From Alphaproteobacteria bacterium (GTDB lineage Bacteria; Pseudomonadota; Alphaproteobacteria; Geminicoccales; Geminicoccaceae): a DNA stretch of 38,156 nucleotides. The notes under the pieces were generated by a model. The model did not search any database, was not told the origin of the DNA, and saw only the letters and a list, made by a program, of their open reading frames with translations. The position numbers and the translations under genes were made by a program. Each line of letters begins with the position of its first letter. Positions within the stretch are counted from its first letter, which is position 1. Location of the stretch: NCBI GenBank assembly GCA_030431615.1, contig JAUIID010000024.1, forward strand, positions 1-38,156, read 5' to 3'. Shown piece by piece: positions 1 through 38,156 of this stretch.

Positions 1-947
1 CGCTGATCGCGGAGGGCGACACCGTCCTCAACCTCGCCTCCGGCGTTTACGGCAAGGGCTTTGGCTACTGGGCGAAGCGCTGGTGCAAGGAGCTGCTCGA
101 GATCGAGGTCGCCTATGACGAGGCCATCGACCCCGAGGCGGTGGCGGCCATGTTCCGGGAGCGGCCGGATATCGCCGTGGTCTCCGTCGTCCACCACGAG
201 ACGCCGTCGGGCACCATCAACCCGGTCGACGAGATCGGGGCGATCTGCGCCCGGCATGGTGCGCATCTCATCGTCGATGCGGTCTCCTCCTGGGGAGGGA
301 TGCGGGCCTCGCCGGATGCCTGCCATGCCGCGATCTACGTCACCGGGCCGAACAAGTGCCTGGGCTGCCCGCCCGGCCTCAGCCTCGTCGCGGTGAGCGA
401 GCGGGGCTGGGCCAAGATGGCGGCGAACCCGAAGGCGCCACGTGCCTCGATGCTCAGCATCCTCGACTGGCAGGAGGCCTGGCGGGCCGACCGACCCTTC
501 CCGTTCACGCCTTCGGTCGCCGAGATCAATGGGCTGGACCGGGCCCTCGACCTCTATCTCGAGGAGGGGCCGGAAGCGGTCTGGGAGCGTCATGCGCTCA
601 CCGCCGCCGCCTGTCGTGCGGGGGTGCGGGGGCTCGGCCTCGACATCTGGCCGGCGCGCGACGCGATCGCGTCGCCTACCACCACCGCCGTGAAGGTGCC
701 GGACGGCATCGACGGCAAGGCGCTCCTCGCCACGTCGCGCGAGCGCTACGGCGTCACCTTCTCCGCCGGCCGGGCCGAGACCCTGGGCCGGCTCATCCGC
801 ATCGGCCACATGGGCCCGACCGCCCAGCCGATCCTCGCCGTGGCGGCCGTCGCGGCACTGGGCGGGACGTTGCAGGCGATGGGCGGCAGGGTCGATATCG
901 GCGGCGGCACGGAAGCTGCCATGGAGGTCATCGATGGCGCTGCCTGA
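1..947 (+). CDS. ppaT: Pyridoxamine-pyruvate transaminase (5' end outside window)
   Basis: PLP-fold class V aminotransferase that moves the amino group of pyridoxamine to pyruvate, giving pyridoxal and alanine, a step of vitamin B6 degradation pathway I in the cytoplasm. The frame is open from base 3, so about 80 N-terminal residues lie upstream; 314 codons remain. The segment PNKCLGCPPG (around 348-377) carries the catalytic lysine, the aspartate lies in HLIVDAVSSWGG, and two arginines nine residues apart in SAGRAETLGRLIRIGHMG match the spacing of Arg336 and Arg345 of the Mesorhizobium loti enzyme as I remember it. The specific phrases PRASMLSILDW and SVAEINGLD also resemble that enzyme rather than generic alanine-glyoxylate transaminases. 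The next gene, 21 bases on, is the next enzyme of the pathway, which supports the call strongly. Confidence 0.9.
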   Translation, partial: LIAEGDTVLNLASGVYGKGFGYWAKRWCKELLEIEVAYDEAIDPEAVAAMFRERPDIAVVSVVHHETPSGTINPVDEIGAICARHGAHLIVDAVSSWGGMRASPDACHAAIYVTGPNKCLGCPPGLSLVAVSERGWAKMAANPKAPRASMLSILDWQEAWRADRPFPFTPSVAEINGLDRALDLYLEEGPEAVWERHALTAAACRAGVRGLGLDIWPARDAIASPTTTAVKVPDGIDGKALLATSRERYGVTFSAGRAETLGRLIRIGHMGPTAQPILAVAAVAALGGTLQAMGGRVDIGGGTEAAMEVIDGAA

Positions 948-1715
<768 letters not shown>

Positions 1716-1719
1716 TTCG

Positions 1720-1734
1720 GGACGCAAGGCGTCC
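1720..1734 (+). other. Intercistronic hairpin
   Basis: GGACGC, three-base loop AAG, GCGTCC: a perfect 6-bp stem starting 5 bases after the dehydrogenase stop and 38 bases before the next start. No T run follows, so it is more likely an RNA stability or partial attenuation element between the enzyme genes and the binding-protein gene than a full terminator. Confidence 0.4.
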
Positions 1735-1771
1735 TAAGGTGTTGCCAACAAACCAGACGAGGGAAACGGTC

Positions 1772-3373
1772 ATGGGTGCCACACGGCGTGAGATCCTGCT
1801 TTCGACGACCGCACTGGCCGGCGTGGCGCTCGTGGGGCGCGGGCGCGCTGCCTGGGCCCAGGAGCCGGTGCAGGGGGGCACGCTGATCGTCGCCGCCGAC
1901 ACCGAGCCGCGCAACCTCAACCCGGCCATGGTGGCGTCCAACGGCGTCTTCTACGTGTCGAGCAAGGTCGTCGAGCCGCTGGTCGAGATGGACTACGAGA
2001 CGGGGCTGCGGCCGGTGCTGGCGACCGAGTGGGGCGGCTCCGAGGACGGGCTGACCTACACCATCAAGCTGCGCGAGGGTGTCACCTTCCACGACGGCAC
2101 GCCCTTCACCTCGGAGGATGTCGCCTTCTCGGCGATGCAGGTTTGGAAGCCCCTGCAGAACCTCGGCCGGGTGGTCTTCCCCAACCTCGAGGCGGTCGAC
2201 ACCCCGGACCCGCTCACCGCCGTCTTCACCTTCTCCGTGCCGACGCCGCCGCAGCTCATCGAGAACGCGCTCCCGGCGCTCTCCTCGGTCCTGCCGAAGC
2301 ATCTCTACGACGGCTCGGACATTGCCGAGAACCCGCTCAACATGGCCCCGGTCGGCACGGGGCCCTTCGTCTTCGCCGAGCACCGGCCGGGCGAGTTCAT
2401 CCGGCTCGAGAAGAACCCGACCTACTGGGGCGAGGGCCAGCCTTTTCTCGATGCCATTCTCTACCGCGTGCTGCCGGATGCCGGGGCGAAGGCGGCGGCG
2501 CTGGAGACGGGCGACATCCACCTCACCGCCTTCTCCGCCGTGCCGCTCGCCGAGATGCCCAGGCTCGACGAGCTCGACGACGTCACGGTGGTGAACAAGG
2601 GCTACGAGGGCATCACCTACCAGATCACGCTCGAGATCAACCACCGCCGCGAGGAGCTGGCCAATCCGCTCGTCCGGAAGGCGCTCCGCCACGCCATCGA
2701 CAGCCAGTTCATCGTCGACGTGGTCTTCATGGGCTATGCCACCGCCGCCACCGGCCCGGTGCCGTCGAGTGCCACCGATTTCTACACGGCTGACGTCGCA
2801 ACCTACGATTTCGACATCGCCGCCGCGGACGCGCTGCTCGACGAGGCCGGCTACCCGCGTGGCGCCGACGGCACGCGCTTCTCGCTCCGTCTGCGGCCCG
2901 CACCCTGGTTCGAGCAGACCCGGGCGGTCGGCGACTATGTCCGCCAGGCCCTGCAGAAGGTCGGCATCGCGGTCGAGCTGGTCACGGCCGATCCTGGCGG
3001 CCACATCGCCGCCGTCTACACCGACCACGATTTCGACCTCGCCATCGGCTCGCCGGTCTACCGCAACGACCCGGCGATCTCGACCACCATCCTCTTCCAG
3101 GGCGGCCTGCCGGCCGGCGTGCCGTTCTCGAACCAGTACGGCTACGACGACCCGGCGATGAACGAGATCATCGCCAAGGGCCTCTCGACCATCGACAGCG
3201 AGGAACGCGTCGCCGTCTACGAGGAGTTCCAGAAGAAGGTCGCGGACGACCTGCCGATCCTGGTGCTCGTCGACTTCACCTTCATCACCGTGGCGCGCGA
3301 CGAGGTGCAGAACGTGGCCAACAACCCGCGTTGGGCCACCTCGTCATGGGCCGACACCTGGCTCGCCGAGTGA
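1772..3373 (+). CDS. ABC importer substrate-binding protein, peptide/nickel type (SBP_bac_5), Tat-exported
   Basis: Periplasmic solute-binding protein of 533 residues. The N-terminus has a twin-arginine signal (TRREILLSTTALAGVAL) followed by a likely cleavage site after AWA near residue 30. The mature part begins GGTLIVAADTEPRNLNP and has LREGVTFHDGTPFTSEDVAFS near residue 110 and NPLVRKALRHAIDSQ near 300, the standard signatures of the DppA/OppA family. ATG 1772 is preceded by GAGGGAAA about 7 bases upstream. It follows the B6 enzymes on the same strand, and the matching permease and ATPase genes resume at 4106 after a reversed exporter gene. The ligand is unknown; by context a B6 vitamer or its breakdown intermediate is possible. 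Tat export suggests folding before secretion. Confidence 0.9.
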   Translation: MGATRREILLSTTALAGVALVGRGRAAWAQEPVQGGTLIVAADTEPRNLNPAMVASNGVFYVSSKVVEPLVEMDYETGLRPVLATEWGGSEDGLTYTIKLREGVTFHDGTPFTSEDVAFSAMQVWKPLQNLGRVVFPNLEAVDTPDPLTAVFTFSVPTPPQLIENALPALSSVLPKHLYDGSDIAENPLNMAPVGTGPFVFAEHRPGEFIRLEKNPTYWGEGQPFLDAILYRVLPDAGAKAAALETGDIHLTAFSAVPLAEMPRLDELDDVTVVNKGYEGITYQITLEINHRREELANPLVRKALRHAIDSQFIVDVVFMGYATAATGPVPSSATDFYTADVATYDFDIAAADALLDEAGYPRGADGTRFSLRLRPAPWFEQTRAVGDYVRQALQKVGIAVELVTADPGGHIAAVYTDHDFDLAIGSPVYRNDPAISTTILFQGGLPAGVPFSNQYGYDDPAMNEIIAKGLSTIDSEERVAVYEEFQKKVADDLPILVLVDFTFITVARDEVQNVANNPRWATSSWADTWLAE

Positions 3374-3375
3374 AA

Positions 3376-3972
3376 TCAGCGGACGAGGGCGGCGGCCACC
3401 GAGAGGACGAGCAGCACCGCGAAGCCGATATTGATGGCACGCCCGAGCCGCGGCTCGGCCATCACGCGCGCCAGGGCCGAGCCGAGCGCCAGCCAGACGA
3501 TGTCGAGGATCACGATGGCGACCATGAGCGTCGCGATCTTGACCGCGGCATCGACCAGCGGGTCGTCCGGCACCACGACCTGGCCCGAGAACACCGCGGC
3601 GAAGGTCGCATATGCCTTGGGGTTGGCGAGCGCCAGGAGCAGCCCGCCGGCGAGCGCCGGCGCCCGCTCGCCGGTGCCGCGCTCCGCCGCCGGCGGGGCC
3701 GTCGCGATCTTCCAGGCGAGCCAGATGATGTAGGCGCCGCCCAGCGTCACCAGCACCGGCACGGCGCCCGGCAAGGCCAGCACGATGCCCGTCACACCCG
3801 TGGCGACGATACAGATCACGACGAGCGTGCCCGAAGCGATGCCGGCCATGAAGGGCAGGCCGGCGCGCACGCCGAAGGCCGAGCCCACGGCGGCGAGGCT
3901 GAGCGTCGCCGGGCCCGGGCTCGCCATCAGCGGCAGGGCGGCGAGCAGGAGCAGAACGAGATTCTCGGCCAT
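3376..3972 (-). CDS. LysE/RhtB family amino-acid or metabolite exporter
   Basis: Inner-membrane exporter of 198 residues with about six hydrophobic segments. The N-terminal LPLMASPGPATLSLAA is the hallmark of the LysE/RhtB family, and GLLLALANPKAYATFAAVFSG near the middle is its second conserved block (NPKA). The ATG at 3972 is chosen because it starts the family-typical N-terminus; upstream in-frame starts at 4014 and 4044 would add an unrelated hydrophilic tail. Its stop lies two bases from the stop of the binding-protein gene, tail to tail, and it splits that gene from the permeases of the same importer. Substrate is unknown. It may export a by-product of B6 catabolism, or may simply be an insertion into the transporter operon. 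Confidence 0.85.
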   Translation of the reverse strand: MAENLVLLLLAALPLMASPGPATLSLAAVGSAFGVRAGLPFMAGIASGTLVVICIVATGVTGIVLALPGAVPVLVTLGGAYIIWLAWKIATAPPAAERGTGERAPALAGGLLLALANPKAYATFAAVFSGQVVVPDDPLVDAAVKIATLMVAIVILDIVWLALGSALARVMAEPRLGRAINIGFAVLLVLSVAAALVR

Positions 3973-4061
3973 GGTCTTCCGTGCCAGTTGCCGACCGGCC
4001 ATAGCCGAGAGACCCGGATCGTGTCTTGAGAGAAGCTGCACCATCGGCGTGTGACGGCCAC

Positions 4062-4083
4062 TGGCGGCTGCTCCTTGCCGCCA
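4062..4083 (+). other. Leader hairpin before permease gene
   Basis: TGGCGGC and GCCGCCA form a perfect 7-bp stem with an 8-base loop that contains CTCCTT, a sequence complementary to a ribosome binding site. It lies 23 bases before the permease start at 4106 and just before AAGGATGGAG. It could modulate translation of the permease; this is inference from sequence only. Confidence 0.3.
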
Positions 4084-4105
4084 AGGATGGAGCGCCGGCC
4101 CGCTG

Positions 4106-5083
4106 ATGCTGCGCTTTCTCGTTCGCCGCCTGCTCCAGGCCCTGCCGGTGCTCCTCCTGGTCGCTGCCGGCGTCTTCGTCCTGCTCGAGCTTGCCGAGGG
4201 CGACGCGGTCGACGCCTATCTCGCCGGCATCGGCGGGGCCGGCGACCTCACGCTCGCCGCCGAGCTGCGCGAGCGCTACGGCCTCGCCGACAGCCTGGGT
4301 GCGCGCTTTTTGACCTATGCCTGGAGCCTCGCCACGCTCGACCTCGGCTGGTCGATCGCCTTCGCCCGGCCGGTGCTCGACGTCATCCTGGAACGGCTGC
4401 CGAAGACCCTCCTGCTGATGGGCTCGGGCATCCTGCTCGCGGCCCTGCTCGGCATCGGCCTCGGTGCCCTTGCCGCCTTGCGCCGGGGCCGGCCGACCGA
4501 CACGGCAGTCACCACCACGGCCCTCGTCCTCAACGCCACGCCCGGCTTCTGGCTCGGCCTGCTCCTGATCATCGTCTTCGCGGTCAAGCTCCGCTGGCTG
4601 CCCCTGGGCGGCTTCAGCACGCTCGACAGCCGGGCCACCGGAATCGAGGCCGTGCTCGACACCGCCCGGCACCTGGTCCTGCCGGCGGCCACGCTCGGGC
4701 TCACCTATTTCGCGCTTTATCTCCGCCTGATGCGCGGCGCCATGCTGGATGCGGCCCAGAGCGGCTGGGTGACCGCGGCCCGGGCCCGGGGGCTTCCCAA
4801 CAAGCGCATCGTCCTTCGCCACATGGCGCGGCCGGCACTCCTGCCGGTCGTCACCATGCTCGGGCTGCAGTCCGGCACGATGCTCGGCGGCAGCGTCGTC
4901 GTCGAGACGGTCTTCGCCATTCCCGGTCTCGGCAGCCTCGCCTTCGAGGCGGTGAGCCAGCGCGACCTGCCGCTGCTCGCTGGCACGGTCCTCGTCGTGC
5001 TGGTCAACATCCTGGTGGACCTCCTTTATGGCCGGCTCGACCCGCGGGTCGGCGACAATCTCGGCCGGGCGGCGGGCAAGTGA
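4106..5083 (+). CDS. ABC importer permease, DppB/OppB type
   Basis: Integral membrane subunit of 325 residues. The start MLRFLVRRLLQALPVLLLVA, the segment DLGWSIAFARPVLDVILERLPKT after a periplasmic loop, and the EAA-like coupling region around TAARARGLPNKRIVLRHMARPALLPV (about residues 230-255) are all typical of the DppB family, as is the closing VDLLYGRLDPRV. The start has only a weak ribosome site (GGAG 15 bases upstream). It stands 133 bases from the divergent LysE start and overlaps the next permease by TGATG, so the four downstream subunits are translationally coupled. It should pair with the DppC-type permease and two ATPases that follow, and with the binding protein at 1772-3373. Confidence 0.92.
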   Translation: MLRFLVRRLLQALPVLLLVAAGVFVLLELAEGDAVDAYLAGIGGAGDLTLAAELRERYGLADSLGARFLTYAWSLATLDLGWSIAFARPVLDVILERLPKTLLLMGSGILLAALLGIGLGALAALRRGRPTDTAVTTTALVLNATPGFWLGLLLIIVFAVKLRWLPLGGFSTLDSRATGIEAVLDTARHLVLPAATLGLTYFALYLRLMRGAMLDAAQSGWVTAARARGLPNKRIVLRHMARPALLPVVTMLGLQSGTMLGGSVVVETVFAIPGLGSLAFEAVSQRDLPLLAGTVLVVLVNILVDLLYGRLDPRVGDNLGRAAGK

Positions 5084-5898
5084 TGCGCCTCGCCAGCCCC
5101 TGGAGCGGCCTGATCGGCCCGGTGCTCCTGCTGCTGCTGGTGCTGGCGGCAATTCTCGCCCCCATGCTGGCGCCTGGCGATCCGCTCGACATGGTGGCCC
5201 GCCCGTTGACGGCTCCCTTCACCGATGCCCGCTTCCCCCTCGGCACCGACCAGCTCGGCCGCGATGTGTGGGCCGGGCTGGTCCACGGTGCTCGGGTCTC
5301 GCTCGTCGTCGGGCTGGCTGCAGCAGCCGCCACGCTCGGCGTCGGCATCCTGGTCGGCACCCTCGCGGGCTTTCGGGGCGGCTTCCTCGACGACGCGCTG
5401 ATGCGGCTGACCGAGGCCTTCCAGACCGTGCCGACCTTCCTCCTCGCTTTGGCGCTGGTCAGCGTGCTGGGTGCATCGGCCGGCAATGTGGTGCTCGCCA
5501 TCGCCATCTCGTCCTGGCCGCCGGCGGCCAGGCTCGTGCGTGCCGAGGTGCTGCGCGTGAAGACGCTGGACTATGTCGACGCGGCGCGCATCGCCGGCAT
5601 GGCGCCCTTGGCCATCGCCTTCGTCGAGGTCCTGCCGGGTGCCCTGCAGCCGGTCATCGCACTGGCCGGCATTACCGTCGGCGAGGCCATCCTCGTGGAG
5701 AGTGCGCTCGCCTTTCTCGGCCTCGGCGACCCCAACCTGCAGAGCTGGGGCTCGATGGTGGCGAATGGCCGGGCCCTGATCCGCACGGCACCCTCGCTCG
5801 TCGTCCTGCCCGGGCTCTGCATCGCCATGGCCGTGCTCGCTGTCAGCCTCACCGGCGACGGAATCGCGCGCCGCCTCGGCCTCGGCGCGCGCAGCTGA
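5083..5898 (+). CDS. ABC importer permease, DppC/OppC type
   Basis: Second membrane subunit, 271 residues. It has one N-terminal helix (GPVLLLLLVLAAILAPML), the family signature FPLGTDQLGRDVWAGLVHGAR near residue 44, and an EAA loop at VDAARIAGMAPLAIAFVEVLPG near residue 165, ending with FLGLGDPNLQSWGSM. The start codon shares one base with the stop of the upstream permease (TGATG), which decides this start among several possible ones. The stop overlaps the next ATPase start in the same way. It should form the heterodimeric channel with the DppB-type subunit. Confidence 0.92.
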   Translation: MRLASPWSGLIGPVLLLLLVLAAILAPMLAPGDPLDMVARPLTAPFTDARFPLGTDQLGRDVWAGLVHGARVSLVVGLAAAAATLGVGILVGTLAGFRGGFLDDALMRLTEAFQTVPTFLLALALVSVLGASAGNVVLAIAISSWPPAARLVRAEVLRVKTLDYVDAARIAGMAPLAIAFVEVLPGALQPVIALAGITVGEAILVESALAFLGLGDPNLQSWGSMVANGRALIRTAPSLVVLPGLCIAMAVLAVSLTGDGIARRLGLGARS

Positions 5899-6881
5899 TG
5901 GCCCCGGTCCTCACCCTGGAGCGGCTGACCGTGGCCTTCCCGCTGCCGGATGGCGGCTGGCTCGAGGCAGCCCGCGAGGTCGACCTCTCGCTCGAGCGCG
6001 GCCGCGTCCTGGCGCTCATCGGCGAGAGCGGCTCCGGCAAGACGACCGTGCTGAACGCCATGGCGGGCCTCTTGCCGGCAGAGGCGCGGGTCGAGGGCAG
6101 CCTCAGGCTGGATGGCACGGGCCCGGATCTTCTCGCAGCCGGGGCGACGCGCGAGGGCGTCGCCGGCCGGCGGATCGGCATGATCTTCCAGAACCCGGGC
6201 GCCAGCCTCAACCCGGTGCTGCGGGTCGGCGCCACCGTCGCCGAGATCGCCGCCGTGCACCAGGGCCTGGGCCGCAGCGCCGCCTGGCGGGCCGCGGTCG
6301 AGCTCCTGGAGCGGGTCGGCATCGCCGAGCCGGAGCGGCGGGTGCACGACTACCCGCACCGGCTCTCGGGCGGGCAGAAGCAGCGCGTGGCGATCGCGGC
6401 GGCCCTCGCCGGCAATCCGGGCCTGATCCTCGCCGACGAGCCGACCACCGCGCTCGATGCCATGGTCCAGGCGCAGATCCTCGACCTGCTGCTCGCACTG
6501 GTCGACCAGGAGGGGGTCGGGCTCGTCCTCGTCACCCACGACCTCGCCGTGGCCGGGGCCGTCGCCAACGAGATCGCCGTCATGTATGCCGGTCGGATCG
6601 TCGAGCAGGGGCCAGCGGAAGCGGTCGTCCGCCACCCGCTCCACCCTTATGCCGTGGCCCTCGCCGGGGCGGCCCTGCCGTTCGGCGGGGTGGCAGCGAG
6701 CGGCGATGCGCCCTTTCCCGAGCTGCCGCCAGCCGATCCGGCGCTGCCTGCTACCGCCTGCGCCTTCGCGCCGCGCTGCAAGCTGGCGATCGACCGCTGC
6801 CGCAGCGAGCGGCCGCCGCTCGAGCCGCGGGACGGGGGCCGGGCCGTTGCCTGCTGGCGGGCCGGGGAGGCGGTCCCTTGA
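5898..6881 (+). CDS. ABC importer ATPase, DppD/OppD type
   Basis: First ATP-binding subunit, 327 residues. Walker A GESGSGKTT is at 42-50, the signature LSGGQKQRVAIA near 156, Walker B LILADEPTTALD just after it, and the switch histidine in VTHDLAVAG. The C-terminal tail carries the four-cysteine pattern of oligopeptide ATPases (CAFAPRC, a cysteine seven residues later, and a last one in VACWRAG), which in some relatives binds an iron-sulfur cluster. ATG 5898 overlaps the permease stop by one base. It drives import together with the second ATPase downstream. Confidence 0.93.
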   Translation: MAPVLTLERLTVAFPLPDGGWLEAAREVDLSLERGRVLALIGESGSGKTTVLNAMAGLLPAEARVEGSLRLDGTGPDLLAAGATREGVAGRRIGMIFQNPGASLNPVLRVGATVAEIAAVHQGLGRSAAWRAAVELLERVGIAEPERRVHDYPHRLSGGQKQRVAIAAALAGNPGLILADEPTTALDAMVQAQILDLLLALVDQEGVGLVLVTHDLAVAGAVANEIAVMYAGRIVEQGPAEAVVRHPLHPYAVALAGAALPFGGVAASGDAPFPELPPADPALPATACAFAPRCKLAIDRCRSERPPLEPRDGGRAVACWRAGEAVP

Positions 6882-7741
6882 GCCGGCTCGAGCTCCTTAG
6901 CATCAGCCGCGTCTACCAAAGCGGGGCGGCGCCGATGACCGCACTGGACGGGGTCGATCTCGTCCTTGCCTCGGGCGAGATCGTCGGCCTCGTCGGCGAG
7001 AGCGGTTCCGGCAAGACGACGCTCGCCCGGCTCGCGGTCGGGCTCGACCGGCCGACCGCGGGCACGGTGATGCTCGACGGCCGGCCCTTGACCGACGCCC
7101 ATGGCCGGGTGCCGCGGGCGGTTCGCCGGCGCGTGCAGATGGTCTTCCAGGACCCGCTCGCCAGCTTCAATCCGGCCCGCAGCATCGGCGGCTCGATCGC
7201 CCTGCCGCTTCGCTTCCACACCGACCTCGACCGCCGGGGCAGGCGCGCCCGGATTGCCGAGCTCATGACCGCCACCGGCCTCGACCCGGCGCTGGCCACT
7301 CGCCCGCCGCGCGCCCTCTCAGGCGGGCAGCTCCAGCGGGCGGCCATCGCCCGGGCACTCGCCACCCAGCCCGATCTCCTCGTCTGCGACGAGCCCGTGG
7401 CCTCGCTCGACGTCTCGGTCCGCGCCCAGGTGCTGAACCTGCTCGTCCGCCTCGTGCGGACCCGTGGCCTCGGCGTGCTCTTCGTCACCCATGACCTCGG
7501 CGTCGTGCAGCGCCTCGCCGACCGCACCCTCGTCCTCTGGCAGGGCCGGATGGTCGAGGCAGGCGAGGGGGCCGAGCTCTGGCGGAACCCGCAGCATCCC
7601 TACACGCAGGCTTTGGCGGCGGCCGTGCCGACCGGCCTCGAGCCCTGGCGCAGCCGCCGGCGGTCAGGCCTTGGTGGCGCCGGCGGTGAGCCCGCTCACC
7701 ATGTAGCGGCGGACGGAATAATAGAGGGCGGCCGGCGGTAG
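6878..7741 (+). CDS. ABC importer ATPase, DppF/OppF type
   Basis: Second ATP-binding subunit, 287 residues. Walker A GESGSGKTT is at 40-48, the signature LSGGQLQRAAIARAL near 147, Walker B LLVCDEPVASLD near 170, and HPYTQALAAAVP near 240, where family members usually end soon after. A TTG start overlaps the upstream stop by four bases (TTGA); no better start exists. Odd: the last 26 codons, from about 7664, run antisense through the end of the convergent permease gene and give a glycine-rich tail with no family look. The original stop may have been lost, or the two genes have been pushed together. Confidence 0.9.
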   Translation: MSRLELLSISRVYQSGAAPMTALDGVDLVLASGEIVGLVGESGSGKTTLARLAVGLDRPTAGTVMLDGRPLTDAHGRVPRAVRRRVQMVFQDPLASFNPARSIGGSIALPLRFHTDLDRRGRRARIAELMTATGLDPALATRPPRALSGGQLQRAAIARALATQPDLLVCDEPVASLDVSVRAQVLNLLVRLVRTRGLGVLFVTHDLGVVQRLADRTLVLWQGRMVEAGEGAELWRNPQHPYTQALAAAVPTGLEPWRSRRRSGLGGAGGEPAHHVAADGIIEGGRR

Positions 7742-8575
7742 CGAGTAGATGATCGCGGTCGCCATCAGGAGCGACCAGGGCGCGTCGTCGGTGTTGAGGA
7801 AGAAGCCCATGGCGACCGGGATGGTCGACCGCTCCTCGTTGTGCAGCAGGAGGAAGGCGTAGAGATACTCGTTCCAGGCGAGGAGCAGCGCATAGGTGCC
7901 GATGGCGATCATCGCCGGCCGCATGAGCGGCAGGTAGACCAGCCAGTAGAGCTGGAGTGGCGTGGCGCCGTCGACCCGGGCCGCCTCGTCGAGCTCGAAG
8001 GGGATGGTGTCGCTGTACTGGCGAAAGACCCAGATGGCGTAGGGTGTCGCGAAGGTCGCCATGGCGAAGGTCAGCGCCCAGAGCGTGTTCAAGAGGCCGT
8101 AGTCCGACATCACCCGGTAGAACGGGATGGCGACGAAGGCCATCGGGATCAGGTAGGTGAGGAGGGCCGTGTTCGAGACCACGTGGCCGTAGCGGGCCTT
8201 GAGCCGGCTGATGGCGAAGCTCGCGAGGCTGGCGACGAAGAGCACGATGACCATGGTAGCCACGGCCACGAAGAGGCTGTTGCCGAGCTGCCGCCAGAAC
8301 TCGCGCAGGAAGTAGTGCTCCTGAAAGAGCACGGTCTGGTAGTTCTCGAGCGTCGGCCGCTCCGGCCAGAACCGGCCGGCAAAGGCGTCAGTCAAGGGCG
8401 TGATCGAGACGATGGCCATGTGGTAGATCGGCAGGATCGTCCAGATCAGGATGACGATGCCGAAGGCCACCATGAAGCCTTCCTCGAGCACCCGGCGCAC
8501 CGGATGGGCGACGAGGTCCCAAAGCCCGCGCCGCGGCGTGGTGCCCCGCACCCTGGCCTCGCTTCTCGCCGCCAT
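7664..8575 (-). CDS. ABC sugar importer permease, MalG/UgpE type
   Basis: Inner-membrane permease of 303 residues with about six helices. The EAA coupling motif is seen in ELDEAARVDGATPLQLYWLV (about residue 200), followed by LPLMRPAMIAIGTYALLLAWNEYL, typical for the MalG family of carbohydrate uptake systems (CUT1). The start at 8575 shares one base with the stop of the upstream MalF-type gene (TGATG), so the pair is translationally coupled. The 3' end overlaps the convergent ATPase gene by 78 bases. No ATPase of the MalK type is encoded next to this set. Confidence 0.92.
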   Translation of the reverse strand: MAARSEARVRGTTPRRGLWDLVAHPVRRVLEEGFMVAFGIVILIWTILPIYHMAIVSITPLTDAFAGRFWPERPTLENYQTVLFQEHYFLREFWRQLGNSLFVAVATMVIVLFVASLASFAISRLKARYGHVVSNTALLTYLIPMAFVAIPFYRVMSDYGLLNTLWALTFAMATFATPYAIWVFRQYSDTIPFELDEAARVDGATPLQLYWLVYLPLMRPAMIAIGTYALLLAWNEYLYAFLLLHNEERSTIPVAMGFFLNTDDAPWSLLMATAIIYSLPPAALYYSVRRYMVSGLTAGATKA

Positions 8576-9462
8576 CACTCGACCCTCCCGCCGAGCCGCC
8601 TGATCAGGATGAAGACGAGCGGCACCAGGATCGGCAGGGCGGTCATCACCGTGGCGACACCCATGTCGAGCTCCTGCAGGCGGAAGGCGTAGCGCACGCC
8701 GAGTGTCGCCAGCACATGGGTGAGCTCGTTCGGCCCGCCGCCGGTCAGAAGGTAGATGCTGTTGAAGTCGCCGAGCGTCCAGATGGTCGAGAGCAGCGTG
8801 CTGGTGACGTAGAGATTGCGGATCTGCGGCCAGGTCACATAGGCGAACATCTGCGTCCGGCTGGCGCCGTCGATCCGCGCCGCCTCGTAGTAGTCGGTCG
8901 GGATGGCGCTTCGCCCGGCCATCAGGATCAGCGTCCAGAACGGCAGGTACTTCCAGATGTGGACGGTGATCGCCGAGCCCAGCGCCAGCTTGGGGTCGAC
9001 CAGCCACCAGGGGCCCTCGATCCGGAAGAAGTCCCAGAGCATGCCGTTCAGCATCCCCCACTCGGAGTTCAGCATCCAGCGGAAGGAGAGGATGGTCGGG
9101 ATCGACGGCACCGCCCAGGGCAGGATGAAGAGGATGGAGAGCCAGCGGATCCAGAGCCGCTGCGACATGAAGTAGGCGGAGAGGATCAGCGCCAGGAAGA
9201 GCTTGAGGTTGACGCCGATGCCGAGGAAGGCGGCGGTGTTCCAGACCGTGCGGAGATAGACGGGGTCGGCCAGTAGCCGCCGGTAGCTGTCGGGATCGCG
9301 GCCGAGCCAGACGCCGTAGCCGACCGGCCAGACGACGAAGAGGAAGAAGACGGTGATGTAGGGGATGAGCAGGATGGCGCCCCAGGTGAGCTCCGGGGTC
9401 CAGTGCGCGCGATTGCGTTCGGGTGCAATTGCCGCTGCGGTCTTCTCGGCATGTGCCGCCAT
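8575..9462 (-). CDS. ABC sugar importer permease, MalF/UgpA type
   Basis: Permease of 295 residues. It has a first helix at WGAILLIPYITVFFLFVVWP, the CUT1-type segment LFILPWAVPSIPTILSFRWML, and the EAA motif in DYYEAARIDGASRTQMFAYV near residue 200, followed by GDFNSIYLLTGGGP, a very typical CUT1 phrase. ATG 9462 is chosen because GGGAG lies 8 bases before it; an in-frame start at 9492 adds a short tail that contains the ribosome site. It follows the binding-protein gene after a strong hairpin, and partners the MalG-type gene downstream. Confidence 0.92.
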   Translation of the reverse strand: MAAHAEKTAAAIAPERNRAHWTPELTWGAILLIPYITVFFLFVVWPVGYGVWLGRDPDSYRRLLADPVYLRTVWNTAAFLGIGVNLKLFLALILSAYFMSQRLWIRWLSILFILPWAVPSIPTILSFRWMLNSEWGMLNGMLWDFFRIEGPWWLVDPKLALGSAITVHIWKYLPFWTLILMAGRSAIPTDYYEAARIDGASRTQMFAYVTWPQIRNLYVTSTLLSTIWTLGDFNSIYLLTGGGPNELTHVLATLGVRYAFRLQELDMGVATVMTALPILVPLVFILIRRLGGRVE

Positions 9463-9510
9463 CCCGCCATCTCCCAGCTTTGGCCTGCCCAAGGGCGGGC
9501 CCGGCGAAGA

Positions 9511-9544
9511 GGGGAGCGCTGCCGCCCGGGCGGCGACGCTCCCC
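9511..9544 (-). other. Strong intercistronic hairpin between binding-protein and permease genes
   Basis: GGGGAGCG at 9511-9518 pairs with CGCTCCCC at 9537-9544, and inside it GCCGCC pairs with GGCGGC, interrupted by one mismatch and one wobble pair. About 15 pairs in 34 bases, no T run. It lies 16 bases past the stop of the binding-protein gene. In maltose-type operons such structures protect upstream mRNA so that the binding protein is made in excess; the same role is inferred here. Confidence 0.6.
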
Positions 9545-9559
9545 GCTCAGGCTTTCGGT

Positions 9560-10903
9560 TCAGCCTTCGCTGCTGAGGGCCGTCTCGACCCGCTGGATCA
9601 GCTCGTCGGCCGCGTCCTCGGTCGACCAGTCCTCGAGCACGATGCGCCCGACCGCCTTGCCGATGGCGTTCTCGGTCAGGATCGGCATGAAGCGGTGGTT
9701 GTAGACGAACGGGAACGGGTTCTGCGGCCGCTCCATGTACATCAGCCGGTGGATGCGGCGATGCGGGTCGCTGTCGTCCTGCCAGAACTCGGTCTCGACC
9801 AGCTCCGGCATGACCGGGAACCAGCGGCCGATGGAGCCCTCGAGATAGGGGCCGATATTCTCGGGCTTATAGAGGAAGCGCATGAACTCCTTGGCCCCCT
9901 CGACGTTCTTGGCACCCTCGAAGATCACCGCCGTCTTGATCGCCGTCATGTAGACGATGGGCTCGCCGTCCGGCTTGTCCGGCCATTCGATGCTGGCGAT
10001 GTTGGTCGTGTAGTTCTCGGGATTCTGCGTGTACTGCGAGGCCGGGATCGACATGGACGGGTTGGGCGTCATCAACGTCACCTGGTTGAGGAAGTTGACG
10101 TTGTTGTCGCTGTCGATCCAGTTCACCGCACCCGGCGGGTTGCAGCGCTCCCGGACCGGCATGACGTAGCTGTCGAGCGCGTCGATCAGCTCCTGGCGAT
10201 GGTCGCCGAGCACCGAGTTGCCGTCCTCGCCGATCCATTCGACGTCGAAGGCGTTGGCGAACATCATGAAGTGGAAGATCGTGTCCGAGGCCGAGCTCGA
10301 CATGGGCTGGCCGACGCCATAGAAGTTACGGTTGCCCGTAACCTGGCGAAGCTCGCCCTGCTGGTCGCAGTAATACTGCCAGAACTCGTTCCAGGTCCCG
10401 GGAATGTCGTCGACGCTCTGGCCGATGTCCTTGAGCAGGCTGTTCCAGACGTGGATGTGGGCGGTTTGCTGCTGGGTCGGGAAGGCGTAGTAGGACCGCT
10501 CGCCGGTCTCGCCGTTGAGCAGGTTCACCGATTCCAGCGCCACCGGCATGAAGCGGTCGGCCATCGGCTCGAGCACGTCGGAGACGTCGACGAGCTTGCC
10601 CTCGTAGGCCCAGCGGGCGGTGTGCTGGAGGTCGAAGAGGAAGCCGAAATTGAGGTCCGGCACCTCGCCCGCCGAGAGCGCGGCCAGCGCCTTGACCGGC
10701 GCGTCCTCGTTGATGAACAGGCTGTAGTCGACATTGATGCCCGTCTCGGCCTCGAACGCCTTGACGATCTCGTCGAACTTGTCGTCCTCCTCCTGGTAGT
10801 AGCTCTTGTTCCACCAGATCACGAGGTCCTCGGCCGCCGCCGGCCCAGCGGCGATACCGCCGAGGAAGGTGCCGGCCAAGAGGCCGATTGCCAGTGTTTT
10901 CAT
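9560..10903 (-). CDS. ABC importer substrate-binding protein, family 1 (SBP_bac_1)
   Basis: Periplasmic binding protein of 447 residues with a Sec signal peptide (KTLAIGLLAGTFLGGIAAG, cleavage likely after AAA near residue 24). The mature start EDLVIWWNKSYYQEEDDKFDEIVKAFEAETG is typical of family 1 carbohydrate-binding proteins, as is the late AKEFMRFLYKPENIGPYLE block. It is the first gene of a minus-strand set with two CUT1-type permeases and lies divergent from a second sugar importer, so both probably respond to related sugars. The ATG at 10903 begins the signal peptide; the longer frame upstream has no signal-like content. Ligand unknown. Confidence 0.9.
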   Translation of the reverse strand: MKTLAIGLLAGTFLGGIAAGPAAAEDLVIWWNKSYYQEEDDKFDEIVKAFEAETGINVDYSLFINEDAPVKALAALSAGEVPDLNFGFLFDLQHTARWAYEGKLVDVSDVLEPMADRFMPVALESVNLLNGETGERSYYAFPTQQQTAHIHVWNSLLKDIGQSVDDIPGTWNEFWQYYCDQQGELRQVTGNRNFYGVGQPMSSSASDTIFHFMMFANAFDVEWIGEDGNSVLGDHRQELIDALDSYVMPVRERCNPPGAVNWIDSDNNVNFLNQVTLMTPNPSMSIPASQYTQNPENYTTNIASIEWPDKPDGEPIVYMTAIKTAVIFEGAKNVEGAKEFMRFLYKPENIGPYLEGSIGRWFPVMPELVETEFWQDDSDPHRRIHRLMYMERPQNPFPFVYNHRFMPILTENAIGKAVGRIVLEDWSTEDAADELIQRVETALSSEG

Positions 10904-10931
10904 GCTCTTCGCGCTCCCTGATCCCTGAGTT

Positions 10932-10941
10932 GAGTCGACTC
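10932..10941. promoter_or_regulatory. Palindrome GAGTCGACTC, possible operator
   Basis: A perfect 10-bp palindrome set in the leader of the minus-strand binding-protein gene, about 29 bases upstream of its start and downstream of the predicted promoter. GAGTT and GTTGAG repeats flank it. A repressor bound here would block transcription of the minus-strand set. No regulator gene for either neighbouring transporter is encoded nearby, so the protein is unknown. Confidence 0.3.
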
Positions 10942-10993
10942 GTTGAGCGGTCGATCGGTCTTCTTTTTTCGCCAACCTGCCAAGGGCAGCAGA

Positions 10994-11023
10994 AGAGTAG
11001 GAGCGCCGGCCGAGCTTTGTCAA
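10994..11023 (-). promoter_or_regulatory. Predicted sigma-70-type promoter for the family 1 binding-protein gene
   Basis: On the minus strand TTGACA (11023-11018) is a perfect -35 box, followed after 18 bases by TACTCT (10999-10994) as a weak -10. Transcription would start near 10987, leaving a leader of about 85 bases. This is the best promoter-like sequence in the 229-base divergent region. Confidence 0.4.
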
Positions 11024-11132
11024 AACCCATCCGCGGGGCCGCGCCGCGCGCCTTGTCTCGGCATCGGCCGCGTGGCAAGTTCCGCGCCGCACGAAGCGAT
11101 CAGGCGACTTCGGCCAAGGGGGGAAAAAGACG

Positions 11133-12092
11133 ATGCACAATCGGCGCGGGGCGATCACCGGGGCGGTTCTGGCTCTCGGACTGCTGGCCGGTACATCCGC
11201 CGCGGCCGAGGACTATCTCGTCGGCTATTCGCAGTTCTGGGGCACCAATCCCTTCCTCGTCACCATGGCGAACGGCGCCAAGAAGGCCGCCGCCGAATGG
11301 GCCGAGAAGGGTGTCAATGTCGACCTCATCTTCACCAATGGCGGCGACACCGACACGACCCGCCAGGTGGCCGATCTCGAGGACCTCTACGCCCAGGGGA
11401 TCGAGGGGCTGATCCTCTTCCCGGGCGACAGCATCGTCGTCGCCGAGCCGGTCAAGAACATCTACAACCCCGAGGGCATCCCGGTCGTCATCACGGATAT
11501 CGGCCTGCAGTCCGGCACCTGGGACACCTTCATCATCACCGACAACTATGCCGGCGGTCAGGCCGGCGCCGACCTCATGGCGGCGAACGTGCCGGCCGGC
11601 GCCAAGGTCATCACCTTCGACCACGCCCCCGGCAACGACAACGCCCAGAACCGCCAGCGCGGCTTCGAGGACCGGGCGAAGGAGCTCGGCCTCGACGTCC
11701 AGGAGGAGAAGTTCCTCAAGCTCTCGCTCGAGGAGGGCCGGCGGCTGATGGAGGATACGCTGGTCGCCATCCCCGACATCAAGGGCGTCTTCTTCTTCAA
11801 CCAGGTGGTGGCGCAGGGTGCCATGGCGGCCCTCGAGGCGGCCGGTCGCGACGACGTCAAGCTCGTCTCCTTCGACCTCGACCCGGTCAGCTACGAGCTG
11901 GTCAAGGAGGGCAGGATCCTCGGCCTCGTCGTTCAGGATCCGTTCCTCATGGGCTACGAGGGCGTCAACTCGATGGTGACCAAGCTGCAGGGCGGGACAC
12001 CGGTCGAGCGGATGGACATCCCGACCCGGATCCTGACCCAGGACAACGCGGCCGAGTTCGCCGACGACCCGCAGGTGACGGGCGGCCAGTAG
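11133..12092 (+). CDS. Sugar-binding periplasmic protein, RbsB type
   Basis: Solute-binding protein of 319 residues with a Sec signal peptide (AVLALGLLAGTSAAAED, cleavage near residue 25). The mature protein opens with YLVGYSQFWGTNPFLVTMANGAKKAA and has the type I periplasmic fold pattern of ribose/galactose-binding proteins: QVADLEDLYAQGIEGLILFP, DNYAGGQAGADLMA, and the closing LGLVVQDPFLMGYEGV. ATG 11133 follows AGGGGGG by 8 bases, a strong ribosome site. It is followed by its ATPase and permease and by three sugar-oxidising enzymes, so it probably binds the sugar those enzymes consume, such as L-fucose or a similar aldose. Confidence 0.92.
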   Translation: MHNRRGAITGAVLALGLLAGTSAAAEDYLVGYSQFWGTNPFLVTMANGAKKAAAEWAEKGVNVDLIFTNGGDTDTTRQVADLEDLYAQGIEGLILFPGDSIVVAEPVKNIYNPEGIPVVITDIGLQSGTWDTFIITDNYAGGQAGADLMAANVPAGAKVITFDHAPGNDNAQNRQRGFEDRAKELGLDVQEEKFLKLSLEEGRRLMEDTLVAIPDIKGVFFFNQVVAQGAMAALEAAGRDDVKLVSFDLDPVSYELVKEGRILGLVVQDPFLMGYEGVNSMVTKLQGGTPVERMDIPTRILTQDNAAEFADDPQVTGGQ

Positions 12093-12120
12093 AAGTCATC
12101 CGGGCGGATCGAAGCGGTTG

Positions 12121-13641
12121 ATGGCGGGGGAGCCGCTGCTCGCCTGCCGGGGCATTGCCAAGGCCTTCGGCGGGGTGCGGGCGCTCAGGGGCGTGGATTT
12201 CGACGTCCATGCCGGGCGCGTGCATGCGCTCGTCGGCGAGAACGGCGCCGGCAAGTCAACGCTGACCAAGATCATCGCCGGCCTCTACCCCGCCGATGCC
12301 GGCACGATGCACCTCGCCGGCGAGCAGCTGGCCGTCACCGACACGGCAGCAGCGCTCGCCCGCGGCATCGTCACCGTCCACCAGGACGTCAACCTGATCG
12401 CGACGCAGACCGTGGCCGAGAACGTCTTTCTCGCCAACGAGCCGACCGCCGGGCCGCTCGGCATCATCCGCGGCGGCGAGCTGCGCCGGCGCACGGCCGA
12501 GCTGCTGCAACGCTACGCCATCGCCTGCACGCCCGATACGCTGGTGGCGGAGCTCCCCAACGACCAGCGCAAGATGGTCCAGATCCTGAAGGCCATCAGC
12601 CGCGAGGCGCGCGTGCTGCTGCTCGACGAGCCGACCTCCTCGCTCACCGAGACCGAGGTCCGCATGGTCCTCAGGCTGATCCGGGAGCTGGCGGGGCAGG
12701 GGGTCGGCATCGTCTTCATCTCCCACTACCTGACCGAGGTCTTCGAGGTCGCCGATGCGATCACCGTGCTCCGCGATGGCGCCCTGGCCCTGACCGGCGA
12801 GCGGGCCGACCTCACTCTGCCCGAAGTGGTGGCCGCCATGATCGGCCGCGAGCTGGATCACCAGCACGAGCGGGGGGCCGGCCGATTGATCGGCGCACCG
12901 CTCCTCGAGGTCGAGGGGCTGACGGTGCGCGGCGGCCCGCGCGACGTCGCCTTCACCCTGCACGCGGGCGAGATCCTGGGCGTCACCGGGCTTACCGGCT
13001 CCGGCCTCGACGCGCTCGGCAAGGCGATCGTCGCGAGCCCCGACACGAAACGCGCGGCCGGCACGCTCCGCCTCGAGGGACGCGCACTCGAGGTCTCGAC
13101 CCCGCGTGACGCGCTCGATGCCGGCATCGTGCTCCTGACCAACGACCGGCTGCGCGAGGGCCTCCTGCCCGAGAGCCCAATTTGGGAGAACGTCACCCTG
13201 CCGGTGCTCGGCCGCTTCGCCGGAACCGGCGGCATCCTCGACCTCAAGGCCATGCTGGCCGCCGGCCGCGACGCCATCCAGAAGCTCACCATCCGCGCGC
13301 CCGGCCCGACCACCCCGGCCCGCGCACTTTCCGGCGGCAACCAGCAAAAGGTGCTCTTCGCCAAGTGGCTGGCGACGCAGCCAAAGGTCTTCATCATGGA
13401 CGAGCCCACCATCGGCATCGATGTCGGCTCCAAGGCCGAGATCCGCGCCATTGTCCGCGAGACCGCGGCGGCGGGGGTCGGCGTCCTCCTGATCACCGCC
13501 GAGATCGACGAGCTCACCAGCTTGTGTGATCGCGTGCTGGTCATGTTCCGCGGCCGTATCGTCGCCGACCTCACCGGCGATGCCATCGAGCGAGGTGCGA
13601 TCCTGCACGCCTCGGTCAGCGGGGAGCGTGCCGCCGCATGA
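12121..13641 (+). CDS. Sugar importer ATPase with two ATP-binding domains, RbsA type
   Basis: Tandem ATP-binding protein of 506 residues. Domain 1 has Walker A GENGAGKST at 39-47 and Walker B VLLLDEPTSSLT near 167, but its signature region reads LPNDQRKMVQI instead of LSGGQ. Domain 2 (from about 260) has a degenerate Walker A (GVTGLTGSG), a clear signature LSGGNQQKVLFAKWL and Walker B VFIMDEPTIGIDVG. Degeneracy of the second Walker A is common in the RbsA/AraG family. ATG 12121 is preferred over the TTG just before it. The 3' end overlaps the permease start (ATGA). Confidence 0.92.
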   Translation: MAGEPLLACRGIAKAFGGVRALRGVDFDVHAGRVHALVGENGAGKSTLTKIIAGLYPADAGTMHLAGEQLAVTDTAAALARGIVTVHQDVNLIATQTVAENVFLANEPTAGPLGIIRGGELRRRTAELLQRYAIACTPDTLVAELPNDQRKMVQILKAISREARVLLLDEPTSSLTETEVRMVLRLIRELAGQGVGIVFISHYLTEVFEVADAITVLRDGALALTGERADLTLPEVVAAMIGRELDHQHERGAGRLIGAPLLEVEGLTVRGGPRDVAFTLHAGEILGVTGLTGSGLDALGKAIVASPDTKRAAGTLRLEGRALEVSTPRDALDAGIVLLTNDRLREGLLPESPIWENVTLPVLGRFAGTGGILDLKAMLAAGRDAIQKLTIRAPGPTTPARALSGGNQQKVLFAKWLATQPKVFIMDEPTIGIDVGSKAEIRAIVRETAAAGVGVLLITAEIDELTSLCDRVLVMFRGRIVADLTGDAIERGAILHASVSGERAAA

Positions 13642-14603
13642 TGATGTCCGACCCCACCCGGCGGCGCGAGCTGCTGCTGCAGTCCTACGGCCTGCTTCAG
13701 GCGCTGGCGGTGCTCGCCGTTCTCGTCGTCGTCATGTCGATCCTCTCGCCGCGCTTCCTTTCCTGGATCAACATCTCGAACCTGATGGGCCAGATGGCGG
13801 TCAACCTGATCGTCGCCGCCGGCATGACCATCGTCATGATCTCGGGCGAGTTCGACATCTCGGTCGGCTCCGTCGTGGCGCTGGCAGCTGCGGTCTCGGC
13901 CGCCCTCATGCAGCAGATGGGCGTGGTTCCGGCCGTCCTGCTCTCGCTCATGATCGGCCCGGCCATCGGCTTCTTCAACGGTGTCATCACCACCAAGGGC
14001 CGCATTCCCTCCTTCATCGTCACGCTCGGCACGCTGATGATGGCGCGCTCGCTCGCCTTCGTCGTCACCGGCGGCCAGGTCATCTCGAACCTGCCGGACG
14101 AGTTCAAGGCGATCGGCCAGGGCCGCCTCTTCAACGTCCCGATCCCGTTCCTGATCGCGCTCCTATGCTTCGCCGTCGGCTGGTTCGTCCTCGCCCGCAC
14201 CGCCTTCGGCAAGCGCGTCTATGCGGTTGGCGCCAACCGCATGGTCGCCACGCTCTCCGGCATCCACGCCGACAGGGTGAAGATCCAGTGCATGATGATC
14301 GTGGGCTTCACCGCCGCCTTTGCCGGCAACATCCTCTTGGCGCGCATCGGCGCCATCCAGGCGGACACGGCGCGCGGCCTCGAGTTCGAGGTGATCGCCG
14401 CCGTGGTCATCGGCGGCACCAGCCTCTATGGCGGCCAGGGCAACATCCTGCGCACCATCATCGGCGTCATCATCATCGCGCTCATCCGCAACTTCCTGAA
14501 CCTGTCGCGGATCGACATCTTTTGGCAGGACTTCGCGACCGGTGCGATCATCATCGCCGCCGTCCTGCTCGACGCCCTGCAGAAGCGCGTCGGCCAGCGC
14601 TAG
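13638..14603 (+). CDS. Sugar importer permease, RbsC type
   Basis: Membrane permease of 321 residues with 8-10 hydrophobic segments. Typical family features are LIVAAGMTIVMISGEFDISVGS near residue 55, GVITTKGRIPSFIVTLGTLM near 115, AVGANRMVATLSGI near 195 and VIGGTSLYGGQGN near 255. It overlaps the ATPase stop by four bases. It completes a one-permease, one-ATPase CUT2 importer with the binding protein at 11133. Confidence 0.93.
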   Translation: MMMSDPTRRRELLLQSYGLLQALAVLAVLVVVMSILSPRFLSWINISNLMGQMAVNLIVAAGMTIVMISGEFDISVGSVVALAAAVSAALMQQMGVVPAVLLSLMIGPAIGFFNGVITTKGRIPSFIVTLGTLMMARSLAFVVTGGQVISNLPDEFKAIGQGRLFNVPIPFLIALLCFAVGWFVLARTAFGKRVYAVGANRMVATLSGIHADRVKIQCMMIVGFTAAFAGNILLARIGAIQADTARGLEFEVIAAVVIGGTSLYGGQGNILRTIIGVIIIALIRNFLNLSRIDIFWQDFATGAIIIAAVLLDALQKRVGQR

Positions 14604-14640
14604 CCAAGCATTTCGGCCAGTATTCCGGGGAGAGAGACTT

Positions 14641-15675
14641 ATGGACCCGTTCAAGAAGCGCCGCCTCGGCAAGTCCGGGGTCGAGATCTCGTCCTTCGGC
14701 TTCGGCGGCGCCCCGCTCGGCGAGCTTTTCACGCGCGTCAGCGACGCCGACGCCGAGGCGACGCTCCAGGCCGCCTGGGACGAGGGTATTCGCTATTACG
14801 ACACGGCGCCCTGGTACGGCCGGGGCCAGAGCGAGCACCGGCTGGGTCGCTTCCTCTACCGCCAGCCGCGCAGCGAGTTCGTGCTCTCGACCAAGGTCGG
14901 CCGCATCCTCAAGGCACCGCGCCATCCCGAGCGCTTCGACACGGGTTTCTGGACCGGCGGGCTGCATTTCGACCACGTGTTCGACTACAGCTATGACGGC
15001 ATCATGCGGGCTTACGAGGACTGCCTGCAGCGCCTCGGCATGAACCGCATCGACCTGCTCGTCATCCACGACCTCGATCTGCGCCATCACGAGGCCGACG
15101 CCAAGGTCCAGGCCTATCTCGGCCAGCTCGCCACCAGCGGCTGGCGGGCGCTCGACGAGCTCAAGACGGCGGGCCTCATCCGGGGCATCGGTGCCGGCAT
15201 CAACGAGGACGGCATGATCCCCCGCTTCCTCGACCTCGTCGATCTCGACTTCTTCCTCCTGGCGCTGCGCTACACGCTGATGGACCACGACACGCTCGAC
15301 GTGGAGCTGCCCTATTGCGAGCGCCGCGATGTCGGTCTCGTCATCGGTGCGGTCTTCAGCTCCGGCATCACCGCGACCGGCCCCGTCCCCGGTGCGAAGT
15401 ACGACTATGCCGACGCCACGCCCGAGGCGCTCGAGAAGGTGCGCCGCATCCAGGCGGTCTGCGAGCGGCACAAGGTGGCCCTGCCGGCGGCGGCGCTGCA
15501 GTTCCCCTTCGGCCATCCCTGCACCGCCTCGGTAATCCCGGGCGGCTTCGAGCCGGCGCATATCAGGGCCAATCTCGACCACATGCGGGCATCCATCCCG
15601 GCCGATTTCTGGGCCGAGCTGAAACACGAGAAACTGATTCGCGCCGACGCACCGGTGCCGGGAGAGAACGCATGA
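14641..15675 (+). CDS. Aldo/keto reductase-type aldose 1-dehydrogenase (L-fucose dehydrogenase-like)
   Basis: NAD(P)-dependent oxidoreductase of 344 residues, predicted to oxidise an aldose to its lactone in the cytoplasm. The AKR catalytic tetrad is visible: Asp54 and Tyr59 in YDTAPWYGRG, Lys85 in STKVGR and His143 in VIHDLD. ASVIPGGFEPAHIRANLDHM near the C-terminus is the cofactor-phosphate region. The overall layout matches D-threo-aldose 1-dehydrogenase / L-fucose dehydrogenase. One relative in Microbacterium acts on pyridoxal, so B6 is an alternative, but the adjacent sugar importer, dehydratase and lactonase favour a sugar. Ribosome site GGGGAGAG lies a few bases before ATG 14641; the stop overlaps the next start (ATGA). 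Confidence 0.82.
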   Translation: MDPFKKRRLGKSGVEISSFGFGGAPLGELFTRVSDADAEATLQAAWDEGIRYYDTAPWYGRGQSEHRLGRFLYRQPRSEFVLSTKVGRILKAPRHPERFDTGFWTGGLHFDHVFDYSYDGIMRAYEDCLQRLGMNRIDLLVIHDLDLRHHEADAKVQAYLGQLATSGWRALDELKTAGLIRGIGAGINEDGMIPRFLDLVDLDFFLLALRYTLMDHDTLDVELPYCERRDVGLVIGAVFSSGITATGPVPGAKYDYADATPEALEKVRRIQAVCERHKVALPAAALQFPFGHPCTASVIPGGFEPAHIRANLDHMRASIPADFWAELKHEKLIRADAPVPGENA

Positions 15676-16856
15676 CCACCATCAGCCGCGTCGAGGTTCA
15701 CGTCTTCGGTTACGAGGTCGCGGATCTGGCCCTGCCGCCGCACGGTGCCGCCGGAGTCGGTAATCTCGTCTGGCAGAAGGGCGGGCGGATGCCGATGAGC
15801 CGCTATGCTGTCAGCATCGAGACGAAGGACGGTGCCAGAGGCGAGTACGTCACCCACTGGGTCGGCACGCCATCGGCGCTCGGCCAGACCCTGATGCTCG
15901 CCCCGCACCTTCTCGGCCGCGACCCCGACGCCCGGGTCGAGATCTGGGAAGACATGAAGCGCGAGATCCGGGCCTATGACCACATGGGCCACGGCCCCAT
16001 CGACATTGCACTCTGGGACCTCGCCGGCAAGCGGCTCGGCGCCTCGGTGGCGAGGCTCCTGGGCGGCTACCGCAAGCGCCTGCCGACCTATGCCAGCACC
16101 TATCACGGCCAGGACGTGAAGGGCGGGCTCGACACGCCCGAGGCCTTCGCCGACTACGCCGCGGCCTGCAAGGAGCAGGGCTTCGCCGGCTTCAAGATCC
16201 ATGGCTGGCACGACGGCGATGTCGGGCGCGAGGTGAAGAACGTGCTCGGCGTGCGTGCGGCCGTCGGCGACGGTTTCCCGCTGATGCTCGACCCGGCCTG
16301 CCAGCTTCGCACCTGGATGGACGCGCTCCGGGTCGGCCGCGCCTGCGACGAGGCCGGCTTCTTCTGGTACGAGGACCCCTATCGCGACGCCGGCGTCTCC
16401 GCTGAGGGCCACAAGCGCCTGCGCGAGAAGCTCGCCACGCCGCTGCTCGTCAGCGAGCATGTTCGCACCATCGAGCAGAAGGCCGCCTTCCTCATGGCCG
16501 GCGGGTCCGACATGATCCACGCCGATCCCGAATACGACATGGGCATCACCGGGGCGATCAAGCTCGCCCATCTTTGCGAGGCCTTCGGCCTCGACCTCCA
16601 GTTCCACGCCTGCGGCCCGGCGCATCGCGCCGTCATCAGCGCCACCCGCAACACCCATTTCTACGAGATGGCGCTGGTGGGACCCGGCATGGCGAACGCC
16701 GTGCCCCCGGTCTACACCTGCGGCTACAGCGACCAGCCCGAGGATCTGGGGAAGGATGGCTGTGTGCCGGTGCCTGACGGCCCCGGCCTCGGCGTGACCT
16801 ATGACTGGGGCTATATCGAGAAGCACCGGACAGCGCATCACGTGTTCGGGGGGTGA
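15672..16856 (+). CDS. Enolase-superfamily sugar-acid dehydratase (mandelate racemase group)
   Basis: Cytoplasmic magnesium enzyme of 394 residues, predicted to dehydrate the aldonate made by the neighbouring dehydrogenase and lactonase to a 2-keto-3-deoxy acid. Barrel motifs in order: FKIHGWHDGD (a K-x-H variant of the usual K-x-K), LMLDPACQ, WYEDPY and LLVSEHV with the three metal ligands D, E and E, then the Asp of HADPEYDMGITG and the His of LQFHACGPAH forming the His-Asp pair, and YEMALVG. The K-x-H at the second strand and the exact substrate are not assigned here. L-fuconate or a related aldonate is inferred from context. Confidence 0.78.
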   Translation: MTTISRVEVHVFGYEVADLALPPHGAAGVGNLVWQKGGRMPMSRYAVSIETKDGARGEYVTHWVGTPSALGQTLMLAPHLLGRDPDARVEIWEDMKREIRAYDHMGHGPIDIALWDLAGKRLGASVARLLGGYRKRLPTYASTYHGQDVKGGLDTPEAFADYAAACKEQGFAGFKIHGWHDGDVGREVKNVLGVRAAVGDGFPLMLDPACQLRTWMDALRVGRACDEAGFFWYEDPYRDAGVSAEGHKRLREKLATPLLVSEHVRTIEQKAAFLMAGGSDMIHADPEYDMGITGAIKLAHLCEAFGLDLQFHACGPAHRAVISATRNTHFYEMALVGPGMANAVPPVYTCGYSDQPEDLGKDGCVPVPDGPGLGVTYDWGYIEKHRTAHHVFGG

Positions 16857-16860
16857 GCCT

Positions 16861-17754
16861 GTGCGCATCACCGACGCCCACCACCACCTCTGGGACCGTG
16901 ACCTGCATCCCTATCCCTGGCTGGCAGAGCCGGTCCAGTCGCCTGCCATCGGCGACACGGCCCCGCTCTGCCGGAACTATTTGCTGGCCGACTTCATGGC
17001 CGACGCCCGGGGCCTCGATCTCGTCAGGTCCGTCCACCTCCAGGCCGAGATAGCGCCCGAGCTCGCCGTCCTGGAAACGCGCTGGCTGCAAGGCATCGCC
17101 GACGCCCCGGGCTCCGGCGGCTTCCCGCACGGCATCGTCGCCTTCGCCGATCTTGCCGCCCCCGATGTGGAGAAGGTGCTGGAGGCCCACGGCGAATTCG
17201 CCAACATGCGCGGCATCCGCCACATCCTGAACCGCCACAGCGATCCCGCGCTGAATGCCGCCAGCGCCGATTACCTGAACGACGCAGCCTGGCAACGCGG
17301 CTATGCCCGCCTCGCGAAGCACGGCTACTCCTTCGATCTGCAGCTCTACTGGCCGCAGATGGCCGAGGCCGCCGACCTCGCCGCCCGCCACCCCGACATC
17401 CCGGTGATCCTCAACCACACCGGCATGCCACGCGAGCGCGACAGCGACGGCATCGAAGGCTGGCGCCAGGGCATGCGCCAGCTCGCCCGATGCTCCCATG
17501 TCAGCGCCAAGATCTCCGGCCTCGGCATGGTCGACCACAACTGGACCGAGGACTCCATCCGCCCCTTCGTCCTCGACACCATCGAGATCTTCGGGCCAGA
17601 GCGCTGCGTCTTCGCCAGCAACTTCCCGGTCGACCGCCTGTATTCGGACTATGCGACCGTGTGGCGGGCCTATGACGGCATCACGAAGGACTTCAGCGCG
17701 GACGAGCGGGCGGCGATGCTCCACGACAACGCGGTGCGGGTCTATCGGCTCTGA
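16861..17754 (+). CDS. Amidohydrolase-family sugar lactonase (L-fucono/L-rhamnono-lactonase-like)
   Basis: Metal-dependent hydrolase of 297 residues, predicted to open the sugar lactone. The N-terminus RITDAHHHLWDRDLHPYPWL holds the His-x-His metal motif of the COG3618 amidohydrolase group, followed by NMRGIRHIL near residue 120, VILNHTGMPR near 182 and CVFASNFPVDR near 248 with the catalytic aspartate. The GTG at 16861 is preferred: a GGGGGG ribosome site ends 8 bases upstream and the protein then begins right at the family motif. It is the last gene of the sugar cluster, 4 bases after the dehydratase stop. No following 2-keto-3-deoxy-acid enzyme is present, so that step must be encoded elsewhere. 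Confidence 0.82.
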   Translation: MRITDAHHHLWDRDLHPYPWLAEPVQSPAIGDTAPLCRNYLLADFMADARGLDLVRSVHLQAEIAPELAVLETRWLQGIADAPGSGGFPHGIVAFADLAAPDVEKVLEAHGEFANMRGIRHILNRHSDPALNAASADYLNDAAWQRGYARLAKHGYSFDLQLYWPQMAEAADLAARHPDIPVILNHTGMPRERDSDGIEGWRQGMRQLARCSHVSAKISGLGMVDHNWTEDSIRPFVLDTIEIFGPERCVFASNFPVDRLYSDYATVWRAYDGITKDFSADERAAMLHDNAVRVYRL

Positions 17755-17833
17755 GTGGGAGCATCAGGCGCCGAGCCGGTTAAACGAATCGAGACGGATT
17801 GTGGTAAACCATAATTTGGGGGTGCCTCGTACG

Positions 17834-18283
17834 GTGAACCCCATCATCAACAACAACCATAAGGGTGCCGGCCCGCTGGACCCGCAGCTCACGGGCAACG
17901 TGGGACTATACTACTGCTGTTATCGGCTTTCGCTTCTCGGGTGGAACGTCATGCCCACAGCGCGCAACGCGCGAGGTGTAGACATCATCGCCTATAGCCG
18001 AGACGCCTCTCGTTTTGTCGGGGTGCAGGTCAAATCCCTGAGCAAACGCAGCGCGGTCCCTCTCGGAACTTCGCTGAACAAGATCATGGGTGATTTCTGG
18101 GTGATCGTGAACAAGGTCGTCACAAATTCGCCCTCAACCTTCGTCCTGCTGCCCTCGGAAATTGGGGAGCGTGCGCTCCGCAACGAGAAGGACGGGCGGG
18201 TATCCTACTGGTTGGAGCCCGGCGCTTATGAGCAGGAGCCGTTTCGCGAAGCTTGGGAGCGTATCGGTCACGGAGGCGTCTGA
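17834..18283 (+). CDS. Unknown protein with PD-(D/E)XK-like nuclease core
   Basis: About 149 residues from a GTG at 17834; alternative GTG starts at 17822 and 17801 cannot be excluded because no clear ribosome site decides. I do not recognise a named family. The core LTGNVGLYYCCYRLSLLGWNV (split by a helix) followed by RGVDIIAY and VGVQVKSL fits a PD-(D/E)XK fold with Asp50, Gln65 and Lys67 as the possible active site. Codon use is visibly richer in A and T than in the catabolic genes on either side, which suggests recent acquisition. It could be a stand-alone nuclease-fold protein of a defence or mobile element, or a non-catalytic relic. Confidence 0.6.
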   Translation: MNPIINNNHKGAGPLDPQLTGNVGLYYCCYRLSLLGWNVMPTARNARGVDIIAYSRDASRFVGVQVKSLSKRSAVPLGTSLNKIMGDFWVIVNKVVTNSPSTFVLLPSEIGERALRNEKDGRVSYWLEPGAYEQEPFREAWERIGHGGV

Positions 18284-18413
18284 CGGGAGAGGTAAAGGAA
18301 TGCTACATTGTCACTACTTCTATTGAGATCGTGCGAAAACTTTCGTTTACGCCGACGGGTCGCGAGTTGAACGGAATTATTCTTAGTCCAGATGTTAGAT
18401 CAACCGGAACCTT

Positions 18414-18701
18414 TCACGCTTCCGGCGGATAGCGCTGCCTGCCATGCACGATGGTCAGGATCCAGATTTCGGACGGGCCTGCCAGTTCGTAGACCACGAC
18501 ATAGGGTGTTCGCGGCACCGGCTTCTCGCGTGTGCCGCTCACGATGCCAGCACGTCCGATGTCGTTGAATTCATCGAGCAGCGTGATCGACCGATCGATG
18601 CGCTCGAGAACGGCTTTCGCTGCCTCGGGGTTGTCCTCGGCGACTCTGTCGCGGATATGTTCGATGTCGCGAAGGGCCGTTTCGTGAAACCTAACGGTCA
18701 A
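18414..18701 (-). CDS. RelE/ParE-family toxin
   Basis: Toxin of 95 residues. The N-terminus VRFHETALRDIEHIRDRV and the end VPRTPYVVVYELAGPSEIWILTI with a closing VHGRQRYP are standard for the RelE/ParE superfamily (conserved His and Arg at the C-terminus). It begins with TTG at 18701, inside the last codons of the antitoxin (11-base overlap), so the two are translationally coupled. Targets of ParE-like members are gyrase and of RelE-like members ribosome-bound mRNA; which applies cannot be told. Confidence 0.85.
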   Translation of the reverse strand: MTVRFHETALRDIEHIRDRVAEDNPEAAKAVLERIDRSITLLDEFNDIGRAGIVSGTREKPVPRTPYVVVYELAGPSEIWILTIVHGRQRYPPEA

Positions 18702-18882
18702 GGCCGAGACGCGCTCTCATCTCTGCATGGGTCGTCAGCTTGTCGGGATTGCGGCGCGCTTCGGCCTGCGCCTTGCGGATCCTGGCTTCCTTCCACGCCA
18801 GATAGCCCGGATCGGTCGATTCGGGCTGCTCGGTGGTCAGCTCCGCCAGGGTGGGTCGCGGCTTGTTGGTGGTCGTGCTCAT
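18691..18882 (-). CDS. Antitoxin of the RelE/ParE pair
   Basis: Small acidic-basic protein of 63 residues encoded just before the toxin. The phrase DPGYLAWKEARIRKAQAEARRNPDKLTTHAEMRARLGL is the recurrent C-terminal toxin-wrapping part of such antitoxins (quoted here only in outline: YLAWKEARIRKA and HAEMRARLGL are the key blocks). ATG 18882 is chosen because the sequence upstream holds a -10-like TATTAT at 18894-18889 on the minus strand; an ATG at 18951 would place the promoter inside the gene. If that -10 is used, the transcript would be almost leaderless. Confidence 0.75.
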   Translation of the reverse strand: MSTTTNKPRPTLAELTTEQPESTDPGYLAWKEARIRKAQAEARRNPDKLTTHAEMRARLGLDR

Positions 18883-19010
18883 GGCCGGATAATAGCATGC
18901 GGTAGCCTGAGCAGCCAGAATGTGCAGTCGAGCAAGGGCGGCATGCTCCAATCGGTCGCCGCGGCACGGGCGCCGATCGCCCGATACACCACCCCATCCG
19001 GAGAAGAGCC

Positions 19011-19376
19011 ATGAACCGCAAGCCCGCCGTCCTCCAGCGCAGCGACTGGGCGACCGACGAGCGTCTCTGGCGCGGCAGGTTCGAAGGCCGGGACCTCGGC
19101 ACGGGCGTCACCGTCCTCTTCTTTGCCAGCGAGAAGGTCGGTGCCGGGCCGGTCCTGCATGTCCATCCTTATGACGAGGTCTTCATCGTCCGGGTCGGCC
19201 GGGCACTCTTCACGCTCGGCAGCGAGGAGATCACCGCCGAGGCCGGCCAGGTCCTGCTCTGTCCGGCCGACGTGCCGCACAAGTTCGCCAATCTCGGCCC
19301 CGGACTCCTCGAGACCACCGACATCCACCTCAGCGACCGCCTGATCCAGACCAATCTGGCCGAACCCCAAGGCTGA
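19011..19376 (+). CDS. Single-domain cupin protein
   Basis: Small cytoplasmic beta-barrel protein of 121 residues. The two cupin motifs are clear: HVHPYDE with His50, His52 and Glu56, and VPHKF with His90, together a likely metal site. LGSEEITAEAGQVLLCPADVPH is the usual stretch between them. Ribosome site GGAGAA lies 7 bases before the ATG. Substrate is unknown; such proteins range from sugar isomerases to dioxygenases and transcriptional partners. It is divergent from the toxin-antitoxin pair. Confidence 0.85.
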   Translation: MNRKPAVLQRSDWATDERLWRGRFEGRDLGTGVTVLFFASEKVGAGPVLHVHPYDEVFIVRVGRALFTLGSEEITAEAGQVLLCPADVPHKFANLGPGLLETTDIHLSDRLIQTNLAEPQG

Positions 19377-19605
19377 TGCGCGATGGTGGAAGGCGCGGTC
19401 CCTGAAGGTCGTGCGCAGTCATCGATGACTTGCCGCAAGATGTTTCATGGCCGACTGGTGCGCCGTGGCGAGTAGTGCGCAAGGCTGGCCCGGTGTCCCG
19501 TCGGGCATCGAAGGAAGCACATGCATGAATGCTGAACACCTTGAAGAAGGCGGCAGTCGCGTCGCGAAGGAACAGGCCCGGCGCCGTCCGGTGTCTGTTC
19601 CGGCG
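19377..19605. other. Intergenic stretch with no recognisable gene
   Basis: 229 bases between the cupin stop and the predicted promoter of the next unit. Short frames on both strands lack ribosome sites and family features. No terminator with a T run was seen. Confidence 0.5.
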
Positions 19606-19634
19606 TTGACACGGTAAAAGAGATAAATTACGCA
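19606..19634 (+). promoter_or_regulatory. Predicted promoter of the sulfite-oxidase-fold / GGDEF-EAL unit
   Basis: TTGACA at 19606-19611 is a perfect -35 box; 17 bases later stands TACGCA, a poor -10. The surrounding GGTAAAAGAGATAAATTA is markedly A/T-rich for this genome, which favours promoter opening. AAAGGG follows as a possible ribosome site before the GTG at 19661. Confidence 0.35.
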
Positions 19635-19660
19635 CCGCACACAATCAAAGGGTGTAGATC

Positions 19661-20242
19661 GTGGCGGAGCACGCTGCATATCCGAGCGCGCCTTTGAGCA
19701 GCTGGCCCGACCGGCAACCATCGTGCTGCAACAGGCGGGCCGTTCTCATGCTCCTGGCAACGGTCGTGGCGGGCAGGGCTTGCGGCGCGCAGGCGAGCGA
19801 GCTGTTGCCGCCATCCACCGAGATCGTCCTGACGGCGAAGGGCCTGCTGGGCCGCACCAATGCCGGCGATGAAGCGCATCTGGACCGGGAGCTGCTCGAG
19901 AGCTTCGGCACGGCGACGCTGACCACCTGGACGCCTTGGACGGATGGCGAGATCGAGTTCGAGGGCCTGCCGCTGCGCTCGCTGGTTGCCGGGCTCGAAG
20001 CCCGAGGTACTGCCATACAGATGCGAGCGCTCAACGACTACCACATCGCGATCCCGATGTCGGACGTCCAGAACTACGACATCCTGGTCGCCTGGCGTGC
20101 CGGTGGCGTCGATCTCACCCGGCGCGACCGTGGCCCGCTCTGGGTCGTCTACCCGTGGTCGGCCCATCCCGACCTGGACCGACGCGTCACCAGCCAGCGC
20201 TCGATATGGCAATTATATGAACTAGAATTTTATGAAGAGTAA
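19661..20242 (+). CDS. Secreted sulfite-oxidase-fold (molybdopterin-binding-like) protein
   Basis: 193 residues from a GTG; an internal ATG at 19748 is an alternative. A signal peptide is seen at NRRAVLMLLATVVAGRACGAQA, so the mature domain of about 155 residues is periplasmic. It shows the pattern of the oxidoreductase molybdopterin-binding family: LTAKGLLGRTN, TTWTPWTDGEIEFEGLPL, ALNDYHIAIP, YDILVAWRAGG, GPLWVVYPWS and a final SIWQLYELE. The mature part has no cysteine at all, so the molybdenum-ligating cysteine of true sulfite oxidases is missing. It overlaps the membrane GGDEF-EAL gene by 11 bases, suggesting a sensory partner role rather than catalysis. Confidence 0.75.
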   Translation: MAEHAAYPSAPLSSWPDRQPSCCNRRAVLMLLATVVAGRACGAQASELLPPSTEIVLTAKGLLGRTNAGDEAHLDRELLESFGTATLTTWTPWTDGEIEFEGLPLRSLVAGLEARGTAIQMRALNDYHIAIPMSDVQNYDILVAWRAGGVDLTRRDRGPLWVVYPWSAHPDLDRRVTSQRSIWQLYELEFYEE

Positions 20243-22187
20243 ACGAAGGGACTTGGCGATAGGCCTTCTGATACTCTCGATACTTGTAACATTCATTTGC
20301 ATCATATTTACGAATTTCGAACGTCTGCGGTTGGGCAACGCGGCGATCCTGCGGTCGGGATCAGAATCCTTGTGGGCGACGCACGAGATCGAGGTCGAGC
20401 TGCTGCGCCTGCTGCAGGCGATGCATCGCTTCAGGGCGGCGGATCCGGAGGTGGATCGCGACGCCCTGCGCTTCAGGCTCGACATCCTCTGGAGCCGGCT
20501 GCCGCCCCTGCTGGAAGGGCGGGATGCGGCACCGATTCGGGAGATCAGCGATGTGGAGGGGCTCGGCGCCCGGCTGACCGTCGCGTTGCAGCGGACGTCC
20601 GACGTCCTCGATCGGGCCGACCTGGATGAAGAAGCCTATGCCCAGGCGCTGGCCGGGCTGGAGGCGTTTGCCACGCCCATCCATGATCTTTCCCTGACGG
20701 CCCTGCATCAGTCGGGCCAGGGTCATTCCGAGCTGCAATGGCGCCTGGACGACATCTACACGGCGATCCTGATCGCGTCCCTGGGGCTCGGGCTCAGCAC
20801 GCTGGCCCTGATCACGCTCCTGATCTTTCAATTGGGCCGATCGCAGAAGCTGCTCGACGTGAAGGAGCGGGCCAATGCCCGGATCGAGCATCTGGCGCAT
20901 CACGATGTGCTGACCGGCCTGCCGAACCGCCGGCTCTTCAACGATCGCCTGGCACAGGCCCTCGCCGGCGCCGGACGCCGCTCGAGCGGGGTCGGCCTGC
21001 ACTTCATCGACGTCGACAGCTTCAAGGCGATCAACGACACGTTCGGGCACATGGTCGGTGACGAGGTGCTGCAGGAGGCGGCCCGGCGCATGGCGGCGAC
21101 GATCCGCGAGGTCGACACCCTGGCCCGCATCGCCGGCGACGAATTCGCGGCCATCCAGATCGACGTCAAGGCGGCGGCCGGCGTCATGGAGCTGAGCGAA
21201 CGGCTCATCAAGGCGTTCGAGCAGCCGTTCGAAATTGCCGGCAACGACCTCCAGGTGAGTGTCAGCATCGGCTCGACGCTCTTCCCCGACGACGGCGGCA
21301 CGACCGAACGCCTGCTCCTGAACGCGGATGTCGCCCTGCACCGGGCGAAGCTCAACGGCCGGCGGCAGGGTGCCCTGTTCGACAAGGTGATGATGGAGAA
21401 GGAGAAGCGCCGGCGCCGGCTGGGAGTCAGCCTCGAGCGGGCCCACGACCAGGGCGAGCTCTCGGTCCGCTATCAACCCAAGTTCTCGACCGCGAATTGC
21501 CGCCTCATGGGCTTCGAGGCCCTCATCCGCTGGGAGCGCGGCGCCAATCTCGAGGTCAGCCCGACCGAGTTCATCCCCATTGCCGAGAGCAACGGCTCGA
21601 TCGTGCCGATCGGCGACTGGGTGCTCTCGACCGCCTGCCGCGATATGGCGGGCTCGGCGGCGCGCCACCAGCTGGACGTGTCGCTCGCGATCAACCTCTC
21701 GCCGGTGCAGATCCAGAAGGACGACTGCATTCGCCGCTTCCTCGCGATCGCCCGGTCACTGGAGTTCGACCCGCGCCGCCTCGAGTTCGAGATCACGGAA
21801 ACGAGCCTCTTCAATGCCAATGCGAGCACGCTCGCGAACATCAGGGACCTGCATGAAGCGGGTGCCCGGATCTGCCTCGACGATTTCGGCACGGGCTATT
21901 CCAGCCTCTCGCACCTGCAGGCCCTGCCGCTCAACGCGATGAAGCTGGACCGCAGCCTCGTGGCGCGGCTTGACGATCATCGTACGCAATGCATCTGCGA
22001 AGGCATCACGGCCCTGGGCCATCGCCTGGGCCTCGAGGTCGTGGGCGAGGGGGCCGAGACGGAATGGCAGTACAACGAGCTGGTACGCATGGGCTGCGAC
22101 CAGGTTCAGGGCTATTATCTCGGCCGGCCGATGCGCATCGAGGAGCTGGATGGCTTCATGTCCAGGATTGCGCGGGCCACGGTGTGA
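20232..22187 (+). CDS. Membrane GGDEF-EAL protein (cyclic-di-GMP turnover)
   Basis: 651 residues. Transmembrane helix 1 is at about 9-27, a periplasmic region of about 145 residues follows, and helix 2 is at about 176-197. The GGDEF domain runs from about 222 to 390, with FIDVDSFKAINDTFGH and an AGDEF at 301-305 in place of GGDEF, which can still be active in some proteins. The EAL domain (about 405-650) has Glu429 in EALIRW, INLSPVQ, ITETSLF, DDFGTGYSSLSHL, the lysine of MKLDRSL, the glutamate of GEGAET and QGYYLGRP, so all usual phosphodiesterase residues look intact. It probably degrades, and may also make, cyclic-di-GMP. The first 35 codons are unusually A/T-rich. Confidence 0.92.
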   Translation: MKSKRRDLAIGLLILSILVTFICIIFTNFERLRLGNAAILRSGSESLWATHEIEVELLRLLQAMHRFRAADPEVDRDALRFRLDILWSRLPPLLEGRDAAPIREISDVEGLGARLTVALQRTSDVLDRADLDEEAYAQALAGLEAFATPIHDLSLTALHQSGQGHSELQWRLDDIYTAILIASLGLGLSTLALITLLIFQLGRSQKLLDVKERANARIEHLAHHDVLTGLPNRRLFNDRLAQALAGAGRRSSGVGLHFIDVDSFKAINDTFGHMVGDEVLQEAARRMAATIREVDTLARIAGDEFAAIQIDVKAAAGVMELSERLIKAFEQPFEIAGNDLQVSVSIGSTLFPDDGGTTERLLLNADVALHRAKLNGRRQGALFDKVMMEKEKRRRRLGVSLERAHDQGELSVRYQPKFSTANCRLMGFEALIRWERGANLEVSPTEFIPIAESNGSIVPIGDWVLSTACRDMAGSAARHQLDVSLAINLSPVQIQKDDCIRRFLAIARSLEFDPRRLEFEITETSLFNANASTLANIRDLHEAGARICLDDFGTGYSSLSHLQALPLNAMKLDRSLVARLDDHRTQCICEGITALGHRLGLEVVGEGAETEWQYNELVRMGCDQVQGYYLGRPMRIEELDGFMSRIARATV

Positions 22188-22242
22188 AAGCTGCGCTCGA
22201 TCTGCCGGATGACGGGTGCGCACAGGAGCGAAAGGACAGGAC

Positions 22243-22638
22243 ATGCAGATCAAGAGAAGCGGCGCCACGCCGTCCGTGACGCCGCCCGCCGAGAATTTCA
22301 CCGGCAAGGTCCGCTTCGACGCGCCGTTCGGCGGCAGCGGCGAGGGGCAGGTCGGCGGTGCCGCCGTCACCTTCGAGCCCGGCGCGCGCACCGCCTGGCA
22401 CACCCATCCCTTTGGCCAGACCCTGATCGTCACCGCCGGCCTCGGCTGGGCGCAACGCGAGGGTGGGCCGAAGGAGGAGATCCGGCCGGGCGACATCGTC
22501 TGGTTCGAGCCGGGCGAGAAGCACTGGCACGGCGGCACGGCGACCACCGCCATGACGCACATCGCCATTGCCCTGGCCAAGGAGGGGTCGCGCGCCACCT
22601 GGCTCGAGCAGGTCTCCGACGCGGACTATCTCGGCTGA
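22243..22638 (+). CDS. Manganese cupin resembling bacterial (R)-hydroxynitrile lyase
   Basis: 131-residue single-domain cupin. His53, His55 and Gln59 (HTHPFGQ) and His94 (GEKHWH) fall at the same numbers as the metal ligands of the Granulicella tundricola hydroxynitrile lyase as I recall it, and the phrases VTFEPGARTAWHTHP, LIVTAGLGWAQREGG and GEKHWHGG are closely similar. Ala40 and Val42 of its active site are also conserved, while residue 110 is alanine instead of glutamine. The natural substrate of this family is unknown. A ribosome site GGACAGG precedes the ATG. It converges with the sulfatase gene across a 15-base gap. Confidence 0.82.
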   Translation: MQIKRSGATPSVTPPAENFTGKVRFDAPFGGSGEGQVGGAAVTFEPGARTAWHTHPFGQTLIVTAGLGWAQREGGPKEEIRPGDIVWFEPGEKHWHGGTATTAMTHIAIALAKEGSRATWLEQVSDADYLG

Positions 22639-22653
22639 TCCTGCCGGCGTCGC

Positions 22654-24123
22654 CTAGCCGAGCTCGGCCTTCTCGCCGGGCGGCGGGGTGGCGCCGAAGG
22701 AGCCCCGGGCGAGCACCGCCGCAGCACCGCCGTGGTGATCGATGATGGCCGCCTGGCCCGCCTTGGCCCGGGCGTCCGTCGCCTCGGGATCGAGCATGGC
22801 CCGCAGCTCCCGCTCGAACTCGGCGAGGGTCGTGGCATGCGCGGGGTCGGGGGCGAGGTCCGAGAGCTCTTCCGGGTCGGCCTCGAGATCGAAGAGCTGG
22901 GCCGGGTAGCCGGCATAGTGCACGTATTTCCACCTGTCCCGGCGGAGCATGTAGGCGCCGCTCACGGCCCCGGCCGCGTGGTACTCGCCGAAGACCGTGC
23001 GCTTGCGGTCGTCGGGCGCCAGCCGGAAGAGGCTCTCGCCCGGCAGGTCGCGGTCGGTGGGATCGGGGGTGACGCCCACCGCATCTAGGATGGTCGGAAA
23101 GAAGTCGATCATGGAGACGGGGGTCCGTACCACCTCGCCCGCGGCGATGCCGGGGCCGCTCATCAGAAGCGGGATATGCGCCGATTCCTCATAGAAGTTC
23201 GACTTCTGCCAGAGCCCGCGCACACCCAGGTTGTCGCCGTGGTCGGACATGTAGACGAGCCGCGTGTTCGCGCCGAGGCCGGCGCGCTCGATGGCGTCCC
23301 TGACCAGGCCGAGGTGGTGGTCGACGAAGCTGCAGAGGCCGAAATAGGCGGCGGTGGCGATCCGCCGCTTCTCGTCGTCGAAGAAGGTGTCGGTGATGTA
23401 GGCCTTGCGGAACTCGTCGAACCAGGGATGGCGGGGCCAGTCCTCGGGCCGGCAGGCCTTGGGCAGAGGCAGGCTCTCCGGCGGGTACATGGCGAAGAAC
23501 TCTTCGGGCGCGATGAGCGGGAAGTGCGGGGCGACGAAGCCGACCTGCAGCACCCAGGGCTCGTCGAGCGCCGGCGCCTCGTTCTCCAGCCAGCTCACCG
23601 CCTCCTTCGCGATGGCGCGGTCGTAGCGGGTGTAGCTCGATTCGCCGGCGCCGATCTCGTCGGCCACGACATGGCTCTTGCGCCGCGGTGCGAGGGGTGC
23701 CGTCTGGCGCATGGCGCCCTGCAGGTCGCCGATGCCGGCCACAGCGTGCATCGGGATGCGCTGCTCGTCGAAGCCCGCCTTCACGTCGTCGTTCAGGTAG
23801 TGCAGCTTGCCGATCGAGACGACCGGGCGGCCCGCGGCCTGCAGCCGGTGGCCCCAGGAGGGCGGCGTGCCGGCATAGGGGCTGGCGTTGCACCAGTAGC
23901 CCGTCTGGTGCGGGTAGCGGCCGGTGGCGAAGGCGGCGCGCGCCGGCATGCAGATCGGGCTGTTGGTATAGGCGTTGGCGTAGCGCGTCCCGGTGGCGGC
24001 GAGCCGATCGATGTTCGGCGTCCTGACGATCGGGTGGCCGTGGCAGCCGGTATATTGCGCGGCATGCTCGTCCGAGAGCACGATCACCAGGTTGGCCGGC
24101 TGCGGGCTGGCTGAGCTTGTCAT
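22654..24123 (-). CDS. Type I sulfatase, choline-sulfatase-like, apparently cytoplasmic
   Basis: 489-residue alkaline-phosphatase-fold hydrolase. The activation motif C58-x-P60-x-R62 (CMPAR) would have its cysteine turned into formylglycine. Metal residues are seen at Asp18 (VLSDEH) and Asp294-His295 (SDHGDN), and GKLHYL and LWQKSNFYEES fit the family. There is no signal peptide: the N-terminus is TSSASPQPANLVIVLSDEH, with the first core strand starting by residue 11, as in cytoplasmic choline sulfatase. Phosphonate monoester hydrolases share the motif and are the main alternative. It is the last gene of a long operon with an importer and sugar-acid enzymes, and overlaps the upstream gene by ATGA. 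Confidence 0.85.
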   Translation of the reverse strand: MTSSASPQPANLVIVLSDEHAAQYTGCHGHPIVRTPNIDRLAATGTRYANAYTNSPICMPARAAFATGRYPHQTGYWCNASPYAGTPPSWGHRLQAAGRPVVSIGKLHYLNDDVKAGFDEQRIPMHAVAGIGDLQGAMRQTAPLAPRRKSHVVADEIGAGESSYTRYDRAIAKEAVSWLENEAPALDEPWVLQVGFVAPHFPLIAPEEFFAMYPPESLPLPKACRPEDWPRHPWFDEFRKAYITDTFFDDEKRRIATAAYFGLCSFVDHHLGLVRDAIERAGLGANTRLVYMSDHGDNLGVRGLWQKSNFYEESAHIPLLMSGPGIAAGEVVRTPVSMIDFFPTILDAVGVTPDPTDRDLPGESLFRLAPDDRKRTVFGEYHAAGAVSGAYMLRRDRWKYVHYAGYPAQLFDLEADPEELSDLAPDPAHATTLAEFERELRAMLDPEATDARAKAGQAAIIDHHGGAAAVLARGSFGATPPPGEKAELG

Positions 24124-25010
24124 GGCGAGGTCGCTTCCTTCAGGCGTTGGCGGGCGCACCGGGCCAGCACCTCGGGTGCGGCCACCTGGGCGTCGGTCAG
24201 GGTTTCGCGATAGGTCTCCACCATGCCCGCCAGCATCGGCAGGGCGGCGGCCACCGCGCCCGGGAGGAGGACGCCGAGGGCAGCCGTATCCTTGCTCGCG
24301 ATCGGGTTGAAAGGACGGGTGCTCGCTTCGGCCTCGGCCATGAACGTCCCGTGCCGGTCCAGCACTACCGAGGCACCGGCGCCCGCACCGGTGCGCATGG
24401 CCTCGACCAGCGCTGCCGGCTCTATGCCGTGATGCGCCGCCAGGGCCAGGGCCTCGGCGATGGCGCACATTGTTGCGGCACCGACGCCGTTGTTCAGGAC
24501 CTTGGCGACGGCCGCCGTGCCACTCGCTCCCATCAGGAGCCAGCCGCGCCCGGCGGCGTCGAGGAAGGGGCGTGCGCGCTCGATCGAGGCCGGGTCGCCC
24601 GCGACCATGAGATAGAGCTGGCCGGCCAGGGCGTCCTTGCCGATGCCGATCACCGCAGCCTCCAGCGCGGCCGCGCCGGACTTGCGCCTTGCCGCCGTGA
24701 TCTCGCGCGTGAAATCGGGCGGCAGGGTCGAGCACTCGACCGTCACCCGGTCGGCGCCGGCGAGGGCGACGAGCCCGTCGGGGGCGAAGTACGTCGTGCG
24801 CACGGCCTCGAGGTCGGCGAGGCTGGTGGCGATGATGTCCGCCCGGTCGACCAGTTCCGCCCTGGAGCCCACGGGCGTCACGCCCCGTGCAGCGGCGCGC
24901 GCCGCGGCCGCCGGGTCGATGTCGTAGCCGGCAACCTCGTGGCCAGCGGCGGCGAGCCAGGCGGCGAGGTTGCCGCCGATATCGCCGAGCCCGATGACGC
25001 CGATCCTCAC
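24120..25010 (-). CDS. NAD(P)-dependent beta-hydroxyacid dehydrogenase (6PGDH / 3-hydroxyisobutyrate dehydrogenase family)
   Basis: 296 residues with an N-terminal Rossmann motif GVIGLGDIGGNLA and the usual substrate phrase VECSTLPPD near residue 92. The region GASGTAAVAKVLNNGVGAA near 165-180 holds the catalytic lysine in K-V-L-N-N. The family oxidises beta-hydroxyacids or reduces the matching semialdehydes, for example tartronate semialdehyde. In this operon it could act on a product of the dehydratase. It overlaps the lactonase gene upstream and the sulfatase gene downstream by four bases each. Confidence 0.88.
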   Translation of the reverse strand: MRIGVIGLGDIGGNLAAWLAAAGHEVAGYDIDPAAAARAAARGVTPVGSRAELVDRADIIATSLADLEAVRTTYFAPDGLVALAGADRVTVECSTLPPDFTREITAARRKSGAAALEAAVIGIGKDALAGQLYLMVAGDPASIERARPFLDAAGRGWLLMGASGTAAVAKVLNNGVGAATMCAIAEALALAAHHGIEPAALVEAMRTGAGAGASVVLDRHGTFMAEAEASTRPFNPIASKDTAALGVLLPGAVAAALPMLAGMVETYRETLTDAQVAAPEVLARCARQRLKEATSP

Positions 25011-25903
25011 GACCTGGCCTCCGGGGCGGCGCCGAAGCGCGGTTCCGGCAGGCCGGCGACGCCGACGTCGAAGGCCAGGAGATCACCGGCCATGGGCTCG
25101 CCCTCGAGCGCTGCCGGAGAAAGCCGCTGGCGTGCCGAGGTGACGTAGAGCGTGCGCCGGTCGGGGCCGCCGAAGGCGCAGGCGGTGGGCTGGCTCACCG
25201 GCAAGCGCAGGGTCGACACGAGGCGTCCCTCGGGGTCGAGACGGATGAGGGCGCTGCCGCCATAGCGGGCGTTCCAGAGGCAGCCCTCTGCGTCGATCGT
25301 CGAGCCGTCCGGCCCGCCCGGGGCGATGTCGGCCGGGGCGAAGGGGCGGAGCTCCAGCGCCTCGTCGCCGGTCGGGACGCTGGCCTGGAGGATTTCGCCC
25401 TTGCGGGTGTCGGTGAAGTACACGGTCCGCCCGTCCGGCGAGAAGGCGATCGAGTTCGGGCAGCGGATGCCGTCGAAGAGCTCGCGGGCGGCGCCGGTGG
25501 GTGCCACGTGATGCAGCCGGCCGGACGCCGCTCCGCCGCCATCCTGCATGGTGCCGCACCAGAGCGCCCCGTCGGGGCCGGCCTTGGTGTCGTTGATGCG
25601 GTTGCCGGGCCGGTCGGCGTCGAGGGTTGCGAGCGGGTCGCCGAGCCGGCCGGTGGCCGGATCGAACGGGTGGATGCTGCAACCCACGCCGACCACGAGC
25701 CCGTCCGCGGCCAGCGCCACCATGCCGGCGAGGCCGGGCATGGGAAAGCGCTGCAGCTCGCCGGTCGCCGGATCGAGCGAGAGCAGGGCAGGGGCGCGAA
25801 TGTCGACGAACCAGAGCCGGCCGGTCCGTTCGCACCAGACCGGGGACTCGCCGAGCGAGGCGCCGAGCTCGTGCCGTGCCGTGGGCTCGCAGCGCCCGCT
25901 CAC
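25007..25903 (-). CDS. SMP-30/gluconolactonase family lactonase
   Basis: 298-residue beta-propeller enzyme, predicted to hydrolyse a sugar lactone. Likely metal ligands are Glu of LGESPVW near residue 18, Asn of RCPNSIAFSPDG near 150 and Asp of GSTIDAEGCLW near 200; GNRINDTKAGPDGALWCGTM near 100 is also typical of the family. It starts with GTG at 25903, overlapping the dehydratase stop (GTGA). Together with the dehydratase upstream it forms the lactone-to-acid-to-keto acid part of an oxidative sugar pathway. Confidence 0.9.
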   Translation of the reverse strand: MSGRCEPTARHELGASLGESPVWCERTGRLWFVDIRAPALLSLDPATGELQRFPMPGLAGMVALAADGLVVGVGCSIHPFDPATGRLGDPLATLDADRPGNRINDTKAGPDGALWCGTMQDGGGAASGRLHHVAPTGAARELFDGIRCPNSIAFSPDGRTVYFTDTRKGEILQASVPTGDEALELRPFAPADIAPGGPDGSTIDAEGCLWNARYGGSALIRLDPEGRLVSTLRLPVSQPTACAFGGPDRRTLYVTSARQRLSPAALEGEPMAGDLLAFDVGVAGLPEPRFGAAPEARS

Positions 25904-27039
25904 GACGCGGCCCCGTCGAGCCGCAGCCGGGCGGCCACGGCGGGATCAATGGCGACGCCGAGGCCCGGCCCGGCAGGCAGGGCGGCCGCACCCCCCACCA
26001 CCGGCGAGACCCCGCCGCCGACCAGCTCGTCAAAGAGCGGCGTCTCGTCGAACTGGACTTCCAGGGAATCCAGCTCGGGCAGCACCGCCCCGACTTGCAG
26101 GCTCGCGGCGTGGCAGATCGGGCCGGTCGGGTTGTGCGGCGAGACGATGGCGCCATGGCGCGCCGCACTGGCCGCGAGCTCCCTGAAGCGGGCGAGGCCG
26201 CCCAGATACTTCACGTCGGGCATGATCACGTCATAGGAGCCCGCCCGGAGGAAGGGCTCGAACGCGGCCGGGCTCGTGCCCATTTCCAGCCCGGCGAGCC
26301 GGCAGCCCTGGCCCGCGGCCTGGCGCCGGAGGGCGGCGATCGCCGGGGCGGCTTCAGGCACCTCCGGGACGGGACACTCGATCCAGTCGAGAGCGAACTC
26401 GCGGCAGGCGTCAATCATCCGGACGGCAGCGGCCTGGTCGAAGCGCCAGTGGCAGTCGACCCGGAGCACCGCCTCGGAGCCGATGGCTTCGCGGGTCGCC
26501 CGGATTCGGGCGAGGCCCGGTGCCATGAGCGATGCGATGTCGCCGTTGGCGCACTTCTCGACGCTGATCTCGTCGAACGGCGCGAGCTTGAAGATCGTGT
26601 AGCCGGCGGCGATGGCGACGCCGGCACTGGCGGCGAAGCCCTCCGGCGTACGCGGGGAGGTGCGCCGGTTGATGTTGGCATAGAGCGGAATGTCCTGGCG
26701 GACGGCACCGCCGAGGAGGGCGTGGATCGGCTTGCCCAGCGCCTGGCCTTGGAGATCGAGGAGCGCCATGTCGAGGCTGGAGGCGAAGGCTGCCTCGGCG
26801 AGCGTCGGCTCGCCCTGCTGCAGCTTCGCGACGAAGCCGAGATCGACGGGGGCACCCTGCAGGCCCGGCAGGAAGCGGCCGGCCACCTCGCGCAGCACGT
26901 CCTCGCCGTTCGCGATGGTCGCCTCGCCCCAGCCGACGCGGCCATCGCCCGTCGCGAGGCGCAGGAAGGCCCAGACAGTCTTGCCGGTAATACGCAGGAG
27001 CTGGAAATCGGCTTCGGCGATGGTCGCTGGTCTGGTCAT
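25900..27039 (-). CDS. Enolase-superfamily sugar-acid dehydratase (second in the window)
   Basis: 379-residue magnesium enzyme, mandelate racemase group. Key motifs: FKLAPFDE near residue 155 with the catalytic Lys, RVDCHWRF, WIECPVPE and AGLEMGT with the metal ligands D, E and E, MPDVKYLGG with Asp, and IVSPHNPTGP with His. It is only distantly similar to the dehydratase at 15672 (that one has K-x-H and HADPEYD). ATG 27039 overlaps the stop of the GntR gene by four bases, which fixes the start. Substrate is unknown; a sugar acid released by the sulfatase and lactonase is inferred. Confidence 0.82.
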   Translation of the reverse strand: MTRPATIAEADFQLLRITGKTVWAFLRLATGDGRVGWGEATIANGEDVLREVAGRFLPGLQGAPVDLGFVAKLQQGEPTLAEAAFASSLDMALLDLQGQALGKPIHALLGGAVRQDIPLYANINRRTSPRTPEGFAASAGVAIAAGYTIFKLAPFDEISVEKCANGDIASLMAPGLARIRATREAIGSEAVLRVDCHWRFDQAAAVRMIDACREFALDWIECPVPEVPEAAPAIAALRRQAAGQGCRLAGLEMGTSPAAFEPFLRAGSYDVIMPDVKYLGGLARFRELAASAARHGAIVSPHNPTGPICHAASLQVGAVLPELDSLEVQFDETPLFDELVGGGVSPVVGGAAALPAGPGLGVAIDPAVAARLRLDGAAS

Positions 27040-27692
27040 CTGGGTATCGTCCTCGTCTGCCAATAGGCGTCGAATTGCGCCAGGAGCTGGTATTTCGCCT
27101 TGATCACGTGCGCCTTGGTCACCGCCGCGGCGTCGTCGGCAGCGCCGCTGGCGAAGGCCTCGAGGAGGCAGCGGTGGTCGCTGATCACGCCCGGGAAGCG
27201 GTCGGAGGCATAGCCGTAATGCGCCCAGAGGCGGCCCAGGAGGAGCCAGTGCCGGTCGACGATGGCAAAGGCCTCGGCATTGTCGGCGATGCGGTTGATC
27301 TCGCGATGGAAGCGCCGGTTGGCGTCGATCTCGGCACTGTCGTCGGCGCGTTCCACCGCCGCCTCGAGCTCGGCCTGCAGGGCCTCGAGCCGGGCGAGCC
27401 CATGGGCGTCCATGCGCTGGGCGGCCTGGCGGGCCAGCAGCGGCTCGAGCTCGGCGCGCATGGTCAAGAGGTTGTCGATATAGGTGCGGTCGATGGGCAG
27501 GGTGCGCGCCCCGCGCCTCGGCTCGAAGCGGACGAGGCCCTCGCCCGCCAGCTCGCGGAGCGCTTCGCGGATCGGCATGTGGCTGGAGCCGTAGCGGCTC
27601 GCCAGCATGTCGATGGTCAGCCGTGCCTCGGGGTCGAAGCTGCCCTTGACGATGTCGTCGCGCACCCGGTCCTTGATCGACTGGAGCTCCAT
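27036..27692 (-). CDS. GntR-family transcriptional regulator with FCD ligand domain
   Basis: 218 residues. The winged helix (about 5-68) shows ASRYGSSHMPIREALRELAGEGLV, the typical GntR recognition region, followed by FEPRRGART. The C-terminal FCD domain (about 75-205) has ANRRFHREI, SDHRCLLEA and TKAHVI, whose histidines usually hold a metal and ligand. It is embedded in the operon between the ATPase and the dehydratase, 39 bases after the ATPase stop. It probably represses the whole unit until a sugar-acid ligand binds; a palindrome at 33272-33283 is a candidate operator. Confidence 0.9.
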   Translation of the reverse strand: MELQSIKDRVRDDIVKGSFDPEARLTIDMLASRYGSSHMPIREALRELAGEGLVRFEPRRGARTLPIDRTYIDNLLTMRAELEPLLARQAAQRMDAHGLARLEALQAELEAAVERADDSAEIDANRRFHREINRIADNAEAFAIVDRHWLLLGRLWAHYGYASDRFPGVISDHRCLLEAFASGAADDAAAVTKAHVIKAKYQLLAQFDAYWQTRTIPR

Positions 27693-27731
27693 GCCGGGCT
27701 CAGCCCCGGTGCCGCGGACGGGCGGGGTGCG

Positions 27732-29461
<1,730 letters not shown>

Positions 29462-29462
<1 letters not shown>

Positions 29463-30370
29463 CAGCGGGCACCCCCGGTGCGCAGGCGCGGGTTCGCCAG
29501 CTCGTCGAGGCCGGCCGTGACGAGGTAGAGTCCGACGAAGAGGACGACGAGCGTGATCACCGGGGTCAGCACCCACCACCACATGCCGAGCAGGAAGGCC
29601 GAGTAGTGGATGGCCCAGTAGACGGTCATGCCGAGCGTCGGCTCGTTCTGCGGCCCGAGGCCGAGGGCTTCGAGGCCGACCGAGGCGAGAACGGCGGTGG
29701 CGGTGGCGAGCACGAAGCTGACCATCAGATAGGGCAGGAGGTTGGGCATCATTTCCTTGAAGATGATGCCGAAGGAGCCGGTGCCGTTGAGCCTTGCGGT
29801 GTTGACGTAGCCCGCCTCGCGCATCACCAGCACCTGGCTCCTGATCCGCCGCGCCGGCTCGCGCCAGGAGAGGGCGGCGATGATCCAGACCATGGCGTCG
29901 GTGCTCATCGAGCCCTGGATGTTGGCGGCGATGACGATGAGGATCAGCAAGGGCGGCACGGCGAGGAAGACGTCGGTGAGCAGGCTGATCACGGCATCGA
30001 TCCAGCCGCGGAAGAAGCCGGCGACGAAGCCCAGGATCGTGCCGATCACCACGCCGATGAAGCCGGCGAGCAGGCCGACCTTGGCGGTCAGCCAGGTGCC
30101 GACGATGAGCACGGCGAAGAGATCCCGGCCCTGCTTGTCGGTGCCGAGCCAGTAGCGCGCCGAGGGCGGCTTGCCGGGCGAGGCCGAGAGCGGCTCGGCG
30201 AGCGAGATGTCGTAGAAGGCATGGCCCGCGGCGACGAGGGTGAAGAGGGCGAGCAGGAGAAGGAGCCCGGCGCCGAGGCTGCGGTTGCGGCCGAGATAGA
30301 GGAAGACCGACCGCCAGCGGCGGCGGGACGAGCCCCATTCGAGCGGCGTCGCCGGCAGCGCCCTAGCCAT
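29462..30370 (-). CDS. ABC importer permease, DppC/OppC type
   Basis: 302-residue membrane subunit. A first helix lies near LGAGLLLLLALFTLVAAGHAF, then the signature YWLGTDKQGRDLFAVLIVG near residue 75 and the coupling loop NTARLNGTGSFGIIFKEMMPN near 190. The EAA motif is partly degenerate (N-T-A-R-L-N-G). ATG 30370 is preceded by GGAGAGG and overlaps the upstream permease stop by 8 bases. It works with the DppB-type subunit and the fused ATPase. Confidence 0.91.
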
Positions 30371-31370
30371 GCGCCTCTCCACCGGCACGGATCCTCGGAT
30401 CGAGCAGGGGGTAGAGCAGGTCGAGCAGCATCAGCGAGATGGCGACCGTCAGGATGAGGACGAAGACGCAGCCGAAGATGAGGAAGTAGTCGACCAGCAG
30501 CACCGAATTGTAGAGCAGCGTGCCGATCCCGGGATAGACGAAGACCCGCTCGACCAGAATGGCGCCGGCGACGATGTTGCCGAAGGAGAGCACGAGGGTG
30601 GTGATCTGCGGCGTCATGGCGTTGCGCACGGCGTAGCGCCAGAAGCGGCGGCGATCGCTCAGGCCCTTGGCCCGGGCGAAGTTCATGTAGTCCTCGCCCT
30701 GCACCGTCACCATCATGCCGCGCATCGAGAGCGCCCAGATGCCGATGGCGGCGAGCACGATGGAAAGGGCGGGCAGCACGGCGTGGTAGGCGACGTCGGC
30801 GATCGCCGTCGGGTTCCAGCCGAGGTTGAGCCCGACGCTGTAGCCACGGGCCGGAGGGAACCAGCCGAGCACAAGGGCGAAGACATAAACGAGGATCAGC
30901 CCGACGAGGTAGAACGGGATCGCGGCCAGCACCATGAAGAGCGGCACGATCCGCGCCAGCCAGGCCGAGGAGCGCCGCCAGATCGTGAGCGCACCGAGGA
31001 AGGTGCCGATCACGAACGAGATCAGCGTCGCCACGCCGAGCAAGACGATGCTCCAAGGCAGGGCGGTCAGCACGTGCTGCGAGACCCGGTCCGGGAAGTA
31101 GTTGATCGAGACGCCGAGATCGAAGCGGGCGGTGTCGGCCAGCATGGAGAGATATTGCCGCCAGAGCGGCCGGTCGGTGCCGAACTTGGCCTGGTACTGC
31201 TCGACCATCTCCTCGATGCCGACGGCCGAGCCGCCGGAATCCCCGAGTGCCTGGGCCAGCCGCTCCTCGATCGGGTCGCGGTCGGTCAGGCGCGGCAGCA
31301 GGAAGTTGATCGAGGCCGCAAGCCAGATGACGAGCACCATCAGGCCGAGACGCTTCAGGACGCGGATCAT
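30363..31370 (-). CDS. ABC importer permease, DppB/OppB type
   Basis: 335-residue membrane subunit. Start MIRVLKRLGLMVLVIWLAAS, then a periplasmic loop with QYQAKFGTDRPLWRQYLSML, DLGVSINYFPDRV, the coupling region FARAKGLSDRRRFWRYAVRNAMTPQ near residue 235, and a closing LLYPLLDPRIRAGG, all typical of the family. The loop is longer than in classical DppB, as in importers of larger or charged ligands. It follows the binding-protein gene after a strong hairpin. Confidence 0.92.
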   Translation of the reverse strand: MIRVLKRLGLMVLVIWLAASINFLLPRLTDRDPIEERLAQALGDSGGSAVGIEEMVEQYQAKFGTDRPLWRQYLSMLADTARFDLGVSINYFPDRVSQHVLTALPWSIVLLGVATLISFVIGTFLGALTIWRRSSAWLARIVPLFMVLAAIPFYLVGLILVYVFALVLGWFPPARGYSVGLNLGWNPTAIADVAYHAVLPALSIVLAAIGIWALSMRGMMVTVQGEDYMNFARAKGLSDRRRFWRYAVRNAMTPQITTLVLSFGNIVAGAILVERVFVYPGIGTLLYNSVLLVDYFLIFGCVFVLILTVAISLMLLDLLYPLLDPRIRAGGEAHG

Positions 31371-31391
31371 CTCTTGTCTCGTCAGGAGGGC

Positions 31392-31416
31392 GCGGGCGGC
31401 CGCGCAGGCCGCCCGC
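31392..31416 (-). other. Strong intercistronic hairpin between binding-protein and permease genes
   Basis: GCGGGCGGCC and GGCCGCCCGC form a perfect 10-bp stem with a 5-base loop, 19 bases past the binding-protein stop. No T run follows on the minus strand. Same position and likely role as the hairpin at 9511-9544: raising binding-protein levels over permease levels. Confidence 0.6.
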
Positions 31417-31434
31417 TGGCTTTCATCCGGCCGA

Positions 31435-33195
31435 CTACTGGGCGGGCTCGACGTGGTGGGCGAGCAGCGTGCCCCAGCCCGAGATGAAGCAGGCGACGCA
31501 GGCCGAGCCGTAGGGGTTCTCGGTCGACGGCCAGTTGGTCCAGTAGGTCTCGTTCAGGGCGTTCAGGTGGTAGCCCTGCTCGAGCGGCACCTCGACCACG
31601 TTGGCGAACCAGATGTCCATGGCCTGGTGGAAGAGCGGCATGAGCCCCGGGTCACCCGGCGGCAGGAGCTCCATCTGGTCGACGATGGCGTCGAGCTCCG
31701 GGTTGCTCCAGCGGGCGACGAAGAAGGTGATCGTACCGACCGGCGACTGGTTTTCCGTCTTGTACATGCGCAGCGTGTCGACCGGGTCGAAGATGCTGCC
31801 GCCATTGTGGCCGAAGACGTGCCACTCGGACTCGCCGGCGCGGAACTTGCGGAAGCTGTCCGGCGTCTGCGAGTACTCGGCGTCGAAGCCGGCCTTGCGC
31901 AGCTGCTGCACCAGCACCTGGGAGACCGCCGCCAGGGCCGGCTGCGCCTCGAGCGGCCCGCCGACACGCTCGCCGTCCTTCGCCCAGAAGCCCTCGCCGT
32001 CCTTCTCGTAGCCGGCCTTGGTCATGTACTCGGCCGAGAGGTCGAGATCGAAGACGTCGACCTGGTGCTTCTCGACCAGGTCCATCGCACTGTCGATATA
32101 GGGCAGGAGCGGCTCGTAGGCCGGGTAGGGGAAGTAGTTCGGCGAATTGGCGCCGTCCCAGGCGAACTCGATCAGCTGGTCGCGATTGATGGCGTGCAGC
32201 ACCGCCTTGCGGACGTTGATGTCGAGGAACGGCGAGCCCTCGGCCATGTGGTTGAAGTAGAGGGAGTGCGGCCACCAGTCCATGTAGCCGTAGGGCGGCT
32301 CGCGGCCGGCGAAGGTGGTAATCTTGTCGTTCTGGTCGAGGATCGACTGCACCAGCGACGGCGAGGCGATGACGAAGGTGGCGTCGATCTGGTTGGCCAC
32401 GACGAGCTGCGCGTTGCGCTCGTCGTCGGGCGCCGGGATGCTGATGATCCGCTCCGGTGCCGGCATCTCCATGACGCCCGTGGCCGCACCCCACCAGTCG
32501 TCGCGCCGGTCGAGGACGATCTCGTTGGGCGTCGTCTCGACCAGCTTCCAGGCGCCGGTGCCGACCGGCCAGCCCTTCTCGAGGTCGAGGAAGGTGAAGT
32601 CGGCGATGTTCTCGACCCCGGACCAGATGTGCTCCGGCACCCAGATCAGCCCGTGGCCGAAATAGTTTGTGAGCTGGCGGAAGACATAGCGCGGGTCCGG
32701 CTTGATCAGGTCGACCTGGACGGTGAGCGGGTCGACCACCGTGGCACCGCTGATCTGGTTGGCGACCTCGATCGCCTTCCGCAGGTCCTTCTTCGTCTGG
32801 CCGTTCTCGAGCAGCATGTTGAGGGTGAAGGCGACGTCCTCGGCATCGAAGGCCTCGCCGTCGCTCCAGGTCACGCCGTCGCGCAGCTTGACGGTGACGC
32901 TCGTGAAGTCGTCATTGTACGCGTAGCTCTCGGCGATCCAGGGAATGTGCTCGCCGGTGAAGTGGTTGTAGGTGAAGAGCGGCTCGTTGACGAACATGAT
33001 GCCGTTGCGGAGCTCGGCACCCAGGGAATACCAGTTGGCGTTGTTGGGGGCACTCAGGGTCGGCGAGCCGACGCTCCAGCCAATGGTGACCAGCGTGCGA
33101 TCGCGCGGCACCTCGGCCCGGTCCTGCGCAGCGGCGGTCCCCGCCAGCAGCAAACACGTCGCGAGCCCGGCGGCAAACGACTCCATCCTCGACAT
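31435..33195 (-). CDS. ABC importer substrate-binding protein, peptide/nickel type (SBP_bac_5)
   Basis: 586-residue periplasmic protein with a Sec signal peptide (FAAGLATCLLLAGTAAAQ, cleavage near residue 25). Family features are VTVKLRDGVTWSDGEAFDAEDVAF near residue 120 and FLDINVRKAVLHAINRDQL near 320. ATG 33195 follows a GGGGG ribosome site by about 5 bases; the upstream in-frame ATG at 33261 would place a non-signal tail in front. It is the first gene of the nine-gene unit. The ligand is unknown but should be a small molecule that the cytoplasmic sulfatase and sugar-acid enzymes can use. Confidence 0.9.
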   Translation of the reverse strand: MSRMESFAAGLATCLLLAGTAAAQDRAEVPRDRTLVTIGWSVGSPTLSAPNNANWYSLGAELRNGIMFVNEPLFTYNHFTGEHIPWIAESYAYNDDFTSVTVKLRDGVTWSDGEAFDAEDVAFTLNMLLENGQTKKDLRKAIEVANQISGATVVDPLTVQVDLIKPDPRYVFRQLTNYFGHGLIWVPEHIWSGVENIADFTFLDLEKGWPVGTGAWKLVETTPNEIVLDRRDDWWGAATGVMEMPAPERIISIPAPDDERNAQLVVANQIDATFVIASPSLVQSILDQNDKITTFAGREPPYGYMDWWPHSLYFNHMAEGSPFLDINVRKAVLHAINRDQLIEFAWDGANSPNYFPYPAYEPLLPYIDSAMDLVEKHQVDVFDLDLSAEYMTKAGYEKDGEGFWAKDGERVGGPLEAQPALAAVSQVLVQQLRKAGFDAEYSQTPDSFRKFRAGESEWHVFGHNGGSIFDPVDTLRMYKTENQSPVGTITFFVARWSNPELDAIVDQMELLPPGDPGLMPLFHQAMDIWFANVVEVPLEQGYHLNALNETYWTNWPSTENPYGSACVACFISGWGTLLAHHVEPAQ

Positions 33196-33229
33196 CAAAG
33201 CCCCCCTGATTTGTCTTCTTCCGATCAAA

Positions 33230-33258
33230 AACATGCCGGGCAACGCCCAGCAGGTCAA
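33230..33258 (-). promoter_or_regulatory. Predicted promoter of the nine-gene sulfatase operon
   Basis: On the minus strand TTGACC (33258-33253) and CATGTT (33235-33230) are separated by 17 bases, a fair sigma-70-type match. Transcription would start near 33223, giving a leader of about 28 bases to the ATG at 33195. A second GATCAAAA half-site (33223-33230) touches the -10 box. Confidence 0.4.
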
Positions 33259-33271
33259 CAACGCCGGTGCG

Positions 33272-33283
33272 ATTTGATCAAAT
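33272..33283. promoter_or_regulatory. Perfect palindrome ATTTGATCAAAT, candidate GntR operator
   Basis: A 12-bp perfect palindrome, A/T-rich in a GC-rich setting, 14 bases upstream of the predicted -35 box of the operon that encodes a GntR/FCD regulator. Its arm recurs as GATCAAAA at 33223-33230, with centres 53 bp apart, about five helical turns. Operators of FCD-type GntR proteins are short palindromes of this size. Confidence 0.5.
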
Positions 33284-33296
33284 TTCCCGAAGGACC

Positions 33297-34712
33297 TCAG
33301 GGGTCGAGGCGGAGCACCTTGCCGGGGTTCATGATGTTGGCCGGGTCCAAAGCTGCCTTGATGGCGCGCATCACCGGCATGGCATCGGCGTGCTCGCGCT
33401 CGAGGCTGGCGATCTTGCCGAAGCCGATGCCGTGCTCGCCCGTGCAGGTGCCGCCCAGCGCCAGCGCCCGGTCGATCAGCCGGGCGTTCACCGCCTTGGC
33501 CCGCGTCTGCTCTTCCGGGTCGTCGGGGTCGAGCAGGAAGAGGAGGTGGAAATTGCCGTCGCCCACATGGCCGACCAAGGGGGCGAGGAGCCGGCTCTCG
33601 GCGAGGTCCGCCTCGGTCTCGGCGATGCAGGCGGCGAGCCTGGAGATCGGCACGCAGACATCGGTGGCCCAGCCACGGCAGCCGGGGCGGAGGGCCAGGG
33701 CCGCGTAATAGGCGTCGTGGCGGGCGCGCCAGAGCTGGTTGCGTTCCTCGGTGCTGGCCGACCAGCGAAAGCCGGTGCCGCCGAACTCGCCGGCGATCGC
33801 CTCGACCGCCTCCGCCTGCTCGGCCACCGAGGCTTCACTGCCGTGGAACTCGAAAAAGAGCGTCGGCGCCGGCTCCAGCCCGGCGAGCTTCGAGAAGGCG
33901 ATGCAAGCTCGCATCTGCACGGCATCGAGGAGCTCGATCCGGGCGACCGGGATGCCGGACTGGATGGTGAGCTGCACGGTTTCCACCGCGGCGGCGACGC
34001 TCGGGAAGGTGGCGACTGCCGCCGAGATGGCTTCCGGTATGCCGAAGAGGCGCAGCCGCAGCTCGGTGATGATGCCGAGCGTCCCTTCCGAGCCGATCAG
34101 GAGACGCGTCAGGTCGTAGCCCGCGGCACTCTTCCGGGCCCGGCCGCCGGTATGCACGATGCTGCCATCGGCCATGACCGCAGTCAGGCCCAGCACCACC
34201 TCGCGCATCGTGCCGTAGCGCACGGCATTGGTACCCGAGGCCCGGGTGGCGGCCATGCCGCCGAGCGAGGCGTCGGCGCCGGGATCGACCGGGAAGAAGA
34301 GGCCCGTGTCGCGCAGCTCCTCGTTCAGCCGCCGCCGCCTGATGCCGGCCTCTACATGACAGTCGAGATCCTCGACCGAGACATCGAGGATGCGGTCCAT
34401 GGCCGAGAGGTCGATGCAGATGCCGCCCTGGTGCGCCTCGACATGGCCCTCGAGCGAGGTGCCGGCGCCGAAGGCGATGATCGGCACCAGGGCGTCTCGG
34501 CAGGTGGCGACGACGAAGGCCACCTCCTCTGTCGAGGCCGGCGTCACCACGGCATCCGGTGACGCCCCGCCATAGGGCCCTTCGCCCCTTCCGTGCTGCT
34601 CGCGGAGCACCCGGTTGGTGGTCACCCGCTCGCCGAGCCGGGCCTGCAGAAGCTCGACCACCCCTGCCACGTCCCGGCCTTTCGCCGCCCTTGTCCGGTC
34701 CGCAACCGCCAT
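33297..34712 (-). CDS. FAD-linked 2-hydroxyacid dehydrogenase (GlcD/D-lactate dehydrogenase type)
   Basis: 471-residue flavoprotein. The FAD-binding part has VTPASTEEVAFVVATC near residue 57, FGAGTSLEGHVEA near 80, DPGADASLGGMAATRASGTN near 145 and LLIGSEGTLGIITE near 195. The C-terminal substrate part has GHVGDGNFHLLFLLD and TCTGEHGIGFGK, conserved in D-lactate dehydrogenases and glycolate oxidase subunit GlcD. It oxidises a D-2-hydroxyacid, passing electrons to the respiratory chain; no GlcE/GlcF partners are present. Start 34712 has GGGGAG 9 bases upstream. It shares the strand of the sulfatase operon but is separated from it by that operon's promoter, so a link is only possible. Confidence 0.88.
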   Translation of the reverse strand: MAVADRTRAAKGRDVAGVVELLQARLGERVTTNRVLREQHGRGEGPYGGASPDAVVTPASTEEVAFVVATCRDALVPIIAFGAGTSLEGHVEAHQGGICIDLSAMDRILDVSVEDLDCHVEAGIRRRRLNEELRDTGLFFPVDPGADASLGGMAATRASGTNAVRYGTMREVVLGLTAVMADGSIVHTGGRARKSAAGYDLTRLLIGSEGTLGIITELRLRLFGIPEAISAAVATFPSVAAAVETVQLTIQSGIPVARIELLDAVQMRACIAFSKLAGLEPAPTLFFEFHGSEASVAEQAEAVEAIAGEFGGTGFRWSASTEERNQLWRARHDAYYAALALRPGCRGWATDVCVPISRLAACIAETEADLAESRLLAPLVGHVGDGNFHLLFLLDPDDPEEQTRAKAVNARLIDRALALGGTCTGEHGIGFGKIASLEREHADAMPVMRAIKAALDPANIMNPGKVLRLDP

Positions 34713-34774
34713 GGCTCGCCGCTCCCCTGCTCGCCCGGCCATCCTAGCAGGCAATGGCGCAGGAGCCGAGCGGG

Positions 34775-35527
34775 TCAGGGCACCGGTATGGCGCCGAAGC
34801 TCTGGACCAGGCTGCCGACGACCAGCAGCCAGCCGTCGACCAGGACGAAGAAGATCACTTTGAAGGGCAGGGAGATGACCACTGGCGGCAGCATCATCAT
34901 GCCCATCGACATCAGGATCGAGGCGACCACCATGTCGATGATGAGGAAGGGGATGAAGATCAGGAAGCCGATCTCGAAGGCGCGACGGAGCTCGCTGATC
35001 ATGAAGGCCGGCACCAGCACGCGGAAGGGCGCGGCTTCGGGATCGAGCGTCGGCTCGATCGCCGCGATGTCGTAGAAGAGGGCGAGGTCCTTGTCCCTGA
35101 CCTGGCTGCGCATGAAGGCGTGGAACGGTGTCGCGGCCCGCTCGAGCGCCGTCATCTCGTCGATGTCCTCGGCGATGAGCGGCCCGATCCCGTCCTCCCA
35201 GGCCCGCTCGAAGGTCGGCATCATGATGAAGAGGGTGAGGAACATGGCGAGGCTGACCAGCACCGAGTTGGGCGGGCTCTGCTGCAGGCCAAGTGCCGTG
35301 CGCAGGAAGGAGAGGACGATCACGATCCGGGTGAACGAGGTCACCATGAGGAGGATCGACGGTGCCAGCGAGAGCACCGTGATCAGGAGCACGAGGCGGA
35401 CGATCTGGCCCGTCGCGGTCTCGCCGCCGCCGAGGTCGATGGTGAGCGCCTGCGCCATGGCCGGGCCCGCCAGAAGGGCCGGGGCGAGGCCGACGAGGAG
35501 GCCGAGGGCCAGGCGCCGGCCGCTCAT
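34775..35527 (-). CDS. fliP: Flagellar export gate protein FliP
   Basis: 250 residues with a signal peptide (ALGLLVGLAPALLAGPAMAQA) and four transmembrane segments. Very typical sequence: SFTRIVIVLSFLRTALGLQQSPPNSVLVSLAMFLTLF (key block RIVIVLSFLR), then AFMISELRRAFEIGFLIFIPFL and MGMMMLPPVVISLPFK. It forms the core of the export gate in the flagellar basal body. The start overlaps the FliO stop by four bases (ATGA). FliQ and FliR, usually next, are not here; the next gene on the strand is a flavin dehydrogenase. Confidence 0.97.
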   Translation of the reverse strand: MSGRRLALGLLVGLAPALLAGPAMAQALTIDLGGGETATGQIVRLVLLITVLSLAPSILLMVTSFTRIVIVLSFLRTALGLQQSPPNSVLVSLAMFLTLFIMMPTFERAWEDGIGPLIAEDIDEMTALERAATPFHAFMRSQVRDKDLALFYDIAAIEPTLDPEAAPFRVLVPAFMISELRRAFEIGFLIFIPFLIIDMVVASILMSMGMMMLPPVVISLPFKVIFFVLVDGWLLVVGSLVQSFGAIPVP

Positions 35528-35823
35528 GGCTGGTCATCCCGGTCGATCGGCGGCAGGCCGGCGGTGTTCGTGGTGAGCAGGCTGGCCGAGCCCTGCGACG
35601 AGACCAGCACCAGATGCTCCGCCCCGTCATGACGCAGCAGCACGAGGCGGGTGCGGGGATCGAGCGGCAGGGTTTCCAGCACGGCGAGGCGGCGCTGCGT
35701 GGCGAACCGCCCCTGGGCGGCGGCCGGGCCGAAGCGGCGCACCAGCCAGAAGACGGCCGCCATCAGCAAGAGGACGAGGCCGAGGCCGACGATGGTCCGG
35801 CTGAGATCGGCGTATTCCAGCAT
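35524..35823 (-). CDS. fliO: Flagellar biosynthesis protein FliO
   Basis: 99 residues: one transmembrane helix (IVGLGLVLLLMAAVFWLVRRF) followed by a small cytoplasmic domain with RLAVLETLPLDPRTRLVLLRHDGAEHLVLV, the FliO pattern. FliO assists assembly of the FliP ring. It overlaps fliP downstream and follows a small unknown gene by 12 bases. Confidence 0.9.
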   Translation of the reverse strand: MLEYADLSRTIVGLGLVLLLMAAVFWLVRRFGPAAAQGRFATQRRLAVLETLPLDPRTRLVLLRHDGAEHLVLVSSQGSASLLTTNTAGLPPIDRDDQP

Positions 35824-35835
35824 CGCGCCGGGGCC

Positions 35836-36126
35836 TCAGGAGCGGGCACGGTTGTGATAGGCGACCGCTGCCCGGGCGCTGGCATCGCCGCGCGTCAGCT
35901 CGGTGCGGCAGGCGTCGCATTCGCGGGACAGCGCCTCGCCCAGTTGTGCCACCTCGTCGAGCAGGCCGATCAGGGCCATGAGATCCCGGCTTCGCCCGCT
36001 CCGGCCGGCCTCGGCGAGCAGTGTGGCGAGGCGCCCGGCGAGCCCCTCGACATCCGGCACGGCCCCGCCCGCGAGCGAGCGGCGTGCCGTGGCGAGGGCG
36101 GCGGTGAGCTCTGCCGCGGCGTTCAT
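35836..36126 (-). CDS. Small helical protein in flagellar operon, function unknown
   Basis: 96 residues, mostly alpha-helical by composition, with two possible helices (around AELTAALATARRSLAGG and LMALIGLLDEVAQLGEALSREC). I do not recognise a family. The start overlaps the stop of the FlhB-like gene (ATGA) and it sits just before fliO, so it is translationally coupled to flagellar genes. The size and helical character would fit a chaperone of the FlgN kind, but no motif proves it. Confidence 0.65.
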   Translation of the reverse strand: MNAAAELTAALATARRSLAGGAVPDVEGLAGRLATLLAEAGRSGRSRDLMALIGLLDEVAQLGEALSRECDACRTELTRGDASARAAVAYHNRARS

Positions 36127-36443
36127 GGCCGACCCCCTTCGGGCCGGCTGGCGCCGGCCGCGGCTTGGCCCGTGGCATTGGCGCGGTAGAGGTGGGCCAG
36201 GATCTCGGCCACGGCGGCGAAGGCGGCGGTCGGTATCGGGCTGCCGACGTCGAGCTTCTCGAGGATGGTGACCAGATCGGGGTCGCGCTCTATGGGAATG
36301 CCGTTGGCGGCGGCGATGCCGAGGATCTGGGCGGCGATGGCGCCCCGCCCCTTGGCGGTCACCTCCGGCAGGCCGCATGATCCGGCCGGGTCGCCCGGTT
36401 GACGGTAGCGCAGTGCCACCGCGTAGTCGTCCGCCTCGCTCAT
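36123..36443 (-). CDS. Orphan FlhB C-terminal-domain protein (EscU/YscU/FlhB switch family)
   Basis: 106 residues. DDYAVALRYRQ matches the start of the FlhB cytoplasmic C-terminal subdomain (NPTHYAVALRY), and KGRGAIAAQILGIAAANGIPIERDPDL and FAAVAEILAHLYR continue the match. The autocleavage motif NPTH and the whole membrane part are missing: the protein begins where cleaved FlhB would. Such stand-alone domains are known in several bacteria and can support substrate switching. It is the first gene of the minus-strand flagellar unit, 47 bases downstream of a CtrA box. Confidence 0.88.
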   Translation of the reverse strand: MSEADDYAVALRYRQPGDPAGSCGLPEVTAKGRGAIAAQILGIAAANGIPIERDPDLVTILEKLDVGSPIPTAAFAAVAEILAHLYRANATGQAAAGASRPEGGRP

Positions 36444-36490
36444 GCCCGGTCCCGTGCTCGTTGTCCGGCCGGAACGCTAGGCGAGCAGGG

Positions 36491-36506
36491 TTAAGCGGCC
36501 GTTAAC
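36491..36506. promoter_or_regulatory. CtrA binding box (TTAA-N7-TTAAC)
   Basis: TTAA, seven bases (GCGGCCG), TTAAC: an exact match to the full consensus of the alphaproteobacterial cell-cycle and motility regulator CtrA. It lies in the 90-base divergent region, 48 bases upstream of the FlhB-like start and 28 bases upstream of the MoeB/ThiF-like start. Control of the flagellar unit is the likely use. Confidence 0.7.
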
Positions 36507-36533
36507 GCTGTTGCCTGGAAGGAGACGGAAGGC

Positions 36534-37307
36534 TTGAGCCTCGACGACGACGCGCTTCGCCGCTACGCGCGGCACATCGTGCTGCCGGAGGTCGGCGGGC
36601 GGGGCCAGGAGCGGCTGCTCGCCGCCAGCGTCCTGGTGGTCGGCATGGGCGGGCTCGGCGCCCCGCTCGCCCTTTATCTGGCCGCCGCCGGGATCGGCCG
36701 CCTCGGCCTCGTCGACGACGATGTGGTGGCGAGCTCGAACCTGCACCGGCAGGTGCTCTACACCGAGGCGGATATCGGCCGGCCCAAGGTCGAGGCCGCC
36801 GCCGCGCGGCTCGCCGCCATCGCTCCGACCTGCCGCCTGGAGCCGCACCGGATACGGCTCGACGAACAGGCGGCGGACGGGCTCGTCGCCGGCTACGACG
36901 TGATCGTCGACGGCACCGACAACGCACCCACCCGCCGCCTCGTGCACGATGCGGCGATGCGCGCCCGCCGCCCGCTCGTCTCCGCCTCGGTGCAGGGTGT
37001 CGACGGCCAGCTCACCCTCTATCGGGCCTTCGAGGGCGCGCCGCATCCCTGCCTGCACTGCCTCTTCGGCGAGACCGAGGACGACGCCATGCTGCCGAGC
37101 TGCGCCCAGGGTGGCGTGCTCGGCCCGGCGGCCGGCCTCGTCGGCTGCCTGCAGGCCGTCGCCGTGGTCAAGCATCTGCTCGATCTCGGCCCCGATCTCT
37201 CCGGCACGCTGCTCCTGGTCGAGGCGCTCGGGCCCGCCATCGAGCGCCTGTCGTTCAACCGTCGCCCGGAATGCGCCAAAGGCTGCGCGCACCACCTCGG
37301 CTGGTAG
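36534..37307 (+). CDS. moeB: MoeB/ThiF/HesA-family adenylyltransferase
   Basis: 257-residue E1-like enzyme that adenylates the C-terminus of a sulfur-carrier protein (MoaD or ThiS). The nucleotide motif VVGMGGLGAPLALYLAAAG is near residue 35, DVVASSNLHRQVLY near 62, DGTDNAPTRRLVHDA near 125 and SCAQGGVLGPAAGLVGCLQA near 188. Cysteine pairs CLHC and CAKGC would bind zinc. No rhodanese domain is fused. The start is TTG at 36534, after AAGGAG; no ATG fits. MoeB is favoured, but ThiF cannot be excluded. Confidence 0.85.
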   Translation: MSLDDDALRRYARHIVLPEVGGRGQERLLAASVLVVGMGGLGAPLALYLAAAGIGRLGLVDDDVVASSNLHRQVLYTEADIGRPKVEAAAARLAAIAPTCRLEPHRIRLDEQAADGLVAGYDVIVDGTDNAPTRRLVHDAAMRARRPLVSASVQGVDGQLTLYRAFEGAPHPCLHCLFGETEDDAMLPSCAQGGVLGPAAGLVGCLQAVAVVKHLLDLGPDLSGTLLLVEALGPAIERLSFNRRPECAKGCAHHLGW

Positions 37308-37445
37308 GGTCCCGGGCCTGCGAAAAGCGATTGTCACACAGCGGCTTAGGCAGGGCGCATCAGGTCCGGTTCCGGTTGCGTTTGGTCGCGTCCTTGCTGT
37401 ATGGGAGCGCCGTTCGAAAGGCCTTGGCATTCTCTGGAGGCTCGC

Positions 37446-37862
37446 ATGGCGGAAACGCTCGACGTCAACTACCGACCGACCGAGGACGAGCCCTACATGA
37501 ACCCGCGCCAGGTGGAGTATTTCCGGCGCAAGCTGCTGGCCTGGCGTGACGAGCTGGTGCGTGGCTCCGGCCTGACGCTGAAGCAGCTCCAGGCGGACGA
37601 CAGCCGTCTCTCGGATGCCAGCGACTGGGCGAGCGCCGAGGTGCAGCGTGCCTTCGAGCTCCGCACCCGCGACCGGGAGCGCAAGCTGCTCAGCAAGATC
37701 GAGGAAGCGCTCAAGCGGATCGAGGACGGCTCTTACGGCTATTGCGAGGAGACGCAGGAGCCGATCGGCCTGAAGCGGCTCGACGCGCGGCCGATCGCGA
37801 CCCTCAGCATCGAGGCCCAGGAGCGGCACGAGCGGCGCGAGCGCAGCTACCGGGACGACTGA
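37446..37862 (+). CDS. dksA: DksA-type RNA polymerase-binding protein
   Basis: 138 residues. The coiled-coil region runs from about 20 to 90, with the tip-like segment DASDWASAEVQ, followed by GSYGYCEETQEPIGLKRLDARPIATLSIEAQERHE. Of the four zinc-binding cysteines only the first is kept (CxxT ... SxxA), so zinc is not bound; this form is common in alphaproteobacteria. With ppGpp it tunes rRNA and biosynthetic promoters. CTGGAGG precedes the ATG by 5 bases. A hairpin follows the gene. Confidence 0.95.
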   Translation: MAETLDVNYRPTEDEPYMNPRQVEYFRRKLLAWRDELVRGSGLTLKQLQADDSRLSDASDWASAEVQRAFELRTRDRERKLLSKIEEALKRIEDGSYGYCEETQEPIGLKRLDARPIATLSIEAQERHERRERSYRDD

Positions 37863-37884
37863 GACCCGGCAAGATCGACAGCGC

Positions 37885-37903
37885 CCCGGCAGGATTTGCC
37901 GGG
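37885..37903 (+). terminator. Hairpin after dksA
   Basis: CCCGGCA, 5-base loop, TGCCGGG: a perfect 7-bp stem 23 bases after the dksA stop. A third copy of the arm, CCCGGCAA at 37865-37872, could pair with TTGCCGGG instead. No T run follows, so it would be a weak or factor-assisted terminator. Confidence 0.4.
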
Positions 37904-37997
37904 TGCCGCCGGCAGAGTGCGGCGAGCCGTGCCCTGATCAAGGCGGATCCCGGGGGGTGTTCGGGTTTGGCACGGCGGTTGCTGATGCTCATCCGCC

Positions 37998-38156
37998 ATG
38001 CTCTCGATCACTTCACCTGCCGGCCTGCCAGCCGGCTCCGCCACGACCCCCGGCGCCGCGCGCCGGGCGGGTGACGACGGTCCTTTGCCCGAGGGCTTCG
38101 AGGGGCTGCTGGCCGGCCTTCTAGCGCCGCCCGCACCGCCCCAGGGCACGCTGCCG
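37998..38156 (+). CDS. Start of a possible fliK (hook-length control) gene, cut by window end
   Basis: An open frame of 53 codons from ATG 37998 to the window end. The product is rich in Ala, Pro and Gly with PEGFEGLLAGLLAPP, which resembles the N-terminus of FliK hook-length proteins (disordered, with a conserved phenylalanine-x-x-leucine-leucine motif). No clear ribosome site. Nearby flagellar genes support the idea, but so little is visible that the call is tentative. Confidence 0.35.
   Translation, partial: MLSITSPAGLPAGSATTPGAARRAGDDGPLPEGFEGLLAGLLAPPAPPQGTLP

What the first reader, a model, noticed from the sequence alone, without database searches (positions are those of the whole stretch)
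22654..33283. Nine-gene operon for uptake and cytoplasmic breakdown of a sulfated sugar or sugar acid
On one strand, most genes overlapping: peptide-type importer, GntR/FCD regulator, enolase-superfamily dehydratase, SMP-30 lactonase, beta-hydroxyacid dehydrogenase and a sulfatase with CMPAR and no signal peptide. Sulfated glycans are normally desulfated outside the cytoplasm. Here the sulfate ester seems to be imported whole, cut inside, and its sugar oxidised through lactone, acid and keto acid. I know of no described pathway with this set. Seen: genes and motifs. Inferred: substrate and order.
Basis: partly seen in the sequence, partly recalled or inferred. Interest (0 to 1): 0.8.

Follow-up and report, generated by a model that had tools for sequence, protein, structure and literature searches.

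The report
Import-then-desulfate operon for sulfated sugar acid
A bacterium carries nine adjoining genes that look built to bring a sulfate-tagged sugar acid into the cell whole, cut off the sulfate inside, and break down the rest; the parts are of known types, but I found no description of this combination.

Summary
Nine genes on the minus strand (22654-33195) form one tight run, 6 of 8 junctions overlapping: family-5 binding protein, two Opp-type permeases, fused double ATPase, GntR/FCD regulator, GalD-like enolase-superfamily dehydratase, SMP-30 lactonase, divergent beta-hydroxyacid-dehydrogenase-family enzyme, and a formylglycine sulfatase without signal peptide. A perfect palindrome, ATTTGATCAAAT (33272-33283), lies 77-88 bp before the first gene. 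Among 18 other neighbourhoods of the dehydratase, the exact decamer TTTGATCAAA lies nearby in the 6 that have the GntR partner directly upstream and in none of the other 12. A sulfatase directly adjoins the dehydratase in 4 of the 18, all in one genus, in two arrangements. The choline-binding residues are mostly lost while catalytic residues are kept. Formylglycine-generating-enzyme homologues are present. The neighbouring GlcD-like gene is core, not operon. Best reading: import of an O-sulfated sugar acid or lactone, desulfation and dehydration in the cytoplasm. Substrate and step order are inferred. Each gene is of a known kind; the assembly is a new variant, complete only here among the genomes examined. 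Many other sulfatases of this genome also lack signal peptides and lie beside importers.

The parts
33272..33283 (.). palindrome ATTTGATCAAAT, proposed operator of the GntR/FCD regulator
   Evidence: only match in the window at up to 2 mismatches, 0.15 expected; exact TTTGATCAAA within 3 kb of the dehydratase in L109, L174, L113, L136, L176, L178 and in none of 12 neighbourhoods without the GntR partner
31435..33195 (-). extracellular solute-binding protein, family 5 (SBP_bac_5)
   Evidence: PF00496 179 bits; closest solved: mannoside- and chitin-oligosaccharide-binding proteins
30363..31370 (-). Opp/Dpp-type permease B
   Evidence: PF00528 110 bits
29462..30388 (-). Opp/Dpp-type permease C
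   Evidence: PF00528 82 bits
27732..29462 (-). fused double ATPase of the importer (OppD- plus OppF-like in one chain)
   Evidence: PF00005 two stretches, PF08352 two stretches
27036..27692 (-). GntR/FCD transcriptional regulator
   Evidence: PF00392 and PF07729; 47% identical to the regulators beside the dehydratase in L109 and L113, 40% in L136
25900..27039 (-). enolase-superfamily sugar-acid dehydratase, GalD-like (K151, D195, H197, E221, E252, D275, H302; roles recalled)
   Evidence: PF13378 155 bits; residues invariant in 12 aligned sequences
25007..25903 (-). SMP-30/gluconolactonase-type lactonase
   Evidence: PF08450 244 bits; closest solved 7plb, E 1e-49
24120..25010 (-). beta-hydroxyacid-dehydrogenase-family enzyme, divergent (keeps Lys in AKVLNN, has VIGI where 3q3c has VSGG)
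   Evidence: PF03446 and PF14833; alignments
22654..24123 (-). formylglycine sulfatase without signal peptide, choline-sulfatase-like fold, most of the choline pocket replaced
   Evidence: PF00884 154 bits; AlphaFold pLDDT 90.6; TM about 0.82 to choline sulfatase; residue map

Best explanation
A regulated catabolic operon for an O-sulfated sugar acid (or its lactone). The binding protein and Opp-type ABC importer bring the intact sulfate ester into the cytoplasm. There the sulfatase, activated by a formylglycine-generating enzyme encoded elsewhere in the genome, removes sulfate. SMP-30 opens any lactone, the GalD-like dehydratase removes water from the aldonate to give a 2-keto-3-deoxy acid, and the beta-hydroxyacid-dehydrogenase-family enzyme does a further redox step before general metabolism takes over. 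The GntR/FCD protein is proposed to bind TTTGATCAAA before the binding-protein gene and so to control importer and enzymes together. Shown: genes, order, overlaps, conserved residues, absence of a signal peptide, maturation-enzyme homologues, the palindrome and its association with the GntR partner, recurrent partners. Inferred: substrate, order of steps, operator function, the redox step, the fate of the product.
For: Overlapping genes. Exact TTTGATCAAA near the dehydratase in 6 of 6 neighbourhoods with the GntR partner and 0 of 12 without, in alpha-proteobacteria and a gamma-proteobacterial plasmid; in six genomes with the pair, 8 of 14 copies lie there. Sulfatase directly beside the dehydratase in 4 of 18 other neighbourhoods: L109 and L174 GntR-dehydratase-sulfatase-TctCBA, L175 dehydratase-sulfatase-one ORF-TctCBA, L032 sulfatase then dehydratase. 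The sulfatases differ: L032's is 59% identical to the window's, L109's 39% and in a distant clade, L175's 37%. An SMP-30 gene (39%) directly follows the dehydratase in L177, with a short-chain dehydrogenase next. The nearest sulfatase in the tree (Sulfitobacter plasmid L137, 59%, sister at 100/99) has a dienelactone hydrolase, TctCBA and a 33% identical dehydrogenase-family gene nearby. Catalytic residues kept, choline contacts mostly replaced. FGE homologues.
Against: No sugar dehydrogenase and no 2-keto-3-deoxy-acid aldolase in the operon. No sulfatase directly beside the dehydratase in 14 of 18 other neighbourhoods (in L113 the contig ends inside the dehydratase). All four that have one are from genus g144, and the two without GntR (L175, L032) also lack the decamer nearby. 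SMP-30 was labelled within 5 kb of 0, and enolase-superfamily genes of 4, of 50 relatives of the sulfatase. The dehydrogenase-family enzyme lacks the VSGG motif of its nearest solved relative, so its reaction is unclear. The binding protein could not be modelled (pLDDT 49).
Confidence: 0.6

Rival explanations
1. One reading: a neutral sulfated sugar is imported, oxidised to a lactone by a dehydrogenase encoded elsewhere, and desulfated at some point on the way.
For: Nearest solved binding proteins are oligosaccharide binders. Relatives of the dehydratase stand near aldo-keto reductases or short-chain dehydrogenases (L109, L113, L177). An AKR-like gene sits in another operon of the window (14641-15675; label by eye).
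Against: No dehydrogenase for sugars inside the operon. In L109, L174 and L175 the core is paired with TctCBA importers, whose known cargoes are carboxylates (recalled).
Confidence: 0.17
2. The hydrolase is a phosphonate monoester or phosphodiester hydrolase of the same superfamily, and the operon breaks down a phosphorylated or phosphonylated sugar acid.
For: Enzymes of this superfamily are catalytically promiscuous (PMC5870055, passages). The regulator's best NCBIfam match is a phosphonate-utilisation regulator, far below cut-off (88 vs 271.5 bits).
Against: Best fold match is choline sulfatase (TM about 0.82); phosphonate monoester hydrolases reach about 0.70. K106 and H108 are kept as in the solved sulfatase; that phosphonate hydrolases replace this pair is recalled, not tested. 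No phosphonate-cleaving genes in the operon.
Confidence: 0.08
3. The sulfatase is a passenger that scavenges sulfate from unrelated esters; the rest of the operon handles an ordinary unsulfated sugar acid, as in the sulfatase-free relatives.
For: The GntR-dehydratase pair occurs with Opp or NitT/TauT-type importers and without an adjoining sulfatase (L136, L176, L178).
Against: Sulfatase sits directly beside the dehydratase, or one to two genes away here, in three arrangements with different gene order and two groups of sulfatases; here it overlaps the gene before it by 4 bp.
Confidence: 0.12
4. A choline-O-sulfate utilisation operon.
For: Closest solved enzyme and best NCBIfam match is choline sulfatase. 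His145 of the solved enzyme aligns with H151.
Against: TIGR03417 cut-off not reached (284.7 vs 433.45 bits). E386, W129, Y123, W143, Y144 of the solved enzyme align with A384, D133, A127, K149, S150. No betaine genes in the operon.
Confidence: 0.02

Closest known systems
Choline-O-sulfate utilisation (BetC choline sulfatase)
   Same: Sulfate ester imported and cleaved inside the cell (recalled for BetC) by a formylglycine sulfatase of the same fold (TM about 0.82)
   Different: About 31% identity, choline contacts mostly replaced, partners are sugar-acid enzymes and an Opp-type importer
De Ley-Doudoroff and other non-phosphorylated aldonate pathways (galactonate dehydratase type; recalled)
   Same: Lactonase plus GalD-like enolase-superfamily dehydratase
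   Different: No sugar dehydrogenase or aldolase in the operon; sulfatase and Opp-type importer added
Sulfo-Entner-Doudoroff sulfoglycolysis (recalled)
   Same: Lactonase, sugar-acid dehydratase and a beta-hydroxyacid-dehydrogenase-family enzyme in one cluster; weak match to sulfolactaldehyde 3-reductase (79.6 vs 348 bits)
   Different: That pathway handles C-S sulfonates and has no sulfatase (recalled); here an O-sulfate hydrolase is present
Sulfatase-TctCBA cassettes on alphaproteobacterial plasmids (L138, L140, L141, L143, L146, L147)
   Same: Relatives of the same sulfatase (45-50% identity) beside a dedicated importer
   Different: MarR or LysR gene beside them, carboxylate-type importer, no gene labelled as this dehydratase group in the regions seen

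Membership tests
Family S1 formylglycine sulfatase | C/S-x-P-x-R maturation motif and sulfatase catalytic residues | tested here: met
   C58-M-P-A-R62; N79, K106, H108, H200, D294, H295, K307 align with the solved enzyme, D18 likewise; PF00884 over cut-off
Family S1 formylglycine sulfatase | formylglycine-generating enzyme in the genome | tested here: met
   two PF03781 matches over cut-off; both keep GGS-x-LC-x3-[YF]C (role of the cysteines recalled); L001 matches a solved FGE at E 7e-66. No NCBIfam equivalog cut-off was reached by either
Family S1 formylglycine sulfatase | hydrolysis of a sulfate ester | not testable with these tools
   needs assay
Choline sulfatase (TIGR03417, S1_12) | curated score and quaternary-ammonium contacts (W129, H145, E386) | tested here: not met
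   284.7 of 433.45 bits; W129 to D133, E386 to A384, H145 kept as H151 (the W129-H145 stretch is weakly aligned)
GalD-type sugar-acid dehydratase of the enolase superfamily | metal-ligand and acid-base positions (recalled) | tested here: met
   K151, D195, H197, E221, E252, D275, H302 invariant in 12 sequences
Galactonate or gluconate dehydratase equivalogs | curated score | tested here: not met
   137.9 of 750 and 135.9 of 311 bits
SMP-30/gluconolactonase | SGL domain and metal-ligand positions (recalled) | tested here: met
   243.9 bits, cut-off 26.3; GESPVW, NRIND, CPNSIAF, DGSTID aligned with 7plb
3-hydroxyisobutyrate / tartronate-semialdehyde reductase family | NAD domain, catalytic Lys, VSGG substrate motif, curated equivalog scores | tested here: not met
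   Domains and Lys met; VIGI where 3q3c has VSGG; all listed equivalog cut-offs missed
De Ley-Doudoroff pathway operon | dehydrogenase, lactonase, dehydratase and kinase/aldolase together (recalled) | tested here: not met
   only lactonase and dehydratase present
Opp/Dpp-type ABC importer | family-5 binding protein, two BPD permeases, two ABC domains with oligo_HPY | tested here: met

The most novel reading that the evidence does not exclude
This operon is one example of a general, unrecognised strategy: some alphaproteobacteria carry large sets of cytoplasmic sulfatases, each wired to its own importer (Opp, TctCBA, sugar ABC, NitT/TauT, TRAP), and so take up small organic sulfate esters, especially sulfated sugar acids, intact and desulfate them inside, instead of desulfating polymers outside.
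Probability: 0.4. Interest if true: 0.75.

Novelty: new variant of a known kind. Interest (0 to 1): 0.58.

Why it matters
Sulfated glycans are usually pictured as being stripped of sulfate outside the cytoplasm. An operon that imports a sulfated sugar acid whole, with a candidate operator and a defined sulfatase branch, would name a substrate class for a group of unassigned sulfatases and give a direct handle on organosulfate turnover in the bacteria that carry them. The TTTGATCAAA site makes the regulation testable at once.

Tried and rejected
GlcD as tenth gene: at first attractive, because GlcD-like genes were labelled within 5 kb of 6 of 50 relatives of the sulfatase, among them plasmid loci L138, L140, L144 and L146 at 53-56% identity. 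Rejected for this window: 34 of 37 genomes have this gene at E 1e-100 or better, and it is within 10 kb of a sulfatase listed in only three of them (G000, G307, G095). In sister species G029 it follows fliP without the operon (L149). L164 (G030) shows the same fliP-GlcD order, but that contig ends inside GlcD. The plasmid cases remain unexplained.

Choline sulfate: rejected. Terminator-like hairpin at 33252-33234: 2 found in the region against 3.6 expected in shuffles, so not used. Sigma-70-type promoters: 0 found.

Binding-protein structure: AlphaFold model unusable (pLDDT 49.3, pTM 0.47; 7 sequences, the others 17-23% identical), so no fold search was made with it. Second TTTGATCAAA site of this genome (C196:1433, L215): no GntR gene beside it; it may be chance (0.2 per genome expected by composition).

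Literature: ten full-text searches. Searches returned nothing. (15 of 42 listed in the last) returned listings in which no title or abstract start describes such a system; I opened none of those. Papers seen as passages only: PMC5870055, PMC9063841, PMC5735121, PMC8857213, PMC5649159, PMC5066984; none read whole.

Rows dropped: 9 of 27 loci not used in sulfatase alignment A1, L044 among them for stops in frame; 27 of 77 sulfatase places left out of the importer count for short flanks; sulfatases whose trimmed length was under 440 residues, L032 among them, left out of the tree. Three of 33 sulfatase matches of this genome (C76, C296, C74) were not fetched for signal-peptide inspection.

Full report
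What is there. The minus strand of 22654-33195 holds nine genes in one run: binding protein, permeases B and C, fused double ATPase, GntR/FCD regulator, enolase-superfamily dehydratase, SMP-30 lactonase, beta-hydroxyacid-dehydrogenase-family enzyme, sulfatase. Each has a Pfam match over its cut-off. Gaps are +64, -26, -1, +39, -4, -4, -4, -4 bp; the last five genes overlap by 4 bp each, as in translational coupling.

Boundaries. A GlcD-like gene 101 bp upstream on the same strand is not counted in. It is present in 34 of 37 genomes at E 1e-100 or better. In sister species G029 it follows DksA, ThiF and fliP homologues, as here, but the genes after it match none of the nine (L149). In G030 the same order is seen up to the contig end inside GlcD (L164). 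The nine genes are therefore an accessory block beside a core locus. Against this, GlcD-like genes were labelled within 5 kb of 6 of 50 relatives of the sulfatase, which I cannot explain.

A likely shared control site. Between GlcD and the first gene lies ATTTGATCAAAT at 33272-33283, the only match in the window at up to two mismatches, where 0.15 were expected. I scanned 3 kb on either side of the dehydratase in all 18 other neighbourhoods examined. The exact decamer TTTGATCAAA is there in 6: L109, L113 and L136 (two copies each), L174, L176 and L178. These are exactly the 6 with the GntR partner directly upstream; none of the other 12 has it, though L110 and L112 have copies with one mismatch. 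L136 is a gamma-proteobacterial (Rahnella) plasmid. Over 24 genomes, 15 have the decamer somewhere. In the six genomes with the operon or pair (G000, G158, G787, G260, G779, G771) there are 14 sites, 8 of them at these operons, where 0.0008 would be expected (the six were chosen because they have the pair). Against a strict reading: G328, G405, G224 and G139 carry 13, 20, 10 and 4 sites that were not inspected. Of 13 further sites inspected, 5 stand directly before other GntR genes, most with enolase-superfamily neighbours (L217, L221, L222, L225, L226), and 8 do not. The motif thus fits a wider regulator subfamily. In the window the site sits before the importer, 5.6 kb from the regulator gene, which would link importer and enzymes.

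Conserved partners. Excluding the window, 18 neighbourhoods of the dehydratase were examined: 10, 7 (one of them is L032), and the Rahnella plasmid. A sulfatase is directly adjacent in 4: L109, L174, L175 and L032/L173. GntR is directly upstream in 6: L109, L174, L113, L176, L178, L136. SMP-30 directly follows in 1 (L177, 39% identical, with a short-chain dehydrogenase next). In L113 the contig ends inside the dehydratase. L106-L108 have an altronate/galactarate-dehydratase-type gene next (Pfam for L107; the other two by eye). L110, L111, L112, L114, L115 and L179 show no evident link (L114 and L115 by labels only). All four sulfatase cases outside the window are from one genus (g144). They comprise two arrangements and two groups of sulfatases: L032's is 59% identical to the window's, L109's 39% and L175's 37%, the last two 70% identical to each other. 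A rough binomial estimate for three independent adjacencies among 12 lineages gives about 0.001; it rests on assumed gene counts. In L109, L174 and L175 the importer is TctCBA, here it is Opp-type. A more distant case is L128 (G152), where a sulfatase of L109's clade is followed by a 31% identical dehydratase relative and TctC. The dehydratase group is rare: 10 of 385 genomes of the class at E 1e-50, this one included, and 1 of 398 of the phylum at E 1e-55, namely this one.

The sulfatase. It matches choline sulfatase best but misses that family's cut-off. The catalytic positions compared are kept. Glu386, Trp129, Tyr123, Trp143 and Tyr144, described as choline contacts in passages of PMC5870055 and PMC9063841, align with Ala, Asp, Ala, Lys and Ser; His145 is kept. 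In the tree its sister is the Sulfitobacter plasmid protein of L137 (100/99), whose neighbours are a dienelactone hydrolase, TctC, TctB, a 33% identical dehydrogenase-family gene and TctA. The dehydrogenase-family genes of L148 and L137 are 37 and 32% identical to the window's and both lie near a sulfatase of this family. In this genome 4 of 12 dehydrogenase homologues, the window's own included, lie within 3 kb of a sulfatase, 0.57 expected.

Is the sulfatase linked to import in general? Of 50 relatives with enough flank, 26 have a labelled importer within 5 kb, most often TctCBA (14); 24 have none. The labels come from a small reference set built partly from these same loci. In this genome there are 33 sulfatase matches, 30 family-5 binding proteins and 17 TctC. 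Ten of 33 sulfatases lie within 3 kb of one of the latter two, 2.3 expected; within 6 kb 12, 4.1 expected. Of 12 dehydrogenase homologues 1 lies within 3 kb, 0.84 expected. Contig ends were not modelled. Of 30 sulfatase frames inspected, I judge by eye that 25 have a start codon within about 11 residues of the first strand and no hydrophobic leader, 2 have a leader (C93, C242) and 3 are unclear or cut. This is the basis of the bolder reading.

Mechanism. Import as an intact ester, cytoplasmic sulfate removal, lactone opening, dehydration to a 2-keto-3-deoxy acid, a further redox step. The acid or lactone level is preferred because relatives in one genus use a carboxylate-type importer (cargo class recalled) and no sugar dehydrogenase is in the operon; this is an inference. 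The identity of the sugar acid, the position of the sulfate and the order of the steps are unknown.

Novelty. Every gene is of a known kind, and cytoplasmic desulfation of an imported ester has a precedent in choline-O-sulfate (recalled). Sulfatases are enriched in sponge and sediment metagenomes (PMC5735121, passages), and subfamilies S1_13 to S1_72 had no known substrate when classified (PMC5066984, passages). I found no paper describing this set in ten searches of the open library (listed under Tried and rejected); subscription papers and preprints are not in it. I rate it a new variant of a known kind.

Noticed in passing
window 11133-17754 (+): A ribose-type sugar ABC importer followed by genes that look like an aldo-keto reductase, an enolase-superfamily gene and an amidohydrolase, probably a separate oxidative sugar operon (labels partly by eye).
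   Followed up: no
window 1739-7741 (+): A second Opp-type importer (binding protein, two permeases, two ATPases) in the same window, with a short-chain-dehydrogenase-like gene in front.
   Followed up: no
own genome: L182, L184, L185, L190-L198, L056, L057, L020: Many further sulfatases without signal peptide sit beside importer genes of different kinds, several with GntR or enolase-superfamily genes.
   Followed up: partly
L062, L126, L131, L138, L143, L146, L147: A recurrent cassette MarR-sulfatase facing TctCBA, in five of these seven with a second sulfatase beside TctA, on plasmids and in other alphaproteobacterial genomes.
   Followed up: partly
L175:6497-7906 (-): A 469-residue protein between sulfatase and TctC in the dehydratase-sulfatase-TctCBA run, with no Pfam match.
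   Followed up: no
L106, L107, L108: The same dehydratase group is followed by a split altronate/galactarate-dehydratase-type pair (large subunit plus SAF domain), a possible alternative downstream route (Pfam for L107 only).
   Followed up: no
L217, L221, L222, L225, L226: TTTGATCAAA also stands directly before other GntR genes, most of them next to enolase-superfamily genes, suggesting a wider regulator subfamily.
   Followed up: partly
L138, L140, L144, L146: GlcD-like FAD oxidases 53-56% identical to the window's core gene lie near sulfatases of this family on plasmids, a possible second kind of partner.
   Followed up: partly
window 24120-25010 (-): The dehydrogenase-family enzyme and its relatives near sulfatases (L148, L137) lack the VSGG motif of the nearest solved relative, hinting at a separate subfamily.
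   Followed up: partly
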